A DNA stretch of 64,000 bases from positions 62,001 to 126,000 of the forward strand of contig NZ_BJTG01000004.1 in assembly GCF_013340205.1 (NCBI RefSeq). Reading direction: 5' to 3'. The notes beneath the pieces are model-generated. The model did no database searches and had not been told where the DNA came from. It saw nothing but the letters and a program-made list of their open reading frames with translations. Shown here in pieces: positions 1 through 64,000 of the stretch. Within the stretch, counting starts at the first letter, position 1. Each line of letters begins with the position of its first letter. The stretch is from Anaeromyxobacter diazotrophicus. Its GTDB lineage: Bacteria; Myxococcota; Myxococcia; Myxococcales; Anaeromyxobacteraceae. The position numbers and the translations under genes were made by a program.

Positions 1-387
1 GTTCACATCCTTCGCCTGGAGCCGCTTGAGGTGGCCTTCGTGGTCGAAGGTGAGCTGGTAGTCGCGCGCCGGGCGGTGGGCGAGCGACGCGGCGGCCGCC
101 GCGGCGTTGCGGGTGGTGTCGTCGGTGGGGTTCGCGAGGTCCGGGTGGCACTCCTCGCACTTCGACACCGGCGGCAGCTTCGCCTCGCCGAGCCGCTTCG
201 CCTGCGCGATCTCGGTGTGGCAGTCGACGCAGTCGACGCTGCTGTGCTTCTCGTGGGTGAAGAGGCTCGGGCGCGCCTCCTCGTGCGTGTCGCCGGAGAT
301 GCGCCTGGCGCTCTTGCACCCGGCGGCGAGGCCGCCGGCGAGGGCGGCGATCAGGGCGAAGCGAAGGCAGGTCGTCGTGGTGGTCAT
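1..387 (-). CDS. Lipoprotein multihaem cytochrome c, C-terminus cut by window edge
   Basis: The first 129 residues of a secreted cytochrome are visible; the 3' end lies outside the window. The ATG at 387 begins a short basic region and hydrophobic stretch ending in a lipobox (LAAGC near residue 24), so a lipid-anchored periplasmic or outer-membrane protein is expected. Two CxxCH haem motifs follow (CVDCH and CEECH), and additional His residues in an FTHEKH context could be axial ligands. The spacing resembles small cytochrome c3/c7-type domains, but the fold cannot be set from the visible part. It runs in the same direction as the downstream window edge, so it may open an operon that continues beyond base 1. 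The alternative forward reading frames here lack any domain. Confidence 0.8.
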   Translation of the reverse strand, partial: MTTTTTCLRFALIAALAGGLAAGCKSARRISGDTHEEARPSLFTHEKHSSVDCVDCHTEIAQAKRLGEAKLPPVSKCEECHPDLANPTDDTTRNAAAAAASLAHRPARDYQLTFDHEGHLKRLQAKDVN

Positions 388-547
388 GAGGCGCGGGTCC
401 GTGCTCGGCCGTTGCTGCGAGCCAGCCGCCAGGCAGCGCGGGGGGCCGAGGGGGCGGCCGATTGTAGCCCTTCGCGGGCCCGGCGTGGGGGCGAGAGCGC
501 CGGTGAGGCGGGATCACAGCGACCCACCTCGTGCGCCCGGCCCGGCG

Positions 548-1438
548 CTACGCCTCGAGGAACTCCAGCACCACCCGCGCCACCGCCTCCGGCCGGTGGC
601 GCATCATCATGTGGCCGGCGCCCTCCACCACCACCCGGCGCGCGTCGGGGAAGGCGGCGAGCCGTTGCGGGTAATCGATGGGGACGCGCTCCGAGAGCGC
701 GCCTTCCACGAGCAGCACCGGGCAGCGGGCCGCCTGCCAGAAGGCGCGGGCGTGGTCGGTGCGGAAGGCGTACGGCGCGCGGGTGACGTGGAGGGGGTCG
801 TGGAGCCAGGCGACGCCGCCCGGCACCGGGCGCGTGCCGCGCTCGGCGATGAAGCGCGCCTCCGCCTCCGGGCAGAGCGGGTCGTGCAGCCGGATGCGCG
901 CCGCGGCCTCCTCGAGCGAGCGGTACACCTTCTGGCCGTGGGCCCGGGCGCGGCGCACGCCGTGGATCCACTCCTCCACCCGGTGCGGCATCGACTCGGG
1001 CGCCACCTCGGGGATGCGGATGCCCTCCATGATCACCCCCCGCCAGACGCGCTCCGGGAAGGCGCCGGCGAAGTAGCCGGTGATGGAGCCGCCCATGGAG
1101 TGCCCGACCAGCGCCAGCCGCTCGCGCCCGAGGGCGTCGGCGAGGTCCGCCACGTCGAGCAGGTAGTCCATGAAGTGGTAGTAGCCGCCCGCGCCGACGC
1201 GCTCCGTCTCGCCGTGCCCGCGCAGGTCGGGCGCGACGACGTGGTAGCCGCGCGCGGCCAGCGCGGGCGCGACCTGGTGGAAGGCCCAGGCCAGATCGAG
1301 GAAGCCGTGGAGGCAGAGCAGGGTGGTGCGGCCGCCGCCGTCCCACTCGAGGACGTGGTGGCGCAGGCCGTTCGCGAGCAGGGTGCGGGAGGTGGGCTGC
1401 ACCTTCGACCTGTACCAGGCGAGCGGGCGACGCGCCAC
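548..1438 (-). CDS. Alpha/beta-hydrolase fold protein
   Basis: A 296-residue soluble alpha/beta hydrolase without signal peptide. Visible landmarks are the oxyanion loop (CLHGFLD, about residues 42-48), the nucleophile elbow GHSMGG with Ser114, and a C-terminal GAGH with candidate catalytic His276. The usual acid after strand 7 is unclear: the segment LLVEGALSERVP has Ser where Asp normally sits, so the acid may come from Glu after strand 6 (IMEG) or a nearby Glu/Asp. The overall pattern resembles the SERHL/epoxide-hydrolase-like group, but the substrate cannot be predicted. It is divergent from the membrane protein starting at 1531, with about 90 bp between them. Confidence 0.85.
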   Translation of the reverse strand: MARRPLAWYRSKVQPTSRTLLANGLRHHVLEWDGGGRTTLLCLHGFLDLAWAFHQVAPALAARGYHVVAPDLRGHGETERVGAGGYYHFMDYLLDVADLADALGRERLALVGHSMGGSITGYFAGAFPERVWRGVIMEGIRIPEVAPESMPHRVEEWIHGVRRARAHGQKVYRSLEEAAARIRLHDPLCPEAEARFIAERGTRPVPGGVAWLHDPLHVTRAPYAFRTDHARAFWQAARCPVLLVEGALSERVPIDYPQRLAAFPDARRVVVEGAGHMMMRHRPEAVARVVLEFLEA

Positions 1439-1530
1439 GGCAACGCGGCCGCGGACGCGCCCTGCGGCGGGCCGCCGCCGCCCGTGCTGCTTGACGGGTC
1501 ACGAGCACTCGTACGACGTTGCTCCCCGGC

Positions 1531-2850
1531 ATGACGGGAGCCGGGACGGAGGAGCGAACGGAGGTGACGGCGCGCGGCGCGCCCGCCGGAGCGCGGGCTC
1601 AGGACCGCGGCGGCCCCGAGCGTCGTGGCCCGTGGTGGGCCCCGCCCGCGATCGGCCTCGGCCTGTACGTGCCCGCGGCCGTCCTGCTCGTGGCGGTGCT
1701 CGGCTTCGCGGGCCTCTGGTACGGGCTGTTCGACATCTCCGACATCCCCCTGTACCACTCGTACGCGACGGCGATGGACCGCGGCCTCCGCCCGTTCCTG
1801 GACTTCCCGGCCGAGTACCCGCCGCTGGCCTTGCGCCTGTTCGCGTACCCCGGTCACCCCGCGGAGCTCGAAGCCTACGCCGCCTGCTTCTTTCTCCTGA
1901 TGCTGCTGGCGCTGGCGGTGGGCGCGGTGGTCACCGCCGCCGCCGCCGCCCGGCTCTGGGCCGGCCAGCGCCGGGTGGCGACCGTCGCCGCGACCTACGG
2001 GCTCTCGGTCCTGGCGCTGGGCGCCGTCGTCGCGAACCGCTTCGACGCGGTGGTGGCGACGCTCCTCGCCTGCGCGCTCTGGGCGACCGTCTCGCGGCGG
2101 TGGGTCCTCGCCGGGCTGGCGCTCGGCCTCGGCACCGCCTTGAAGCTCACCCCCCTCATCCTGCTGCCGGCCGCCGCGCTGTTCGCGGCGGATCGGCGCT
2201 CGCGCGCCGCCCTCCTCGGCGCGTTCGCGGTGGCGGCGCTGGGCCCCTTCGCCGTCGAAGGGCCCTCCACCGCGTGGGCCGCGGTCCTCCGCGTCTTCGA
2301 GTTCCACGGGGCCCGGCCGGTCCAGCTGGAGAGCGCGCTGGGGACGCCGCTCCTGCTCGCGCACCTCGCCGGGCTGCAGCCGGCGCGGGTCGGGCGAGCG
2401 TTCGGGTCGGAGTTCATCGACGCCCGCGGCGCGGGGCTCCTGGCGCGCGCCTCGGGGCCGCTGGCCCTCGCGCTCCTCCTCGGGACGTACGGCCTGGTCT
2501 GGCGGCGGCGCGCCGAGCTGCGGGCGTCGCCACGGCGCCTCGCGCTCGTGGCGCTGGCCGCGCTGCTGGCCTTCCTCGTGCCGGCCAAGGTGCTCTCGCC
2601 CCAGTTCCTCGTCTGGCTCCTGCCCGCCGTGGCGCTCGCCGCGCCGGAGGCGCCCGGGCTCGCCGCCTGGCTCGTGGTCGTGCTCTTCCTGACGCAGCTC
2701 GAGTTCCCGTCGCGGTACCTCGAGCTGGTGGCCCTCCGGCCCGCCACGGTGCTGCTCGTCGCGGCGCGCAACGCCGGGCTGGCGGTGGCGCTGGTATGGG
2801 TTTTGGTGCGGCTTGCTCAGCCTCGCACCCCTTCACCTGAAGTTCCCTGA
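1531..2850 (+). CDS. Polytopic membrane protein, GT87/DUF2029-like glycosyltransferase
   Basis: A 439-residue integral membrane protein with roughly ten hydrophobic helices. The first periplasmic loop after TM1 carries DIPLYHSYATAMDRG and AEYPPL motifs, typical of GT-C superfamily enzymes of the GT87/DUF2029 type, which use polyprenyl-phosphate sugars on the outer face of the inner membrane. I chose the ATG at 1531; an upstream TTG at 1519 is in frame but needs no explanation. It begins a surface-polysaccharide-like block and is followed at once by an AT-richer segment with methyltransferases. The donor and acceptor are unknown, and the family call rests on topology and motif pattern only. 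Confidence 0.75.
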   Translation: MTGAGTEERTEVTARGAPAGARAQDRGGPERRGPWWAPPAIGLGLYVPAAVLLVAVLGFAGLWYGLFDISDIPLYHSYATAMDRGLRPFLDFPAEYPPLALRLFAYPGHPAELEAYAACFFLLMLLALAVGAVVTAAAAARLWAGQRRVATVAATYGLSVLALGAVVANRFDAVVATLLACALWATVSRRWVLAGLALGLGTALKLTPLILLPAAALFAADRRSRAALLGAFAVAALGPFAVEGPSTAWAAVLRVFEFHGARPVQLESALGTPLLLAHLAGLQPARVGRAFGSEFIDARGAGLLARASGPLALALLLGTYGLVWRRRAELRASPRRLALVALAALLAFLVPAKVLSPQFLVWLLPAVALAAPEAPGLAAWLVVVLFLTQLEFPSRYLELVALRPATVLLVAARNAGLAVALVWVLVRLAQPRTPSPEVP

Positions 2851-3089
2851 TGTTCACTGGTGTGAGTCTTCGCCGGCGGGCGCGCCTGGCGAGGGGCTTC
2901 TCGCAGCGGGCGGAGAGATATGAACCACAGTGCATTGAACCGACATATGCGCTACGCCGTCGGCGCCAAATCGTATTAGAAGCCGGTTCTGCGTGCTATA
3001 AGGAGGCCACTTGGTGCAGGCGGCTGGTTCGAAGGGCTTCCCATTCTTGTTCGGAGGCGGCAGGCAGTTGCACTGCGACCCGACTTTTC

Positions 3090-3938
3090 ATGGACTCGGC
3101 ACCTCACGTAGAAACACTCGATCGCTGGATATGCTCGTATACGCGACATGCGCCGCTTGCGCTCTGCATTCGCGAACTGAACCGTCTGCTTGCGCTCGAG
3201 AGTGTCGCGCCAGCCATAGGCGGCAACGGCCCGGTGCTCGATGTCGGCTGCGGAGACGGGTTCTGGTGGACTCTGCTCGACCGGAAATCTGAGGATGTCT
3301 ACGGCGTTGACATCGCTCGGACGGAGGTGTCTCAGGCGGCGTCCCGTATCCGCGCGGAAGTCGGCGACATATCGCGCGACCGGCCGTTTCCGGATATCGA
3401 GTTCGAGCAAATCATCGGGAACTGCTCGTTGGAACACGTGCGCGACATCGACTCGGCCTTGAAGAATCTACGCTCGTGCGCTGCGCCCGGCGCACGCCTT
3501 GTGCTGTTTGTGCCCTCGGTGCAATGGGCCTTTCACGGAATAACCCAGCGGATGCTGCTTAGGCGTGCCCCTCGGATCTCCATGGCCATCGCCGGGGCAT
3601 TCAATGGCTTTTTCCAGCATTGGCACCTATACAGCGTCCCCGTTTGGCAGAGGCTGTTGAGCCAGCACCGCTGGACGGTGACAAAGGCATATGGTCTAGG
3701 TAGCCCGCGGTCCGAGTTCTTGTTCCGGTTGTTTCTCCCGAGTTCGTTTGTGGCCTTCCTCTTCAAGTCAGTATTCGGTAGTTACCCCAATCGCGCGCTC
3801 GTTCTCGTTCCAGACATGGCCCTGACGCCTGTCCGCCGCCTGCTCGCCTGGGCGTTACAGGGTCCTCTCGTGCCGTTCGAGTCGCCTACGGCGTACGAAT
3901 ACATGATTGTCGCGGAGGCGACTGGCGATGGAAGCTGA
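3090..3938 (+). CDS. Class I SAM-dependent methyltransferase
   Basis: A 282-residue Rossmann-type methyltransferase. The SAM-binding motif I is LDVGCGDGFW near residue 50, followed by an acidic motif II (YGVDIA) and a motif IV region (IIGNCSLEHV) as in methyltransferase type 11 proteins. The open frame extends upstream to 2850, but the ATG at 3090 gives the expected N-terminus and the upstream residues look non-coding. Base composition is visibly lower in GC than in the flanking genes, and third codon positions are less biased, suggesting acquisition by transfer. Its C-terminal half has several hydrophobic segments. Location between glycosyltransferase-like genes suggests action on a glycan or lipid precursor; this is inference. 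Confidence 0.8.
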   Translation: MDSAPHVETLDRWICSYTRHAPLALCIRELNRLLALESVAPAIGGNGPVLDVGCGDGFWWTLLDRKSEDVYGVDIARTEVSQAASRIRAEVGDISRDRPFPDIEFEQIIGNCSLEHVRDIDSALKNLRSCAAPGARLVLFVPSVQWAFHGITQRMLLRRAPRISMAIAGAFNGFFQHWHLYSVPVWQRLLSQHRWTVTKAYGLGSPRSEFLFRLFLPSSFVAFLFKSVFGSYPNRALVLVPDMALTPVRRLLAWALQGPLVPFESPTAYEYMIVAEATGDGS

Positions 3939-4569
3939 GTACTTCGTAAACCATGGAAGAGTGTATCGCTTCCCATGGTCGCTCTATCATCGGCCTATCC
4001 AGGGCGATCTACGGAAGTTCCTGCGGTTGGTAGCTGACAGCAAGACGTCCCCACGTGTCTTGGTGGTCGGATGCGGGCTCGGTCAAGAGATCGACGCGGC
4101 TCCGTCGAATATCAAACTTACGGCAGTTGACATCGACCCGCGGGCGATCGCGCTGCTGCAGGCACGCCGGGACCCCCGTGTTGTTCGCGCCGAGGTCGTC
4201 TTGCCGGACCAAGATTTGCGAACGCTCGGGGAAACGTTCGATGCTGTGTTCGCCAAGGAAGTTATCGAACATATCGAGCACTGGCGTTCGTATCTCGATG
4301 TTCTTCGGCGGATCCTTGAGCCTGGAGGCCGGCTCTGGCTCAGCACGCCTAATTACGGGGAACCCTGGCTCCCGCTCCTCGAAAGGACGTTCCTGGAGAT
4401 CGTTGCACGACATGGCGGATACTCGCGAAAGAACATCCATCCGAGCCAGTTGTCGGCAAAGACCCTTGAGCATGGACTGGCGAGTGTTCAGTTCACCGAC
4501 ATCGATGTCCGGGTGACATCGTTTCGGCTCGCACTCGTGGCGTGGGCGACTGCGGGGCCGACACGGTGA
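3928..4569 (+). CDS. SAM-dependent methyltransferase
   Basis: A 213-residue methyltransferase with motif I VLVVGCGLGQE, a motif II acidic residue in AVDIDP, and a post-I region FDAVFAKEVIEHIEHW characteristic of methyltransferase type 11/12 proteins of polysaccharide clusters. The ATG at 3928 overlaps the end of the preceding methyltransferase by 11 bases, indicating translational coupling. An in-frame upstream start at 3907 would overlap more and is less likely. Like its neighbour it is AT-richer than the rest of the window. Its 3' end overlaps the convergent membrane-protein gene by 82 bases, so one of the two C-termini may be a recent extension. Confidence 0.8.
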   Translation: MEAEYFVNHGRVYRFPWSLYHRPIQGDLRKFLRLVADSKTSPRVLVVGCGLGQEIDAAPSNIKLTAVDIDPRAIALLQARRDPRVVRAEVVLPDQDLRTLGETFDAVFAKEVIEHIEHWRSYLDVLRRILEPGGRLWLSTPNYGEPWLPLLERTFLEIVARHGGYSRKNIHPSQLSAKTLEHGLASVQFTDIDVRVTSFRLALVAWATAGPTR

Positions 4570-5942
4570 GTCGACATGCCGACCGATGCGAACATGCATC
4601 CCAGGATCAGGTAGTAGTAATTGCAGAACGCCTGTCGGTTGAAGACTACGAACCACAAAAACACGAAGCCGAAGGACATGGTGAAGCCCGAAGCCGTCCT
4701 TGGAGCTCTGATGAAGACGAGGATGCCGGCGGCCATAGCTAGCGCGAACCCGACCCAATAGTGCGGTTCTTGGCCCCGAACCGCCGCCCACCATGCGCTA
4801 TAGCTGAGAGAGTCGCCTCTGAAGGGCAGATGAAGCTGAGTAGTTATTAGATCGCGAAAGAGCGCCACCGGCGACCATAGAAGGAACGGCAATGTGACCA
4901 CTGCCGCCACTCCCATGGTCACGGCAATCGCCCGTACGCGTATAAGTCTGCTTCCTTCGTCGCGCCACAGGGGCAGCAGCGCTGCGGTTCCGATGAAGAG
5001 AACTGCATACTGCTTGACCGCAAGAAGCAGGCCGAGCGTGACGAGCGCTAGGCGTGGGCGGCGAACCGAAAGCATGGCAGTTGCCGACACCAACATCAGC
5101 ACGAAAGGCTCCGTCCAGCCCTGCTCGAGAACGAATAGAGAACGGGGTGTCAGGAGCAGCAGCGTCGCTGCGATGACCCCGGTGCCTGTTGGACGCGCGT
5201 AAGCGATGCACCCTGCCGCGATCGTAATCGCGGCCAAGAGTGCGTATCGATAATCGCCTGCGAAGGAACCGAGGGTTGCGAGAAGTAGGCTGAGCGGCGG
5301 GTATGTGTACCCGAACATCAACCGGCCATCCTTGACCATCCCTGGCCCATACATGGCGGGATCGTTGTAGATGTCTGGAAACGTAATCGTATACGGATTG
5401 GTTCCTTGCAGCAGCGCGCTGATGCTCGTGTTGTGGACCTCGACGACATCAATGAAGGGGCTCGGTGACGCTGTGATCAGCCAAGTCCCTAGACCGACAA
5501 AAACCAAGAGTACCAGGGCGACGTGCCATCGTCTGAGCCAGTACGGGCATCCCAGCGCCGCTCCCCCCAGTGCTGTCAACGCAGCAATGCCGAAATAGAA
5601 CGGCCGCAATTGCTCAATGGACTCGATACGAAGATCTTGCGCTGGCGCGGCGGTGAGGAAGCTCCAGCTGTGGATGAGCAGGCCGGCGAGAAGCGTCCAG
5701 GGCAATAGTGTGTCGGCAATCCGTTCGACGCTTGGCAGGCGGGGCAGGCTCATTCCCAGGGAAGCGCTGATGATCGCGAGCGTGAGCCAGGCGACGGCGG
5801 TCGGTGCGAGATGACCGTCACGTACCTGGATCGCTAAGCCGAGTGCTATCGCACAAATGGCAGCACCCAACGTCAATGCGGCGCTGTCGGTGGGCGCACG
5901 ATGAAGCGACTGATGTGCAGCCTGATCAGGACGCGTCTCCAT
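4488..5942 (-). CDS. Polytopic membrane protein, GT-C-like (GT87/mannosyltransferase type)
   Basis: A 484-residue membrane protein with about eleven hydrophobic helices. The long frame runs on upstream, but the ATG at 5942 is preceded by an AAGGGAG ribosome site and starts a normal cytoplasmic N-terminus. The first large loop has VVEVHNTS, NPYTITFPDIYNDPAMYGPG and FGYTYPPLS, resembling the Asp-containing periplasmic loop and NPY...YPPL pattern of GT87-like polyprenyl-sugar glycosyltransferases. The gene lies in the same AT-richer patch as the methyltransferases. The last residues (VGPAVAHATSASRN...) are encoded in the 82-bp overlap with the opposite gene and look like a non-conserved tail. 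The sugar substrate is unknown. Confidence 0.75.
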   Translation of the reverse strand: METRPDQAAHQSLHRAPTDSAALTLGAAICAIALGLAIQVRDGHLAPTAVAWLTLAIISASLGMSLPRLPSVERIADTLLPWTLLAGLLIHSWSFLTAAPAQDLRIESIEQLRPFYFGIAALTALGGAALGCPYWLRRWHVALVLLVFVGLGTWLITASPSPFIDVVEVHNTSISALLQGTNPYTITFPDIYNDPAMYGPGMVKDGRLMFGYTYPPLSLLLATLGSFAGDYRYALLAAITIAAGCIAYARPTGTGVIAATLLLLTPRSLFVLEQGWTEPFVLMLVSATAMLSVRRPRLALVTLGLLLAVKQYAVLFIGTAALLPLWRDEGSRLIRVRAIAVTMGVAAVVTLPFLLWSPVALFRDLITTQLHLPFRGDSLSYSAWWAAVRGQEPHYWVGFALAMAAGILVFIRAPRTASGFTMSFGFVFLWFVVFNRQAFCNYYYLILGCMFASVGMSTHRVGPAVAHATSASRNDVTRTSMSVN

Positions 5943-6095
5943 CAATCGATCGCTCCCTTGAGGTTGGCGGCCACGGTCGGCGGAGACCGTAGCCGCGAGC
6001 CACCGGCCCGTCAAACGCGCTGGGCGCGCTGCTCCGCCGCAGCCCGGCGCCAGCGCTGTCGTCTCTCCTCTTGACGCAGCGCGGCCGCAGCCGGG

Positions 6096-7691
6096 ATGCT
6101 GGCCGCGATGAGAAACGCGCCGCCGCCCGCCGCGCCTCGCCGCTCCCGCGACGGGCGCTGGGCGCTGCTCATCGCCGCGGCGCTGTGCGCGAGCTACGGG
6201 GCGAACCGCGACTTCCTGGTCGGGAGCGACGCCGTCGGCAACGTGTTCGTGGCGGCGAACCTGGTCGAGGATGGGCGGCTCTCCTTCACGCCCACCCGCG
6301 ACCCCGCGCACTTCGAGTGGATGCTCCGCCCGCCGGACGGGCAGCCCGTGGACGGGATCCTGAGCGGCGACACGCTCCTCGGCGGCGTGCGCGCGGCGGA
6401 CCTCTGGTCGCGGGGGCTCCTCGTCCCCACCTCGAGCTACTACCACCTCACCCCCTCGCGGCGCTCGGACCCGGCGACGGGCGAGCCGGTCTTCGTGAAC
6501 ACGTTCGGCCCCGGGGCCGGGATCGCCGCGGCGCCGGTGCTCGCGGCGGTGCGCCTCTTCGCCGGGGACCTGCGCCGGCACCCGGAGGCGCTGTGGTACG
6601 GGGCCAAGCTGGCCGCCTCCCTGCTCGTGGCGGCTTCGGCGGCGTTCGTCTTCCTGGCCGCACGCGCCTGGCTCTCGCCGGCGCTGGCGGCGCTCGTGGC
6701 GCTCGGGTACGGGCTCGGCACCTGCGTCTTCAGCGTCAGCAGCCAGGCGCTGTGGCAGCACCCGGCGGCCGAGTGCTTCCTCGCGCTCGGCGCGCTGCTC
6801 CTCGTCCGCGCGGTGGGGGTGGCGCCGGTCGGCGCCGCCCTGCGCGAGCGCTGGTGGTACGCCGGGGCCGGCGCGGCCTTCGCGTGCGCCGCGGCCTGCC
6901 GGCCCCCCGACGCGGTCTTCGCGCTGGCGGTCGCGGGGTGGCTGGCGGTGGTCCGGCCGCGCGCGCTCGCCGCGTATCTCGCCGGCGCCGCCCCGTTCGC
7001 GGCCGCGCTGGCGGCCTACAACGCCTACTTCTTCGGCGCGCCCTGGTCCTTCGGCCAGACCGCGGCCGGGCCGGCGATCGCCCTCTCGAAGACGGGCAGC
7101 CCCGACCTGTGGCAGACGCCGCTCCTCACCGGCCTGGCGGGGACGTTGCTGAGCCCCTCGCGCGGCCTGCTCGTCTACTCGCCGGTGCTGGGGCTCGGGC
7201 TGGCGGGCGCCGCCCTCGCCTGGCGGCGCGCGGGCTGGGCGCCGCTGCGCCCGCTCGCGGTCGGCGCCGCGCTGCTCCTCCTCGTCGAGTCGAAGTGGTT
7301 CGACTGGTGGGGCGGGTGGGCGTACGGCTACCGCCGCGTGGTCGATCTGGCGCCGATCCTGGCGCTGCTCGCCGCCCCGGCGCTCGGCTGGATCGTCGCC
7401 GCGCGCTGGCGCCGCGCCGTCTTCGGCGGGCTGCTGGCGTGGTCGGTGCTGGTGCAGGTCGTGGGAGCGTTCGCCTACGAGCCGCGCGGCTGGAACGCGC
7501 GCCGCGAGGGGCCGGCCGGACCGGCCCAGCTCGCGCAGGACATCGACGACCCGCGCTACCGCGGCCGGCTCTGGTCGTGGAGCGACGCGCAGATCCCGTA
7601 CTACCTCGCGCACTTCGCGGCGGCGCGGGCGGAGCGGGAGGAGCTCGTCCGGACGTCGATCGACCGGTGGCGACCCGGGCCGGGGGAGTGA
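6096..7691 (+). CDS. Large multispanning membrane protein, GT-C-like, function unknown
   Basis: A 531-residue protein with about ten transmembrane helices and a short cytoplasmic N-terminus. The segment after TM1 (SYGANRDFLVGSDAVGN) contains an acidic residue where GT-C glycosyltransferases carry their catalytic Asp, and the C-terminal loop is polar with a WSWSDAQIPYYLAHF segment. I do not recognise a named family with certainty. The start could be the ATG at 6096 or the one at 6108; neither has a strong ribosome site. GC content returns here to the high value of the chromosome, marking the end of the AT-richer patch. It ends 8 bp from the convergent spermidine-synthase-like gene. Confidence 0.65.
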   Translation: MLAAMRNAPPPAAPRRSRDGRWALLIAAALCASYGANRDFLVGSDAVGNVFVAANLVEDGRLSFTPTRDPAHFEWMLRPPDGQPVDGILSGDTLLGGVRAADLWSRGLLVPTSSYYHLTPSRRSDPATGEPVFVNTFGPGAGIAAAPVLAAVRLFAGDLRRHPEALWYGAKLAASLLVAASAAFVFLAARAWLSPALAALVALGYGLGTCVFSVSSQALWQHPAAECFLALGALLLVRAVGVAPVGAALRERWWYAGAGAAFACAAACRPPDAVFALAVAGWLAVVRPRALAAYLAGAAPFAAALAAYNAYFFGAPWSFGQTAAGPAIALSKTGSPDLWQTPLLTGLAGTLLSPSRGLLVYSPVLGLGLAGAALAWRRAGWAPLRPLAVGAALLLLVESKWFDWWGGWAYGYRRVVDLAPILALLAAPALGWIVAARWRRAVFGGLLAWSVLVQVVGAFAYEPRGWNARREGPAGPAQLAQDIDDPRYRGRLWSWSDAQIPYYLAHFAAARAEREELVRTSIDRWRPGPGE

Positions 7692-7699
7692 TCCCCGCC

Positions 7700-10600
7700 T
7701 CAGGGCGCGGCCGGCGCGGCCTCGCCGCGCGGGAGCAGGCGCCCGTGCCGGTAGAGCTCGAGCGCGGCGGCGGTCGCGGCGGAGAGGGCGCCGTCGCCCG
7801 CGGCCGCGGCCAGCTCCGCGGCGCGCTGCTCCGCCGCGACCGCGTCGCGGAATTCGCCCGCGGAGGCGTAGGCGGCGGCGAGCGTCTCCAGCGCCGCCGG
7901 GTCGCGCCCCTCCGTCAGCTCCGCCGCCCGCCGGGCGAGACGGACCGCCTCGCGGACGTCCTCGGAGGTGGCGTGCGGCCGGATCGTGAGCAGGAGGGCG
8001 AGCCGCATCATGGGCTCCGGCCAGGCAGGCGCGAGGCGCAGCGCCTCGCGCACCTCCGGCACGGCCTCGTCGAGCTGGCCGCTCATCGCCAGCGCCAGCG
8101 CCAGCACCTCGTGCGCGTCGGCCAGCTCGGGGCCGACCTGCGCGGCCGCGCGCGCGTGACGGACGGCGCCCTCGGCGTCGCCCAGCTCGGCCAGCAGCCG
8201 CGCCAGCGCGCGGTGCGCGGCGCCGGAGTCGGGGTTGAGCTCCAGCGCGCGCCGGAGCTCGGAGCCCGCCTCGGCGGCCTGCCCCTGGGCCGCCAGCAGG
8301 CGGCCCAGGTTGAGGTGGGCCTCGACCAGCTCCGGCCAGGCGCGCAGGGACGCGCGGTAGAGCTGGGCGGCGGCGGCCTGCTCCCCCTGGACGTCGAGCC
8401 GGCGGCCCAGGTCGAAGATCGCGAGCGAGGCCCACTGCTGGAGCGCGCCCGCCGCCGAGGCGTTGGCCGCGGCCTGGCCGAGGAGGTCGGCGCCGCGCGC
8501 GTCGCCCCGCGAGGCGAGGTCGAGCCCGGCCACCAGCCGCGCCAGCGCCTCGGTGGCGCGCGGTGGCGCGGTGCCCGTCACCCGGACGGTGGTGAGCGGC
8601 CCGCGCCAGGTGGCGGCCAGGGCGGAGAGGTTCGCGCTCTCGCGCCGCGCGTCGGAGGTGGCGAGCTCGCTCGGATCGTAGAACTCGAGCACCGGCCGCT
8701 CGAGCGAGTTCACCCGGTCGTCGCCGGCGAGCCACGGCTGGAGCGCCGGCGCGTCGTCCACGAGCAGCCCGGCCACGTCGGCGACCGTCCGCCAGCCGTG
8801 GCGGCGGAGGTCCGCCGCGGCGGGCGCGTCGAGCTCGCGCTGGACGTGCACCGGGTCGAAGACGAGCGGCTCGGCCCGGCCGACCAGGAAGCACGAGTCC
8901 TGCGACAGCCAGAGGTAGGCGTAAGGGAAGCTGCCGAGGAACGTGCGCACGATGGTGCGCATGTCCCGCGACGGCACGTCGAGCGGGATCCACTGCATCA
9001 TGATCCCGTCCGGCGCGAGGTGCTCGCGCGCGCTGCGGTAGTACTCCTCGGAGTAGAAGAGCGCGTTCCCCGCGTGGCCGGAGCGGGACTTGCCGTCCGA
9101 GATGATGGCGTCGTAGCGGTCCGGCGCGCGGCGGAGGAAGTTCACCCCGTCGTCCGCGATGATCCGCGCCCCGGGCCGCTCCAGCACGTGCCCGTTGTAG
9201 TCGCCGAAGGTGCGGGCGCCCTCGATGACCGAGGGTGACAGCTCCACGCAGTCCACCCGCTCCACGCCCGGGTGGTGCGCCACCTCGCCGCTCAGGATGC
9301 CGCTGCCGAGGCCGATGGTGAGCACGAGCCGCGGCGTCGCGCCGGGGTGCAGGAGGAACGGGAAGTGGGCCAGCACCTGCTGCTTGCGGTCGACGCCCAC
9401 CTGGCTCTGGCCGATGCGGACGCCGTCCACGAACATCTGGAGCTGCCGCGCGTCGTCGGCGCGCTGGGTCACCTTGACGGTCGAGACGAGGCCCTCGTGG
9501 TAGTAGAGCACGCGGTCGCCCTCGTGCTCCTCGCTGGTGACGAAGGGGGCCGGCCGCCACAGGACCACCGCCAGCGCGCACGCCGGGAGCGCCGCCGCGA
9601 TGGCGCCGGTGCGGAGCAGGGTGACCCGGCGCCGCCGGTCGGCGGGCTCCGGCCAGAGCGCCCACAGCGCGGCCGCCAGGTTGAGCGCGGTCACCGAGGC
9701 CACCGCCCGCTGGATCCCGAGCGCGGGGAGGAGCACGAACCCGCCCACCGCCGCCCCGGCGATGTTGCCGAGCGTGTTCGCGCCGTAGAGCTGGCCGAGG
9801 CGACCGCCCAGGTCGCGGGTGGTGCGCGCCCACAGGCGCGCCGCGAGCGGGAAGGTGGTCCCGATGAGCGTGGTCGGGACGATCATGACGAGGAAGCTCA
9901 GCCCGAAGCGCCCGGCGAAGAGCTCCACCCAGCGGAGCTGGTGCCCGTCGAACCAGCGCTGTCCGGTGGCCACCAGGGCCCGCATGGCCGGGACCGTGGC
10001 GAGGGTCGAGAGGGCGATGGCGACCTGCACCCAGCCGAAGGTGCGGCGCGGCGCCTGGAGCCGGTCGACGACACCGCGGCAGACGAGGCTGCCGAGCGCG
10101 ATGCCGACCAGGAAGGCCGCCAGCATGGTGACGAAGGCGTAGGTGGAGGTGCCGAAGACCAGCACGAGGAGCCGCGTCCAGAGCACCTCGAGCGTCAGCG
10201 AGGCGAAGCCGGAGAGCGCCATCGCGACGAGCAGCAGGCGGGCGCCGCGGCCTGCCGGGGCGGCGCCGCCTGGCGACGGCGCGGGCTCGGGCTCGGCCGG
10301 CGCCGCCGCCACCGGCAGGGGCGCGGCGAGGCTCCCGAGCAGGAGCGCGGCGAGGCCGACGGCCGCGTTCGCCGCCACCGCCGCGAGCAGGGTGGGGTGG
10401 ACCCCCAGCGTGCCGATGAGGACGAAGCCGGCGAGGAGCGTGCCGGCAACGGCGCCCGCGGTATTGAGGCCGTAGAGGAGGCTGAGCCGCGCGCCGAGCG
10501 CGCCGACCCGCTCCACGCAGGCGCGGGTCATGGCCGGGAGCGTCGCGCCCATGAGGGCCGTCGGCGGGAGCACGACAGCCGAGGCGAGCCCCACACGCAC

Positions 10601-10951
10601 GAGCAGCAGCGCCGGCGAGGCGGGCGCGAGGTGGTTGGCCGCCCAGACGTGCGCGGGCTCGAAGGTCCGGAGCAGGAACGCGCCGCCCAGCGCCGTCGCC
10701 GCCGCCCCGAGCTCGAGCCAGCCGTAGAGCCGCAGCGGGCGCGGCGTACGGTCGGCGAACCGCCCGAGCCACCACGCCCCCAGCGCGAGGCCGCCCAGGT
10801 AGGTGGCGAGCACCGCGGTGACCGCGTAGGCGGTGACCCCGAACACCTCGTTGAAGAGGCGCGACCAGACGACCTGGTAGACGAGGCCGACCGCCCCGGA
10901 GACGAAGAACATCGTCGCGGCTGCGAGCGCGTAGGCGCGAGACCGTGGCAT
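7700..10951 (-). CDS. Fused membrane transporter-like / spermidine-synthase-like / TPR protein
   Basis: A 1083-residue three-part protein. Residues 1 to about 430 form a run of hydrophobic helices with the start AAATMFFVSGAVGLVYQVVW, typical of the membrane part of fused spermidine synthases. About residues 500-720 form a spermidine/spermine-synthase-like Rossmann domain: VLTIGLGSGILSG, a CVELSPSVI acidic segment, and DAIISDGKS in place of the usual catalytic loop. The last 300 residues are tetratricopeptide repeats (AHLNLGRLLAAQGQ and similar). The key polyamine-site residues look altered, so a true aminopropyltransferase is doubtful; proteins of this architecture are usually annotated only as fused MFS/spermidine synthase. 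It lies 92 bp downstream of fdhE on the same strand, so could share its transcript. Confidence 0.8.
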   Translation of the reverse strand: MPRSRAYALAAATMFFVSGAVGLVYQVVWSRLFNEVFGVTAYAVTAVLATYLGGLALGAWWLGRFADRTPRPLRLYGWLELGAAATALGGAFLLRTFEPAHVWAANHLAPASPALLLVRVGLASAVVLPPTALMGATLPAMTRACVERVGALGARLSLLYGLNTAGAVAGTLLAGFVLIGTLGVHPTLLAAVAANAAVGLAALLLGSLAAPLPVAAAPAEPEPAPSPGGAAPAGRGARLLLVAMALSGFASLTLEVLWTRLLVLVFGTSTYAFVTMLAAFLVGIALGSLVCRGVVDRLQAPRRTFGWVQVAIALSTLATVPAMRALVATGQRWFDGHQLRWVELFAGRFGLSFLVMIVPTTLIGTTFPLAARLWARTTRDLGGRLGQLYGANTLGNIAGAAVGGFVLLPALGIQRAVASVTALNLAAALWALWPEPADRRRRVTLLRTGAIAAALPACALAVVLWRPAPFVTSEEHEGDRVLYYHEGLVSTVKVTQRADDARQLQMFVDGVRIGQSQVGVDRKQQVLAHFPFLLHPGATPRLVLTIGLGSGILSGEVAHHPGVERVDCVELSPSVIEGARTFGDYNGHVLERPGARIIADDGVNFLRRAPDRYDAIISDGKSRSGHAGNALFYSEEYYRSAREHLAPDGIMMQWIPLDVPSRDMRTIVRTFLGSFPYAYLWLSQDSCFLVGRAEPLVFDPVHVQRELDAPAAADLRRHGWRTVADVAGLLVDDAPALQPWLAGDDRVNSLERPVLEFYDPSELATSDARRESANLSALAATWRGPLTTVRVTGTAPPRATEALARLVAGLDLASRGDARGADLLGQAAANASAAGALQQWASLAIFDLGRRLDVQGEQAAAAQLYRASLRAWPELVEAHLNLGRLLAAQGQAAEAGSELRRALELNPDSGAAHRALARLLAELGDAEGAVRHARAAAQVGPELADAHEVLALALAMSGQLDEAVPEVREALRLAPAWPEPMMRLALLLTIRPHATSEDVREAVRLARRAAELTEGRDPAALETLAAAYASAGEFRDAVAAEQRAAELAAAAGDGALSAATAAALELYRHGRLLPRGEAAPAAP

Positions 10952-11043
10952 GGCGGCGCACTCTACCGTGGCCGGCGGGCGCACCCCAAGTGGGCAGACG
11001 GCCTGGCGGGCGGTCGCCGCGCCGGCGGACGCAGCGTGCAGCG

Positions 11044-11964
11044 TCAGCGCCGGTCGGGCAGCCGCTCCTCCCCCGCCATGAGGAACAGGTTCACCCCGTG
11101 CCGCGCCCAGCCCTCCTCGGCCATGAGGAGGTCGAGGGCGAGCGTCGCGACGTCGTCGGCGAAGGGCTCGAGCGCCGGCGCCTGCTCGACGTAGAAGAGC
11201 TTCGTGTACGCCTTGCAGGCGGCGCAGGCCTCCGCCTTCACGTAGGCGGCGGGGAGCTTCGCCGCGGCCGCCTGCTCGGCGCCGAGCTGGTAGTAGGTGA
11301 GCCCCTTCCCCTCGTGGCAGGCCGTGCACTGGACGCGGGTGTGGTGCCACTGCGCGCCGCAGAGGCTGCAGACGAGGTAGCGGAGCTTGTCGTCGCCGAG
11401 CACGATCCCGACCACGGGCAGGGAGCCGCAGGCGGGGCAGCCGTCCCGCGTACGCGGCGCGGCGTCCGGGGTGAGCTGGGCGGCGAGCCCGGTGAAGTGG
11501 ACCTGGAGCGCCGCCGCCACGAAGGCGCCGGCGGCGAGGTCCGCCCCGGCCACCGCGTTCGCGAGCACGCGGTCGGCGAGCGCCTCCAGCTCCGGGGGCG
11601 GCAGCTCGGCGAGCAGCGCGAGCGCGGCCCGGCTCTCCCCCGGCACCTCGGCGGCGGAGAGCGCGTCGAGGACGACCTTCAGGGCCGCCAGCCACTCCGG
11701 CCCGCGCCGCAGGTTCGTCGCGTCGAGCGGGCGCTCCGGGGCGAGCGCGCGGGGCAGGGCGGGCGTGAGCGTGGCGGCCGCGACGCGCTGGGCCTCGGCC
11801 ACCCGACCCAGGAGCTCGAGGTACTCCGAGAGCGTGTGCCCGGGCGCGAGCGCGGCGAAGCGCTCGGCCCGGCGCCGGAAGAGCGCCTGCGCGTCGGGGA
11901 GGCGCAGGTGCGGGATGTCCGTGAGGCCGCCCGGGCCGGAGGGCGACTGCGGGTCGGCCGTCAC
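11044..11964 (-). CDS. fdhE: Formate dehydrogenase accessory protein FdhE
   Basis: A 306-residue cytoplasmic protein required for maturation of respiratory formate dehydrogenases. The C-terminal half carries the four Cys-pair rubredoxin-like metal site of FdhE: CPACGS, CSLCGA, CTACHE and CAACKAY, followed by the DLLMAEEGW segment. A GTG start at 11964 overlaps the stop of the upstream cytochrome b gene in a GTGA arrangement, so the two are translationally coupled. Being last of the fdnG-fdnH-fdnI-fdhE order matches known operons. The CTACH segment is not a haem site, because the protein has no export signal and sits inside the zinc-ribbon-like pattern. N-terminal residues are variable. Confidence 0.93.
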   Translation of the reverse strand: MTADPQSPSGPGGLTDIPHLRLPDAQALFRRRAERFAALAPGHTLSEYLELLGRVAEAQRVAAATLTPALPRALAPERPLDATNLRRGPEWLAALKVVLDALSAAEVPGESRAALALLAELPPPELEALADRVLANAVAGADLAAGAFVAAALQVHFTGLAAQLTPDAAPRTRDGCPACGSLPVVGIVLGDDKLRYLVCSLCGAQWHHTRVQCTACHEGKGLTYYQLGAEQAAAAKLPAAYVKAEACAACKAYTKLFYVEQAPALEPFADDVATLALDLLMAEEGWARHGVNLFLMAGEERLPDRR

Positions 11965-12638
11965 GGCTCCTTGCCCGTCATCTGCCGGTACCAGCCGGGG
12001 TAGTGCAGGCGCGCCCAGCCGCGCGTGACGGTGCCGCGCGTCATCGCCCGGAACGACCCCTTGGTCCAGAAGCCCGCGTAGACGTGGATGCCGATGCCCA
12101 CGAACATGATGAAGGCGCTGATCGCGTGCAGCACCGCCGCCGCCTTGCGCGTGGTGGCGGAGAACGCCGGCGCGAAGTAGGGCTGCCAGATGAGGACGCC
12201 GGTCGTCACCAGCACGGCGATGACGGCGACCATCGACCAGTACATGAGCTTCTGGCCGCCGTTGTACTTGCCGGTGTCCGGCGGGTTCTCGTACCGCTTG
12301 TTCATGTAGTCGAACGCGTGGCGGGTCCACCGCCAGTCCGTCGGCGTCATCAGGTTGTCGCGCCAGAGCTGCGCCGCGTACGGGTAGAAGAGCAGGGCGA
12401 GCGTCACGCCGAGGAACGGGTGCAGGATCCGCAGGAGCGGGCCGCCGCCGAAGAGCGCCGCCGTCCAGAAGAAGAAGGGGTGGAAGAGCGCCAGGCCCGA
12501 CAGGAAGAGGAAGATGTACGCGATGGCGACGCCCCAGTGGACGAGCCGCTCCCACTCCGGGTAGCGGCGGAGGAGCGGCTGCTCCTCGCCGTGACCGACA
12601 GCCGCTGGGGTCCGGAGGTCCTTCTCGGTGGTGGCCAT
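11961..12638 (-). CDS. fdnI: Formate dehydrogenase cytochrome b subunit (gamma)
   Basis: A 225-residue di-haem cytochrome b of the formate dehydrogenase-N/O type, which passes electrons from the FeS subunit to the quinone pool in the inner membrane. Four hydrophobic helices are visible, with His residues placed as haem b ligands: EWERLVHWGVA in the first helix, LRILHPFLG in the second, and VLHAISAF plus IGIHVYAGF in the last two. The N-terminus is cytoplasmic and the length matches the family (about 210-220). It sits directly after fdnH with a gap of one base and overlaps fdhE by four bases, so it belongs to one transcription unit. Confidence 0.93.
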   Translation of the reverse strand: MATTEKDLRTPAAVGHGEEQPLLRRYPEWERLVHWGVAIAYIFLFLSGLALFHPFFFWTAALFGGGPLLRILHPFLGVTLALLFYPYAAQLWRDNLMTPTDWRWTRHAFDYMNKRYENPPDTGKYNGGQKLMYWSMVAVIAVLVTTGVLIWQPYFAPAFSATTRKAAAVLHAISAFIMFVGIGIHVYAGFWTKGSFRAMTRGTVTRGWARLHYPGWYRQMTGKEP

Positions 12639-12639
12639 C

Positions 12640-13533
12640 TCAGGCCTCCTTCCGCGGCGGGCTCGGCGGCGCCGGAGGGTCGTCCTTCGGCTCCTCCAGC
12701 GGACCCACCTTCATGTAGTGGAAGACGCCCGCCACCACGACCGCGAACATGGTGAAGACGCCGAGCGAGCGCGACACCCAGCTCCGCCACACCGAGAGCA
12801 GCGGGCCGAGGTGCGGGTCCTTGGGCAGGCCGTACTTCTCGGGCTGGTCGCCGTGCGGCAGCACGAACACCACGTGCGTCCCGCCCACGCCCTGCGGGTC
12901 GTAGACGGCGGCCTTCGTGAACCCGCGCTCGCGCAGGTCGTCGAGGCGGTGCTCCGCCTGAGCGAGCATGTCCTCCTTCGACCCGAAGGAGAGCGCCTGC
13001 GTCGGGCAGGTCTTGATGCACGCCGGCTCGAGCCCCACCGAGACGCGGTCGGAGCAGAGCGTGCACTTGTAGGCCTTGTTGTCGTGCTTCGAGAGCCGCG
13101 GGATGTTGAACGGGCAGCCGGAGATGCAGTACCCGCAGCCGATGCAGTTCTCCTGGTGGAAGTCGACGAGGCCGTTCGTGAACTGCACGATGGCGCCCGG
13201 CGCCGGGCACGCCTTGAGACAGCCCGGCTCGGTGCAGTGGAGGCACCCGTCCTTCAGGATGAGCCACTGCAGCGAGCCCTCGATGTTCTCCTCGTAGAAC
13301 CGCATCAAGGTCCACGACTGGTCGGAGAGGTCCTTGGGGTTCGTGTAGAACCCCTCGTTCACCCCCACCTCGTCGCGGAGGTCGTTCCACTCCATGCAGG
13401 CCGACTGGCAGGCCTTGCAGCCGATGCAGCGGGACACGTCGATGAGCTTCGCGACCTCGAGGGTCTTGCGTGCCTGCGGCGAGGCGGTCGAGGTGGCGGA
13501 GCGGCGCTGGACGTCGAGCGACTGGAGAGCCAT
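12640..13533 (-). CDS. fdnH: Formate dehydrogenase iron-sulfur subunit (beta)
   Basis: A 297-residue ferredoxin-like electron-transfer subunit. Four [4Fe-4S] cysteine clusters are visible in order: CIGCKACQSAC, CLHCTEPGCLKAC, CIGCGYCISGCPF and CTLCSDR...CIKTC. A single transmembrane helix near residue 250 (FTMFAVVVAGVFHYM) anchors it, as in FdnH. It would carry electrons from the selenocysteine/molybdopterin subunit on the periplasmic side to the cytochrome b. The start ATG at 13533 lies 12 bases after the fdnG stop. The short Pro-rich C-terminal tail is variable in this family. Confidence 0.95.
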   Translation of the reverse strand: MALQSLDVQRRSATSTASPQARKTLEVAKLIDVSRCIGCKACQSACMEWNDLRDEVGVNEGFYTNPKDLSDQSWTLMRFYEENIEGSLQWLILKDGCLHCTEPGCLKACPAPGAIVQFTNGLVDFHQENCIGCGYCISGCPFNIPRLSKHDNKAYKCTLCSDRVSVGLEPACIKTCPTQALSFGSKEDMLAQAEHRLDDLRERGFTKAAVYDPQGVGGTHVVFVLPHGDQPEKYGLPKDPHLGPLLSVWRSWVSRSLGVFTMFAVVVAGVFHYMKVGPLEEPKDDPPAPPSPPRKEA

Positions 13534-13545
13534 GGCGTCGTCCCC

Positions 13546-16500
13546 CTAGGCCTTCCGGACGTCGACCAGGAACGCCTTGAACTCCGGCGTCTGGATGTTG
13601 GCGTCGCCCACGAACGGCGTGAGCGTGTTGACGAGGTAGCCCGGCTTCGTGAGCCCCTCGAAGCCCCAGTGCAAGGGGAGCCCGACCGTGTGGACCGGCT
13701 TCCCCTCGATGCTGAGCGGCTGGATGCGCTTCGTCACCACCGCCTTCGCGGTCAGCTCGCCGCGCTTCGAGCGCACCACCACCCGGTCGCCGTTGGCGAT
13801 GCCGCGCTCGCGCGCCAGCGCCTCCCCCAGCTCCACGAACTGCTCCGGCTGCAGCACCGCGCCGATGCGGGTGTGCTTGGTCCAGAAGTGGAAGTGCTCG
13901 GTGAGCCGGTAGGTGGTCCCGACGAACGGGAAGTCCTTGGCGGTGCCCATCCGCTCTCGATCGCCCTTGAAGAGGCGCGCGGCCGGGTTGGAGAGGCTCT
14001 TGCCGAAGGGGTTCTTGTCGAGCGGGGTCTCGAACGGCTCGTAGTGCTCGGGGAAGGGGCCCTCCGCCATCTTGTCGAGCGCGAAGAGCCGCCCCACGCC
14101 CTCGGGGTTCATGATGAAGGGCGAGAGGCCCTCGTCCGGCGCGGCGTCGGGCCGGTAGTCGGGCACGTCGACGCCGGTCCACTTCTTCCCGTTCCAGGAG
14201 ATGAGCTTCCGCTCCGGATCCCACGGCTTCCCGGACGGATCGCAGGAGGCGCGGTTGTAGAGGACGCGCCGGTTGGCCGGCCAGGACCAGGCCCAGCTCT
14301 GCGTCTGGCCCAGGCCGCTCGGGTCGGCCGGGTCGCGCCGCGCCATCTGGTTGCCCTTCTCGGTCCAGGAGCCGCAGAAGATCCAGCAGCCGGAGGCGGT
14401 GGTGCCGTCGTCCTTGAGCAGGCCGAACCCGGGGAGCAGCTCGCCCTCGCGCGCCAGGAACTGGCCCGGGTTCTTCGGATCGGGCTGGTCGGCGAGCGCG
14501 TAGCCGTTGAACTCCTTCGCCAGCTCCTCCGGCGACGGCGCCCGCGGCTGGCGGTAGGGCCAGGTCAGCTTCAGGATGGGATCCGGGAAGGCGCCGCCCT
14601 CCTTCTGGTAGAGCGCGCGCAGCTTCAGGAACAGCTCGCCCACGATCTCGGTGTCGTGCTTCGCCTCGCCCGGCGGCTCCGCCGCCTGCCAGTGCCACTG
14701 CAGCCAGCGGCCGCTGTTGACGAGCGAGCCCTCCTCCTCGGCGAAGCAGGTGGAGGGAAGCCGGAACACCTCGGTCTGGATCTTCCGCGGGTCGACGGCG
14801 TTGAGCGGGCCGTGATCCTTCCAGAAGGTGCTGGTCTCGGTGACGAGCGGATCGATGACCACCAGGTACTTGAGCTTCGAGAGCGCCTCGACGTTCTTGT
14901 TCTTGTCCGGCACCGAGGCGAGCGGGTTGAAGCCCTGGCAGAAGTAGCCCTCGAGCTTGCCCTGGTGCATGAGGTCGAAGGCGGTCAGGACGTCGTACGG
15001 CTTGTCGAGCTTGGGCAGGTAGTCGTACGCCCAGTCGTTCTCCTTCGTCGCCGCCGCGCCCCACCACGACTTCATGAGCGAGACGTGGAACTTGGGGTAG
15101 TTCTGCCAGTACGACATCTGGCCGGGGCGAAGCGGCTTCTGGATCCGCTTCTCCATGTACCCCTGGTACTTGTCCTCGGTGTCGCTCGGCAGGGTGAGGT
15201 AGCCGGGCAGCGACTGCGACAGGATGCCGATGTCGGTGAGGCCCTGGATGTTGGAGTGGCCGCGCAGCGCGTTCACGCCGCCGCCGATCATCCCCATGTT
15301 GCCGAGGAGCAGCTGCACGCAGGCGATGGCGCGGATGTTCTGAGAGCCCACCGAGTGCTGCGTCCAGCCGAGCGCGTAGAGGCTCGTCATGGTGCGGTTC
15401 GGCGCCGCGGTGCTGGCGATGACGTCGCAGATCTGCGCGAACTTCGCCTTCGGTACGCCGGTCACCCGCTCCACCAGCTCCGGGGTGTAGCGGGCGTAGT
15501 GCTTCTTCATGAGCTGGTAGACCGAGCGCGGGTGCTCGAGCGTCGGGTCGACCTTGGCGAACCCCTTCTCGTCGAGCTCGTACGACCAGCTCGACTTGTC
15601 GTACTTGCGCTTCTCGGCGTCGTAGCCGGAGAAGAGCCCGTCGTCGAAGCCGTAGTCGCCGCGGACGAGGAAAGGCGCGTTGGTGTAGCTCTTCACGTAC
15701 TCGCGCTGGATCTTGCCGGTCGAGAGCAGGTGGTTCACGAGCCCGCCCAGGAAGGCGATGTCGGTCCCGGGGCGGAGCTGCGCGAAGTGGTCGGCGACCG
15801 CGGCGGTGCGGGTGAAGCGTGGGTCGACGACGATGAGCCGCGCCCCCTTCTTCACCTTGGCCTCGATCACCCACTTGAAGCCGCAGGGGTGGGCCTCGGC
15901 GGGGTTGCCGCCCATCACCAGCACGACATCTGCGTTCTTGATGTCGGCCCAGTGGTTCGTCATCGCGCCACGGCCGAACGTGGGGGCCAGACCGGCCACC
16001 GTGGGGCCGTGTCAGACCCTGGCTTGGTTGTCGATGGCGGTCATGCCGAGCGACCGCAGGATCTTGTGGGTGAGGTAGCCGGACTCGTTGGAGGAGGCGC
16101 TGGCGGCCAGGAAGCCGACGGTGGTCCACCGGTTGACGGTGACGCCCTTCTCGTTCCGGGCGACGAAGTTCCGGTCGCGGTCGTCCTTCATGAGGCGCGC
16201 GATGCGGTCGAGCGCCCACTCCCAGGTGACCTTCTTCCACTCGGTCTCGCCGGGCCCGCGGTACTCGGGGTGCTTGAGCCGGTTCGGGCTGTGCACGAAG
16301 TCGAGCAGGGCGGCGCCCTTGGGGCAGAGGGTGCCCCGGTTCACCGGATGGTCCGGGTCCCCCTCGACGTGGACGATCTCGCTGCGGGCGTTCTTCGAGC
16401 GGTCGCCGAGCGTGTAGAGGATGACGCCGCAGCCCACCGAGCAGTAGGGGCAGGTGTTCCGCGTCTCCGAGGTGTGGGTCAGCTTGAACTGCCGCACCTC

Positions 16501-16599
16501 GGCCAGCGCCCGGGCGGGCGAGAAGCCGAGCGCCGTGAGGCTGGTCGCACCCACGCCGCCCGCGGCGTACTTCACGAACTGTCTACGCGTGATCTGCAT
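13546..16599 (-). CDS. fdnG: Selenocysteine-containing formate dehydrogenase catalytic subunit (alpha)
   Basis: A 1017-residue molybdopterin oxidoreductase that oxidises formate to CO2 in the periplasm. A UGA at 16012-16014 interrupts the frame at codon 196, exactly where Escherichia coli FdnG has Sec196; the residues around it (DNQARV, Sec, HGPTVAGLAPTFGRGAM) match that active site. The protein continues in frame to a stop at 13546 and the total length matches FdnG (1015). The N-terminus has a twin-arginine signal (ITRRQFVKY, Arg5-Arg6) and the [4Fe-4S] cysteines C50, C53, C57 and C92. Read conventionally it would be split into two open frames; this is recoding, not a pseudogene. Sec insertion needs selABCD, which are not in this window. 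Confidence 0.95.
15973..16014 (-). other. UGA selenocysteine codon and bacterial SECIS hairpin
   Basis: The UGA codon is at 16014-16012 on the minus strand. Immediately 3' of it lies a stem-loop whose core is GGCC, loop GGTCT, GGCC (15997-15985), about 14 bases after the UGA. A GGUCU apical loop closed by a GC stem is the hallmark recognised by SelB in the E. coli fdhF and fdnG SECIS elements. The first bases after the UGA (CACGGCCC) also match those genes. The element is inside the coding region, as expected for bacteria. Confidence 0.85.
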
Positions 16600-16661
16600 T
16601 CGAGCCGTCCTCCGAGAGGGAAAAACGCTACCACCGCCTGGTGAAGTCGATGTTTAGAGAT

Positions 16662-16681
16662 CGTGACTCTTTTGGGTCACG
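16662..16681. promoter_or_regulatory. Inverted repeat between fdn and liv operons
   Basis: CGTGAC and GTCACG form a 6-bp inverted repeat with an 8-base spacer, within the 193-bp region between the divergent fdnG (start 16599) and livG (start 16793) genes. It lies about 63 bp upstream of fdnG. A second small palindrome, CTGAGGCCCCCTCAG, lies near 16724-16738. Such symmetry suits an operator for a dimeric regulator, but no regulator is identified and it does not match the Fnr consensus. Confidence 0.35.
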
Positions 16682-16792
16682 ACGCACCGCGGCGCCCGTC
16701 GCCCAACGTGAAGCAAGCCCCGACTGAGGCCCCCTCAGGGGCACTCAGGTCGGTTAAGAAGGAGGCCCTGCGCGCTGGCGCGCACTTCACTC

Positions 16793-17560
16793 ATGGTCGA
16801 CGACACCCTGCTCGAGACGCGCCACCTCACGAAGGAGTTCGCCGGCTTCGTGGCGGTGAACGACGTGTCCCTGCGCGTCCGGCGCGGGACCATCCACGCG
16901 CTCATCGGGCCGAACGGCGCCGGGAAGACCACCGTCTTCAACCTCCTCACGCGCTTCCTGCCCGCGACCCACGGGCAGATCCTCTACCGCGGCGAGGACA
17001 TCACCCACGCCCGCCCGGCGGAGGTGGCGCGGCGCGGCCTGGTCCGCTCCTTCCAGATCTCGGCCGTCTTCCCCAACCTGACGGTGCTGGAGAACGTGCG
17101 GGTGGCGCTGCAGCGGAAGCTCGGCACCTCCTTCCACTTCTGGCAGAGCGAGCGCTCGCTGGACGCGCTCGACGAGCGCGCCACCGAGCTCCTCGCGCAG
17201 GTGGACCTGGCCTCGCACCGCGAGCTCCTGGCGGTGGAGCTGCCCTACGGCCGCAAGCGCGCGCTCGAGCTCGCCACCACGCTCGCGCTGGAGCCGGAGC
17301 TGCTCCTGCTCGACGAGCCGACGCAGGGGATGGGGCACGAGGACGTGGGGCGCGTCACCGCCCTCATCCAGCGGGTGGCGCGCGACCGGACCGTCCTCAT
17401 GGTCGAGCACAACCTCTCGGTGGTGGCGGACCTGTCCCACGTCATCACGGTGCTGGCGCGCGGGAGCGTCCTCGCCGAGGGGCCCTACGCCGACATCTCC
17501 CGCGACCGGCAGGTGCTCGAGGCCTACATCGGCTCGGCCGAGCCGGAGGCGGCGGTCTGA
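16793..17560 (+). CDS. livG: ABC transporter ATPase, LivG type
   Basis: A 255-residue nucleotide-binding subunit of a branched-chain amino-acid-type (HAAT) importer. Walker A is GPNGAGKTT, the signature is LPYGRKRALELA (the variant usual in LivG rather than LSGGQ), Walker B is LLLLDEPTQG, and the H-loop is VEHN. It would drive uptake with LivF, LivH, LivM and LivK. The ATG at 16793 is 27 bases after a strong AAGGAGG; an in-frame CTG at 16775 is better spaced from that site, so the true N-terminus may be six residues longer. The gene overlaps livF by one base (TGATG). Confidence 0.93.
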   Translation: MVDDTLLETRHLTKEFAGFVAVNDVSLRVRRGTIHALIGPNGAGKTTVFNLLTRFLPATHGQILYRGEDITHARPAEVARRGLVRSFQISAVFPNLTVLENVRVALQRKLGTSFHFWQSERSLDALDERATELLAQVDLASHRELLAVELPYGRKRALELATTLALEPELLLLDEPTQGMGHEDVGRVTALIQRVARDRTVLMVEHNLSVVADLSHVITVLARGSVLAEGPYADISRDRQVLEAYIGSAEPEAAV

Positions 17561-18285
17561 TGGCGAGCCCCCTCGCCGCCCCGCCGGTCGAGCTGCTCCG
17601 CGTCACGGATCTCCATGCGTTCTACGGTGAGTCGCACATCCTGCACGGGGTGGACTTCAGCGTGAACCAGGGCGAGCTGGTGACGCTGCTCGGCCGCAAC
17701 GGCTCCGGGCGCACCACCACCCTCAAGGCCATCCTCGGGCTCACCGGCCGCCGCACCGGCTCGGTCATGATGAACGGGCGCGAGACGGTCCACCTGCCGA
17801 CCCACCAGATCGTGCACCTCGGCATCGGCTACTGCCCGGAGGAGCGCGGCATCTTCTCGTCGCTCAGCGCCGAGGAGAACCTGATGCTCCTGCCCAAGGT
17901 GGGGGGCGGCGGGCTCTCCGTGGACGAGCTGTACGCCATGTTCCCGAACCTCCGGGAGCGGCGCCACAGCCAGGGCACGCGCCTCTCCGGCGGCGAGCAG
18001 CAGATGCTGGCGGTGGCGCGCATCCTGCGCGTCGGCGCGCGCCTGCTCCTGCTCGACGAGATCACCGAGGGCCTCGCCCCGGTCATCGTCCAGGCGCTCG
18101 GACGGGTGGTGCGCCAGCTCAAGGAGCGCGGCTTCACGATGGTGCTCGTGGAGCAGAACTTCCGCTTCGCCGCCCCCCTCGCCGACCGCCACTACGTGGT
18201 CGAGCACGGCCGCATCGTCGACATGGTCACCCAGCACGAGCTCGCTTCCAGCATGGAGAAGCTGCACCGCTACCTCGGCGTCTAG
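17560..18285 (+). CDS. livF: ABC transporter ATPase, LivF type, with arginine in Walker A
   Basis: A 241-residue second ATPase of the importer. The Walker A motif reads GRNGSGRTT: the invariant lysine is replaced by arginine at residue 51 (codon CGC at 17710-17712). Other sites are normal: signature LSGGEQQM, Walker B LLLLDEITEG, and VEQN at the H-loop, as common in LivF. Either this subfamily tolerates Arg, or this subunit binds ATP with lower activity and LivG supplies the working site. The start overlaps the livG stop by one base. A ribosome site is not obvious, consistent with coupled translation. Confidence 0.92.
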   Translation: MASPLAAPPVELLRVTDLHAFYGESHILHGVDFSVNQGELVTLLGRNGSGRTTTLKAILGLTGRRTGSVMMNGRETVHLPTHQIVHLGIGYCPEERGIFSSLSAEENLMLLPKVGGGGLSVDELYAMFPNLRERRHSQGTRLSGGEQQMLAVARILRVGARLLLLDEITEGLAPVIVQALGRVVRQLKERGFTMVLVEQNFRFAAPLADRHYVVEHGRIVDMVTQHELASSMEKLHRYLGV

Positions 18286-18310
18286 TCTCCCCCTCAACCC
18301 CGGAGGTCGC

Positions 18311-19540
18311 ATGAAGAAGACCGTCAGCATCGCGCTGCTCCTCGCGCTGGCCGCCCCGGCCGGCGTCCTCGCCCAAGGGAAGGGCATCTCGGACGGCGTC
18401 GTGAAGCTCGGCGTCCTCACCGACATGACCGGCTACTACTCCGACCTGGCCGGCCCCGGCTCGGTGCTCGCGGCGAAGATGGCCGTGGAGGACTTCGGCG
18501 GCAAGGTGGACGGCAAGCCGATCCAGGTCGTCTCGGCCGACCACCAGCTCAAGGCCGACGTCGCCTCGAACACCGCCCGCAAGTGGATCGACGAGCAGCA
18601 GGTGGACGCGCTGGTGGACCTCGTCTCCTCCTCCACCGCGCTCGCGGTGATGCCCATCGTGAACGAGAAGAAGCGCATCGCGCTCTTCTCCGGCCCGGGC
18701 ACCACCGCCATCACCGGCGACAAGTGCAACCCGTACACGGTCCACTACACCTACAACAACTGGGCGCTGGCCAACGGCACCGGCCGCGAGGTGGTGGAGC
18801 AGGGCGGCAAGAGCTGGTTCTTCATCACAGCCGACTACGCCTTCGGCAAGTCGCTCGAGGAGGACACCTCGGCCGTGGTGAAGGCGGCCGGCGGCAAGGT
18901 GCTCGGCTCGGTGCGCTTCCCGTCGCCCGGCACCACCGACTTCTCCTCGTACGTGCTGCAGGCGCAGAGCTCGGGCGCGCAGATCATCGGGCTCGCCAAC
19001 GCCGGCCAGGACACGGTGAACTCCATCAAGGCGGCCACCGAGTACGGGCTCACCAAGAGCCAGAAGCTGGCCGGCCTGCTCATCTTCATCTCCGACATCC
19101 ACAGCCTGGGGCTCCAGACGGCGCAGGGCCTCTACGCCACCACCGCCTTCTACTGGGACCACGACGACGCGAGCCGGAAGTGGGCCAAGCGCTTCCAGTC
19201 GCACCCGGACAACAAGAAGAAGGCGATGCCCACCATGGTGCAGGCCGGCGTGTACTCGTCGGTGCGGCACTACCTCGAGGCGGTCAAGGCGGCCCACACC
19301 GACGACGCCGACGCCGTGATGGCCAAGATGCGCGAGCTGCCGGTGAACGACTTCTTCGCCCAGAACGGCCGCATCGGCCCGGACGGCCTCCACCGCCACG
19401 ACATGTACCTGGTGCAGGTGAAGACGCCGAAGGAGTCGAAGGGCCCGTGGGACTACTACAAGATCCTGAAGACCATCCCGGCCTCGCAGGCGTTCCCGTC
19501 GGTCGAGGCGCAGAAGTGCCCGATCGCGGTGAAGAAGTAG
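18311..19540 (+). CDS. livK: ABC transporter periplasmic substrate-binding protein, LivK type
   Basis: A 409-residue type I periplasmic binding protein (Peripla_BP_6). The signal peptide MKKTVSIALLLALAAPAGVLA is followed by the family start VVKLGVLTDMTGYYSDLAG. The middle shows STALAVMPIVNEKK, GTTAITGDKCNPY and WFFITADYAFGKS motifs typical of LivK-like proteins with broad ligands. Ligand identity is not shown by sequence. It has a GGAGG ribosome site 7 bases before the ATG and is followed 25 bp later by livH. High expression is likely, because the binding protein has the best ribosome site in the operon. Confidence 0.93.
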   Translation: MKKTVSIALLLALAAPAGVLAQGKGISDGVVKLGVLTDMTGYYSDLAGPGSVLAAKMAVEDFGGKVDGKPIQVVSADHQLKADVASNTARKWIDEQQVDALVDLVSSSTALAVMPIVNEKKRIALFSGPGTTAITGDKCNPYTVHYTYNNWALANGTGREVVEQGGKSWFFITADYAFGKSLEEDTSAVVKAAGGKVLGSVRFPSPGTTDFSSYVLQAQSSGAQIIGLANAGQDTVNSIKAATEYGLTKSQKLAGLLIFISDIHSLGLQTAQGLYATTAFYWDHDDASRKWAKRFQSHPDNKKKAMPTMVQAGVYSSVRHYLEAVKAAHTDDADAVMAKMRELPVNDFFAQNGRIGPDGLHRHDMYLVQVKTPKESKGPWDYYKILKTIPASQAFPSVEAQKCPIAVKK

Positions 19541-19565
19541 GGCCGGGGAGCCGGGGAGGAGCCTC

Positions 19566-20429
19566 ATGCAAGCCCTGTTCGGCCAGCTCCTCCTCGGCCT
19601 CATCAACGGCTCGTTCTACGCGCTGCTGTCGCTCGGGCTGTCGATCATCTTCGGGCTGCTCAACGTCGTGAACTTCGCCCACGGCGCCCTCTACATGTCG
19701 GGCGCCATGGTGGCGTGGCTCCTCGCGCAGTACCTGGGGATCGGCTACTGGCCGGCGCTGCTCCTCGCGCCGGCGGTGGTGGGGCTGGTGGGCGTCGTCA
19801 TCGAGCGGACGATGCTGCGCCGCCTCTACCAGCTCGACAACCTGTACGGCCTGCTCTTCACCTTCGGGCTCACCCTGGTCATCGAGGGGCTCTTCCACGA
19901 GCAGTACGGCAACTCCGGCAACCCGTACCCCGTCCCGGAGGTGCTCCAGGGCGGGGTGCGGCTGCCGTTCATGTACCTGCCGGAGTACCGGGCCTGGGTG
20001 GTGGTGGTGGCGATGATCGTCTGCTTCGGCTCGTGGCTCGTCATCGAGCGCACCAAGCTCGGCAGCTACCTGCGCGCCGGCACCGAGAACCCGCGCCTCG
20101 TGCAGGCGTTCGGCATCAACGTGCCGCTCATGTTCACCATCACCTACGGGTTCGGCGTGGCGCTGGCCGCCTTCGCCGGGGTGATGGCGGCCCCCATCTA
20201 CCAGGTGTCTCCGGGCATGGGGTCGAACCTCATCATGGTGGTGTTCGCGGTGGTGGTCATCGGCGGGATGGGCTCGATCCTCGGCTCCATCCTCACCGGC
20301 GTGGGCCTCGGCGTGATCGAGGGGCTCACCCGCTACTTCTACCCGCCCGCCTCGTCGGTGGTGATCTTCGTCATCATGGCGCTGGTGCTGCTCGTGCGGC
20401 CGGCCGGGCTGTTCGGGAGGCAGAAGTGA
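19566..20429 (+). CDS. livH: ABC transporter permease, LivH type
   Basis: A 287-residue inner-membrane permease with about eight helices. The N-terminus LLLGLINGSFYALLSLGLSIIFGLLNVVNFAHGALYMSG carries the family pattern (shown here split: GLSIIFGLLNVVNFAHGAL), and a GGMGSILGSILTG segment marks the ATPase contact region. It would form the pore with LivM. The stop overlaps the livM GTG start by four bases (GTGA), so the two permeases are translated in a coupled way. A GGGAGGAGCCTC ribosome site lies just ahead. Confidence 0.92.
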   Translation: MQALFGQLLLGLINGSFYALLSLGLSIIFGLLNVVNFAHGALYMSGAMVAWLLAQYLGIGYWPALLLAPAVVGLVGVVIERTMLRRLYQLDNLYGLLFTFGLTLVIEGLFHEQYGNSGNPYPVPEVLQGGVRLPFMYLPEYRAWVVVVAMIVCFGSWLVIERTKLGSYLRAGTENPRLVQAFGINVPLMFTITYGFGVALAAFAGVMAAPIYQVSPGMGSNLIMVVFAVVVIGGMGSILGSILTGVGLGVIEGLTRYFYPPASSVVIFVIMALVLLVRPAGLFGRQK

Positions 20430-21391
20430 GCGAGGCGCTCAGGGCCGGCGCGAGCGTCGGGTGGCCGGTGGCGCGGGTCCGCGGCGCGTTCGCGGTCATG
20501 TTCGTGGCCGGGCTGGTGCTGCCGTTCTTCGTCTACCCGGTCTTCGTCATGAACGTGCTGTGCATGGCGCTCTTCGCCAGCGCGTTCAACCTGCTCCTCG
20601 GCTACTGCGGCCTGCTCTCCTTCGGGCACGCCGCCTTCCTCGGCGCGGCCGGCTACCTGTGCGCCCACGCGGTGAAGGACTGGGGGCTCCCGCCGGAGGT
20701 GGGGCTCCTGCTCGGCGTGCTGCTCTCGGCCGGCCTGGGCCTCGTCATCGGCGGCCTCGCCATCCGGCGCTCCGGCATCTACTTCGCCATGATCACGCTG
20801 GGGCTGGCGCAGGTGGTCTACTTCCTGGCGGTGCAGCTGCCCTTCACCGGCGGCGACGACGGCCTGCAGGGCGTCCCGCGCGGCAAGCTCCTGGGCCTCC
20901 TCTCGCTCGAGGGCCGCTACGCGATGTACTACTTCGTCTACGCCGTCTTCCTGGCCGGCTTCTTCGCCATCTACCGGGCCATCCACTCGCCGTTCGGCCA
21001 CGTGCTGCGCTCGATCCGCGAGAACGAGCCGCGCGCGCTCTCCCTCGGCTACGACGTCGACCGCTACAAGCTCATGGCCTTCGTGCTCTCGGCGGCGCTC
21101 GCCGGCCTGGCCGGCGCCACCAAGGCGCTCGTCTTCCAGTCCGAGACGCTCACCGACGTGCACTGGCACATGTCCGGCGAGGTGGTGCTCATGACGCTCC
21201 TCGGCGGCATGGGGACGGTCATGGGCCCCTCGGTCGGCGCGCTCATCGTGCTCGTCCTGCAGAACTACCTGTCCGGCTTCGGCTCGTGGGTCACCGTCAT
21301 CACCGGGCTCGTCTTCGTGGTGGGGGTGCTCGCGTTCCGCCGGGGCTTCGTGGGCGAGGCGATCGCGCTGGCGAAGAAGTTTCCGTTCTAG
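20426..21391 (+). CDS. livM: ABC transporter permease, LivM type
   Basis: A 321-residue permease partner of LivH. The GTG start at 20426 overlaps the livH stop. Ten hydrophobic segments are visible, with LLLGYCGLLSFGHAAFLGAAGY near residue 55 (only its core GLLSFGHAAFLG is diagnostic) and LLGGMGTVMGPSVGA in the C-terminal half, the loop that touches the ATPase. Residues before the first helix are short. It is followed 13 bases later by the SDR gene, which has its own good ribosome site. Confidence 0.92.
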   Translation: MSEALRAGASVGWPVARVRGAFAVMFVAGLVLPFFVYPVFVMNVLCMALFASAFNLLLGYCGLLSFGHAAFLGAAGYLCAHAVKDWGLPPEVGLLLGVLLSAGLGLVIGGLAIRRSGIYFAMITLGLAQVVYFLAVQLPFTGGDDGLQGVPRGKLLGLLSLEGRYAMYYFVYAVFLAGFFAIYRAIHSPFGHVLRSIRENEPRALSLGYDVDRYKLMAFVLSAALAGLAGATKALVFQSETLTDVHWHMSGEVVLMTLLGGMGTVMGPSVGALIVLVLQNYLSGFGSWVTVITGLVFVVGVLAFRRGFVGEAIALAKKFPF

Positions 21392-21404
21392 GAGGTGGTG
21401 CACC

Positions 21405-22190
21405 ATGGCTGGTCTCGTTCAGGACAAGGTCGCCTTCGTCACCGGGGCCGCGAGCGGCATCGGGCTCGCCATCGCCGAGGCGCTGGCCGGGGAGGGCGCC
21501 CGGGTGGCGCTGTCGGACCTGCGCGAGGAGGCGGTGCGCGCCGCCGCCGAGGGCGTGGCGAAGCAGGGGCACGAGGCGGTCGGCCTCGCCTGCGACGTGA
21601 CGAGCGAGGCTCAGCTCCAGCAGGCCCTCGACGCCGCGGCGCAGCGCTTCGGGCGGGTGGACATCCTGGTCAACAACGCCGGGCTCCAGTTCGTGTCGCC
21701 CATCGAGAGCTTCCCGACCGAGAAGTTCGAGCTCCTGGTGAAGGTCATGCTGGTGGCGCCCTTCATGGCCATCAAGCACGTCTTCCCCGGCATGAAGCAG
21801 CGAGGGTTCGGGCGCATCGTCAACGTGGCCTCCATCAACGGCCTGGTCGGCTTCGCCGGCAAGGCGGCCTACAACAGCGCCAAGCACGGCCTCATCGGGC
21901 TCACCAAGGTGGCGGCGCTGGAGGGGGCGACGAGCGGCGTCACCGTGAACGCCATCTGCCCCGGCTACGTGGACACGCCGCTGGTGCGGAACCAGCTCGG
22001 CGACCTGGCGCGCACGCGGGGCGTGCCGCTCGAGCGCGTGCTCGAGGAGGTGATCTACCCCTTGGTCCCGATGCGGAAGCTGCTCGCGGTGAAGGACGTC
22101 TCGGACTACGTCCTCTTCCTGGCGAGCGACAAGGCCGGCTGCGTGACCGGCCAGGCGGTCGTGGTGGACGGCGGCTACACGGCGCAGTGA
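21405..22190 (+). CDS. bdhA: Short-chain dehydrogenase, 3-hydroxybutyrate dehydrogenase-like
   Basis: A 261-residue classical SDR. The cofactor motif is TGAASGIG (residues 13-20), NNAG follows at 90-93, and the catalytic triad is Ser143, Tyr156 and Lys160. The NNAGLQFVSPIE segment with Gln95 and the CPGYVDTPLV segment match D-3-hydroxybutyrate dehydrogenases, which interconvert 3-hydroxybutyrate and acetoacetate with NAD. An AGGAGG site 10 bases before the ATG and the position at the end of the liv operon suggest co-expression with the importer. This hints that the imported substrate may be a short hydroxy- or oxo-acid, but that is inference. Confidence 0.85.
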   Translation: MAGLVQDKVAFVTGAASGIGLAIAEALAGEGARVALSDLREEAVRAAAEGVAKQGHEAVGLACDVTSEAQLQQALDAAAQRFGRVDILVNNAGLQFVSPIESFPTEKFELLVKVMLVAPFMAIKHVFPGMKQRGFGRIVNVASINGLVGFAGKAAYNSAKHGLIGLTKVAALEGATSGVTVNAICPGYVDTPLVRNQLGDLARTRGVPLERVLEEVIYPLVPMRKLLAVKDVSDYVLFLASDKAGCVTGQAVVVDGGYTAQ

Positions 22191-22204
22191 CGCCGCGCCC
22201 TGCT

Positions 22205-22297
22205 TCAGCGCGCCAGGTAGACGATGGCCCAGTAGCTGAGGACCACCGCCCCCATCGCAATGACGAGCGACAGCGCGTAATCGCCGAGCTCTCGCAT
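22205..22297 (-). CDS. 30-residue single-pass membrane peptide
   Basis: A short frame encodes MRELGDYALSLVIAMGAVVL followed by SYWAIVYLAR. It has a hydrophobic helix of about 20 residues, a charged N-terminus and a basic C-terminus. An AGGGGG ribosome-site-like stretch lies 6-8 bases before the ATG. There is no larger frame in the 186-bp gap between the SDR and the DUF2059-like gene, which are convergent. Its size and helix suggest a small accessory subunit or toxin-like peptide, but no family is recognised. It could be a chance frame, although codon use is strongly GC3-biased like real genes here. Confidence 0.5.
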   Translation of the reverse strand: MRELGDYALSLVIAMGAVVLSYWAIVYLAR

Positions 22298-22376
22298 CCC
22301 CCACCCCCTGACGAAGAGTGTAGGGGGCGCTCGTCCGCTCGTGTGGTGCGATGTGGTGCGGCGAAAGGCCGCGCCG

Positions 22377-22871
22377 CTAGGTCCCCGAGGACTCGGGCGG
22401 GTGCGCCTTGGCGAGCTTGCCGAGCCGCTCCATCACGCCCGGCATCTGCTGCTCCATCTTTTGCTGAGTCTCTCCAGCCACCTTCTCCGTGAGCTCCGGG
22501 GTCACCTGCAGCCATTTCTGGCCCAGGGGCGAGCGGTAGAAGGCGAGCAGGTCCTTGAGCTCGGGCTCGGAGTAGGTGGCCGAGAGGGCCCGGGCGTGCA
22601 GGCCGAGGAGCTCGCCGTAGGGCAGGACCTTCTCCAGCTCGGCGCGGACGCTGGTCTGGAAGTCGGCCGGGAGCCGGAGGTGCGAGCCGGGGTGGCTCTG
22701 GAGGCGCCCCTGGACGTCCTTGGCGAGCTGGGAGAGGCCGGCAGTCCAGGCCTCCTGCGGGACGAGCAGCCGCGCGATGTCGGCGGCGGTGCCCTTCGGC
22801 TCCTCCGCGAGCGCCGCGCCGGAGGAGAGGCAGAAGAGGACGAGCGCAGCGGCGATTCGAAGGGGGTTCAA
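22377..22871 (-). CDS. Secreted DUF2059-like protein
   Basis: A 164-residue protein with a cleavable signal peptide (LRIAAALVLFCLSSGAALAEE). The TTG start at 22871 is preceded by an AGGAG ribosome site; the upstream part of the open frame to 22997 looks non-coding. The mature part ends in an alpha-helical region with LKDLLAFYRSPLGQKWLQ, the typical core of DUF2059 proteins (helix-turn around FY.SP.G). No function is established for that family; it is found as a periplasmic helical protein. It has no haem motif. Confidence 0.75.
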   Translation of the reverse strand: MNPLRIAAALVLFCLSSGAALAEEPKGTAADIARLLVPQEAWTAGLSQLAKDVQGRLQSHPGSHLRLPADFQTSVRAELEKVLPYGELLGLHARALSATYSEPELKDLLAFYRSPLGQKWLQVTPELTEKVAGETQQKMEQQMPGVMERLGKLAKAHPPESSGT

Positions 22872-22914
22872 GGGGGCTCCTGGGGTGAGGTGCTGAGGCG
22901 GGAAGGCGCCTGGA

Positions 22915-24615
22915 TCACTTGCAGACGCCGGCCACGCAGGTGAGGCCCGCTCCGCAGGTCGTCCCGTCGGGCTGGCCCGAGCAGGAGATGCACGCACCCG
23001 CCGAGCAGAAGAGTCCGGTTCCGCAGACGGTGCCGTCGGCGACCGGCGTGGCGCCGGGGGTGCACACGGGGTTGCCCGAAAGGTCGCAGGTATAGGACGC
23101 GACGTGGCAAAGGTCCGCGGGGGCGGTGCAGGTCCCGCCCGGCGCGCAGGTGCAGGCGCCGGCGGTGCACGCCATGGCCGTGCCGCAGCTCGTCCCGTCG
23201 GGCTGGCTCGCGCCGGTGTCGGTGCAGGTCGAGGCGCCGGTGGAGCAGGAGGTCGTGCCGACGTGACAGAGGTTCGTCGCCGGGGCGCAAGCCAGGTTGG
23301 CGCTGCACGCGACGCAGCTCCCCGCCGAGCACACGAGGTTCGTCCCGCAGCTCGTCCCGTCCGGCTGGTTGCCGGAGGCGACGCACACCGAGGTGCCGGT
23401 GGAGCACGAGGTGGTGCCGGTGAGGCAAGGGTCCGCGGGGGCGCAGGTGACGTTCGCCGCGCAGGCGTTGCAGGCCCCGGCGAGGCAGACCTGCCCGGTG
23501 CCGCAGGCGGTCCCGTCGGCCAGGCTGGTCCCGGAGTCGGCGCAGACCGGCGCGCCGGTCGAGCACGAGATGGCGCCGGTGTGGCAGGCGTTGGCCGGCG
23601 TGCAGGCAGTGCCGGCGAGACAGCTCTGGAAGTTCCAGCTCGCGAGCAGCGTGCCCCGGGCGCCGCAGTCCACGAGCATGGTGCCCTGCACCAGCGTGCC
23701 GCTGAAGATCGGGGTGCCGCTGTAGGTGCGGGTGCAGCCGAGGGTGCTCCCGCCGCTCTCGCCGCTGGTGTCGAAGGCGAAGAGCTGCGTGGCGCTCGAG
23801 CCCGCGCCGCCGCTGCTGGTGCAGGTCAGGTTCCAGTGGCCGCTCACGCCCCACTCGAACTTGGTCGGGTTCGGGTTGGGGAGGAGGTCCGCGATGTTGG
23901 TGAGGAGCGGAAGGGTGGGCGCGTCGGGCGTGCAGGTGAGGCCCGGGACCGACACCGAGGTGAGCGTCAGGGTGCCCGACTGCAGGTAGTAGGCGCCGAC
24001 CGGGTCCTCTCCGGCGAAGTTGAGGGTGGACTGACCGGAGACGGCGTACGTCCCGTCCACCGTGGACTGGACCGAGAAGTTGCCGACCAGGTCGCGCGCC
24101 GTCGAGCCGGTGGCGACCGCCCAGTCGCCGAAGCCGGTGGCGGCGACGGTGAGCGTGCCGGCGGTCGCGTCGCGGGTGACGTTGCCGGGGCGGATCCAGT
24201 AGCCCTGGCTCTCCTGCGTCTCGAGCACGAGGTCGGCGAGGGCGTGGGCGGTGAGGTCGGGCTTGAAGACGAGCGTGAGGGGGCTTGCGAAGGTGGTGCC
24301 GGCCGGTCCCAGGCGGTAAGCGGTGCCGACGCCGCCCGGGGCGGTGTTGGTGATGGCGTCCACGGTGACGTTGACCGGCCCGGTGAGCGCGCCTGCGGGG
24401 ACGGTGAGGGTGAGCACTCCGTCGGTGGACGCGACCGTCCCGCCCGTCGCGTCGATGACGAGCGAGCGGCGGTGTCCAGTGGGCTGGCCGACCGCGGAGG
24501 GCGTCGGGCGACCCTGGCCGCCCGGCGCGGACTTCGTGCCGCAGCCGGCGGCGGCCAGGAGGAGACCCAGGGACAGGCCGACGGCCCATCCGGCGCGCTC
24601 TCGGTGAGGGGGCAT
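22915..24615 (-). CDS. Cys-rich repeat lipoprotein, function unknown
   Basis: A 566-residue surface-type lipoprotein. The ATG at 24615 starts a signal ending in LLLAAAGC. Residues about 55-170 contain a beta-sandwich-like ZU5/TT-repeat-type segment (ATGGTVASTDGVLTLTVPAG). The middle is Gly/Ser/Thr-rich. The last 230 residues are about seven Cys-rich repeats of the pattern C.PA..C..G..SC.TG...C...G...DG..CG....C..G.C, resembling the extracellular Cys-rich repeats of myxobacterial and related surface proteins. There are no CxxCH haem sites. It may be an adhesin or scaffold. It is divergent from the 31-haem cytochrome, with a palindrome between them. Confidence 0.75.
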   Translation of the reverse strand: MPPHRERAGWAVGLSLGLLLAAAGCGTKSAPGGQGRPTPSAVGQPTGHRRSLVIDATGGTVASTDGVLTLTVPAGALTGPVNVTVDAITNTAPGGVGTAYRLGPAGTTFASPLTLVFKPDLTAHALADLVLETQESQGYWIRPGNVTRDATAGTLTVAATGFGDWAVATGSTARDLVGNFSVQSTVDGTYAVSGQSTLNFAGEDPVGAYYLQSGTLTLTSVSVPGLTCTPDAPTLPLLTNIADLLPNPNPTKFEWGVSGHWNLTCTSSGGAGSSATQLFAFDTSGESGGSTLGCTRTYSGTPIFSGTLVQGTMLVDCGARGTLLASWNFQSCLAGTACTPANACHTGAISCSTGAPVCADSGTSLADGTACGTGQVCLAGACNACAANVTCAPADPCLTGTTSCSTGTSVCVASGNQPDGTSCGTNLVCSAGSCVACSANLACAPATNLCHVGTTSCSTGASTCTDTGASQPDGTSCGTAMACTAGACTCAPGGTCTAPADLCHVASYTCDLSGNPVCTPGATPVADGTVCGTGLFCSAGACISCSGQPDGTTCGAGLTCVAGVCK

Positions 24616-24692
24616 GTGCGGCGAGGCTAGCATCGCGGACCGGGCGGGCGCACGCGTGCGTCAGACGACCGCACTCTCGTGCCCAGGGTAAA

Positions 24693-24704
24693 TGACCCGG
24701 GTCA
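24693..24704. promoter_or_regulatory. Perfect 12-bp palindrome TGACCCGGGTCA
   Basis: This perfect palindrome lies in the 204-bp region between the divergent Cys-rich lipoprotein gene (start 24615) and the 31-haem cytochrome gene (start 24820). It is 78 bp from the first and 116 bp from the second start. Symmetric half-sites TGACC/GGTCA suit a dimeric regulator. No regulator gene is in the window. Confidence 0.35.
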
Positions 24705-24819
24705 AACGGCGTGTCCCCCATTCGTGAAAAACTGCGGGCACACCAACTGGAGCTTTACGTCTCAGGACCGGACGGGGTCGATCCCCGGCTGGTCCGCGAC
24801 GTCACCTGGGAGCACCCCG

Positions 24820-27800
24820 ATGTCGCCTCGCTGCGCCTCGTCACTCGCGGTGCTCGCCGCCGCGGCCCTGGCCTGCGGGGCCCGGCCGGTGCGTTCCGGC
24901 TCGTCGGCGAGCGCCGCGCTCGCCACGTGCACGCAGTGCCACGGAGATCCCGCCCACGAGAACGCCGCGCCTCCCCGCGCCGTCAACGGCGCGACCGACA
25001 CGGCCGACCCGGCGGTGGGGGCCCACCAGAGCCACCTCGTCGCCGGGCACTTCCGCGGCCCGGTGGCCTGCCAGGAGTGCCACGCCGTGCCCGCCTCGGT
25101 GACCGAGCCGGGCCACCTGGGCGGCGGCGTGGCCGTGGTGCGCTTCGACGCGCCCGGATCGAGCGGCCTCGCGCGCGCCCGCGGGGTGGCGCCGTCCGTC
25201 GCCTTCGGCCCCGCCGACGCGGCCGACGCGCGGAGCCGGCCCGACGCCACCTGCACCGTCTACTGCCACGGCGTCACCCTCGATGGCGGTACGCGCACCC
25301 AGCCGAGCTGGGCCGGGCGCTACCAGGCCGGGAGCAGCACCCTCGACTGCTCGAGCTGCCACGGGTTCCCGCCCGGCGGGCGCCATCCCCAGGGGTTCGT
25401 CCGGACGCCGGACGCTCCGGCGGCCGCGTGCGCGCGCTGCCACTCGCGCACGGTGACCGCCGGGGGGGAGATCGATCTGGCAGGCGGCAAGCACCTGAAC
25501 GGCGTGGTGGACTTCGGGGGCGGCGAGGCCTGCTCCGCCTGCCACGGGGACGGGACGCGCGTCGCGGTCGCGGGCGCCGACCCGCTGGTCCGGGCCGCGC
25601 CGCCCGGGACGGTGACCGGCGCTGCGGCCGGCGCGCACCTCGCCCACGTGAACGGGGAGGGGACGCCGCTCCGGCCGCCGCTCGCCTGCGCCGAGTGCCA
25701 CGCGCGGAGCGCCGCCGAGGTCCAGGGCGAGCACCCGGACGAGAAGGTCGACGTGGACTTCGGGCCGCTGGCCGCCGGGCTGGGCGCGGCGCCGGCCTGG
25801 GACGCCGCCTCCGGCTCCTGCGCCGCCACCTACTGCCACGGGGCGACGCTCTCCGGCGGGAAGCACCCGGTCCCGCTCTGGAACGGCGGCAGCGCCGAGG
25901 CCGCCTGCGGCAACTGCCACGGCGTGCCGCCGCCGGCGCCTCACCCGCCGAACAGCTCCTGCGGCACCTGCCACCCCGGCTACACCTCGTCGTCGGTGAA
26001 CGCCGCCCTCCACGTCGACGGCAAGCTCGACGTGGCCGGGCTGACGTGCAGCTCCTGCCACGGGTCGGCGCTGAATCCCGCGCCGCCGGCCGGGACGCGC
26101 GGCGAGACGCTCACCACCGATCGCGCGGTGGGCGCGCACCAGGCGCACCTCTCCGGCGGCGGGGTGGCGCGCCCGGTCCTCTGCGAGGAGTGCCACGTCG
26201 TGCCATCCTCGCCCCTGCACGCCGACGGCGCGGCGAAGGTCACCTTCGGCGGCGTGGCCCTCACCGGCGGCGCGAAGCCCGCCTGGGATGGGACGAGCTG
26301 CACCGCGAGCTACTGCCACGGCCAGTTCACCGGCGGGAACGCCCTGAACGCCCCGGCCTGGACCGGGGGGAGCGGGCAGGCGGCGTGCGGCAGCTGCCAC
26401 ACCATCCCTCCGCCGTCGCCGCACCCGCAGAACAGCGCCTGCGGCGGCTGCCACACCGGCTACACCTCGTCGTCGGTCGTCGCCGCCACGCACGTCGACG
26501 GCAAGAACGACGTGGGCTCCATGACGTGCAGCTCGTGCCACGGCTCGGCGCAGAACCCCGCGCCGCCCTTCGGGACGCGCGGCGAGACGGCCACCACCGC
26601 GCTCGCGGTCGGGGCGCACCAGGCCCACCTCGCGGGCGGCACGGTGGGGAAGGCGGTCGCCTGCTCCGAGTGCCACGTGGTGCCGAGCTCGCTCACGCAC
26701 GCGGACGGCACCGTCCAACTCACCTTCGGCGCGCTCGCCACCCAGGGCGGCGCCCAGGCGAGCTTCGCCGTCGCGACCGCCACCTGCAGCAACGTGTACT
26801 GCCACGGTCAGTTCACCGGCGGGAACACCGCCAACGCGCCGGTCTGGACGACGGTGGACGGCTCGCAGGTGGCGTGCGGGAGCTGCCACACGCTGCCGCC
26901 CCCGCCGCCGCACCCCGTGAACACGAGCTGCGGCAACTGCCACCCGGGCTACGGGCCGGCGAGCGTGAACGTCGCGACCCACGTGGACGGCCACCTCGAC
27001 CTGCTCCCGATGACCTGCACCTCGTGCCACGGCGACGCGAGCCGCGTCCCGCTCGCCGGCGCCGACGCGAACGTCAAGGCCGCGCCGCCGGCCGACTCGC
27101 ACGGCAACCTGACGGCCTCCGCCCGCGGGGTCGGCGCCCACGCCGCGCACGTGAACCAGGCCACCTTCCGCTCGGCGCCGCTCGCCTGCTCCGACTGCCA
27201 CTCCAACGCCGTGCCGCCGCCCGGCGACACGGCGCACGTGAACGGCACCGTCGCGTTCGCGTTCGGCCCGCTGGCGAAGAACGCCACCTGGGGCGGCGTC
27301 ACGCCGGCGCCGACCTGGGACGGGACGAGCTGCGCCAGCACCTACTGCCACGGCGCCTTCAAGAACGGCGCGAACGCGACCATGACCTGGGCGCAGGACG
27401 TGACGCTCGGCTGCACCTCGTGCCACGGCGCGCCGCCCGGCGGCGGCCACCCGGCCAGCACCGCCTGCGGGAGCTGCCACGGGGCGGGCTACAGCGCGAC
27501 CACCGTCAACCCGGCGACGCACCTCGACGGCAAGCTCGACGTGAACGCGATGACCTGCACCTCGTGCCACGGCGACCCGACGCGCGTGCCCGTCGCGGGC
27601 GCGGACCCGACGAACGCGAAGGCGGGGCCGCCGGTGGACACCTCCGGCCAGACCTCGTCGACCGCGGTCGGCGGCCACCTGGCGCACTTCAACCGGGCGG
27701 TACTGACGTCGCCGCTCTGGTGCTCGGAGTGCCACACGGTGCCGACCTCGACCACCCATGCCACCGGGACGGTCGCGATGGCGTGGGGCGCCCGCGCGAC

Positions 27801-28239
27801 GGCGGGCAGCGGGGCGAGCTATGGGGCTGGGAATGGGACCGTCACGCCGGGCGGTGCGGCGGCCCCGGTCTGGAATGGCGGGGCTGCCTCCTGCTCGGCG
27901 ACGTACTGCCACGGGAACTACGCGGGGACCTTTACCTACAGCAATTGGGATTGGTCGCTCGACCAGCCGGGTGCGCCCATCGTCGTGAGCTACGCCGGGA
28001 AGGGCAGCGCGCCGGCATGGTCGGATGGGGCCATGGCCTGCGACTCGTGCCACGCCAACCCGCCGCGCACGGGGAGCTGGCACGGCGCCCATCAGGGCGG
28101 CAGCGCGTGCCAGGTCTGCCACCCCGACGCGATCGGGACCGACGCAGGCGTCGGCACGGGAATCACCAATCCGGCCCAGCACGTCAACGGTCAGATCGAG
28201 ATCAAGGGTTTCGGATCGACCTGCATCGGCTGCCATTGA
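24820..28239 (+). CDS. 31-haem-motif secreted cytochrome c (CxxCH/CxxxxCH family)
   Basis: A 1139-residue exported multihaem protein. The frame opens at 24679, but the ATG at 24820 has a GGGAG site and starts a signal with a lipobox-like end (AAALACGA), so a lipoprotein is likely. I count 25 CxxCH, five CxxxxCH (for example CAATYCH, CSNVYCH) and one CxxxCH (CTVYCH) motif. Repeats of about 110-150 residues carry VGAHQAHL, PVACSECH, TYCHG, CGNCHGVPPP and LHVDGK segments, as in the Geobacter-type C4xC/C2xCH families. The C-terminus is a WDWSLDQ...CDSCHANPPRTGSWH module that ends exactly in CIGCH. It would act as a periplasmic or outer-membrane electron carrier. Antiparallel long frames here are shadows. 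Confidence 0.9.
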   Translation: MSPRCASSLAVLAAAALACGARPVRSGSSASAALATCTQCHGDPAHENAAPPRAVNGATDTADPAVGAHQSHLVAGHFRGPVACQECHAVPASVTEPGHLGGGVAVVRFDAPGSSGLARARGVAPSVAFGPADAADARSRPDATCTVYCHGVTLDGGTRTQPSWAGRYQAGSSTLDCSSCHGFPPGGRHPQGFVRTPDAPAAACARCHSRTVTAGGEIDLAGGKHLNGVVDFGGGEACSACHGDGTRVAVAGADPLVRAAPPGTVTGAAAGAHLAHVNGEGTPLRPPLACAECHARSAAEVQGEHPDEKVDVDFGPLAAGLGAAPAWDAASGSCAATYCHGATLSGGKHPVPLWNGGSAEAACGNCHGVPPPAPHPPNSSCGTCHPGYTSSSVNAALHVDGKLDVAGLTCSSCHGSALNPAPPAGTRGETLTTDRAVGAHQAHLSGGGVARPVLCEECHVVPSSPLHADGAAKVTFGGVALTGGAKPAWDGTSCTASYCHGQFTGGNALNAPAWTGGSGQAACGSCHTIPPPSPHPQNSACGGCHTGYTSSSVVAATHVDGKNDVGSMTCSSCHGSAQNPAPPFGTRGETATTALAVGAHQAHLAGGTVGKAVACSECHVVPSSLTHADGTVQLTFGALATQGGAQASFAVATATCSNVYCHGQFTGGNTANAPVWTTVDGSQVACGSCHTLPPPPPHPVNTSCGNCHPGYGPASVNVATHVDGHLDLLPMTCTSCHGDASRVPLAGADANVKAAPPADSHGNLTASARGVGAHAAHVNQATFRSAPLACSDCHSNAVPPPGDTAHVNGTVAFAFGPLAKNATWGGVTPAPTWDGTSCASTYCHGAFKNGANATMTWAQDVTLGCTSCHGAPPGGGHPASTACGSCHGAGYSATTVNPATHLDGKLDVNAMTCTSCHGDPTRVPVAGADPTNAKAGPPVDTSGQTSSTAVGGHLAHFNRAVLTSPLWCSECHTVPTSTTHATGTVAMAWGARATAGSGASYGAGNGTVTPGGAAAPVWNGGAASCSATYCHGNYAGTFTYSNWDWSLDQPGAPIVVSYAGKGSAPAWSDGAMACDSCHANPPRTGSWHGAHQGGSACQVCHPDAIGTDAGVGTGITNPAQHVNGQIEIKGFGSTCIGCH

Positions 28240-28271
28240 GAGTGGCTCCGCGTCACCCCGCCGCGCGGCAT

Positions 28272-28290
28272 GGTGCCCCGCCGGGGTACC
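28272..28290 (+). terminator. Weak hairpin downstream of the 31-haem cytochrome gene
   Basis: GGTGCCCC and GGGGTACC can pair (one GU) around a short loop, 33 bases after the cytochrome stop and before pntAA. There is no T-tract, so intrinsic termination is doubtful. Confidence 0.25.
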
Positions 28291-28383
28291 CGGCTCCTCC
28301 TCGGAGTCCCGCGCGCACTTCTTCCGTGTTAACTGCCCTCGACCTCTCCTCCGCCTTCGAGCGCGAGGAGGTAGGGGGTGCGG

Positions 28384-29481
28384 ATGCGGATCGGAGTCCC
28401 ACGCGAGACCGCCGCCGGCGAGCGCCGGGTGGCGCTCGTCCCGGAGACGGTGGCGCGGCTCACGAAGGGTGGCCACGAGGTGGTGGTCGAGCGCGGCGCC
28501 GGCCAGGCCGCGGGCTTTCCGGACGCGCCGTACGCGGCGGCCGGGGCGCGCCTCGGCGACGCGGCGGAGGCGCTGGGCGCCGAGCTGGTGCTCAAGGTGC
28601 AGCGCCCGTCGCTCGAGGAGGCGGGCCGGCTGCGCGAGGGCGCGCTGCTCGTGTCCTTCCTCGCGCCGGCCTCGAGCGCCGGGGCCCTCGCGGCGCTCGC
28701 CGCGCGCAAGGTGACCGCCCTCGCCATGGAGCTCGTGCCGCGCATCACGCGGGCCCAGGCGATGGACGCGCTCAGCTCGCAGGCGAACCTGGCCGGCTAC
28801 AAGGCGGTCGTCATCGGCGCGGAGGCGCTGAACCGCATCCTGCCCATGATGACCACCGCCGCCGGCACGCTCGCGCCGGCGCGCTGCTTCGTGCTCGGGG
28901 CGGGCGTGGCGGGGCTGCAGGCCATCGCCACCGCGCGGCGGCTCGGCGCCGTGGTCTCCGCCTTCGACGTGCGGCCGGTGGTGAAGGAGCAGGTGCAGTC
29001 GCTCGGGGCCACCTTCGTCGAGGTGGCGGTCCAGGCGGAGGGGCAGGGCGGCTACGCGAAGGAGCTCGCCGAGGACCAGCAGCGACGCGTGACCGAGGCG
29101 GTGGCGAAGCACCTCGTCTCCCAGGACCTCGTCGTCACCACCGCCCAGATCCCCGGCCGGCCGGCGCCGCGGCTCATCTCGGCCGAGATGGTGCGCGCGA
29201 TGAAGCCGGGCGCGGTCATCGTGGACCTCGCCGCCGAGAGCGGCGGGAACTGCGAGCTGACGCGGGCCGGCGAGGCGGTGGACGTCGGTGGGGTGCTCGT
29301 GCTCGGGCCGGTGAACGTGCCCTCCACGCTCGCCTTCCACGCCAGCCAGACCTACAGCAGGAACCTCCAGGCGCTGCTCGGGCACCTCCTCGACAAGGAG
29401 GGGAAGCCGAAGCTCGACCTCCAGGACGAGATCACGGGGGCGATGGTGGTGACGCACGCCGGGGAGATCCGGAAGAAGTGA
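28384..29481 (+). CDS. pntAA: NAD(P) transhydrogenase subunit alpha 1
   Basis: A 365-residue cytoplasmic NAD(H)-binding subunit (dI) of the proton-translocating transhydrogenase that reduces NADP with NADH. The start MRIGVPRE is typical; an in-frame GTG at 28378 is also possible, since the GAGGAGG site at 28365-28371 is better spaced from it. The NAD site is VLGAGVAGLQAI with downstream SAFDVRP, and the RQD-loop region (EDQQRR) and GPVNVPSTLAFHASQ near the end are conserved. The alpha chain is split here into two genes, as in many bacteria, unlike the single E. coli PntA. It is followed by the membrane piece. Confidence 0.95.
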   Translation: MRIGVPRETAAGERRVALVPETVARLTKGGHEVVVERGAGQAAGFPDAPYAAAGARLGDAAEALGAELVLKVQRPSLEEAGRLREGALLVSFLAPASSAGALAALAARKVTALAMELVPRITRAQAMDALSSQANLAGYKAVVIGAEALNRILPMMTTAAGTLAPARCFVLGAGVAGLQAIATARRLGAVVSAFDVRPVVKEQVQSLGATFVEVAVQAEGQGGYAKELAEDQQRRVTEAVAKHLVSQDLVVTTAQIPGRPAPRLISAEMVRAMKPGAVIVDLAAESGGNCELTRAGEAVDVGGVLVLGPVNVPSTLAFHASQTYSRNLQALLGHLLDKEGKPKLDLQDEITGAMVVTHAGEIRKK

Positions 29482-29512
29482 GCGCGCGGCGCGCCGCCTC
29501 CAGGGAGAAGCG

Positions 29513-29824
29513 ATGCACGGAACGTCACTGATCGAGCTCTACGTCTTCGTCCTGGCCGGCTTCGTCGGGTTCCAGGTCATCACCAAGGTCCCGGCGCTGC
29601 TGCACACGCCGCTCATGAGCGCCACCAACGCCATCAGCGCCATCTCGCTCGTCGGCTCGCTGGTGGCGGCCGGCTCGGACCAGAACCGAGTCGCCACCTG
29701 GCTCGGCTTCGTCGCGGTGACCGCCGCCACCATCAACGTGGTGGGCGGGTTCCTCATCACCGACCGCATGCTGAAGATGTTCCGCCACGCGGAGAAGCCG
29801 AAGGCGAAGGAGGTGAAGGCGTGA
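29513..29824 (+). CDS. pntAB: NAD(P) transhydrogenase subunit alpha 2 (membrane part)
   Basis: A 103-residue protein with three transmembrane helices that corresponds to the C-terminal membrane segment of a fused PntA. Visible segments are ELYVFVLAGFVGFQVITKVP, TPLMSATNAISAISLVGS and VNVVGGFLITDRML-like helix endings (INVVGGFLITDRMLKMF). It helps form the proton channel with PntB. A GGGAGAAGCG site precedes the ATG at 29513, and its stop overlaps the pntB GTG start by four bases. Confidence 0.95.
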   Translation: MHGTSLIELYVFVLAGFVGFQVITKVPALLHTPLMSATNAISAISLVGSLVAAGSDQNRVATWLGFVAVTAATINVVGGFLITDRMLKMFRHAEKPKAKEVKA

Positions 29825-31215
29825 GCGCCTCCTACCTCTTCACGCAGGCGAGCTACCTCGCCGCGTCGGTCCTCTTCATCCTCGGCCTGCGCAGCCTCAC
29901 CAAGCCTGACAGCGCCCGGCGCGGCATGCAGCAGGCGGCGCTGGGGATGGCGCTCGCCATCGTCGGCACGCTCACCAAGCACGAGATCGTCGACTACAGG
30001 TACATCGTCGCCGGCCTCGCCCTGGGCAGCGCCATCGGGTACCCGCTCGGCATGTTCGTGCCGATGACGGCCATGCCGCAGCGGATCGCCATCTCGCACA
30101 TGTTCGGCGCGCTGGCGGCCACGCTGGTCGGCATCGCCGAGTTCTACACGCTGGGCAACGGCGCCCAGGTGCCGCACGCCACCATGGCGGCGCTTGGCTT
30201 CGAGGTGCTGTTCGGCTCGCTCACCATCACCGGCAGCTTCATGGCCTTCGGGAAGCTGCAGGAGTTCCTGCCCGGCGTCCCGGTCACCTTCAAGGGCCAG
30301 AACGCGGTGAACGGCCTCGTCTTCCTGGGGACGGTGGGCCTCTTCGCCTGGCTCGTCTTCCAGCCGTTCACGCCCTGGGCCTTCTACCTCATGGTGGGGC
30401 TGGGGCTGGTGGTGGGCGTGTCGCTGGTGCTCCCCATCGGCGGCGCCGACATGCCGGTGGTGATCTCGCTGCTCAACAGCTACGCCGGCCTCGCCTCCGC
30501 CGCCACCGGCTTCGCCATCGGGAACGAGGTGCTCATCATCGCCGGTGCCCTCGACGGCGCCTCCGGCTTCATCCTGTCGATGGTGATGTCGAAGGCGATG
30601 AACCGCTCCTTCGGCAACATCCTCTTCGGCGCCTTCGGCAAGCCGCCCGAGAAGAGCGCCAAGACCGCCGCCGGGCTCACCGTGAAGCCCATCTCGCCCG
30701 AGGACGCCGCCATCCAGCTCGGCTACGCCCGCTCGGTGATCGTGGTCCCCGGCTACGGGATGGCGGTGGCGCAGGCGCAGCACGCGGTGCGCGAGCTGGC
30801 CGACCTCATCGAGAAGAACGGCGGCGAGGTGAAGTACGCCATCCACCCGGTGGCGGGCCGCATGCCCGGCCACATGAACGTCCTCCTCGCCGAGGCGAAC
30901 ATCCCCTACGACAAGCTGAAGGAGATGGACGAGATCAACGGCGAGTTCCCGCAGGCCGACGTGGCGCTCGTCATCGGCGCGAACGACGTGGTGAACCCGG
31001 CGGCCCGGAACGACAAGGCGAGCCCGATCTACGGGATGCCCATCCTCAACGTGGACCAGGCGAAGAGCGTCATCGTCCTCAAGCGGTCGATGAACCCCGG
31101 CTTCGCCGGCATCGAGAACGAGCTGTTCTACTCGGACCGGACCTCGATGCTGTTCGGGGACGCGAAGTCGTCCTTGGAGAAGCTGGTGGCCGAGGTGAAG
31201 GCGAACGCGGCGTGA
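29821..31215 (+). CDS. pntB: NAD(P) transhydrogenase subunit beta
   Basis: A 464-residue membrane protein with nine or so helices plus a C-terminal NADP(H)-binding domain (dIII). GTG start coupled to pntAB. The dIII domain shows GYGMAVAQAQHAVRELAD, the AIHPVAGRMPGHMNVLLAEA segment, GANDVVNPAA and KRSMNPGFAGIENELFY, all family hallmarks for NADP binding. With the other two subunits it couples proton movement to NADPH formation. It ends 12 bp before the convergent 12-haem cytochrome gene. Confidence 0.95.
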   Translation: MSASYLFTQASYLAASVLFILGLRSLTKPDSARRGMQQAALGMALAIVGTLTKHEIVDYRYIVAGLALGSAIGYPLGMFVPMTAMPQRIAISHMFGALAATLVGIAEFYTLGNGAQVPHATMAALGFEVLFGSLTITGSFMAFGKLQEFLPGVPVTFKGQNAVNGLVFLGTVGLFAWLVFQPFTPWAFYLMVGLGLVVGVSLVLPIGGADMPVVISLLNSYAGLASAATGFAIGNEVLIIAGALDGASGFILSMVMSKAMNRSFGNILFGAFGKPPEKSAKTAAGLTVKPISPEDAAIQLGYARSVIVVPGYGMAVAQAQHAVRELADLIEKNGGEVKYAIHPVAGRMPGHMNVLLAEANIPYDKLKEMDEINGEFPQADVALVIGANDVVNPAARNDKASPIYGMPILNVDQAKSVIVLKRSMNPGFAGIENELFYSDRTSMLFGDAKSSLEKLVAEVKANAA

Positions 31216-31227
31216 GCGGCGGCGCCG

Positions 31228-32949
31228 TCACATGGGGTGGCAGGCGTTGCAGGTCGGGCCGCCGTCCGTGATCCACTGGTAGGGGCGTCCCCACACCGGC
31301 TGCTCCACGAGGTGGCACGCCACGTTCGAGCAGGTCTTGGTGGCGGGGTCGTAGCTGCTCGCCGCCAGGCTGAACGATGCCGTCCCCCCGTCCCAGGTGA
31401 CGTCCGGCGGCCAGGGCATGTACGTGCCGGCGTTCGTCTCCCAGTAGGGCCGGGACGGCCGGCCTGGCGCGGGAGGCAGCCAGTCGAGGGCGGTCAGCGA
31501 CAGGCGCGGGTCGAAGGCGACGTCGCGCCGCCCGTTCACGTGCCGCAGCGGCAGCACCTTCCCCGCGCCCGCGGGCGCCCCGCCCGCTTGACCGGTGTGG
31601 CAGGTGGTGCACTGGAGCTCCGCGTACCAGGAGGTGGTGAGGCGCGAAGGATCCCCGCCGGGGAGCTGGTAGGCGCCGGTGGTGTCGAGCCAGTAGAACC
31701 CCGACGGCCCGGCGCTGGACGGATCCGTCGTGTCGAAGTGGCAGGTCTGGCAGGTGATGGGCGCCGCGTCCTCTCCCGCCCAGGCGCCGCCGTGCTTGGG
31801 GCCGTGGAAGGGCCCGGGTAGGCCGAGGAAGTGGCCATACTCCCAGCCGTCGTCCGCCAGCGCGAGGTGGCTGTTGGCGTCGGCGGCGCCCGCGCCGCCG
31901 GTCGCATAGCGCGGCGGGTTGGCGTGGCACCCGTCGCACCCCGGCTTCGCGCCCGAGGTCCAGCCGGGGGTGGCCACGTAGACGGGCGTCTCCTGCCCGC
32001 CGGAGTGGCAGTAGACGCCGCTGCAGGTGCCGGTGGCGGGGTCGTACGCGGCCGAGGCCGAGGCGCGCGCCTTCGGAGAGCCCGCCGGCGCGGCGGCCTC
32101 GTAGAGCGTCACCTCGACCGTGCCGTCGAAGTGCCGGGCGCGATCGATCGGGTGGCAGTTTCCGCAGCCGAAGGAATAGACCGGCGGCGCTTCGGCCGGC
32201 GACGCGGCGGGGAAGAGGTCCTGCAGGATCCAGACGCTGCCGTAACCCGCCGCCGGGCGCGGCGCGCCGAGGCCGTCGTGCGCCAGGTGCGCCCCGGTGG
32301 CCGGTGGGAATCCGTGGCAGGCGGTGCAGTCGGCGCCGACACCCCCCGCGTCCACGTCCACGACACCGTCCAGGTGATGTCCGCCGGCGAGGTCGATGGT
32401 GCCGTCCGGCAGGACGGTGGACGGGTGGCAGCCGCGGCAGGCGGTCATGGGGAGGTGGGGCGCCGGGGGAGGGTAGCCGTGGCAGACGGAGCAGGCCACG
32501 GCGAGCGGCCGCGTCGGGGCGTTGTCGACGTAGACCCAGGATGGCGCGGGTGGAGGGGACCGCATCTTCGCGCCGTGGCAGTAAACGCCGGAGCAGGTGC
32601 GCGCCGCCGCGTCCCACTGCGGCGACGCTCCGCCGGCGCCGGCCAGCGCGCCGAACCGCACCGTGGCAGGGGGCTCGCCAGGCGCGCAGTCGCTGGCGCG
32701 GGCGTGGCACTCGGCGCAAGCGAGCGCCGGGTGAGCCACGGAGTCGCGGTCGTGGTCGACGTGAGCCGCGACGGCGGGGTTCGCGGGGTCGCACGCCGGC
32801 GCACCGGTGGCTCGCGCCGGCGCGGTCCGGCGGGCACCCGTGGCGGGCGCCAAGGACGCCTCCCAGCTCGGCGCGACGGAGCAGGCGAGCAGCGTGGACG
32901 CGAGCGCGAGCGTGAACGGCGAGGCGCTGCAGACGAGCCGTGAGCGCAC
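31228..32949 (-). CDS. 12-haem-motif lipoprotein cytochrome c
   Basis: A 573-residue exported cytochrome. The signal ends in TLLACS, so a lipid anchor is probable. I count nine CxxCH motifs (CAECH, CSVCH, CRGCH, CTACH, CGNCH, CDGCH, CQTCH, CTTCH, CNACH) and three CxxxxCH (CSGVYCH twice, CSNVACH). The PPPAPHLP and AGGHHLDG segments connect it to the other large cytochromes here, but it lacks their terminal module and ends CNACHPM. A long central part without haems carries Trp/Tyr-rich loops. It is transcribed toward pntB. A 17-bp palindrome lies 48 bp upstream of the start. Confidence 0.88.
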   Translation of the reverse strand: MRSRLVCSASPFTLALASTLLACSVAPSWEASLAPATGARRTAPARATGAPACDPANPAVAAHVDHDRDSVAHPALACAECHARASDCAPGEPPATVRFGALAGAGGASPQWDAAARTCSGVYCHGAKMRSPPPAPSWVYVDNAPTRPLAVACSVCHGYPPPAPHLPMTACRGCHPSTVLPDGTIDLAGGHHLDGVVDVDAGGVGADCTACHGFPPATGAHLAHDGLGAPRPAAGYGSVWILQDLFPAASPAEAPPVYSFGCGNCHPIDRARHFDGTVEVTLYEAAAPAGSPKARASASAAYDPATGTCSGVYCHSGGQETPVYVATPGWTSGAKPGCDGCHANPPRYATGGAGAADANSHLALADDGWEYGHFLGLPGPFHGPKHGGAWAGEDAAPITCQTCHFDTTDPSSAGPSGFYWLDTTGAYQLPGGDPSRLTTSWYAELQCTTCHTGQAGGAPAGAGKVLPLRHVNGRRDVAFDPRLSLTALDWLPPAPGRPSRPYWETNAGTYMPWPPDVTWDGGTASFSLAASSYDPATKTCSNVACHLVEQPVWGRPYQWITDGGPTCNACHPM

Positions 32950-33256
32950 GGTTTCCCTCCGGGCGGCGCGACGATGGAAAGTCGAGGCGACGCATCATGC
33001 ACTGACAGTGCATGGCTGGGGCCGCGACCTCTCGCCGCGGCCTGAGCGCCTAGGCGAGAGGAGGCACGCAGCGGCGGCGCGCGACAACGCGACGGACACC
33101 AGCCGCCACGCGACGGCGGACTGCTCGGGCTGGGCCCTGCTCGGGGTGCCTGCTAGGGTGCTTCGGGCCTGCGGGCGGTACGCGTGCGTGCCACGGCGCG
33201 TGGGAGCGGGTCGTCGAGAAAGGGTGCCCTTGCTGCGTCCACCCCCGCGAAACCGG
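32950..33256. other. 307-bp divergent intergenic region with inverted repeats
   Basis: This gap separates the 12-haem cytochrome (minus) from the APC permease (plus). It holds the 17-bp palindrome at 32997-33013 and an 8-bp inverted repeat CTCTCGCC/GGCGAGAG at 33029-33060. I see no convincing gene, sigma-54 site or riboswitch. Confidence 0.6.
32997..33013. promoter_or_regulatory. 17-bp palindrome, probable operator
   Basis: ATGCACTG, one A, CAGTGCAT: a perfect 8-bp inverted repeat with one-base spacer. It is 48 bp upstream of the start of the 12-haem cytochrome gene and about 244 bp from the permease. The symmetry and position suit a repressor or activator of the cytochrome gene. Confidence 0.5.
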
Positions 33257-34582
33257 ATGTCCACGCTGGGCCTCGCGGCGGCCACCTTCTTCATCGTCTC
33301 CGGCGGGCCCTACGGGCTCGAGGAGATCGTGCTCGGCTACGGCTACCCGGGCGCGCTGGCGCTCCTGGCCGTCGTGCCGCTGGTGTGGAGCCTGCCGGTG
33401 GCGCTGCTCGTCGGCGAACTCGCCGCCGCGCTGCCCGCCACCGGCGGCTACTACGCCTGGGTCCGGCGGGCGCTGGGGCCGTTCTGGGGGCTGCAGGAGG
33501 CGTGGCTGTCGATGGCGGTCGGCATCGTCGACATCGCCATCTACCCGACGCTGCTCGTCACCTACCTCGGCCGCCTCTGGCCTGCGCTCGGCGGCGACCA
33601 GCCCGGCGCGCCCGGCTGGTGGCTCGGCGTCGCGATGATCGCGCTCTGCACGGCCTGGAACGCGGCGGGCATCCGCTCGATCGGGCGCGGCTCGGCCGTG
33701 TTCGGGGCGGCCTTGTTCGCGCCGTTCGCGCTGCTCGTGGCGCTCGCGGCCTGGCGCGCTGGCACCGCGGGGCTCGGGCCCGCGCGCGCCGCCTTCGCGG
33801 CGCCGGCCGCCGCGGGGGAGGGCGGCCTCGCGGCGGGGCTCATGCTCGCCATGTGGAACCTCATGGGCTTCGACAACGCCTCCACCTTCGCCGGCGAGGT
33901 GCGGCGGCCCGAGCGCTCCTACCCGCGGGCGATGGCGACGGCGACCGCGGCCATCGCGATCTCGTACCTCGTCACGGTGGCCGCGGCCGCCGTCTCGGGG
34001 CTCACGCCGCCTGCGTGGTCGGCCGGGAGCTGGGTGGAGATCGGCGCCGGGCTGGGTGGACCGGCGCTCGCGCTGGCGATCGCGCTGGGCGGCGCCATCT
34101 CCGCGGCCGGCATGTACAACGCGCTCCTGCTCTCGTGGTCGCGCCTGCCGGTCGCGCTGGCGGAGGACGGCTGGCTCCCGGGGCGCCTGGCGGAGCGGAG
34201 CGCGCGGACCGGCGCGCCCCTCGCCGCCGTGCTCCTCGGCGGCGCGCTCTCCGCGGCGTGCGTCGGGCTCGGGATGCGGCGCCTGGTCGAGATCGACGTC
34301 CTGCTCTACGGGGCGGCCCTGCTCCTGGAGCTCGTGGCGCTGGTGGCGCTGCGCGTGCGCGAGCCGGAGCTGCCGCGGCCGTTCAAGATCCCGGGCGGCC
34401 TGCCCGGGGTGGTCGCGCTCTCGGTGTGCCCGGCAGCCCTGCTCGCGCTGGCGGCGTGGCAGGGGCGGCGCGAGCCGGGGGCGTTCGGGCTGTCGTCGCT
34501 GGCGCTCGGCGCGGTGGTCGCAGCCGTCGGGCCGGCGTGGTGGCTCGCGGCGCGCGTTCGCCGCCGCGGCCCACGGAGCTGA
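33257..34582 (+). CDS. APC-family amino-acid/polyamine permease
   Basis: A 441-residue transporter with about twelve helices. The first helix carries FFIVSGGPYGLEEIV, a variant of the GG.GLEE substrate-binding break in amino acid-polyamine-organocation permeases, and NLMGFDNASTFAGEVRRPERSYPRA is the helix 6 region with the conserved E..NP-like motif. It is closest in pattern to the plant/bacterial polyamine-amino-acid branch. The ATG at 33257 lacks a clear ribosome site; an in-frame GTG at 33224 would add eleven residues. Substrate is not predictable. Confidence 0.85.
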   Translation: MSTLGLAAATFFIVSGGPYGLEEIVLGYGYPGALALLAVVPLVWSLPVALLVGELAAALPATGGYYAWVRRALGPFWGLQEAWLSMAVGIVDIAIYPTLLVTYLGRLWPALGGDQPGAPGWWLGVAMIALCTAWNAAGIRSIGRGSAVFGAALFAPFALLVALAAWRAGTAGLGPARAAFAAPAAAGEGGLAAGLMLAMWNLMGFDNASTFAGEVRRPERSYPRAMATATAAIAISYLVTVAAAAVSGLTPPAWSAGSWVEIGAGLGGPALALAIALGGAISAAGMYNALLLSWSRLPVALAEDGWLPGRLAERSARTGAPLAAVLLGGALSAACVGLGMRRLVEIDVLLYGAALLLELVALVALRVREPELPRPFKIPGGLPGVVALSVCPAALLALAAWQGRREPGAFGLSSLALGAVVAAVGPAWWLAARVRRRGPRS

Positions 34583-34597
34583 CGGCGCCTCCCGGCG

Positions 34598-35137
34598 CTA
34601 CTCCCCCTCGCGCGCTGCCGGCGGCTCCGGCTGACCTTCGGGCGCAGGACCGCCCGAAGCGGTCCCCAGCGCGTCGAGGTCGATCTTCCCGGCCCCCACG
34701 TACTCGTCGAGGACCCGCTGGCTCGCGTGGGCGCGCTCCTCGGGGGACGGCGGCGGCTGCTGGGACTCCGGCACGTCGCGCCGGTCCCCGCGGGCCAGGA
34801 CGGGCAACCCGGGCAGGGCGCAGCTCGCGAGATCCTCGTAGCGGTCGGCGGTCACCACGCACTCGTACTGGGAGCCGTTCGCGCGGCGGCAGGCGCGCAG
34901 CGTCGCATCCTCGAGGTCGGCCGCGACCTCGCCCGCCTCCGCGCGCGCCTCGGCGTGCTCCGCGGCCGCCGGGGCGCGGTCGCCTCCCTCGCGGGTGACG
35001 GTGGCATCGAGCGCGGCCTGGTGCTGGAGCAGCGCGCGGTAGTGCGACGTGAACCGGGTGCAGTCCTTCGCGGGTGGGCCCGGGTCGGGGCTCGTCGCCC
35101 CGACGAGCGCCGCGGCGAGGAGGTAGAGCGCGGTCAT
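34598..35137 (-). CDS. Small secreted protein of unknown function
   Basis: A 179-residue protein. The ATG at 35137 starts a signal peptide (LYLLAAALVGA); the frame upstream is spurious. The mature part has four Cys residues (DCTRF, RACRR, YECVV, SCALP) and a Pro/Glu-rich C-terminus. It has no haem motif. It is divergent from the 62-haem cytochrome and shares the small, Cys-paired, secreted style of the proteins at 41831 and 42245, which flank the other end of that gene. I do not recognise a family. Confidence 0.65.
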   Translation of the reverse strand: MTALYLLAAALVGATSPDPGPPAKDCTRFTSHYRALLQHQAALDATVTREGGDRAPAAAEHAEARAEAGEVAADLEDATLRACRRANGSQYECVVTADRYEDLASCALPGLPVLARGDRRDVPESQQPPPSPEERAHASQRVLDEYVGAGKIDLDALGTASGGPAPEGQPEPPAAREGE

Positions 35138-35149
35138 GCGGAAACGGTA

Positions 35150-35169
35150 CGGACCGCTCGCGAGGTCCG
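35150..35169. promoter_or_regulatory. Possible enhancer inverted repeat upstream of the 62-haem gene
   Basis: CGGACC and GGTCCG form an inverted repeat with an 8-base spacer, 128-147 bp upstream of the sigma-54-type promoter. That is the usual distance for a binding site of an enhancer-binding activator. It lies at the start of the divergent gene, so the symmetry could be chance. Confidence 0.3.
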
Positions 35170-35296
35170 CACCGCCGCGCGCACCCCGGTCCCCGCCGGG
35201 CGCGCCCCTCCCGCGACCCGCGGGATCAAGGAAAGCCCGTGTGGGCATTGAGTTGAATTGTCGCACCCTCGGTGAGAGGGCGCCCGCTTGGCGGCC

Positions 35297-35312
35297 TGGG
35301 ACCTACCTTGCC
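35297..35312 (+). promoter_or_regulatory. Sigma-54 (-24/-12) promoter of the 62-haem cytochrome gene
   Basis: TGGGACCTACCTTGCC matches the RpoN consensus TGGCACG-N4-TTGCW with the invariant GG and GC separated by ten bases. It predicts a transcript start near 35323, 28 bases before the ATG, leaving room for the GGAGG ribosome site. Confidence 0.65.
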
Positions 35313-35350
35313 TCCAACGTGCGTTGAGTGTGCGGCAGGAGGGGGACGCG

Positions 35351-38300
35351 ATGGCTCGATCGACGGTGGGTGCGGTCGCGGCGGCGGCGGCGCTGGCCGT
35401 GCTGGCCGCCGGGTGCGGGAACAGCCGGTCGCCTCGCAAGTCCGGCTCGCCCAACGCCACCGAGACCTGCATCCGCTGCCACGGCGGCGGCGACAACCAG
35501 ACCGGCGCGCCGCCGGTGAGCGTCGCCGGCCGGCACGAGACGACGTTCCCGGGCGTGGGCGCCCACACCGCGCACGTCACCGCGGGCGCGCTCGCCGGCG
35601 CCTACGACTGCGCGCAGTGCCACCCGGACCCGCGGTCGGGCTCCCAGGTCCACCGCGACGGCAAGGTCGAGCTCGCCTTCGGCGCGCTCGCCACCGCGAG
35701 CGGGAAGCTCGCGCCCGCGCTCGACCCGACCACCCATCGCTGCAGCAACGTCTACTGCCACGGGGCCACGCTCGGCGGCGGCACCGGCACCTCGCCCGAC
35801 TGGACCCAGGTCGGCCAGGGCGAGGCGGCCTGCGGGACCTGCCACGGCGTCCCGCCGCCCGCGCCGCACCCCGCGGTTCCGGAGGGCGTCGCCGGGTGCC
35901 AGGCCTGCCACGCCACCACCGTGGACGCGTCCGGCGCGATCCTCTCGCCGGACGCGGGGGGGCAGCACGTGAACGGGCAGGTGGACTTCGGCCACCCGGC
36001 GGCGTTCACGGATCCGGCGAGCAGCGGGTTCCACGCGCTCAGCGCCGACCGCGGCCTCGCCACCTGCCAGGCGTGCCACGGGGCGGCGCTCGACGGCGGG
36101 ATCGCCGCCGTCGCCTGCGCGAGCTGCCACGGCGCGAGCTGGCGGACGAGCTGCACCATGTGCCACGGCGGCGGCGACAACGCCACCGGCGCGCCGCCCA
36201 AGGCGCTCTGGGGCTACGCCGGCGATCCGCGGCGGGGCGGCGGCGCAGCCGACCTCCTGCGGGTCGGCGCGCACACCGCCCACCTGGCGGGCAGCGCGGC
36301 GGCCCCGCCGTTCGACTGCGGCGTCTGCCACGTGAAGCCGGCCGACGCGCTCTCGCCCGGGCACGTGGACGCGGTCGCCGCGGGCGCGACCCCGCGCGCC
36401 ACCGTCGCCTTCGTGGGCATCGCCGCCCAGGGCACGGTGCCGGTCTGGGACCGGGCGACCGGGACCTGCAGCGGGACCTACTGCCACGGCGGCACGCTCG
36501 CCGGAGGCACCCGCACCTCGCCCGCCTGGGCCGGCGTCTCCGGCCAGGCGGAGTGCGGCACCTGTCACGGCCTGCCGCCGCCGGCGCCGCACCCGACCGT
36601 GCGCGCCAGCGGCACGGTGGCGTGCAACGGCTGCCACGCGCTGACCGTCGACGCCTCGGGCCAGCTCATCCCGCCCGCCGCCGGCGGCAAGCACCTCGAC
36701 GGCCAGGTCGAGGCGACGAGCCCGCACGAGGCGTCCTGGATGGATCGCGCGAGCTCCAACTTCCACGCCTTCACGGCCGACCGCGACGTCGCCTCGTGCA
36801 CCGCCTGCCACGGGACGGGCCTCGAGGGCGGCGTCGGCCCGCCCTGCGCCGACTGCCACCGCGCCGGCGGCAGCGCGCCCGACTTCGCCGGCTGCACCGG
36901 CTGTCACGGCGGCGTCGACAGCGCCACCGGGGCGCCGCCCCGCGCCATCTGGGGCAGCGACGCCGACCCGGCGCGCGGCGGCGGGTCTCCCGCCGAGCGC
37001 GCCACCCGCGTCGGCGCGCACACCGTCCACGTGGCGGGCAGCGCCCTCGCGCCCGCCTTCGACTGCGGCGCCTGCCACCTGACGCCCTCCGGCATCCTCT
37101 CGACGGGCCACCTGGACGGCCCGACCGCCACCCTCGCGTTCGGCGCGCTCGCCACGACCGGCGGCGCGAAGCCGGGCTGGGACCGCGCGGGCGCGCGCTG
37201 CGCCGGCACCTACTGCCACGGCGCGACGCTCTCCGGCGGCACGAACACCTCGCCCACCTGGAGCCGCCTCGACGGCACGCAGGCCGCCTGCGGCACCTGC
37301 CACGGCCTGCCGCCGCTCGCGCCGCACCCGGCGGTCGCGGGCGGCGCGCCCGCCTGCCACGGCTGTCACGCGCAGACGGTGGACGCGGCCGGCGCCGTCA
37401 TCCCGCCGTCCGCCGGGGGCAAGCACCTCGACGGCCTGCCCGAGGGCGGGCACCCGGGGAGCTGGATGGACCAGGCGAGCCCCGACTTCCACGCCTTCCA
37501 CGCCAACGCCGGCCTCGCCACCTGCCAGGGCTGCCACGGCGCCCGGCTCGATGGCGGCCTCGCCGGCGTCGCCTGCGCCACCTGCCACGGCGCGAGCTGG
37601 GCGACCACCTGCACCATGTGCCACGGCGGGCGGGACAACACGACCGGCGCGCCGCCCGACTCGATCTGGGGCACCGGCGTCCCGAACCGCGGCGGCGGCA
37701 CGCTCGACCCGATCCGCGTCGGCGCGCACACCATCCACGTCACCGGCGGCGCCGTCGCGCCTCCCTTCGACTGCGGCGTCTGCCACCTGAAGCCGGCCGA
37801 CGCCTTCGCGGCCGGCCACCTCGACGGCCCGACCGCCACCGTCACCTTCGGCGGCCTGGCGGTGCAGGGGGTGGGGCAGGGCGTGAGCTGGGATCGCGGC
37901 AGCGCCACCTGCTCCAGCACCTACTGCCACGGCGCCTTCCCGGGCGGGAACGCCTCGAACGCGCCGGTGTGGACCGGCGGGGCGGCGCAGGGGGCGTGCG
38001 GCACCTGCCACGGCCTGCCTCCCGCGGCGCCGCACCCGGCGATCACCGGCGGCCTCACCTCCTGCAACCCGTGCCACCCGGCCACCATCGACGCGAAGGG
38101 GGTCCTCGTGCCGCCGGCGAGCGGCGGCAAGCACCTCGACGGCTTCGTCGAGTTCACGGGTGGTCACGACGCCTCGTGGATGGACCAGGGGAGCAGCGGG
38201 TTCCACGCCTTCAGTGCCGACCGCGGCCTCTCCTCCTGCCAGTTCTGCCACGGCGCGAACCTCGACGGCATCGGCGGCTCGACCAGCGTCGGCTGCCGCG

Positions 38301-41300
38301 ACTGCCACGGCGCCACCTGGCGCACGAGCTGCACGATGTGCCACGGCGGCACGGACAACCTGACCGGCGCGCCGCCCAGGGCGACCTGGGGCCAGGCCGC
38401 CGACCTCGTCCGCGTCGGCGCGCACACGCCGCACGTCACCGGCGGCGCCCTCGCGCCCCCCTTCGACTGCGGGGTCTGCCACGTGAAGCCGGCCGACGCG
38501 CTCTCGCCCGGCCACATCGACGGCGCCACCGCGGCCGTCGTCTTCAGCGGCCTCGCCGCGCAGGGCACAGCGCCGGCGTGGGCGCGCTCGCCGGGGACCT
38601 GCGCCAGCACCTACTGCCACGGCGGGACGCTCACGGGCGGCTCGGTGCCCGCGCCGGTGTGGACGGCCGGCCCGAGCCAGGCCGCGTGCGGCGCCTGCCA
38701 CGGGGTGCCCCCGCCGCCGCCGCACCCGGCGGTGAGCGGCGGCACGCCCGGCTGCAACCCCTGCCACGGCGCCACGGTCGACGCGGCCGGCGCCGTGATC
38801 GCCCCGGCGGCGGGCGGGAAGCACCTCGACGGCCTGGTGCAGGCGACCGGCCACGGCGCCGACTGGATGATCACCTCGAGCCCGGGCTTCCACGCCTTCA
38901 GCGCGGACCGCGGCCTCGCCGATTGCCAGGCCTGCCACGGCGCCGCGCTCGACGGCGGCCTCGCGGGCGTCGCCTGCGCGAGCTGCCACGGCGCCGCCTG
39001 GCAGACGACCTGCACCATGTGCCACGGCGGCGCGGACAACGCGACCGGCGCGCCTCCCAAGGCGATCTGGGGCTACGCGGCCGACGCGGTCCGGACCGGC
39101 GCGCACACCGCGCACGTCACCGGCAGCGAGCTCGCCCCGCCGTTCGACTGCGCGCTCTGCCACGTGAAGCCGGCCGCCGCGCTCGACGCCGGCCACATCG
39201 ACGCCGTCGCGGCGGGCGGCACGCCGCTCGCGACCGTGGCGTTCTCCGGCCTGGCCGCGCTGGGCACCGCCCCGAGCTGGACCCGCGCCGGCGCCACCTG
39301 CACCACCTACTGCCACGGCGCGACGCTCCAGGGCGGCTCGGTCCCGGCCCCCGTCTGGACCAGCGTCGGCACCGGCCAGGCGGCGTGCGGCGCCTGCCAC
39401 GGGATCCCGCCGCCCTCGCCGCACCCGGCGGTCACCGGCGGCACGTCGGCGTGCAACCCCTGCCACGGCGCCACCGTGGACGCGGCCGGCCACGTCATCC
39501 CGCCCTCCGCGGGCGGCAAGCACCTCGACGGCGCCGTCCAGGCCACCGGCCACGGCGCCGACTGGATGAACGCGGCCAGCCCCGGCTTCCACGCCGTGAG
39601 CGCGAACGCGGGCCTCGCCGCGTGCACGTCCTGCCACGGCGCGGCGCTCGAGGGCGGCACGGTGAACGTCGCCTGCGCCAGCTGCCACAAGGCGGGCGGG
39701 ACGGCGGCCGACTTCGCCACCTGCACCGCCTGCCACGGCGGGGCCGACAACGCGACCGGCGCGCCGCCCAAGGCCACCTGGGGCCACGCCGGCGATCCGG
39801 GGCGCGGCGGCGGCGCGCTCGACGCCGTCCGCGTCGGCGCCCACACCGTCCACCTCGCCGGCAGCGCGATCGCGCCCGCGTTCGGCTGCGACGCGTGCCA
39901 CGTGAAGCCGGCGACGCTCCTCGCCGCCGGCCACGTCGACCAGCCCACCGCCACCGTGACCTTCGGCGCCCTCGCCGTCGCCCAGGGCGCGGTGCCCGTC
40001 TGGACGCGCTCCTCCGCGACCTGCGCCAGCACCTACTGCCACGGCGGCTTCCACAACGGCGCCACCGGCAACGCGCCGGTCTGGACCGGCGGCCCGGCGC
40101 AGGCGGCCTGCGGCACCTGCCACGGCACCCCGCCGCCCTCGCCGCACCCGGCCGTCTCGGGCGGCCTGCCCGCCTGCCGGACCTGCCACCCGGACACGAT
40201 CGACGCCACCGGCGCCATCATCGCGCCCTCCGCTGGCGGCAAGCACCTCGACGGCGTCCTCCAGGTGACCGGCCACGGGGTCGACTGGATGAACCAGGCG
40301 AGCACCGGCTTCCACGCCTACTCCGCGAACCAGGGGCTCGCGAGCTGCCAGGGTTGCCACGGCGCCGCGCTCGACGGCGGCAGCGTGGGCGTCGCCTGCG
40401 CCCAGTGCCACGGCGCGGCGTGGAGGACGAGCTGCACCATGTGCCACGGCGGCGCGGCCAACGCGACCGGCGCCCCGCCCGGCGCGACCTGGGGCCACGG
40501 CGATCCGGCCCGCGGCGGCGGCACGCCCGATCCGATCCGCGTGGGGGCGCACACGACCCACGTCGCGAAGAGCCCGATCGCGCCGACGTTCGACTGCGCG
40601 GTCTGCCACGTCACGCCCTCGGACGCGCTCGCGGCCGGCCACGTCGACCAGCCCACCGCCACCGTGACCTTCGCCGGCCTCGCGGCGGCGCAGGGAGCGG
40701 TCACGAGCTGGACCCGCGCCGGCAGCACGTGCAGCACCTACTGCCACGGCGCCACGCTCGCCGGCGGCACGAACCCCAAGCCCGACTGGACGAAGGTGGG
40801 CCAGGGCCAGGCGGCCTGCGGCACCTGCCACGGCCTCCCGCCGCCCGCGCCGCACCCGAGCGTCGGATCGGCGCTGACCGGCTGCAACCCGTGCCACGGC
40901 CAGACGGTGGACGCGGCGGGCGCGATCATCGATCCCGCGGCCGGCGGGAAGCACCTCGACGGCCAGGTGGAGGCGACCGGCGGCCACGACGCCGCCTGGA
41001 TGGACCCGGCGAGCGCGACGTTCCACGCCTTCAGCGCCGACAAGGGGCTCTCGGCCTGCCAGCCTTGCCACGGGCCGAACCTCGACGGCGCCGGCGGCTC
41101 GACCAGCGTCAGCTGCTACGGCTGCCACCGCCCGGGCGGCGCGGGGCGCGACTTCGCCTCCTGCACCGGCTGCCACGGCGGCGCCGACAACGCGACCGGC
41201 GCGCCGCCCGGCGCGACCTGGGGCCACGGCGATCCGGCGCGCGGCGGCGGGACGCCCGACCCGGTCCGCGTCGGCGCCCACACCGCGCACGTCGGCGGCG

Positions 41301-41806
41301 GGAACCTCGCGGCGGCCTTCGACTGCGCGGTCTGCCACGTGAAGCCGGCGAGCCTGCTGTCGGCGGGCCACGTCGACCAGCCCACCGCCACCGTGACCTT
41401 CGGCGGCCTGGCCACGCTGGGCACGACGCCCGCCTGGACGCGCTCCGGCGCGACCTGCGCCAGCACGTACTGCCACGGCGGGTACCAGGGGACGTACTCC
41501 TACATCCAGTGGGACTTCTCGCTCGACCAGGGGGTCACCGTCACGGTGCCCTACGCTGGCAAGAACGCGACGCCCACCTGGACGGCCGGCCCGATGGCCT
41601 GCGACTCCTGCCACGGCAACCCGCCGCGCACCGGGTACTGGCACAGCGGGAATCACGGCGGCGGCAACCAGTGCGAGCTCTGCCACACCGACGCGGCCGG
41701 CACCGCGGCGGGGGTGGGGACGGCGATCACCGACCTCGCGCAGCACGTGAACGGGATCGTGGACGTGAGCCCGCGGTGGGGCTCGAGCTGCTTCGGGTGC
41801 CACTAG
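35351..41806 (+). CDS. Giant lipoprotein cytochrome c with 62 haem motifs
   Basis: A 2151-residue lipoprotein (lipobox LAAGC near residue 21, GGAGG ribosome site). I count 53 CxxCH, seven CxxxxCH and two CxxxCH motifs. Residues 40 to about 1937 are eight repeats of 227-247 residues with seven haems each, starting at bases 35468, 36152, 36893, 37610, 38330, 39011, 39722 and 40433; a ninth partial repeat with three haems starts at 41162. A repeat reads: CTMCHGG..N.TGAPP, VGAHTAHV, FDC.VCHVKP, GH.D, TYCHG, CGTCHG.PPP.PHP, CNPCH, GGKHLDG, W..S..FHAFSA, CQ.CHGA.LDGG, C..CHG. A 100-residue three-haem cap ends exactly in CFGCH. It is likely exported to the outer surface and could span a long distance or store electrons. 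Long reverse frames are shadows. Confidence 0.93.
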   Translation: MARSTVGAVAAAAALAVLAAGCGNSRSPRKSGSPNATETCIRCHGGGDNQTGAPPVSVAGRHETTFPGVGAHTAHVTAGALAGAYDCAQCHPDPRSGSQVHRDGKVELAFGALATASGKLAPALDPTTHRCSNVYCHGATLGGGTGTSPDWTQVGQGEAACGTCHGVPPPAPHPAVPEGVAGCQACHATTVDASGAILSPDAGGQHVNGQVDFGHPAAFTDPASSGFHALSADRGLATCQACHGAALDGGIAAVACASCHGASWRTSCTMCHGGGDNATGAPPKALWGYAGDPRRGGGAADLLRVGAHTAHLAGSAAAPPFDCGVCHVKPADALSPGHVDAVAAGATPRATVAFVGIAAQGTVPVWDRATGTCSGTYCHGGTLAGGTRTSPAWAGVSGQAECGTCHGLPPPAPHPTVRASGTVACNGCHALTVDASGQLIPPAAGGKHLDGQVEATSPHEASWMDRASSNFHAFTADRDVASCTACHGTGLEGGVGPPCADCHRAGGSAPDFAGCTGCHGGVDSATGAPPRAIWGSDADPARGGGSPAERATRVGAHTVHVAGSALAPAFDCGACHLTPSGILSTGHLDGPTATLAFGALATTGGAKPGWDRAGARCAGTYCHGATLSGGTNTSPTWSRLDGTQAACGTCHGLPPLAPHPAVAGGAPACHGCHAQTVDAAGAVIPPSAGGKHLDGLPEGGHPGSWMDQASPDFHAFHANAGLATCQGCHGARLDGGLAGVACATCHGASWATTCTMCHGGRDNTTGAPPDSIWGTGVPNRGGGTLDPIRVGAHTIHVTGGAVAPPFDCGVCHLKPADAFAAGHLDGPTATVTFGGLAVQGVGQGVSWDRGSATCSSTYCHGAFPGGNASNAPVWTGGAAQGACGTCHGLPPAAPHPAITGGLTSCNPCHPATIDAKGVLVPPASGGKHLDGFVEFTGGHDASWMDQGSSGFHAFSADRGLSSCQFCHGANLDGIGGSTSVGCRDCHGATWRTSCTMCHGGTDNLTGAPPRATWGQAADLVRVGAHTPHVTGGALAPPFDCGVCHVKPADALSPGHIDGATAAVVFSGLAAQGTAPAWARSPGTCASTYCHGGTLTGGSVPAPVWTAGPSQAACGACHGVPPPPPHPAVSGGTPGCNPCHGATVDAAGAVIAPAAGGKHLDGLVQATGHGADWMITSSPGFHAFSADRGLADCQACHGAALDGGLAGVACASCHGAAWQTTCTMCHGGADNATGAPPKAIWGYAADAVRTGAHTAHVTGSELAPPFDCALCHVKPAAALDAGHIDAVAAGGTPLATVAFSGLAALGTAPSWTRAGATCTTYCHGATLQGGSVPAPVWTSVGTGQAACGACHGIPPPSPHPAVTGGTSACNPCHGATVDAAGHVIPPSAGGKHLDGAVQATGHGADWMNAASPGFHAVSANAGLAACTSCHGAALEGGTVNVACASCHKAGGTAADFATCTACHGGADNATGAPPKATWGHAGDPGRGGGALDAVRVGAHTVHLAGSAIAPAFGCDACHVKPATLLAAGHVDQPTATVTFGALAVAQGAVPVWTRSSATCASTYCHGGFHNGATGNAPVWTGGPAQAACGTCHGTPPPSPHPAVSGGLPACRTCHPDTIDATGAIIAPSAGGKHLDGVLQVTGHGVDWMNQASTGFHAYSANQGLASCQGCHGAALDGGSVGVACAQCHGAAWRTSCTMCHGGAANATGAPPGATWGHGDPARGGGTPDPIRVGAHTTHVAKSPIAPTFDCAVCHVTPSDALAAGHVDQPTATVTFAGLAAAQGAVTSWTRAGSTCSTYCHGATLAGGTNPKPDWTKVGQGQAACGTCHGLPPPAPHPSVGSALTGCNPCHGQTVDAAGAIIDPAAGGKHLDGQVEATGGHDAAWMDPASATFHAFSADKGLSACQPCHGPNLDGAGGSTSVSCYGCHRPGGAGRDFASCTGCHGGADNATGAPPGATWGHGDPARGGGTPDPVRVGAHTAHVGGGNLAAAFDCAVCHVKPASLLSAGHVDQPTATVTFGGLATLGTTPAWTRSGATCASTYCHGGYQGTYSYIQWDFSLDQGVTVTVPYAGKNATPTWTAGPMACDSCHGNPPRTGYWHSGNHGGGNQCELCHTDAAGTAAGVGTAITDLAQHVNGIVDVSPRWGSSCFGCH
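35468..41161 (+). repeat. Eight tandem heptahaem-coding repeats, 681-741 bp each
   Basis: Period boundaries at the first Cys of each repeat are 35468, 36152, 36893, 37610, 38330, 39011, 39722, 40433 and 41162, giving lengths 684, 741, 717, 720, 681, 711, 711 and 729 bp. Spacing keeps the reading frame. Repeats 7 and 8, with partial repeat 9, are more alike at DNA level than the others. Confidence 0.9.
39929..39965 (+). repeat. 37-base identical segment shared by repeats 7, 8 and 9
   Basis: The same 37 bases, starting GGCCACGTCGACCAG and ending GTGACCTTCG, occur here, at 40637-40673 and at 41366-41402. Identity at synonymous positions shows recent duplication or gene conversion rather than protein-level selection. 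Confidence 0.85.
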
Positions 41807-41830
41807 CGCGCCGGGGCGGCGCCCGCGGGG

Positions 41831-42163
41831 TCACTCGCAGGGCGCCGCGCCGGGGCTGCGCTTGCCCTCCCGGAGCCGCTGGGCTTCGGCGTCGCACTTC
41901 TCCGCGGGCGCGCAGGCCTGGCACGCGTCCATGAACTTCTTCTCGGACTCCTTGAGGAGGTTCACGTACTCGGGGTCTGCCGCCTTGGTCCCGGCCTCGC
42001 AGCGGCCGGGGGGCGCGCAGAGGTCGAGCGCCGTCCGGAAGGCGCGCTTGGCGCGGAGCACGGCGGCTCCCGAGGAGGCGGTGGGAGCGGGGCGAGCAGG
42101 GGCGCCGCCGCGCGGGGGCGCCGTGGCGACGAGCGCGAGCAGGAGCACCGTCGTCGAGGTCAT
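41831..42163 (-). CDS. Small secreted Cys-rich protein
   Basis: A 110-residue protein with a signal peptide (TVLLLALVATAPP) and a GGAGG ribosome site before the ATG at 42163. The mature part has five Cys residues in spaced pairs (LCAPPGRC, ACQACAPAEKC) and a final Cys (PCE), and is mostly helical and charged. CQACA is not a haem motif, since the final His is missing. It is convergent with the 62-haem gene, 24 bp from its stop. No family is recognised. Confidence 0.65.
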   Translation of the reverse strand: MTSTTVLLLALVATAPPRGGAPARPAPTASSGAAVLRAKRAFRTALDLCAPPGRCEAGTKAADPEYVNLLKESEKKFMDACQACAPAEKCDAEAQRLREGKRSPGAAPCE

Positions 42164-42244
42164 CGCGAGGTATCCTCCAGTTGCAGGGCGGAGATTGAAT
42201 AGTACAACGATCCGGCCTGTCCCTCGACCACCGTGGAGGCCCCC

Positions 42245-42529
42245 GTGACCTGGAAGCTCCCTGCCGTCCTGGCCCTCGCACTGGGATCCGCCTCGACCGC
42301 GTGTACGCGCGCCCAGGCCTTCGAGAGCTTCACCCTGGAGGATTCGGACAAGCTCATCGCCGAGGCGCCCGGGTGCAACGCCGAGTGTCAGGCCGCCGGC
42401 CCGCACCGGCGGATCTGCACCCTGAAGGACGACGCTTGCCGCGCCATCTGCCAGACGGTCCCAGAGTGCAAGCTGGAGGGCACGACGCGCCTGCTCCAGG
42501 TCTGCGCGGTCGTGCGCTCCAACCGCTGA
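42245..42529 (+). CDS. Small secreted Cys-containing protein
   Basis: A 94-residue protein. The frame is open from a GTG at 42233, but GGAGG at 42235-42239 is placed five bases before the GTG at 42245, which therefore is the better start. It has a signal peptide (WKLPAVLALALGSAS) and six Cys residues in the mature part (APGCNAECQ, RICTL, DACRAICQ and so on). It is divergent from the similar protein at 41831-42163, with about 80 bp between them. Unknown family; a redox-active or metal-binding role would be a guess. Confidence 0.6.
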   Translation: MTWKLPAVLALALGSASTACTRAQAFESFTLEDSDKLIAEAPGCNAECQAAGPHRRICTLKDDACRAICQTVPECKLEGTTRLLQVCAVVRSNR

Positions 42530-42884
42530 AGCCCCCGCGCTCGCCGAGCGGTTCCGCCCGGGCTGGCCCGGCGCGCGGGCCCCGAGGCTGTTCGCTTGTG
42601 GTGCCCGCCCTCGCTGTCCACGTTTCGCGGGGCGGTGTCATATGGGACGGGTGCGGGGAGGCGGGCGGGCGGGCGGGCCAGCGCCTGAGGCTTCGGAGCC
42701 TCGGGTAGCGCCCGAGGCGGGGAGGGCCTTCGCGCCGATATCGCCTGTGGAAGCGGCGGCTTGCGGTTCGCGCGGGGGGTCGCGGGAGCCGCATCCCGCG
42801 TTCGCGGGGCAGGCCGATATGGCCCACCATCCGGGCGCTTGCGACCCGGGACCGGTGGCGCGCCGCTCGCTCAGGCGAGCGGCC
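42530..42884. other. 355-bp intergenic region, GC-rich
   Basis: Between the small protein and the triHaem cytochrome gene. It contains a run of (GGGC)-type repeats at 42659-42677 and a stem-loop CTGAGGCT-TCGG-AGCCTCGG at 42685-42704, a stable UUCG-type hairpin that might end the upstream transcript, though no T-tract follows. I see no convincing gene or riboswitch in it. Confidence 0.5.
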
Positions 42885-43517
42885 ATGAGAAGCCCTACGA
42901 GGCTCGCCGTCCTCCTCCTCGCCGCTGCGGGACCATCGGTGTCGCTGGCGCAGGCGGCGCGCACGACCTCGAACTCGCTGTCACTGGCGGGGACGCAGGA
43001 CCGGAGGGCGCTCACCCAGTACCAGGCGGACCTCGCGCGGCTCATCGCCGAGGAGGACGCGCGGTCCCGGGGTGCGGCGCCGAAGGCCGCCCCCGAGGCC
43101 ACGCCCGCGGCGACGGGCGTGGCTGGGTGCAAGCTGTTCGACGCCGACGCCTACCGGAGCACCGCCCAGGACTGTACCGCCTGCCACGCGCTCCACTCGA
43201 CCCATCCGGTGGACTTCGATTATGCGGCCGGGACGGCGAGGTCGCGGGGAGAGCTCCGCAGCGCCGCCGAGGTGGTGCGGCGAGGCGTCTTCCTTCCCGA
43301 CGGGCAGGTCCGCTGCGTCTCCTGCCACGACGCGCGCTCGCGCTGGGCGCACCGGCTCGCGATCCCCCCCGGCGCCGGAGTCCGCCCCTCCGTCAACGTC
43401 GCCGACCCATCCACGTACGAGCGGCGGGTCGCGAGCACGGACGGCCGCGGTCTGTCGGACGGTACCTCGGTCAGCCCGACCCCGCTCTGCAAGGTCTGCC
43501 ACACGCTCGGCGACTGA
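42885..43517 (+). CDS. Small triHaem secreted cytochrome c
   Basis: A 210-residue exported protein. The ATG at 42885 starts a signal peptide (LAVLLLAAAGPSVSLAQA); the frame is open farther upstream but looks non-coding. After an Ala-rich linker it has three CxxCH motifs: CTACH, CVSCH and CKVCH. The central motif context (VRCVSCHDARSRW) is almost the same as in the convergent gene at 43524, so the two are paralogues. It ends with LCKVCHTLGD. Probably a soluble periplasmic electron carrier. Confidence 0.82.
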   Translation: MRSPTRLAVLLLAAAGPSVSLAQAARTTSNSLSLAGTQDRRALTQYQADLARLIAEEDARSRGAAPKAAPEATPAATGVAGCKLFDADAYRSTAQDCTACHALHSTHPVDFDYAAGTARSRGELRSAAEVVRRGVFLPDGQVRCVSCHDARSRWAHRLAIPPGAGVRPSVNVADPSTYERRVASTDGRGLSDGTSVSPTPLCKVCHTLGD

Positions 43518-43523
43518 CGGTCC

Positions 43524-43937
43524 CTAGTCGAACAGGTGGCAGGCGACGCAGAGCCGCTGCTCGACCGGTCCACCTGTCGGCGCCGCCAGGTGGCTCGGCA
43601 GCGCCGAGCGCGCGTCGTGGCAGGTCATGCAGGTGATGCGCCCGCCGGGCAGGACGACGTTCACCTTCCGCTCCTCCGGCTTCGGGCGAAGTCCGGCCGG
43701 GTAGGGGGCGTAGGCGATCTCGACCCGGTGACCGCCGTGCTCGAAGCTCCCGCCCAGGGCGCCGTCGTGGCAGCCGGTGCAGACGCTCGAGGCGGTGGTC
43801 CGCTCCGCTCCGAGCTCGAGCGCGCATACCGCCGGACCGGAGGCCTGGCCCGGCGGCGGCGCGGCAGGCTCGGCGGCCGCGGCCAGCACCAGCGGCGCGC
43901 ACAGCGCGGCCATCGTGAACCAGCCGGATCGAGCCAC
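43524..43937 (-). CDS. Small triHaem secreted cytochrome c, paralogue
   Basis: A 137-residue protein. I chose a GTG start at 43937, after a G-rich ribosome-site-like stretch, which gives a short basic start and the signal peptide MAALCAPLVLAAAAEPA. Three CxxCH motifs are seen: CTGCH, CMTCH and CVACH. The segment ITCMTCHDARSALPSHLA aligns with the other triHaem gene. It is convergent with that gene, only 6 bp between the stops. It may bind quinol dehydrogenases or other carriers in the periplasm. Confidence 0.8.
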   Translation of the reverse strand: MARSGWFTMAALCAPLVLAAAAEPAAPPPGQASGPAVCALELGAERTTASSVCTGCHDGALGGSFEHGGHRVEIAYAPYPAGLRPKPEERKVNVVLPGGRITCMTCHDARSALPSHLAAPTGGPVEQRLCVACHLFD

Positions 43938-44059
43938 GAGATCCCCCCCGCGCGATCTGATAGCACGCCCCCGGAGCCGCGTCTTCACCCGGAGCGTGGG
44001 TCCCCGCGGGCCGGACGGGCGGCCGGCACCTCGATGGGGCATGGGCTATCATCGCGCCC

Positions 44060-45859
44060 ATGGACCGCCTCGCCGACGTCCCCCGCCGCTGGCAGGCGGC
44101 CGCGCTCGCCGCCCTGACGTGGGTGGCGCACCTGCCGGCGCTCCGCGGCGGGTTCGTCTTCGACGACCACGCGCTCGTCGAGCAGGGGGCGGTCGTGCGC
44201 GGCGCCCTGTGGCGGATCTGGAGCGGCGCCGGGGTGAAGGACTACTGGCCGCTCACCTGGACGGCGCTGTGGGCCGAGTGGCGGCTGTGGGGCGCGGACC
44301 CGGCTGGCTACCACGCGGTGGACCTCGCGCTGCACGCGCTGACCGCGCTGCTGCTGTGGCGCGTGCTGCGGGAGCTGCGCGTCCCGGGGGCCTGGCTCGG
44401 GGCGCTGCTCTTCGCGGTGCACCCGGTGACGGTCGACTCGGCCGCCTGGATCTCGGAGACCAAGAACACGCTCTCGGCGCTGCCGTTCCTGGCGGCGGTG
44501 CTGGCCTGGATCCGGTGGGTGGACGGCGGCCGGAGGCGCCACGCGGCGGCCGCGTTCCTCTTCTACGGGCTGGCGCTGCTGGCGAAGGCGTCGGTCCTCA
44601 CGCTCCCGGCCGTCCTCCTCGGGGTGGGCTGGCTCCGCCGCGGCCGGCTGGCGCGGCGCGACCTCGCCGCGCTCGCCCCGCTGGCGGCGCTCGCGGCGCT
44701 GTTCGCCGGCATCACCGTGTGGTTCCAGCACCAGCACGCGCTCGGGGGCCACCTGGCCGCGGCCGGGCTGGGGGAGCGCCTGGGCGGCGCGGGCTGGGCG
44801 CTCGCCGGGTACCTCACGACGGAGCTCCTCCCCTGGACCGCGGCGGTGATCTACGCGCCCTGGCCCGTGCCGCCGGCTGATCCGCGGTACTTTGCGCCGC
44901 TCGCCGCGCTCGCCGCCCTGGCGGCCGCGCTGTGGGCCCTCCGCGCCCGCCCGTGGGCGAGGGCGCTCGCGCTCGCGCTCGGCTACACCGCGGTGGTGCT
45001 GCTGCCGGTCCTCGGCCTGGTGGAGATGGCGTACGCCCGGCTCGCCCCGATCTCGAACCACCTCCAGTACCTGGGGGTGATCGGCCCGGCGGCGCTGGGC
45101 GGGTGCGCCGTCGCCGCCCTCCGCCGCCACGCGCCGCGCGCCGGCCTGGCGGCTGCCGTTGCGCTGACCGGGATCCTGGCGGCGCTGACTTTCGAACGCG
45201 CGACCGCGTACCGGGACGACCTCGCCCTGTGGAGCCGGGCGGTCAGCGACGCTCCGGAGAGCCCGGTCGCGCACGCCCAGCTGGCGGCGCAGCTCCTCGA
45301 TCTGGGGCGGGTCGAGGAGGCGCGGCGGGAGACCGAGCAGGAGGCGCGGCTCACGCGCGAACCGGACCGCCGCGCGCGCGCCCGGGCCTACGCGGCGCTG
45401 CTCGGCGACGCGCCGGACCAGGCCGCCGCCGCCGCCCGGGAGGCGGTGCGGCTGTCCTCGGACCCGGACGTGTGGCGCGACGCCGGGGTGATCCTCTCCC
45501 GGACCGGGTTCCCGGCGGAGGGCGAGGCTGCGCTCGCGGCGGCCGTCGAGGCCATGCCGGACGCGACGGACTACCGGTACCAGTACGGCGCGCTCCTGGC
45601 GCGGCAGCGGAAGCTAGGGCGGGCGGAGGAGGTCCTGCGGGAGGGGTGCCGGCGCAACCCGGGGCACCCGGGCCTCGAGGAGGCGCTCGCGTTCGTGCTC
45701 GTGGCGGAGGGCCGCCCGGGCGAGGCGCTGCCACACGTGGCGGCGGCGCTCGACGTGGCGCCGAGCGATCCCCGCGCCGCCGCCCGGATCGCGGAGCTGG
45801 CCCGCGACGCGGGGCAGCCGTCCGCCGCGGCAGGGGAGGCGGCGCCGGCCGGCCGCTGA
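44060..45859 (+). CDS. Membrane protein with C-terminal TPRs, TMTC/DUF1736-like
   Basis: A 599-residue protein. The first 390 residues have about ten helices, with GGFVFDDHALVEQGA after the first helix, and FAVHPVTVDSAAWISETKNTL near residue 120 (its core HPVTVDSAAWIS is diagnostic). These match bacterial relatives of the eukaryotic TMTC O-mannosyltransferases (GT-C type with TPRs). The last 200 residues are tetratricopeptide repeats (AHAQLAAQLLDLGRVEEA, and PEGEAALAAAVEAMPDATDY). It would glycosylate secreted proteins; whether the surface cytochromes are substrates is open. Convergent with the NHL gene by 22 bp. Confidence 0.8.
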   Translation: MDRLADVPRRWQAAALAALTWVAHLPALRGGFVFDDHALVEQGAVVRGALWRIWSGAGVKDYWPLTWTALWAEWRLWGADPAGYHAVDLALHALTALLLWRVLRELRVPGAWLGALLFAVHPVTVDSAAWISETKNTLSALPFLAAVLAWIRWVDGGRRRHAAAAFLFYGLALLAKASVLTLPAVLLGVGWLRRGRLARRDLAALAPLAALAALFAGITVWFQHQHALGGHLAAAGLGERLGGAGWALAGYLTTELLPWTAAVIYAPWPVPPADPRYFAPLAALAALAAALWALRARPWARALALALGYTAVVLLPVLGLVEMAYARLAPISNHLQYLGVIGPAALGGCAVAALRRHAPRAGLAAAVALTGILAALTFERATAYRDDLALWSRAVSDAPESPVAHAQLAAQLLDLGRVEEARRETEQEARLTREPDRRARARAYAALLGDAPDQAAAAAREAVRLSSDPDVWRDAGVILSRTGFPAEGEAALAAAVEAMPDATDYRYQYGALLARQRKLGRAEEVLREGCRRNPGHPGLEEALAFVLVAEGRPGEALPHVAAALDVAPSDPRAAARIAELARDAGQPSAAAGEAAPAGR

Positions 45860-45881
45860 AAGGCGGGCGCCGGCGGGCCGT

Positions 45882-46778
45882 CTACTGGACCAGGGAGAAC
45901 TCCTGGACGCGGTTGTTGTAGCGGTCCGCCACGAACGCCGCGGACTGCGTGAAGCAGAGCTGGCTCGGGTAGTACACGAACCCCTCGTTCCACCCGATGC
46001 TGAGCTGCCGGCCCTGGAAGCTGCCGTCGATCCCGAGCACCACGATGCCGTTCCCGTGCGCGTCGACCAGGAAGAGCTTCCCCTGCCTCGCGGTGAGGTA
46101 GACGGGGAAGTTCATCCGGTCCTTCATGCCCTTCGTGAGGGCGTGGAAGGCGCTGGAGCCCTTCTCGGCGGCCCAGACCGCGGCGCCCACCGCGTCGAGC
46201 GCGTAGAGGGTGCCCGCGGCGTCCACGGCGACGTCGGTGAACTGCCCGCCGGCGGGCAGCTCGAGCTGGCGTCCGCCTCCGTTCGCCTCGAGCACGAGGA
46301 CGCGCCGGCCGGCGACGTCGAGGAGGTAGAGGTTGTCCGACGCGTCGACCTTGAAGCTCCCCACCACCACCGAGGAGGCGTTGGCCACGCCCCGCGGCTC
46401 GACCAGACCGCCGAAGGCGCCCTTGTCGTCGAGGCGGGCGATGCGGTGCGTCTTGCCGTCGAGGACCAGGATGCCGCCGTGGCTGTCGAGCTGGACGCGG
46501 GTGGGGTAGGAGACCTGCACCAGCTTGAGCTCCGCGCCGGCGCCGAGCCGCCCGTTCTTGAACGGGTAGCTGAGCAGCCGACCGTTGCCGGTGTCGGCGA
46601 CGACCACCTTCTCCTCGGAGCACGCGACGCCCTCCGGCGTCTTGAGCGGCGCCTCCTTGGCGTCCTGGTACAGAGCCTGCTCGAAGAGGAACGCGACGGG
46701 CTCGGCCGACGCCGCCGCGGGCACGAGGAGCAGGCCCGCGAGGAGCGCCGCCATCTTCCTGGGCGTGGGCACGGTCAT
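45882..46778 (-). CDS. Secreted NHL-repeat beta-propeller protein
   Basis: A 298-residue exported protein (signal MAALLAGLLLVPAAASA). NHL-type repeats are visible: LKTPEGVACSEEKVVVADTGNGRL, GGILVLDGKTHRIARL-like and VYYPSQLCFTQSAAFVADRYNNRVQEF. Such six-bladed propellers are usual partners of multihaem cytochromes in Geobacter-type loci. No haem site is present. The ATG at 46778 overlaps the stop of the upstream 16-haem gene by one base (TGATG), so it ends a coupled operon PPIase, 26-haem, 16-haem, NHL. Confidence 0.85.
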   Translation of the reverse strand: MTVPTPRKMAALLAGLLLVPAAASAEPVAFLFEQALYQDAKEAPLKTPEGVACSEEKVVVADTGNGRLLSYPFKNGRLGAGAELKLVQVSYPTRVQLDSHGGILVLDGKTHRIARLDDKGAFGGLVEPRGVANASSVVVGSFKVDASDNLYLLDVAGRRVLVLEANGGGRQLELPAGGQFTDVAVDAAGTLYALDAVGAAVWAAEKGSSAFHALTKGMKDRMNFPVYLTARQGKLFLVDAHGNGIVVLGIDGSFQGRQLSIGWNEGFVYYPSQLCFTQSAAFVADRYNNRVQEFSLVQ

Positions 46779-48115
46779 CACCTCTTCAGGTTCTCGTGGC
46801 ACTTCGTGCACAGGTCGTTGGTCGTGGCGTACGGCATCATGTGCTTGTACTCGGTGCCGTGGCTGCGGTGGCAGCTCAGGCACTGCACCGTCAGGTTCTT
46901 GTTGCGCGGGTCCTTGAACTTCTCGCCCATCGGGTGCGAGCTGTGCTTGAGCCAGTCGTGGCAGGTGCCGCACAGCTCGACCACGTCCGACTTCACGAAC
47001 AGGAGCGGCACGTCCGCGCCGTGCGGGTCGTGGCAGGCGGTGCACTGCCCCTCGTTCACCGGCTGGTGCTTGGTGGGCGAGAGCTGCTGCCGCTTGATCG
47101 AGTCCTCGTGGCAGGCGCCGCAGACGCTCGTCATGCTGGCCTTGAGCAGGCCCTTCGCGGGCGACGCGTGCGGCCCGTGGCAGGCGAGGCAGTTCCCGTC
47201 CACCACCGGCCGGTGGACCTGGCCCTTGGTGGCGATCGCGTTCATCTTCTGCGCGTGGCAGCCGCGGCAGAGGTTCGCGCCCTGTGCCCGGGTCCGCAGC
47301 GCGTTGGCCGAGCCCGCCGGCTCGTGGCACTGCGCGCACATGCCCTTGGCGACCGGCGGGTGGACGCGGTTGTAGAGCATGCCGCGGCTGTCCGAGCCGT
47401 GCGGGTCGTGGCAGCTCGTGCAGCGCGCCTTGCCCACCGGGTAGTTGAGGTGCTTCTGCGCGATGATCGGCTTGTCGATCTTGTGGCACTGCAGGCAGAG
47501 GCCCGGCACGTCCGCCCGGAGGAGCGAGGGGCCCTTGTCCGAGCCGTGCGGGTCGTGGCAGGCGGTGCAGCCGCCCTGCTCGATGGGCCGGTGCTTGAAC
47601 TTCGCCTTGGCGGCGGCCTCGGCCACCGGCTTGTGGCAGCCCGCGCACAGGTCGGCGGCGGGCTTCACCAGGTTGTTCTTGTTGGCCGCGGCGTGCGGGT
47701 CGTGGCAGGCGACGCAGCCCTTCTCGGCGATGGGCTTGTGCGTGCTCTTGGGCGCCTTGGGCACCACACCGGCGTGGCAGCGGAAGCAGGCGCCGTTGCC
47801 CTGGTTGGCGAGCAGCTTGCCGTGCTCCGAGGAGTGCGGGTTGTGGCAGCCCGTGCACTGGCGCGAGCGCACCGGCGTGTGGACGAAGGGGCGCTTCAGC
47901 ACGTCCTCGAATGCGCCGACGTGGCAGTCGAGGCAGAGCCGCCCCTCCGCGCCCGCCTTGAGCTTGAAGACGGCGGGGGCCTGGGCGGAGGAGACCGGCT
48001 GCGTGGTGGCGGCCGCCGCCGCCTTGCCCTGGGACTTCGGGGCGGCGCGGGCCGCGCCCGCGGCGCCGGCGGAGACGGCCAGCGCGACGACGAGGGAGAG
48101 GTGTCTCGCGGTCAT
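46778..48115 (-). CDS. 16-haem-motif secreted cytochrome c, paired CxxCH family
   Basis: A 445-residue exported protein (signal LVVALAVSAGAAGAARA). I count sixteen CxxCH motifs, all canonical, spaced in pairs with the repeated motif HDPHGS and KHxP: the doubled-CxxCH (Paired_CXXCH) family of DmsE/NrfB-like cytochromes. Each pair is about 50 residues. The C-terminus ends DLCTKCHENLKR. It is preceded by the related 26-haem gene, 11 bp away. A role as periplasmic electron wire, or a component of the outer-membrane conduit, is likely. Confidence 0.92.
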   Translation of the reverse strand: MTARHLSLVVALAVSAGAAGAARAAPKSQGKAAAAATTQPVSSAQAPAVFKLKAGAEGRLCLDCHVGAFEDVLKRPFVHTPVRSRQCTGCHNPHSSEHGKLLANQGNGACFRCHAGVVPKAPKSTHKPIAEKGCVACHDPHAAANKNNLVKPAADLCAGCHKPVAEAAAKAKFKHRPIEQGGCTACHDPHGSDKGPSLLRADVPGLCLQCHKIDKPIIAQKHLNYPVGKARCTSCHDPHGSDSRGMLYNRVHPPVAKGMCAQCHEPAGSANALRTRAQGANLCRGCHAQKMNAIATKGQVHRPVVDGNCLACHGPHASPAKGLLKASMTSVCGACHEDSIKRQQLSPTKHQPVNEGQCTACHDPHGADVPLLFVKSDVVELCGTCHDWLKHSSHPMGEKFKDPRNKNLTVQCLSCHRSHGTEYKHMMPYATTNDLCTKCHENLKR

Positions 48116-48126
48116 GAGCTCGTCCT

Positions 48127-50082
48127 CTACTTCGGGTTCGCCAGGTGGCAGGCGTCGCACTGGCGCGCCGCGAAGGGAGCGTGGACCATCGCCTTGAAGA
48201 ACTTGGGATCCTTCGACGCGTGCGGATCGTGGCAGCTGACGCAGCGGACGCGCTGCGGGTCGATGGAGAGGTGGGCCGCCGCGAACTCCTTCGCCTTGAA
48301 GTCGTGGCACTGGCTGCAGAGCTCGGCCACCGGCTGGGTGGTGAGCCACGGCTCGGTCGAGCTGTGCGGCTTGTGGCAGGTGAGGCAGTCGTCCACCGGC
48401 TGGTGCGGCTTCTCGGCGGCGAGCTTCTCCTTCATCTGCTTGTGGCAGGAGAGGCAGAGGTCGGGGCTCCCCGCCAGGAGGAGCGACTTCAGGGCCGACT
48501 TGTGCGGGCTGTGGCACTTGCTGCAGTCGCCCGCGTCGAAGGCGGCGTGCAGGCTCTTCGCGCCGGCCGCCTCCTGGCCCTGCTTCGCGTGGCACTTGAG
48601 GCAGACTGCCTTCTGGTCGGTGACCAGCATGCCGGTGGCGTTGGTGCCGTGCGCGTCGTGGCACCCCAGGCAGTCGCCCTTGGCGAACGGCGGGTGGTTC
48701 GAGCCGCTGCCGGGGTCCTTCATCAGCTCGCCGTGGCACTGCTGGCAGAGCTGGGCGCCGGTGGCGCGGAGCAGCTTGGGGTTGTCGGAGCCGTGGCCCG
48801 AGTGGCAGCTGTCGCACAGGCCGTCGAGCACCGGCTTGTGAGTGTGGGTCTTGATGAAGCGCGTCTCGGCGTCCTGGTGGCAGCCGTAGCAGACGCGGTC
48901 GACGCGCGCCTTGGCCATGGCGCTGAAGTTCGAGCCGTGCGGGTCGTGGCAGGCGATGCAGGCGCCCTTGGCGAACGGCTGGTGCACCGTCTTCCGCTTC
49001 TGCTGCACCGTCTTCGCGTGGCAGGAGGCGCACAGCGCGGTGGCCTCGGTGTCGAGCAGGGACTTCGCCTTGCTGGCGTGGGGCTTGTGGCAGGAGGCGC
49101 AGCCCCCGGTGGCGAGCGGCTTGTGCTTCACCGCCACCGGCTCGGCCATCTTCTTGTGGCAGCGCAGGCAGAGCTGGTCGCCCGCGGCGCGGACCAGCTT
49201 GGCGGAGTCTGAGGCGTGCGGGTCGTGGCAGGAGAGGCACTCGCCCTTCTTGAAGGGGGCGTGCAGGACCGTCCCGCCGTTGGCGAGGGCGGCGTCGTCG
49301 TGGCAGCTCGCGCAGAGCTTGCCGCCCTGCTCGGTCACCGCGAACGGCTTGGGCGAGGTCGCGGGCTGGTGGCAGGCATCGCAGGAGCCGCTCGACACGG
49401 GGTTGTGGAGCGACGCGCGGAGGAGCTTCGGCTCGGAGGAGGAGTGCGGCGCGTGGCAGGTGGTGCAGGACTTCGTCGCCACCGGGTAGTCGCCGTGCGC
49501 CTTCTTGAAGTTGCCCTTGCCGGCGTCGTGGCACTTCACGCAGAGCTGGTTCGGCGCCGCGACGAGGAGGGCCTTCTGGGCGGAGGCGTGGGCCAGGTGG
49601 CACGCCTTGCAGCCCTCCTTCGCCAGCACCGGGTGGACGACCTTCTGCTCGAAGGGCGCCCGCTTGTGGCACTCGTAGCAGGCCTCGTTGCCGGCCGCGC
49701 GCAGCATGTGCGGCTGGTTGGAGCCGTGGGCGTCGTGACACTTGGTGCAGTTGCCGTTGCGGAGCACGGGGTGGACGTTCGGCTTGTCCATCCCGATGGT
49801 CTGCTTCGCGTGGCAGGCGTAGCAGAGCTGGTTACCCGGCTGCTTCAGCGCCAGCTTGGGGACGATGCCGTGGCGGAGGTGGCAGTCCTCGCAGCGCTTC
49901 TGCTTCACCGCGCCGTGGACGAACTTGGCCGAGCCGTACTTCTCGTTGAACTTCTTGTGGCACTCGGTGCAGTCCTTGCCCTTCATGGCGCGCTGCGCCG
50001 CCGCCGCGCCCGGGGCGGCGGCGAGCAGCGCCGCCGCGGCCAGGCCGAGCAGGGTGGTCCACCGTCGCATGGTCCAGGTCAC
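48127..50082 (-). CDS. 26-haem-motif secreted cytochrome c, paired CxxCH family
   Basis: A 651-residue exported protein. The GTG at 50082 has a GAGGA site seven bases ahead, whereas the ATG at 50070 has none, so the longer form is preferred. A signal peptide is followed by 26 canonical CxxCH motifs in doubled units, with VHPVL, HDAHGS, HDPHAS and HKPHSS between them. It is a longer relative of the 16-haem neighbour. From memory, Geobacter sulfurreducens has a 26-haem protein near omcS; if so, the gene order here is conserved. It would conduct electrons along the envelope. Confidence 0.92.
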   Translation of the reverse strand: MTWTMRRWTTLLGLAAAALLAAAPGAAAAQRAMKGKDCTECHKKFNEKYGSAKFVHGAVKQKRCEDCHLRHGIVPKLALKQPGNQLCYACHAKQTIGMDKPNVHPVLRNGNCTKCHDAHGSNQPHMLRAAGNEACYECHKRAPFEQKVVHPVLAKEGCKACHLAHASAQKALLVAAPNQLCVKCHDAGKGNFKKAHGDYPVATKSCTTCHAPHSSSEPKLLRASLHNPVSSGSCDACHQPATSPKPFAVTEQGGKLCASCHDDAALANGGTVLHAPFKKGECLSCHDPHASDSAKLVRAAGDQLCLRCHKKMAEPVAVKHKPLATGGCASCHKPHASKAKSLLDTEATALCASCHAKTVQQKRKTVHQPFAKGACIACHDPHGSNFSAMAKARVDRVCYGCHQDAETRFIKTHTHKPVLDGLCDSCHSGHGSDNPKLLRATGAQLCQQCHGELMKDPGSGSNHPPFAKGDCLGCHDAHGTNATGMLVTDQKAVCLKCHAKQGQEAAGAKSLHAAFDAGDCSKCHSPHKSALKSLLLAGSPDLCLSCHKQMKEKLAAEKPHQPVDDCLTCHKPHSSTEPWLTTQPVAELCSQCHDFKAKEFAAAHLSIDPQRVRCVSCHDPHASKDPKFFKAMVHAPFAARQCDACHLANPK

Positions 50083-50111
50083 GGGCGTGTCCTCGGTAGG
50101 CGTGGAGGGCG

Positions 50112-51821
50112 TCAGGAGCCGATCTTGGTCAGGTACACCTTCACCGGGTGCGCCTTGCGCAGCTTGCCGGCGTAGTCCTTCAGTGCGGCCTCGACGTGCT
50201 CGGCGAACAGCTTCTTCGCGATCTGCCCCTTCACCTCGGCGAAGGGCTGCGCGCCGGTGGCGATGGCGTCGGAGACGTGGACCACGTGGTACTGCGCGCT
50301 CTTCGCGGCGTACAGGCGGTAGTCGCCCTTCTTCGTCCCCGCGAGCTGCTGCGCCAGGTCGGCCGGGATGGTGGTGGCCGCCACCGTCGAGCCATCGAGC
50401 GAGGGGTTGGCGAGCTCGTCCGGCACCTGCCGCTCGGCGTTGGCCTTGAACCACTTGTAGTCGGTGCCCGAGCGGAGCTTGGTGAGCGCGGCCTGGGCGT
50501 CCTTCACGTCGCGGAAGGCGACGCTCTCGAGCTTGTACATGGCGGGGTAGCTGAACTCCGCCTTGTGCTGCTCGTAATACTTCTGCTCCTCCTCGTCGGT
50601 GACCTTGATCGAGGGGGCGATGGTCTTCTCGAGGAAGGTGCCGAAGGTGGTGGAGCGCTCGTACTCCGCCAGCTCCTGCCGGTAGGCCGCGCTCTTGTCG
50701 AGCCCTTGCCGCCGCGCCTCGAGCACCACGATCCGCGGCGAGACGAGGCCGTCGAGAGTGCTCGCCTTCTGCGCGTTGACCCGCTTCTCGCGGATGGCGC
50801 CCTCGAGCCCGTGGTAGAACTGCCCCTCGAGCCCCTTGGCGAGGTCGGCCACGGTGATGGGCTTCTCGCCCTTGAGCTGCACCAGCGGGCGCTCGTCCTT
50901 CTTCATCGCGGCGAAGCCGGGCTTGGCGGCCTCGAAGTCGAGCTTCGCGAGCAGCTTCTCGTCCACCTTGGCGTACTTCTTCACCAGGCCCTTGTAGAAG
51001 CGCGCCAGCGCGAGCTGCTGGTTGCCGGTGAGGGACCGCTTCTCGGCCTCCTGGCGCGCCTTCGGGTTCTCGGGGTAGCGGAACGCCTCGACCTTGAGGA
51101 CCGCGAACCCCTCGCCGACCTTGACCGGCGCGCTCACCGCGCCCACGTCGAGCGGCTGCACCGCCTCCAGCACCTGGGGGAGCATCTCCTTGCGAGGCAG
51201 GAAGACGGCCGGCTCGCCGCCCTTGGCCTTCTTGTCCGCGACCGCCTTCTTCGCGAGCTCGTCGAAGCTCTTGCCGGCCGCGACCGCCGCGCTCATCGCC
51301 TGGGCGTCGGCCTCGGCGGGGAACAGCACCGACTTCACCTTCCACTCCTTCACGGTCTCGCGGTAGGCGCGCTCGACCGCCATCTGGTCGGGCCGCACGG
51401 GCGCGAGGACCTTCGCCTTCACCATCTCGCGGAGCGCCTGCTCGCGGTGCTCGGCCACCGCCTTCTTGAGCTCGGGGAGCTCCGGGATGCCCATCGCGCG
51501 CGCCTCGATGACGAGGAGCCGCGCGTCGATCATCCGGTCGAGGAGGGGCGCGAAGTCCTTCTTGCCGGCGCTCTTGGCGTCGCCCATGGCGCCGTGGGCG
51601 CCGGCGAGCACCTTCGACAGCTCGCCCAGCGTGATGGCCTCGTTCTCCACCTCGGCCACCGGCAGCGTGGCGGAGGCGGGCGCGAAGAGGGGCACCTTCG
51701 TGCTCTTCCCGTCCCGCGTGAAGTAGGCGTTCACCCCGGACGAGGAGGCCTTGGCCTCCGCCAGCGCGGCGGCCGGCGAGACGAGGAGGAGGAGCGTGGC
51801 GAGCAGCCGGCGGTTGTTCAC
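50112..51821 (-). CDS. Periplasmic peptidyl-prolyl isomerase with two PpiC-like domains
   Basis: A 569-residue exported parvulin. The GTG at 51821 is nine bases after an AAGGGG site; signal LLATLLLLVSPAAALA. An N-terminal SurA-like helical part (AITLGELSKVLAGAHG) is followed by a first rotamase core near residues 205-280 (FDELAKKAV..GGEPAVFLPRKEMLPQVLEAV) and a second SurA/PpiC-like half after 370. PPIases occur next to multihaem cytochrome genes in metal reducers, probably to help fold the Pro/Gly-rich haem proteins. First in a coupled operon with the two cytochromes and an NHL protein; it has a sigma-54-type promoter. Confidence 0.88.
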   Translation of the reverse strand: MNNRRLLATLLLLVSPAAALAEAKASSSGVNAYFTRDGKSTKVPLFAPASATLPVAEVENEAITLGELSKVLAGAHGAMGDAKSAGKKDFAPLLDRMIDARLLVIEARAMGIPELPELKKAVAEHREQALREMVKAKVLAPVRPDQMAVERAYRETVKEWKVKSVLFPAEADAQAMSAAVAAGKSFDELAKKAVADKKAKGGEPAVFLPRKEMLPQVLEAVQPLDVGAVSAPVKVGEGFAVLKVEAFRYPENPKARQEAEKRSLTGNQQLALARFYKGLVKKYAKVDEKLLAKLDFEAAKPGFAAMKKDERPLVQLKGEKPITVADLAKGLEGQFYHGLEGAIREKRVNAQKASTLDGLVSPRIVVLEARRQGLDKSAAYRQELAEYERSTTFGTFLEKTIAPSIKVTDEEEQKYYEQHKAEFSYPAMYKLESVAFRDVKDAQAALTKLRSGTDYKWFKANAERQVPDELANPSLDGSTVAATTIPADLAQQLAGTKKGDYRLYAAKSAQYHVVHVSDAIATGAQPFAEVKGQIAKKLFAEHVEAALKDYAGKLRKAHPVKVYLTKIGS

Positions 51822-51914
51822 GTGACTTGCCCCTTCTGGACGGACGGTTCGGTACGGCCGTGGCGAAGCGCCGCGGCGAAGCTCGACAGGGTCCGGTTGT
51901 GTGCCCGGCCGTGC

Positions 51915-51930
51915 TGCAACCCACGTGCCC
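51915..51930 (-). promoter_or_regulatory. Sigma-54 (-24/-12) promoter of the PPIase-cytochrome operon
   Basis: On the minus strand the site reads GGGCACGTGGGTTGCA, matching TGGCACG-N4-TTGCA at all but the first base; invariant GG and GC are ten bases apart. Predicted start near 51904, about 83 bases before the PPIase GTG. Confidence 0.75.
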
Positions 51931-52097
51931 CGCCGGGGTGACCGCAGCACGCGCAGGTGTAGAGGATCTCAGCAGGTTTTCCCCTGCGACGGCGGGCGCA
52001 GCGCAGGACTTGCGCGGTCGCCCCCTCGGGCCGGTGCGAATTGCGCTGCGGCAAGGCGGCCGAAGGGAGGGCGAGCAAGCGGGCGATCTCCGGGGCG

Positions 52098-53315
52098 TCA
52101 GCGGGCATGATCGGGCTTCCGCTGCGGATCGGCCGCGCCCGCTGGCCGGCGCGGCGCGCTCACCATCTGCTCGACCGCGGAGCGCGCCATCCGGCAGGCG
52201 AGCCGGGGCACCGTGCCCACCTTGCCGGCGTCGAAGAAGAAGACCCCGTCGTCCCCCTGGTTGTAGGACGTCGATTGCCAGAGGACGCGCCCCGCCCGGT
52301 CGTCGAGCACGGAGACCGTGAAGTTGGCGGTCGGCGCGCCGCTGCCGCCGGCGTCCGTGTAGTCGAAGACGTCGCCGGCCACGAGCAGGTCCACGCCGAG
52401 CGCGCCGTGCAGCGTCCGCAGCTGGTCGAGCGAGACGCCGCCCTCCATCACGATCCGCTGCCGGAGAAGCACGTCCCGCACCACCCCCGGCTCGACGAGG
52501 GTGAGCCCCGGCATCGAGGCGAGCTGCCGCGCGAACGTCAGCGCCACCGCCTCGCCGGCGAAGCGGCGGCGCGAGAGGTTGCGGAATGGGACCACCGCCA
52601 CCGTGAGCCGCTCCTCGTCCTGCGCGAAAATCCCCGTCCGCGACCGGACCTTGGGGCGGAAGCGCCGGCCGTCGGGGCAGGGCGGGGCGCTCGGCCCCTT
52701 CCCCTGGAGCGCGTCGGCGAGCGACTGGCCGAGCCGCGCGAGCACGCGGTCCCGCAGCGTGCGCACCTCGCGCACGATCCCGAGCCCGAGCAGGCCGGGC
52801 GACTCATCGCCCGCCTGGGCGACGCCGTCGATCCAGCGCACGGTCGCCTCAGGCCCGGAGACGAGGCGCATGGTCATGCCGAACGAGGGCCGCGACTCGT
52901 CGTAGAAGTCGAGCGAGGAGACGACGACCCCGTCCACGTCGAGGTCGCGCGCCGCGGCGGCCGAGGTGGCGGCGTCGATTCCGCCCGTGTAGCGGATGCG
53001 GTGTCGCGCGAGGAAGCGCTCGAGGAGGTCGCCGCCGATGACGTCGAGCCCCCGTCGCGCCAGGGCCAGCTCGACGGCGCCGCGGAGCTCGCGCGCGCCG
53101 ATCGCGGCGCCCGAGAGGTTCTCGACCGGGAACACCGCCACCCGCGCCAGCGCGCCGGGCTCGCGCGGCGGGACCGGCAGCGGGGCCTCCTCGGCCGGCT
53201 CGGCCGGCTCGGCCGGCGCCTGCGCCGCCGCGGGCGGGGGCAGCGCCCACGCCGCGGCGGCGAGCAGCGCCAGGAGGGCGCGGCGGCTACTTGAGGAGCT
53301 TGTCGATGAGGTCAT
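52098..53315 (-). CDS. Secreted CsgG/LpoB-like repeat protein
   Basis: A 405-residue exported protein with an Ala/Pro-rich start after the signal. It contains two copies of a CsgG-like nucleotide-free Rossmann-type module: RVAVFPVENLSG with LDVIGGDLLERFLARHRIRYTGG, and VAVVPFRNLSRRRFAGEAVALTFARQL with VEPGVVRDVLLRQRI. Each matches the first strand and helix of CsgG/GNA1162-type proteins, which are outer-membrane lipoprotein or pore components. It overlaps the preceding CsgG-like gene by 29 bases and follows it in one operon. There is no lipobox, so it may be periplasmic. Confidence 0.75.
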   Translation of the reverse strand: MTSSTSSSSSRRALLALLAAAAWALPPPAAAQAPAEPAEPAEEAPLPVPPREPGALARVAVFPVENLSGAAIGARELRGAVELALARRGLDVIGGDLLERFLARHRIRYTGGIDAATSAAAARDLDVDGVVVSSLDFYDESRPSFGMTMRLVSGPEATVRWIDGVAQAGDESPGLLGLGIVREVRTLRDRVLARLGQSLADALQGKGPSAPPCPDGRRFRPKVRSRTGIFAQDEERLTVAVVPFRNLSRRRFAGEAVALTFARQLASMPGLTLVEPGVVRDVLLRQRIVMEGGVSLDQLRTLHGALGVDLLVAGDVFDYTDAGGSGAPTANFTVSVLDDRAGRVLWQSTSYNQGDDGVFFFDAGKVGTVPRLACRMARSAVEQMVSAPRRPAGAADPQRKPDHAR

Positions 53316-53859
53316 TGACCGCGGCCTCGGTCACGTCGTTGATGGGCTCTCCGCCGCCGCCCAGCAGCCGGTCCCGGAAGCGGATCCCGCCCTTGGTGGT
53401 GGAGCCGGCGAAGACCACCTTGCCGGTGGCGGTCTCCTGCATCTGGATGCTCAGCGAGATGACGTTGGCGCTCGCGGTGCCCGAGCGCACGTCGCCGTAC
53501 TCCTTCACCACGCCGGTGATGACGGCGTCGGCCTTGAGCGTCTGGCCGAGCTTCACCACCTCGTCCACGCTCGGGGCCGTCGGAGAGGCGACGCCCACCT
53601 TGCCGAGCCCCCGGATCACCTCGCCCTGGGGGAGCACGTACACGGCGCCGGTGGAGAGCAGGGCGTTGGCGAAGACGTCGCGCACCCGGTCGCCGGCGAG
53701 GTTGTCGCGGCTCAGGTTCGTGAAGGGGACGACGGCCACCGTCTTCACGGAGCCGAAGTCCATGTTCGCGTCCTGATAGCGGTGCGAGGTGTGAGACGCG
53801 CACGCCGCCAGGATCACGAGCAGCGCGGCGGCGCGCGATGGGTTGAGGGACGGGTGCAT
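53287..53859 (-). CDS. GNA1162/CsgG-like outer-membrane lipoprotein
   Basis: A 190-residue lipoprotein (lipobox VILAAC). The ATG at 53859 has a GAGGAG site and is preferred over the ATG at 53874. The mature part starts with a CsgG-type module: TVAVVPFTNLSRDNLAGDRVRDVFANALLSTG (core VVPFTNLSRDNLAGD), then ADAVITGVVKEYGD and NVISLSIQMQETATGKVV, as in GNA1162 and CsgG. CsgG is the outer-membrane secretion channel of curli; GNA1162-like proteins are common in EET loci. Placed directly after the beta-barrel gene, it suggests a complex for exporting or holding filament components. Confidence 0.82.
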   Translation of the reverse strand: MHPSLNPSRAAALLVILAACASHTSHRYQDANMDFGSVKTVAVVPFTNLSRDNLAGDRVRDVFANALLSTGAVYVLPQGEVIRGLGKVGVASPTAPSVDEVVKLGQTLKADAVITGVVKEYGDVRSGTASANVISLSIQMQETATGKVVFAGSTTKGGIRFRDRLLGGGGEPINDVTEAAVNDLIDKLLK

Positions 53860-53880
53860 GTGGCTCCTCGGCATGCGCGG

Positions 53881-56118
53881 TCAGCGGAGCGCCAGCACCA
53901 GCCCCGCGAACAGCGAGCGGGAGCTGGTGTCGAGCGCCGGAGAGTGGGTGTCGTTGAGGCTGTAGGAGACGTCCACGAAGGTGCCCTGGCGGATGTTCCA
54001 GCGCAGCGACGGCCCGTACTGGCGGGTCTTGAGGTCGGCGGCGGTGTCGAGCGTCTCCGAGTATCCGAATCGGAGCAAGAGGGTGCCGCCGGGGAAGGGC
54101 GAGAAGCTGCCGTTGAAGTTGGCGAGCGTGGTGGTGCCGCGGGTCCCGATGACGCGGGCGACGCCGCCGGAGAGCGCCAGCGCGGGCACCGGCGTGAACG
54201 AGGCGGTGCCCTCCAGGCGGCGCGAGCGATCGGTCGTCTCGGGGCGGCCGGCCCCGGCCGAGGCGCTGGAGGAGCTGACGGCGGCGCTGCCGGTGAGCGC
54301 GAGGAGGCGGTTCGGGGTGAGGGTCGTGTTCGCGCCGAGGACCGCGTTCGTGATCGTCTGGCCGTTCTCGTTCCGGCCCGCGTTGTAGCTGGCGTTGGCG
54401 GAGAGGCTCACCCCCTGGTACAGGTCGGCCCGGACGCCGGCGGTGGCGCCGTTGCCGAACGAGGTGCCGGCCGCGTTCTGCCCGAGCTGGGCGTTGTAGG
54501 TGGCGCTGGCGCCGAGGGTCGGGAGCGGGTCGGCGGCCAGCGTGGCGCTGAAGCGGTTCGAGGACACGTGCCCGCGCGTCTCGTCCGAGTCGGCGCGGTC
54601 CAGGCGAGCGCTCAGGCCGACGATGGGCGAGAGCCGCTTCGTGAGCGAGAGGCCGTTCATGAGGCTCCACGTGTACTGCGCCGGGCCGAGGCGGTGGGTG
54701 ATGAAGAGCGAGGTGTCGTAGGCGAGGTTCGGGACGCTCAGGATCTGGTAGCGCGCCGAGGCGGTCAGCACGCCGCTCACGTCGGTGTGGCTGGCGCGCG
54801 CCTGCTCGGCGGGGACGATCTGCAGGAACTGGAGCTCGGTGACGAGGATGTTCGCGTAGCGCTGGTCCGCGGTGACCGAGGGCAGGATGCCCTTGGCGAC
54901 GACCTTGAGGTAGCGCGCCTGGGTCTGCTGGATGGTGATCTCGAACCGGTTGAAGAGCGAGCTGAACTGCACCGGCGCCCCGCCGCCGGCGGGGATCGCC
55001 TTGTCCACCCGCGCCCAGGTGACGTTGTCGTCGCTCCGGTAGACGTCGAAGGAGACGGCGTTCGCGACCGCGTCCGGGAGCTGCCGGTCCACCCAGAGGT
55101 AGAGGGTGTTGACGGTGGAGAGCGAGGTCCCGAACTGCGCGCCGAGATCGCGGAGCTTGACGTCGCCGGCGAGGACCGGGGCGAACCCGAGGTCGATCCC
55201 GGCGCTGCCGGCCAGGTCGCCGTCGACGAGGCGCTGGTTCGGCGCCAGGGTGTCGCGCTCCGGGGTGGCCGGGAAGTCCTCGATGAGGGAGAGGCCGGCG
55301 CTCGGCACCTGCGGCACCGCCACCGTGCCGCCGTTCCCTACCGCCAGCACGTCCGTGGTGCGCGCCGCCAGGCTGTAGGACACATAGGTCTGGAGCCGGT
55401 TGTCGAGGAGGTGGTCGGAGCGGGTGATCCGCCCGGCGTTCACGACGTCGCGCGACTCGCTGCGCTTCACCCGGTCGGTGTTGTCGGTGTAGCGGAAGCT
55501 GTAGCGGAGGTCGGTGTCGCGGTCGGGCGGGTAGATCGCGCCGAGGAACACCTCGTCGGTGGCGTTGTCGAGGGCGCGGCGGGAGCCGTCGTAGCTCAGG
55601 TTGCGCGAGAGGCGGAGCTGCAGGGAGGGCAGGTCGGCCGGGTTCCAGCCGGCGTAGGCGGTGTAGCTCTCGCGGAACCGGGTCGGGGCGCTCACTGCCT
55701 CCCCCGCGGTCGTCACCCTGGAGCTCTCCTCGGTGCGATCGTAGCTGAGGCCGCCGCCCAGCACCGGCGTGCCGAGGGTGAGCCGGCCGTAGCCCGTCCA
55801 GCGCTTCAGGTCCTGGTCGGTGCGGACGCCGTCGAGCGAGGTCTTCCCGAGCGTCCACTCGTAGAGCCCGCCGCCCGAGAAGCTCACGAGCGGGAAGAGC
55901 TGCTTGTCGAGCGCCAGCCGGTAGCGCTGCAGCCACTGGCTGATGCGGCTCTCGGTGACGTTGCCGGCCGCGTCGGTGGTGCGGGTCACCGAGTTGACGT
56001 AGCTCGGCTCGGCCACCGCGGAGAGGCTGTCGCCGCGCGCGGCGGCGGCCCACGCGGCGAGCACCAGGGCGCAGAGCGCCCGGGCCGCGATCGCGCTGGC
56101 ATCGCTCCGCGCCGGCAT
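53881..56118 (-). CDS. Outer-membrane beta-barrel protein with inserted discoidin-like domain
   Basis: A 745-residue exported protein. After the signal peptide it consists of alternating short beta strands with aromatic ends (SRISQWLQRYRLAL, LRYSFRYTDNT, TYVSYSLAAR, and LFAGLVLAL at the C-terminus), as in large porin-like barrels of cytochrome conduits. About residues 305-435 break this pattern with a galactose-binding/discoidin-like segment (LYLWVD, VSFDVYRSDDNVTWARVDK, ARYLKVVAK, ILVTELQF). It may embed a cytochrome in the outer membrane or secrete one. Three bases separate it from the upstream YVTN gene, and it is followed by the GNA1162-like lipoprotein. Confidence 0.75.
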   Translation of the reverse strand: MPARSDASAIAARALCALVLAAWAAAARGDSLSAVAEPSYVNSVTRTTDAAGNVTESRISQWLQRYRLALDKQLFPLVSFSGGGLYEWTLGKTSLDGVRTDQDLKRWTGYGRLTLGTPVLGGGLSYDRTEESSRVTTAGEAVSAPTRFRESYTAYAGWNPADLPSLQLRLSRNLSYDGSRRALDNATDEVFLGAIYPPDRDTDLRYSFRYTDNTDRVKRSESRDVVNAGRITRSDHLLDNRLQTYVSYSLAARTTDVLAVGNGGTVAVPQVPSAGLSLIEDFPATPERDTLAPNQRLVDGDLAGSAGIDLGFAPVLAGDVKLRDLGAQFGTSLSTVNTLYLWVDRQLPDAVANAVSFDVYRSDDNVTWARVDKAIPAGGGAPVQFSSLFNRFEITIQQTQARYLKVVAKGILPSVTADQRYANILVTELQFLQIVPAEQARASHTDVSGVLTASARYQILSVPNLAYDTSLFITHRLGPAQYTWSLMNGLSLTKRLSPIVGLSARLDRADSDETRGHVSSNRFSATLAADPLPTLGASATYNAQLGQNAAGTSFGNGATAGVRADLYQGVSLSANASYNAGRNENGQTITNAVLGANTTLTPNRLLALTGSAAVSSSSASAGAGRPETTDRSRRLEGTASFTPVPALALSGGVARVIGTRGTTTLANFNGSFSPFPGGTLLLRFGYSETLDTAADLKTRQYGPSLRWNIRQGTFVDVSYSLNDTHSPALDTSSRSLFAGLVLALR

Positions 56119-56121
56119 CGC

Positions 56122-57525
56122 TCAGCGGAGCTCCCCCTCGATCGCGGTGGCGTAGGGCGACTCGCCGACGTCCACCAGGCCCGTCAGGTGCCGGCTGGTG
56201 AGGTCGATGAAGGCGACGGCGCGGAGGTCGGGGAGGACGGCCAGGAGGGTGTTCTCCACCTCGTCCACCGCCAGCGTCGAGGCGGCGCCGGGCAGCTCGA
56301 AGCTGTCGATGGGGACGATGGAGAGCGGGTCGAACACCTCGAGGGTGCGACCGACCGCGACGTAGACGCGGTCGGTGCGGACGTCCACCTCGACCGCGCT
56401 CGCCCCCAGCCCGACGTAGAGGCGGCTCGCCACCGTGAGGTCGGGCAGCGTGAGCACCGTCAGGTAGGAGGAGCCGCCGTGGACGACGTAGAGCCGCCCG
56501 CCCGTCCGGTCCACCTGGCCGCGCAGCGGCTCGGCGTCCACCGGCACCGTCGCCGCGACCTGCCGGCTTGGCAGGTCCACCACCGTGACGGTGTTGGAGC
56601 GCCGGTTGAAGACGTAGGCGCGGCGGCCCGAGCGGTCGAGCCGGAGCGAGTAGGGCTCCTCGCCGGTCGGCGCGCGGGCGAGCTCGCTGGCGGTGGACAG
56701 GTCGAGGAAGCTCACTGAGTAGGAGCCCTGGTTGAGGACCACCAGCGCCTGCCCGTCCGGCGTGAGCGCCAGCTCCCGCGGCCGATCGCCGCCGCGCAGC
56801 GGGAGGCGCTGCAGATCGGCGCCGGTGGCGAGGTCCAGGACCTCCACCTGGTCCTCGCCAGGGAGCGCGACGTACGCGCGGTGGGCGCGGCGGTCGAGCA
56901 CGACGCCCTCCGGGGCGCGCCCGACCGGCGTCACCGCCAGCGCCCGGTGCCGGTGCCGGTCGAAGGCGGTGAGGCTGGCGAGGGCGGTGCTGGAGCAGTA
57001 GCCGATGAGCTGCTCGACGGGCGTCCGCGCCTGCTCGGCCGTGAAAGCGGGCGAGAAGGCGAAGCTCCGGTCCACGGAGCGCGCGTACTGCAGCGTGAGC
57101 GCGACCAGCGTGGCCCGCCCGCGCTCCACCTGGAACGCCACCGGGACGCGGTCGGGCTCCGGCGGTACGAGCAGGTCGGAGCGACCCTCGGGCGAGCCGA
57201 GGGTGGCGCGCTTCACCGTGAGGAGGAGCGAGGTGTAGTCCCCGGGCGGTAGCCGTCCCCAGGCGAGCAGCCGCTGCCGGCTGGTCCCGAGGCCACCCAG
57301 GTTAGGGAGAAGCAGCTCGAGCGGAGCGGCGGGCCCGTCGGCGCGCGCCACCTGCGCGGCGGACACGGTGAAGGCGAGGTGCTCAGCCTCGGCCGGGAAG
57401 GGCTCGAGGTAGACGTACACCTCCCCTTCGTCCCCGAGGGGAGGGAGGGTGCGCTGCGAGCGCGCCGGTGCCGCACAGGCGAAGGCGCACATGGCCAGCG
57501 CGAGCCAGGTCGTGGCGCTCCTCAT
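56122..57525 (-). CDS. Secreted YVTN-type beta-propeller protein
   Basis: A 467-residue exported protein. The ATG at 57525 has GGAGG six bases upstream; the frame before it is spurious. The first 150 residues form a beta-rich domain with a DUF4382-like pattern (LAFTVSAAQVARADG, then GDYTSLLLTVKRA). From about residue 180 there are YVTN/NHL repeats: YVALPGEDQVEVLDLATG, RAYVFNRRSNTVTVVDL, LYVVHGGSSYLTVLTL, which build a beta-propeller. No haem site. It starts the operon with the beta-barrel and CsgG-like genes, downstream of the omcS-like terminator. Confidence 0.8.
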   Translation of the reverse strand: MRSATTWLALAMCAFACAAPARSQRTLPPLGDEGEVYVYLEPFPAEAEHLAFTVSAAQVARADGPAAPLELLLPNLGGLGTSRQRLLAWGRLPPGDYTSLLLTVKRATLGSPEGRSDLLVPPEPDRVPVAFQVERGRATLVALTLQYARSVDRSFAFSPAFTAEQARTPVEQLIGYCSSTALASLTAFDRHRHRALAVTPVGRAPEGVVLDRRAHRAYVALPGEDQVEVLDLATGADLQRLPLRGGDRPRELALTPDGQALVVLNQGSYSVSFLDLSTASELARAPTGEEPYSLRLDRSGRRAYVFNRRSNTVTVVDLPSRQVAATVPVDAEPLRGQVDRTGGRLYVVHGGSSYLTVLTLPDLTVASRLYVGLGASAVEVDVRTDRVYVAVGRTLEVFDPLSIVPIDSFELPGAASTLAVDEVENTLLAVLPDLRAVAFIDLTSRHLTGLVDVGESPYATAIEGELR

Positions 57526-57616
57526 CGGGCCTCCCAGGAAGAGGGCCATCGTAACCCGGCCGAGCGACCGGGCGATCGCGAAATCGGCTGCGGCGGCATC
57601 GCGCCACGGTCGGGAA

Positions 57617-57649
57617 TAAAAAAAGGGAGGCCGCTTTCGCGGCCCCCCT
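57617..57649 (-). terminator. Rho-independent terminator of the omcS-like gene
   Basis: On the minus strand: GGGGGGCCGC, loop GAAA, GCGGCCTCCC, then seven Ts. It begins 27 bases after the stop of the OmcS-like gene at 57676. This is the clearest intrinsic terminator in the window. It separates the omcS-like unit from the YVTN/barrel operon. Confidence 0.9.
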
Positions 57650-57675
57650 CTCACGTCAGCAGCAGCGGAGGACGG

Positions 57676-59022
57676 CTAGTCCTTCGCGTGGCACTTGTTG
57701 CAGAGACCGCGGGCGTACGGCCCGAACGCGGTCGCCGCGCGGCCGTAGTACGCGACCTGCAGGGCGGTCTGGTCGAGGCCCATGTTGATCTTGCCGTCGG
57801 CCGTGCTCGGGTCGTAGATGGCGTTGCCCGAGGCGTCCGCGATCGTCATGAACTCGTTGTAGATGCTGTAACGGGTCATGCTCTCGAAGGCCGACGCGTG
57901 CGCGCGGTGGCAGGAGAGGCAGATGACGTTCGGGGCGTTGGTGGTGTCCGCGCCGAACTTCGGCGAGGCGACGGCCGCCGCGAGGGCGGTGTAGTCGTTC
58001 GTGCCGAGCTCGAAGGGCACCAGGGTGGTGTACGCGGTGGCCTGCGCGCCCGTCATGATGCCCGAGGTGACGTAGCTGTTGTAGTTCGTCACGATGAACG
58101 ACGGGAGCTTGGCGAGGTTACCGGCCGGGTGAACCAGGCCGGGCATGCCGGAGGTGTAGCCGTTCTCGAGCATCCCACCGTGGCAGTTGGCGCACCACTC
58201 GGCCATGCCCTGGCCGTAAGCGACGCGGACCAGCGCGGAGCCGTCCGTGCCCTCGGAGGCGTTGTAGTTGCCGGCGACGACGGCGGCGGGCGGGTCGTTC
58301 GCGAAGGCGAAGCTGCCCGTGCCGGAGAAGGACTTCGGCTGGTAGTTCTTGCCGGCGAGGAGGCGATACACGCCGACCGCACCCTTGCCAGCGACCGGGG
58401 CGGCGCTGGTGTTGTACGAGCCGGAGTTGAAGATCGGGAGGCCAGTGGTGGCGATCGCGCCGGTCGCGTCACGGCGGTAACGGCCGTGCGGGTCGTGGCA
58501 GGAGGAGCAGGCCAGGTTCTCGCGGGGGAACGTGCCGCCCGGCGCGACGGTCTGGATCGCGTCCTTGTTGTAGCCGTAGTCGGCCGCGACGATGTTGTGG
58601 CCGTGGCGGTCGCCCTCGATCGAGGTCAGCGCGCCGCGCACCTTGAAGTTCAGGGTCTTCTTCACCCAGCCGAAGTCACCGCCCGGGGTCTGGGTCTGGG
58701 GGACCTGCGCCGAGGTGAGGAGCGTGCCCGGCACGGAGTCGCCGACCATCAGGCTGTCCGGGGTGGCGATGTGGTAGCTGCTCGGGCGGTCCAGCGGACC
58801 CTCGTGGCAGTTGAGGCAGGCCGACGACTGGTCGCTGGCCTTGAGGAGGTAGATCCCCGACTGGAGGATCGTCCCGCCCTTCGGGGTCATCTTCGCGCCC
58901 TCGAAGGAGTTGTGCATCGTGTGGCAGCCTTCGCACTCGCCGACGCCGCCGGAGTGGAAGGCGTACGCGTTGCCGAAGGCAAGCGCGAACACCGCCGCGA
59001 ACGTGATCTTGAGAAGCTTCAT
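57676..59022 (-). CDS. omcS: OmcS-like hexahaem nanowire cytochrome c
   Basis: A 448-residue exported protein (signal LKITFAAVFALAFGNAYA) with six CxxCH motifs: CEGCH, CLNCH, CSSCH, CANCH, CLSCH, CNKCH. It matches from end to end the Geobacter sulfurreducens OmcS sequence as I remember it: AFHSGGVGECEGCHTMHNS, TPGGDFGWVKKTL, EGDRHGHNIVAADY, CSSCHDPHGRYRR, ATTGLPIFNSGSY, VAYGQGMAEWCANCH, LVHPAGN, CLSCHRAHASAFESMTRY, TIADASGNAIYDP and the terminal GLCNKCHAKD. OmcS is 432 residues and polymerises into haem-stacked filaments that carry electrons out of the cell. Start ATG at 59022 has a GGGGAGAG site. The His contexts needed for neighbour-to-neighbour ligation appear conserved. Confidence 0.93.
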   Translation of the reverse strand: MKLLKITFAAVFALAFGNAYAFHSGGVGECEGCHTMHNSFEGAKMTPKGGTILQSGIYLLKASDQSSACLNCHEGPLDRPSSYHIATPDSLMVGDSVPGTLLTSAQVPQTQTPGGDFGWVKKTLNFKVRGALTSIEGDRHGHNIVAADYGYNKDAIQTVAPGGTFPRENLACSSCHDPHGRYRRDATGAIATTGLPIFNSGSYNTSAAPVAGKGAVGVYRLLAGKNYQPKSFSGTGSFAFANDPPAAVVAGNYNASEGTDGSALVRVAYGQGMAEWCANCHGGMLENGYTSGMPGLVHPAGNLAKLPSFIVTNYNSYVTSGIMTGAQATAYTTLVPFELGTNDYTALAAAVASPKFGADTTNAPNVICLSCHRAHASAFESMTRYSIYNEFMTIADASGNAIYDPSTADGKINMGLDQTALQVAYYGRAATAFGPYARGLCNKCHAKD

Positions 59023-59107
59023 TGACTCTCCCCTTCTGTTGGACTGCTGACCTGCTGCGTTTGAGCTGCGACTGCGACTGCTCTCCCCCACAACAGTGAA
59101 TGAACTC

Positions 59108-60052
59108 TCAGTTCAAAAGCTGCGCGGCGTCCTCGATCTGGAAGACGCTGACGCCGCGCCGCGCGTACTGCGAGACGAAGACGCGGCCATGGCCCGCCTC
59201 GATGTCGACCGGCGCGAGCAGGTTCTCCGGGTTCGGGCCGCGGTAGCCGAACTCGCGCTGGAAGCGGAGCTCCTTGTCGAACACCAGCACCGCCGACTTG
59301 AGGAGGTCGGTGACGTAGATGCGGCCCTGCTCGTCGGCGGCGATCCCGGCGACGATGTTGAACTTGCCCGGCGCGCCGCCGCGCTGGCCGAAGGGGCGGA
59401 GCTTGCCGTCGAGCGAGAGGACGAAGGCCCTGAAGAGCGGCTGGATGGTGAAGAGGACGTTGCCCTCGCGATCGACGTTGAACCCCTTGAACCCGAGGTC
59501 CTGCCGCTGCTGCTCGTTCTTCACCTCGAGCATCGGGCCGACGTCGAGGAGCTGCTGAAACCGGCCCTCGAGATCGGTGACGACGACCTTCATCGCGCCG
59601 AAGTCGCACAGGTACAGGTGACCCTGGGCCTGACGGAGCCCGCCCGGCCGAAAGTTCGTGAGCGACGGAGGCAACCCGGTGACCGCGACCTTGTGCAGCA
59701 CCTCGCCGCGGAAGTTGCAGCGGACGAGCGTGAGCTGCTGGTCGGCGGTGAGGGCCATGAGCTCGCCGTCGTCGAGCGCGGCGATGGAGAGGACGCTGCC
59801 GAGCTCGCGGTCCTCGCCGAAGGCGAAGACCTCCATGCCGCTCTGGTTGAAGACGCGGACCCCGCCGCCGCCGAGGACGAACAGCTCGTCGTCGCGGGCG
59901 TCGTAAGAGAGTCGGGCGCCCTGGAACGGGATGAAGCCGTTCAGGGTGGAGAGGCTGTAGAGATAGCGGGCGCGGATCGCCTGCGCGTCGGCGGCCTGCG
60001 GCAGGGCCGCGAGGGCAGCGAGGACGGCGGCGATGGCGACGCGCTGCTTCAT
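59108..60052 (-). CDS. Secreted NHL-repeat beta-propeller protein before omcS
   Basis: A 314-residue exported protein (signal VAIAAVLAALAALPQAADA) made of NHL-like repeats: RLSYDARDDELFVLGGGGVRVFNQSG, LKSAVLVFDKELRFQREFGYRG and FNIVAGIAADEQGRIYVTDL. In Geobacter an NHL-repeat gene stands next to omcS as I recall; the same arrangement here suggests a function in folding or export of the filament subunit. The ATG at 60052 has a GGAGAGAC site. An 86-bp gap leads to omcS, which has its own ribosome site. No haem motif is seen. Confidence 0.85.
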   Translation of the reverse strand: MKQRVAIAAVLAALAALPQAADAQAIRARYLYSLSTLNGFIPFQGARLSYDARDDELFVLGGGGVRVFNQSGMEVFAFGEDRELGSVLSIAALDDGELMALTADQQLTLVRCNFRGEVLHKVAVTGLPPSLTNFRPGGLRQAQGHLYLCDFGAMKVVVTDLEGRFQQLLDVGPMLEVKNEQQRQDLGFKGFNVDREGNVLFTIQPLFRAFVLSLDGKLRPFGQRGGAPGKFNIVAGIAADEQGRIYVTDLLKSAVLVFDKELRFQREFGYRGPNPENLLAPVDIEAGHGRVFVSQYARRGVSVFQIEDAAQLLN

Positions 60053-60124
60053 GTCTCTCCTGTGGGCGGGCGGCCAGGCCCCACCTCTCCCTGCGACCAG
60101 CCCCACTTCGGTGCAGGAGCCCTA

Positions 60125-60140
60125 AGCATCGAAAGTGCCA
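60125..60140 (-). promoter_or_regulatory. Sigma-54 (-24/-12) promoter of the NHL-omcS operon
   Basis: On the minus strand the site reads TGGCACTTTCGATGCT. It carries the full TGGCAC of the -24 box and ATGCT at -12, with invariant GG and GC ten bases apart. Predicted transcript start near 60114, 62 bases before the NHL ATG. Confidence 0.75.
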
Positions 60141-60465
60141 GCGCGGCAAAGGCGCCAACCGCTGTAAAAGCAGATGGTTGGCTGCGGCAGGGCGATGGGG
60201 GAATTGGCGGCGAGTGGGCGCTATCACCCAAGGCGCTGGTCAGGTCGCCCCGGTCCCAGGCGCTCGCTCCATGGGCGCTGCGGCGGAAGGTCGCAGGCCT
60301 TACCGCGCAGTGAGCGACGGTCCGTCACTCCCGGTGCGTGCGAGGCGCATCGGTTGCGCGGACGGCGCTCCGCACGGGGGACGAGCGCCTGCTTTGGGCC
60401 ATCGTCCGGGGGAGAAACCAGCCGGACGCGACCGCTGGGGCTTTTCACCCGCTCGCGAAACGCGA

Positions 60466-60498
60466 ACGGCCGCCCACCCTGTCCGGGCGAGCGGCCGT
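60466..60498 (-). terminator. Hairpin after the 19-haem cytochrome gene
   Basis: ACGGCCGC and GCGGCCGT form an 8-bp perfect stem around an 18-base, partly paired loop, 19 bases after the stop at 60518. It has no T-tract, so it may be a weak terminator or an RNA-stabilising hairpin. Confidence 0.45.
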
Positions 60499-60517
60499 GA
60501 GCGAGGTCTTCAGCGCG

Positions 60518-62530
60518 TCAGTGACAGCCGAAGCAGCTCGAGCCCCAACGCGGCGCCACGTCCACCGCCCCGTTGACGTGCAGCGCCGGGTTCGAGATGC
60601 CGGTGCCCACGCCGGCGGTGGTGCCCGTCGCGTCCGGGTGGCACACCTGGCACTGGTTGCCGCCGCCGTGATTGCCGCTGTGCCAGTAGCCGGTGCGCGG
60701 CGGGTTGCCGTGGCAGGAGCCGCAGGTCATCGGTCCGTCCGTCCAGGCGGGCGTGGCGTTCTTGCCGGCGTAGGAGACCGTCACGTAGACGGGCTGGTCG
60801 AGCGACCAGTCCCACGAGGTGTACGTGTACGTGCCCTTGAAGCCGCCGTGGCAGTACGTGCTGGCGCAGGTGGCGCCGTTCGGCCGTGAGTAGGCCGGCG
60901 GCGCGAACCCCTTCGTCGCCACGCCGCCGAAGGTGACGGTGGCGTAGGGGCCGTCGATGTGGCCCGGCGAGAACATGTCGGTGGGCGTCACGTGGCACAC
61001 CGCGCAGTCGAACGGCGTGGCCAGCGTCGAGCCCACGTGCTTCGTGTGGGCGCCCACGCGGATGAGGTCGTTCCCCTGGCCCCAGATCGTCCGCGGGGGA
61101 GCGCCGGTCGCGTTCGCGTCGCCGCCGTGGCACCCGATGCAGGTGGCGAAGTTCGAGGCCCGGCTGCCGTTGTGGCAGTCGGCGCAGGCGACGCCGCTCA
61201 CGCCGCCGTCGAGGAGCGCGCCGTGGCAGGTCTTGCAGCTCGAGAGGCCGCGAACGGCCGTGAAGGCGTGGAAGTCGGGGCTCGTCGGGTCGATCCACGA
61301 GGGGTCGTGTCCGCTCGCCTCGATGGCGCCGTCGAGGTGGAGGCCGCCGTTCGACGGCGGGATCATGGTGCCGTCGGGGTTCATCGTCTTGTCGTGGCAG
61401 ATCGAGCAGACGGTGAGGCTGCTCCCGCTCTTCGGGTGCGGCGCCGGGGGCGGGATGCCGTGGCAGGTGCCGCAGGCGGCCTGCTGCTGGCCGACCTTGG
61501 TCCAGTCGGGCGCGTTGGCGGTGTTCCCGTTCCGCATGTTGCCGTGGCAGTAGGTGCCGGAGCAGGTCGGGGCGGCGCGGTTCCAGGCGGCGGGCGGCGT
61601 GTCGCCGACGGCGGTGCCGCCGAACGTGACGGTGGCGGTCGGGCCGTCGATGTGGCCGGCGGCGAAGGCGTCGGCGGGCTTCACGTGGCAGACGACGCAG
61701 CCGAAGCCGGGGGAGATGGCGGTCGGGGCGAGGTGCGCGCTGTGCGCGCCGACGCGAACCGGATCGCTCGCCTGGCCCCAAGTCGCCCTGGGCGGAGCGC
61801 CGGTCTGGTTGTCCGTCCCGCCGTGGCACATGACGCAGTTCTGCGACCAGGTGGTCACGCCGGCCGGCAGCGCCTGGTCGTGGCACTGCCCGCACGCCAC
61901 GCCCACCGAGCCGCCCTTCAGATCCTGGCCGTGGCAGGCCTGGCAGGTGGCGAGGCTCTTGTCCGCGGAGAAGGCGTGGAAGCCAGGGTCGGCCTGGTCC
62001 ATCCAGGAGGTCGCGTGCGAGATGAACTTGACCGTTCCCTGGGTGTGCTTCGTGACGTCGTGGCAGATCTGGCAGTCGTCGCGGGTCGGGTTCGCGATCC
62101 CGAGGGCGGGGTGCGTGGCCGGGAGCGCCGTGAGCGTGTGGCAGTCGGTGCAGTTGAGCGTGCCCTGGTTCCACGCCACCGTGTGGGCGGGCGCGCCGAG
62201 CGGGCTGTGGCAGCCGACGCCGCAGGTGGTCGGCGTGGTGCCGCTGCCGGGCGTGAGGGTGCCGGTGGCGGAGGTGCCGCCCGTGTACGTGTAGCCGTTG
62301 AAGGCGAGGACGCCGCCACAGGGATGACACACGGCGCAGGCGATGCCGGACGCGTCGTGCTTGGCGTGCGCGCCGGTGGGCGTGCACTGCGTCGCGGTCG
62401 CCGCCGGCCGCTTCGAGACGACACGCCGCTGCCACGTGGCGCCGTCGGCGCTCCCGCCACAGCCGGCGACGAGGAGCGAGAGCCCCGCCGCCGCGGCCAG
62501 CGTCGCCGACCACCTTGTCGTGCGCGTCAT
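60518..62530 (-). CDS. 19-haem-motif lipoprotein cytochrome c
   Basis: A 670-residue lipoprotein (LSLLVAGC). I count sixteen CxxCH, two CxxxxCH (CSGTYCH, CASTYCH) and one CxxxCH (CGVGCH) motif. The first 200 residues are diverged (CAVCHPCGG and so on). The rest follows the heptahaem plan of the 62-haem protein: HAFSADKSLATCQACHGQDL, VMCHGGTDNQTGAPPRATWG, VGAHSAHL, CVVCHVKPAD, TYCHG, CGTCHGIPPPAPHP, GGLHLDG. It ends with the same cap and the terminal CFGCH. Placed directly upstream of the omcS operon, transcribed in the same direction, it may be a partner of the filament system. Confidence 0.9.
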   Translation of the reverse strand: MTRTTRWSATLAAAAGLSLLVAGCGGSADGATWQRRVVSKRPAATATQCTPTGAHAKHDASGIACAVCHPCGGVLAFNGYTYTGGTSATGTLTPGSGTTPTTCGVGCHSPLGAPAHTVAWNQGTLNCTDCHTLTALPATHPALGIANPTRDDCQICHDVTKHTQGTVKFISHATSWMDQADPGFHAFSADKSLATCQACHGQDLKGGSVGVACGQCHDQALPAGVTTWSQNCVMCHGGTDNQTGAPPRATWGQASDPVRVGAHSAHLAPTAISPGFGCVVCHVKPADAFAAGHIDGPTATVTFGGTAVGDTPPAAWNRAAPTCSGTYCHGNMRNGNTANAPDWTKVGQQQAACGTCHGIPPPAPHPKSGSSLTVCSICHDKTMNPDGTMIPPSNGGLHLDGAIEASGHDPSWIDPTSPDFHAFTAVRGLSSCKTCHGALLDGGVSGVACADCHNGSRASNFATCIGCHGGDANATGAPPRTIWGQGNDLIRVGAHTKHVGSTLATPFDCAVCHVTPTDMFSPGHIDGPYATVTFGGVATKGFAPPAYSRPNGATCASTYCHGGFKGTYTYTSWDWSLDQPVYVTVSYAGKNATPAWTDGPMTCGSCHGNPPRTGYWHSGNHGGGNQCQVCHPDATGTTAGVGTGISNPALHVNGAVDVAPRWGSSCFGCH

Positions 62531-62710
62531 GCTTCCCCCCTGCTCGGACCTTCGCCGATCAGGCGAGGGCCAGTGTCGCCGCGTACCATGGTCCCAGGCG
62601 TCAAGACCTTGACGCGGATCCAGCGGTGTGAGGTCAGGTGGGGCGAGGCGAGTTGGCGCTGAGTCAAACCGCGGCGACGGGCCGCAGGCGCCCCTCGTGA
62701 GCTGAAGCGG

Positions 62711-62746
62711 CCGGCGCTCCCTCCCCGTGCCGGGAAGGGGCGCCGG
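62711..62746 (-). terminator. GC-rich hairpin after the window-end cytochrome gene
   Basis: CCGGCGC...TCCC and GGGG...CGCCGG form a long GC stem with a short mismatch, 26 bases after the stop at 62772. No T-tract; it may work only with Rho or as a 3' stabiliser. Confidence 0.45.
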
Positions 62747-62771
62747 TCCATTCAGGAAGCGGTCGCCACCG

Positions 62772-64000
62772 TCAGTGACAGCCGAAGCACGTCGACTTCC
62801 ACGTCGGCGTGACCTCGACCGTGCCGTTCACGTGCAGCGCCGGGTTGGTGATGACCGAGCCGGCGCTCCCGGAAGAGGCGTCGGGGTGGCAGAGCTCGCA
62901 CTGGCTCCCGCCGGGGTGGCCGACGTGCCAGTACCCGTTCTTGTTCGGCGGGTTGCCGTGGCAGGAGGTGCAGGTCATCGGCCCGTCGGTCCAGAGCGGG
63001 AGGCCGTTGCCGCCGCTGTAGCTGGTCGTGACCTGGACCGGCTGATCGACCGAATAGTCCCAGGCGGTGTACGTGTACGTCCCCGAGTAACCGCCGTGGC
63101 AGTACGTGCTGGCGCAGGTCGCGGTGGCGCGGTTCCAGGAGGGGTTGGCGCCCCCCGCCGTGGCGAGCCCGCCGAACGTCAGGTGGGCCATGCCGTTCAT
63201 GATGTGGCCAGGGGTGAACACGTCGGTGATGGCGGTGTGGCAGCTCGTGCACGCCACCGGGCCGGAGAGGGCGCTGCCCGCGAGGTGGAGGGTGTGGGCG
63301 CCCACGCGGACCGGGTCGGCGGCGTTGCCCCAGGTGGCGCGGGGCGGGGCGCCGGTCTGGCTGTCCACGCCGCCGTGGCACATGAGGCAGTTCTTCGACC
63401 ACGCGAGGACGGTGCCGTCGGGCTGCGTCCGGTCGTGGCACTGGCCGCAGGCGACCTGGGCCAGGCCGCCGGAGAGGTCCTGGCCGTGGCAGGCCTGGCA
63501 AGGACCGAGGCCGCGCTCCGCCGCGTAGGCGTGGAAGCTCGTGCTCGCCGTGTCCATCCACGACGGGTCGTGGCCGGTGGACTGCACCACGCCGTCGAGG
63601 TGCATGCCGCCCTGGCTGGGCGGGATGATCTGGCCGGCCGCGTCCATGGTCTTCGCGTGGCAGACCGCGCAGCCGGTCAGCTCGGCGGCCACCACCGGGT
63701 GCTGCGCCGTCGCGGGCGGGAGACCGTGGCAGGTGCCACAGGCGCCCTGGGACGGGCCGCCGGTCCAGACGGGCTGCGCCGTCCCGTGGCAATAGGTGTT
63801 GCTGCAGGTGGCGGTGGTCCGGTCCCAGGCCGGCGCCACGGCGCCGACGCGCAGGGCGAGCCCGCCGAACGTCACCGTGGCGGTGTCGCCGTCGAGGTGG
63901 CCGATCGCGAAGGCGTCGGCCGGCTTCACGTGGCAGAGCTCGCAGTCGAAGGCGGGCGCGAGCGCGCTGCCGCCGGCGTGCGGGGCGTGCGCGCCCACCC
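62772..64000 (-). CDS. Multihaem cytochrome c, N-terminus cut by window end
   Basis: The last 409 residues of a large exported cytochrome; its start lies beyond the window. Twelve haem motifs are visible: CELCH, CSNTYCH, CGTCH, CAVCH, CQACH, CGQCH, CLMCH, CTSCH, CASTYCH, CTSCH, CELCH and the terminal CFGCH. It follows the same order as the 19-haem neighbour: CHVKPADAF, TYCHG, CGTCHGLPP, GGMHLDG, FHAYAAERGLGPCQACHGQDL, LMCHGGVDSQTGAPPRATWG, and the cap WDYSVDQ...NPPNKNGYWHVGHPGGSQCELCH. The two are tandem paralogues separated by 241 bp with hairpin and promoter sequence. Confidence 0.88.
   Translation of the reverse strand, partial: VGAHAPHAGGSALAPAFDCELCHVKPADAFAIGHLDGDTATVTFGGLALRVGAVAPAWDRTTATCSNTYCHGTAQPVWTGGPSQGACGTCHGLPPATAQHPVVAAELTGCAVCHAKTMDAAGQIIPPSQGGMHLDGVVQSTGHDPSWMDTASTSFHAYAAERGLGPCQACHGQDLSGGLAQVACGQCHDRTQPDGTVLAWSKNCLMCHGGVDSQTGAPPRATWGNAADPVRVGAHTLHLAGSALSGPVACTSCHTAITDVFTPGHIMNGMAHLTFGGLATAGGANPSWNRATATCASTYCHGGYSGTYTYTAWDYSVDQPVQVTTSYSGGNGLPLWTDGPMTCTSCHGNPPNKNGYWHVGHPGGSQCELCHPDASSGSAGSVITNPALHVNGTVEVTPTWKSTCFGCH

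Follow-up and report, generated by a model that had tools for sequence, protein, structure and literature searches.

A formate dehydrogenase gene with an in-frame UGA and a SECIS hairpin in Anaeromyxobacter diazotrophicus, and the selenocysteine machinery of its genome

The locus described here raises the question of whether a UGA, lying within the gene for the catalytic subunit of a formate dehydrogenase, ends translation or is decoded as selenocysteine (Sec). The gene is found in a stretch of 64,000 nucleotides of A. diazotrophicus, hereafter the window, where two minus-strand ORFs, one running from 16599 to 16012 (195 amino acids, ending in TGA) and the other from 15999 to 13546 (817 amino acids), share one frame. 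An earlier note on this DNA had described a catalytic subunit split by a UGA at codon 196, and this is indeed what is observed: between limits that had been correctly placed, and to which we add the strand, the gene numbers 1017 codons, the UGA being its sole interruption. All features are collected in Table 1.

Table 1. Features of the formate dehydrogenase locus, in window coordinates
Feature	Position	Strand	Remarks
fdnG/fdhA-type formate dehydrogenase catalytic (alpha) subunit, predicted Sec196	13546..16599	minus	1017 aa; TIGR01553, 1kqf_A
In-frame UGA, codon 196, motif UHGP	16012..16014	minus	Sec column of 1kqf_A
Bacterial SECIS element, loop GGUCU at 15989-15993, stem GGCC/GGCC	15959..16017	minus	Rfam RF01989, covariation
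fdhH, iron-sulfur beta subunit	12640..13533	minus	TIGR01582, 421.1 bits (cut-off 334.7)
fdhI, cytochrome b556 gamma subunit	11961..12638	minus	TIGR01583, 164.7 bits (cut-off 115.85)
fdhE, formate dehydrogenase accessory protein, start codon uncertain	11044..11973	minus	TIGR01562, 208.8 bits (cut-off 187.65)

When the UGA is translated as a residue, a product with U at position 196 is obtained, which matches TIGR01553 with 1540 bits (cut-off 814.2) over residues 2-1016, that is, over its full length, and aligns with E. coli FdnG (chain 1kqf_A) over residues 1-1017 with 1594.5 bits. In this alignment U196, entered as C in the query, falls opposite the X of 1kqf_A, which we take to be Sec, so that the claimed coincidence of the UGA with the Sec position of E. 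coli FdnG holds. The N-terminus (TRRQFVK) is presumably of the Tat type, as judged by eye against the Tat consensus. The UGA opens a UHGP motif, in agreement with the motif UHxP given for FdhA in a 2026 review (PMC13188914). The further expectation that an automatic annotation would report two broken genes proved too strong: E. coli fdnG stands in RefSeq as a single, whole CDS.

A hairpin with a GGUCU loop had been noticed just after the UGA, and it can be assigned to a known family. A search of the entire 64-kb window matched the whole 59-position model of Rfam SECIS_3 (RF01989) at this site with 82.7 bits, above the gathering score of 63 (E = 4.3e-18), and this is the sole match in the window to pass an Rfam gathering score. 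The loop occupies bases 22-26, counting from the U of the UGA, and is flanked by GGCC on either side; compared with the model, one pair is non-standard. Folding energy is unremarkable for the composition of the region (z = -1.11, with 27 of 200 shuffled sequences folding equally well), and the element could therefore not be called from energy alone; the minimum-energy fold of 56 nt is unlike the SECIS fold.

What is decisive for the identity of the element is the pairing of its apical stem. In 82 distinct stretches from relatives all four pairs are formed throughout (328 of 328 cells), as against 43-192 of 328 when the stem is slid by one to three bases. One of the pairs swaps between CG (43 stretches) and AU (39), the swaps falling, in the 103 closer homologues, on the third bases of the Ala202 and Leu204 codons without altering either residue; silent sites were counted in these homologues, out of 112, the nine with less than 60% identity having been left out. 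A windowed test of silent-site conservation offered only three eligible windows, and codons were compared singly instead: third-base entropy at codons 200, 201 and 205 is below that of all 228 comparable codons outside the hairpin, and 5 out of 20000 draws reached the mean found over the 12 hairpin codons. In the drawn structure the lower stem is unevenly kept, one of its pairs, for example, forming in 35 of the 82 stretches.

The reading of the UGA as Sec had been taken to imply that the organism must possess the corresponding machinery, and to depend in particular on selC and selB. The genome (4.83 Mb in 17 contigs, estimated to be 100% complete) encodes the full set. A tRNA-Sec gene, selC, with anticodon tca (UCA), scores 76.3 bits and lies on the same contig as the window, outside it, no tRNA gene having been found across the whole window; a second match above the cut-off in the tRNA-Sec search (49.7 bits) is a tRNA-Ser, set apart by its anticodon. 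Matches were likewise obtained for selB (337.3 bits), selA (523.4 bits, in a single frame) and selD (395.2 bits; contig C2, L019:1480-1698). As selD carries an in-frame UGA at codon 18, within the motif SHGAG-U-ACK, its product is probably itself a selenoprotein.

Machinery and enzyme were also followed across 146 genomes of relatives, that of the window included, 74 of which have a formate dehydrogenase match at E <= 1e-100, with a TGA within a match row in 36 of them. selA is found in 73 of the 74, the exception being a genome 61% complete, and 16 of the 17 genomes lacking selA have no such formate dehydrogenase match. Among the 36 genomes with a TGA row, 35 have selA and 29 have selB (E <= 1e-60), the remaining seven being drafts split into 160 to 790 contigs.

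The genome of the window has two more formate dehydrogenase genes (L025 on contig C10 and L026 on contig C6), with about 40% identity to the one described here. Both have TGA at the Sec codon, which brings the UGA-containing formate dehydrogenases of the genome to three, and a SECIS_3-like stretch is found at the UGA of each: one of these passes the Rfam cut-off, and the other two, with 51.8 and 35.8 bits, do not. The element of the window features GGUCU on GGCC/GGCC, and those of the two further genes feature GGUCU on CCCC/GGGG and AGUUU on CCCC/GGGG. As their stems differ in sequence, recognition by SelB may not depend on it. SelB of this lineage may accept [A/G]GU[C/U]U apical loops on unlike stems, recognizing the loop G-U and the stem geometry, a view for and against which we hold the chances to be about equal.

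The UGA, which formally splits the reading frame, might instead be a true stop, produced by a nonsense mutation or by a sequencing error, and the gene a pseudogene. Against this stands the conservation of the codon among relatives. Out of 118 loci examined, all except L031 could be aligned over residue 196, and of these 117, 112 have TGA and 5 have TGC; the latter, distant molybdopterin-type matches from the same genome with 25-31% identity, for which the column is unreliable, were left out. Every one of the 112 formate dehydrogenase homologues read thus carries TGA, in a partly redundant set (the same gene may come from two collections) that contains 82 distinct 59-base stretches. The set includes the named loci taken from GTDB genomes, which are the 80 best among 595 relatives and have TGA in 80 of 80 cases; the closest named cultured relatives belong to Anaeromyxobacter, and the nearest of the records bearing that name show 71-74% protein identity. 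Many order-level relatives seemed to contain formate dehydrogenases free of UGA, their rows starting near residue 350; for the six such regions that were re-aligned (L145-L150), the appearance was due to partial matches, as alignment of the whole gene revealed TGA at the Sec column in 6 of 6 paralogues. No stop other than the UGA occurs in the 103 homologues with at least 60% identity. With the UGA conserved across relatives, and with a SECIS and the Sec machinery present, we reject both the pseudogene and the sequencing error, whose probability we regard as negligible.

It is also conceivable that the UGA is read through by some route other than SECIS-directed Sec insertion, such as misincorporation of cysteine or near-cognate readthrough. 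Side routes are on record for E. coli, where selective, selC-independent incorporation of selenocysteine into formate dehydrogenases is the subject of PMC3636253. Against such a route stand, here, the complete selA, selB, selC and selD set and the silent substitutions that preserve pairing in the apical stem; we consider it very improbable, if a shade less so than a true stop.

Almost certainly, the gene encodes a formate dehydrogenase of the respiratory Fdh-N/Fdh-O type known from E. coli, and its UGA196 is decoded as Sec through the SECIS. SelB, carrying Sec-tRNA(Sec), would bind the hairpin just downstream of the UGA in the mRNA and deliver Sec at codon 196 in place of termination. By analogy with characterized members of the family, Sec196 would be a ligand of the active-site molybdenum or tungsten, the enzyme would be exported by Tat and oxidize formate outside the cytoplasmic membrane, and electrons would pass through the iron-sulfur subunit and cytochrome b556 to the quinone pool.

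The genomic context is that of an fdhG-fdhH-fdhI-fdhE operon, with the beta and gamma subunits expected for the TIGR01553 type. Divergently from it, at 16793-21391 on the plus strand, lie ORFs which by eye resemble a branched-chain amino acid ABC transporter set (two ATPases, a binding protein and two permeases). Elsewhere in the window, at 35288-41806 (plus strand), an ORF of 2172 amino acids, which contains 53 haem-binding CxxCH motifs and whose N-terminus (LAVLAAGCG) resembles that of a lipoprotein, is a candidate giant multihaem cytochrome c; the ORFs of similar length that overlap it in two other frames lack CxxCH motifs and Pfam matches alike. Long overlapping ORFs on both strands at 24711-29531 (1606 and 1538 amino acids) have no Pfam match either.

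Taken as a whole, the observation is real and had been correctly read: a stop codon spotted by eye was rightly taken as selenocysteine, in a genome which has the whole decoding set. It is already known in kind, close relatives included, and adds one more clean example of the most widespread bacterial selenoprotein family, and no new principle. The system resembles E. coli FdnGHI/FdoGHI (1kqf) in its full-length alignment, in the predicted Sec at position 196 and in the SECIS placed right after the UGA; at the DNA level identity is about 67%, and the SECIS shares 46 of 59 bases with the E. coli copy inspected, the loop being GGUCU in the window and AGUCU in that copy. The gene order is that of the annotated E. 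coli fdo region (fdnG-fdoH-fdoI-fdhE in RefSeq), whereas fdhD, which adjoins the operon there, is found in A. diazotrophicus on a different contig (170.5 bits). Another close parallel comes from a different species, A. dehalogenans: in a 2006 report (PMC1794560), where FdhA and SelD are given as the most widespread selenoproteins, those of A. dehalogenans include FdhA (3) and SelD, and the genome of A. diazotrophicus, with three formate dehydrogenase genes that contain a UGA and a selD that does so too, equals the counts listed there.

Follow-up and report, generated by a model that had tools for sequence, protein, structure and literature searches.

The gene considered here lies on the minus strand of the 64,000-nucleotide stretch of DNA analysed (the window), with its ATG at position 59022 and a TAG ending at 57676, and its start codon is preceded by a good ribosome-binding site, AAGGGGAG. 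A preliminary description of this DNA had given the same coordinates and the same product length of 448 residues. The plus-strand frame at 57676-59022 was discarded, as its translation lacked haem motifs. Directly downstream of the gene, a complete block of eight genes (D-E-F-G-H-I-J-K) was found, all on the minus strand (Table 1). The same eight genes follow OmcS-family genes in the same order in Geobacter sp. L1geo, in a Geobacteraceae MAG and in other Myxococcota, and in Nitrospirota the osc gene order is the same as far as the contigs reach.

Table 1. Features of the omcS-type locus, in window positions.
Feature	Position	Strand	Description
B	60518..62530	-	upstream 16-CxxCH cytochrome, CxxxxCH/CxxCH type; linked, outside the conserved block
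C	59108..60052	-	secreted NHL-repeat beta-propeller; conserved neighbour upstream of omcS-type genes
OmcS orthologue	57676..59022	-	signal peptide MKLLKITFAAVFALAFGNAYA, then 427-aa hexahaem cytochrome starting FHSGGV
Intrinsic terminator	57621..57652	-	14-pair stem, 4-base loop, T-rich tail; between omcS and D
D	56122..57525	-	YVTN/YncE-type beta-propeller, OscD
E	53881..56118	-	large outer-membrane beta-barrel, about 28-30 predicted strands, F5/8C-like insert, OscE
F	53287..53859	-	PelC/GNA1162/LpoB-type lipoprotein, OscF
G	52098..53315	-	secreted, PelC-like domain distantly related to F, OscG
H	50112..51821	-	periplasmic PpiC/SurA-type peptidyl-prolyl isomerase, OscH
I	48127..50082	-	26-CxxCH cytochrome, DmsE/MtrA-like repeats, OscI
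J	46778..48115	-	16-CxxCH cytochrome, related to I, OscJ
K	45882..46778	-	NHL-repeat propeller, closes the eight-gene block

In Geobacter, the block GSU2500-GSU2493 has been tied to the maturation and secretion of OmcS (PMC12977616), and oscC, oscI and oscJ correspond to GSU2501, GSU2495 and GSU2494, respectively (PMC13194489). By interpolation from these published locus numbers, genes D-J are OscD-OscJ, with the isomerase gene H coinciding exactly with OscH. Compared through the Geobacteraceae loci G060 and G061, the osc operon (GSU2504-GSU2493) and the window are alike in all eight genes D-K, including their order and strand. According to Shen 2025, as far as it is cited in PMC13194489, OscH would act in folding, OscE, OscF and OscG in secretion, and OscD in nanowire morphology; the roles assumed below for OscD-OscH are thus second-hand and carried over from that Geobacter work.

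The likeness of the encoded protein to OmcS is far beyond chance. In a search of PDB sequences, residues 22-448 matched residues 1-407 of the OmcS chain 6ef8_A over the full length (439 bits, E 1.6e-130), and besides OmcS (6ef8/6nef) no chain was found at E <= 0.001. Identity to OmcS was 57% over aligned columns. The protein contains exactly six CxxCH motifs, as the preliminary description had counted, and both of the signature segments it had singled out, AFHSGGVGECEGCHTMHNS as the first and CNKCHAKD as the last, are present; the mature N-terminus FHSGGV and the C-terminus CNKCHAKD are identical to those of Geobacter sulfurreducens OmcS (6EF8, 6NEF). The claimed agreement in motif order also held, but the spacing is not the same: from one haem-binding histidine to the next, the steps are 38/93/99/89/72 residues in OmcS and 39/103/105/91/73 in the window protein, which has about 20 residues inserted outside the CxxCH motifs.

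OmcS has 12 histidine ligands, of which 11 come from its own chain and one, that of haem 5, from the neighbouring subunit (PMC6584659). Twelve histidines likewise stand out in our alignment of 21 sequences, 11 of them invariant and the twelfth nearly so; these are the six CxxCH histidines together with the six expected distal ligands, H2, H16, H110, H147, H257 and H335 (OmcS mature numbering). We take His16 to be, most probably, the ligand for haem 5 of the neighbouring subunit. All 12 expected ligands, including His16, are kept in the aligned window protein. Outside this set, a thirteenth shared histidine, His63, is retained by no more than 65% of the OmcS family, and OmcS histidines 53, 139, 247 and 309, which are replaced in the window protein, are not conserved across the family. 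His16 is absent from only one paralogue clade, encoded after gene K in Geobacteraceae operons, where R, T or A stands in its place; this restricted loss fits with the probable part of His16 as the ligand that crosses between subunits to haem 5. Such loss therefore does happen, but not in the window protein. The preliminary description had named two findings that would speak against an OmcS-like filament, namely loss of the inter-subunit histidine and an identity that is only local; since His16 is kept, the first is answered at the level of sequence, and the match spanning residues 22-448 answers the second.

Two side observations concern these ligands in other copies. The Geobacteraceae paralogue encoded after gene K (L055, L062-L066) retains all 12 expected ligands except His16 and is possibly a non-polymerising or end-cap subunit. 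In a copy from Archangiaceae that closely resembles the window protein (L004, 6625-7974), CHRAH has become CHRAN, with the loss of an expected distal ligand; the D gene was not seen after the OmcS-family copy on that contig.

A published analysis distinguishes OmcS from the OmcS-like GSU2501 (OscC), which adjoins the eight-gene block in Geobacter and accompanies it in all Geobacter genomes of that study that carry the block (PMC12977616). The window gene has the position of OscC, next to D, and the sequence of the OmcS type. Geobacteraceae copies at the same operon positions were used as stand-ins for G. sulfurreducens OmcT, OmcJ and GSU2501. On this basis, the window protein was 61-65% identical to OmcS-position copies and at most 49% identical to OscC-position copies; the best identity to OmcS among the 76 Geobacteraceae genomes was 65%. 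In the maximum-likelihood tree, it fell into a clade of eight rows, together with the copies at the OmcS position in Geobacteraceae and two further ones from Myxococcota, with a support of 100/97 (99/98 with long branches removed), and orthology to OscC was rejected by the AU test (p 1.4e-8). Judged by its sequence, the window protein is thus a genuine member of the OmcS clade, and the OmcS-like identity originally proposed for it was borne out.

Membership of this clade leaves room for a hexahaem cytochrome at the surface or in the periplasm that does not polymerise and serves as a soluble or surface-bound carrier, as may OmcT, OmcJ and OscC. The place next to D, which is that of OscC in Geobacter, would suit such a carrier, and the AlphaFold2 model of the window protein (pLDDT 46, built from the 21-sequence alignment) was of too low a quality to speak for or against a polymer interface. 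Of the four paralogues in G. sulfurreducens, moreover, wire formation is known for OmcS alone, and beyond the genus a sequence model is not enough to certify a wire (PMC12977616). We nevertheless consider a carrier improbable, given the grouping with OmcS-position copies to the exclusion of OscC and the retention of His16 with every other expected ligand. It is also disfavoured by the gene content of the host genome (4.83 Mb), in which the window gene is the sole OmcS-family gene, so that the osc machinery could have no other client of the OmcS type. No OscC paralogue was found anywhere in this genome, in contrast to the osc operon of Geobacter, and the window gene, unlike that of G. sulfurreducens OmcS, stands alone without OmcT or OscC and adjoins D. 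Filaments have been seen for OmcS, and for the window protein, known here from its sequence, filament formation is likely.

Regarding the genes downstream, structure prediction of E (aligned with eight relatives) gave an outer-membrane barrel with a pLDDT of 84, in which about 29 strands were assigned (taken below as roughly 28-30). Residues 260-410 form an inserted domain, with weak matches to F5/8C/galactose-binding domains in several relatives; OmcS filaments are reported to be glycosylated (PMC9473688), and this domain might bind sugars of the wire or the matrix. Profiles of both F and G matched PelC (for F, 9h80_C at 2.9e-5 and 5t11 at 2.3e-5; for G, 5t0z at 3.3e-7 and 9h80_C at 3.1e-5), where 5t0z, 5t10 and 5t11 are presumably PelC chains, and CsgG appeared at E of about 1e-3 in Pfam matches of relatives. 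Because of the barrel and these PelC matches, we propose that E, F and G look like an outer-membrane exit portal, in which a barrel would stand on a lipoprotein ring as in Pel export. The likeness to the PelB/PelC exopolysaccharide exporter (9h80) lies in the profile matches of F and G and in E also being a beta-barrel. The PelB barrel has 16 strands, well below the number predicted for E; a TPR part was not detected in E, and the cargo would be a cytochrome.

In place of an export portal, E, I and J can be read as an electron conduit of the Mtr/Pcc type, with an MtrA-like cytochrome inside an MtrB-like barrel and with OmcS docking on it. Ranked by Z, the fold of E was indeed closest to MtrB (6r2q_B, Z 17.0), MtrA (6r2q_A) was the best PDB sequence match of both I (E 4.9e-20) and J (E 4.7e-12), and I scored above the cut-off of the DmsE-family NCBIfam model; the MtrA matches therefore keep the conduit alive as a rival. 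However, CxxCH repeats may inflate matches of the MtrA type, the size of the barrel could likewise produce the match to MtrB, the MtrB alignment had an rmsd of 9.2 Å over 406 residues, and other large barrels reached Z 13-15 (13.3 for the PelB barrel). Resemblance to the MtrAB conduit (6R2Q), in fold for E and in sequence for I and J, is further offset by a weak superposition, by 26 and 16 haem motifs in I and J versus 10, and by the lack of MtrC in the block. PelC-like proteins such as F and G point to secretion and are not known to occur in Mtr systems, and OscE, OscF and OscG are reported as secretion factors in what PMC13194489 relays of Shen 2025. Taken together, we regard the conduit as rather unlikely.

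Between omcS and D, a strong intrinsic terminator was found on the minus strand, with a z of -3.1 for the 71-nt stretch. By one automatic criterion, such terminators follow 26 of 58 distinct OmcS-family genes and 2 of 138 other osc genes; the Fisher p value of 3e-14 for this contrast is too small, because the related sequences are not independent, and shuffles gave 1-3%. The hairpins are unrelated between phyla, and the pattern is absent from the published osc accounts examined. A plausible function is to provide the subunit in excess of the machinery. Terminators were also seen downstream of omcS-type genes at L079, L082, L002, L005, L014, L015, L018, L021, L023-L027 and L037-L039.

The host is a soil myxobacterium, almost certainly a member of the Anaeromyxobacter family and of another genus than Anaeromyxobacter, which the preliminary description had considered as a possible host. 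OmcS relatives are patchy within the phylum: they were found in 20 of 195 genomes, 16 of them among the 24 genomes of the host's family and 4 elsewhere, and were absent from one other genome of the host's genus (92% complete). The L004 and L016 copies come from another family of the same order, and a search of a plasmid collection gave no match. In tblastn searches, the window OmcS was closest to Geobacteraceae copies (61-62%), and identities in genomes of its own family were 56% (G002), 48% (G009) and 41% (G004 and G019). The G009 copy branches just outside the clade of the window protein, and both copies of G019, at only 40-41% identity, fall outside the OmcS clade. By contrast, the nearest relatives of D-J are in the host's family, and Geobacter is the most distant. 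A single clade of all OmcS copies of the host's family was tried and rejected (p 4e-4), a result that paralogy, and not transfer alone, can cause. The discordance between OmcS and D-J is absent from the published osc accounts examined; it would arise equally from a transfer of the gene for the subunit and from paralogues being lost differentially.

A bolder proposal joins these observations, and we put it forward tentatively, as one that may well prove wrong. The osc block would be a dedicated outer-membrane exporter of nanowires, in which E, with its roughly 28-30 strands, stands on PelC-like F and G, and which is related in part to Pel export and not to type II secretion or pili. The MtrA-like 26-haem cytochrome would charge the root of the wire, and the subunit would move between lineages separately from the exporter, a Geobacter-type subunit here being combined with an exporter of the Anaeromyxobacter family and without OscC.

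Regarding the input of electrons, the host genome encodes a triheme PpcA homologue with three CxxCH motifs (L086, 1333-1710), and a larger protein, encoded about 10 kb past the window end (G000:C4:134565-135692, L081), contains a PpcA-like triheme domain. The presence of a PpcA homologue with OmcS in the host is as in the PpcA-OmcS pairing of Anaeromyxobacter dehalogenans (PMC10954620). In the larger protein, an Ala/Pro-rich linker follows the domain, together with a C-terminal region, and it is this region that could be membrane-associated. Several other multihaem cytochromes were observed nearby: a plus-strand frame of 2172 aa at 35288-41806 with 53 CxxCH motifs and MtrC-like and CxxxxCH-type cytochrome domains, a plus-strand cytochrome with 25 CxxCH motifs at 24679-28239, and a minus-strand cytochrome with 9 at 31228-32949. 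At and past the window end (G000:C4:124772-132421, L081), two cytochromes with 16 and 33 CxxCH motifs are followed by a PpiC-type isomerase-like protein (C4:131297-132421), which looks like a second cytochrome-plus-isomerase cluster adjoining the osc locus.

Starting from what is directly observed at the omcS locus (gene order, homology, ligand conservation, clade and terminator), our preferred reading, to which we assign a probability of roughly 0.75, is that the window encodes an orthologue of OmcS which, once exported, assembles head to tail on the outside of the cell to give an insulated hexahaem wire, with the adjacent osc machinery as its builder. The Sec signal would be cut off before Phe1, and six haems, as expected from the CxxCH motifs, would be attached in the periplasm, with isomerase H assisting folding. 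The subunit would then leave through barrel E with the PelC-like F and G, an arrangement suggested by their predicted architecture, and D would shape the filament. Each new subunit would place its His16 on haem 5 of the adjoining subunit, and the ligand set would thus be completed by polymerisation itself. Electrons may be loaded by a PpcA-like triheme protein, perhaps with the MtrA-like I and J, and the terminator after omcS would hold subunit mRNA above that of the machinery.

Should filaments form, they may still not be the main respiratory conductor, a task that pili or porin-cytochrome conduits could fulfil instead, leaving the wire a structural, capacitor or condition-specific role. Even in Geobacter, what OmcS filaments do physiologically is a matter of dispute, and G. 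sulfurreducens still reduces Fe(III) oxide without all known cytochrome filaments (PMC11077965). This argument is itself contested, and the whole gene set is conserved over several phyla, which implies a selected role; a subordinate function for the wire is thus a serious possibility, although we place it below even odds.

The preliminary description had presented the locus as an OmcS-like cytochrome outside its usual Geobacter setting. That setting is not new, since OmcS and PpcA-E homologues were reported in 2024 from Anaeromyxobacter dehalogenans (PMC10954620), which shares its family and the osc block with the window, and the osc assembly machinery is called 'widespread and ancient' in the title of Shen 2025, as cited in PMC13194489. 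OmcS in the host is accordingly a well-supported new instance of a known system, and a stronger one than first stated, because the whole osc machinery is present. Added here are the E barrel with PelC-like F and G, the terminator bias, the discordance between OmcS and D-J, and the sole OmcS-family gene without OscC. The locus offers a second system, at a large phylogenetic distance and pared down to one wire subunit and one assembly block, without OmcT, OmcJ or OscC. In it, one can ask whether cytochromes of the OmcS clade also polymerise outside Geobacter, and whether their export needs no more than the osc block. The portal model of E, F and G makes the passage of a filament across the outer membrane addressable by structure and deletion.
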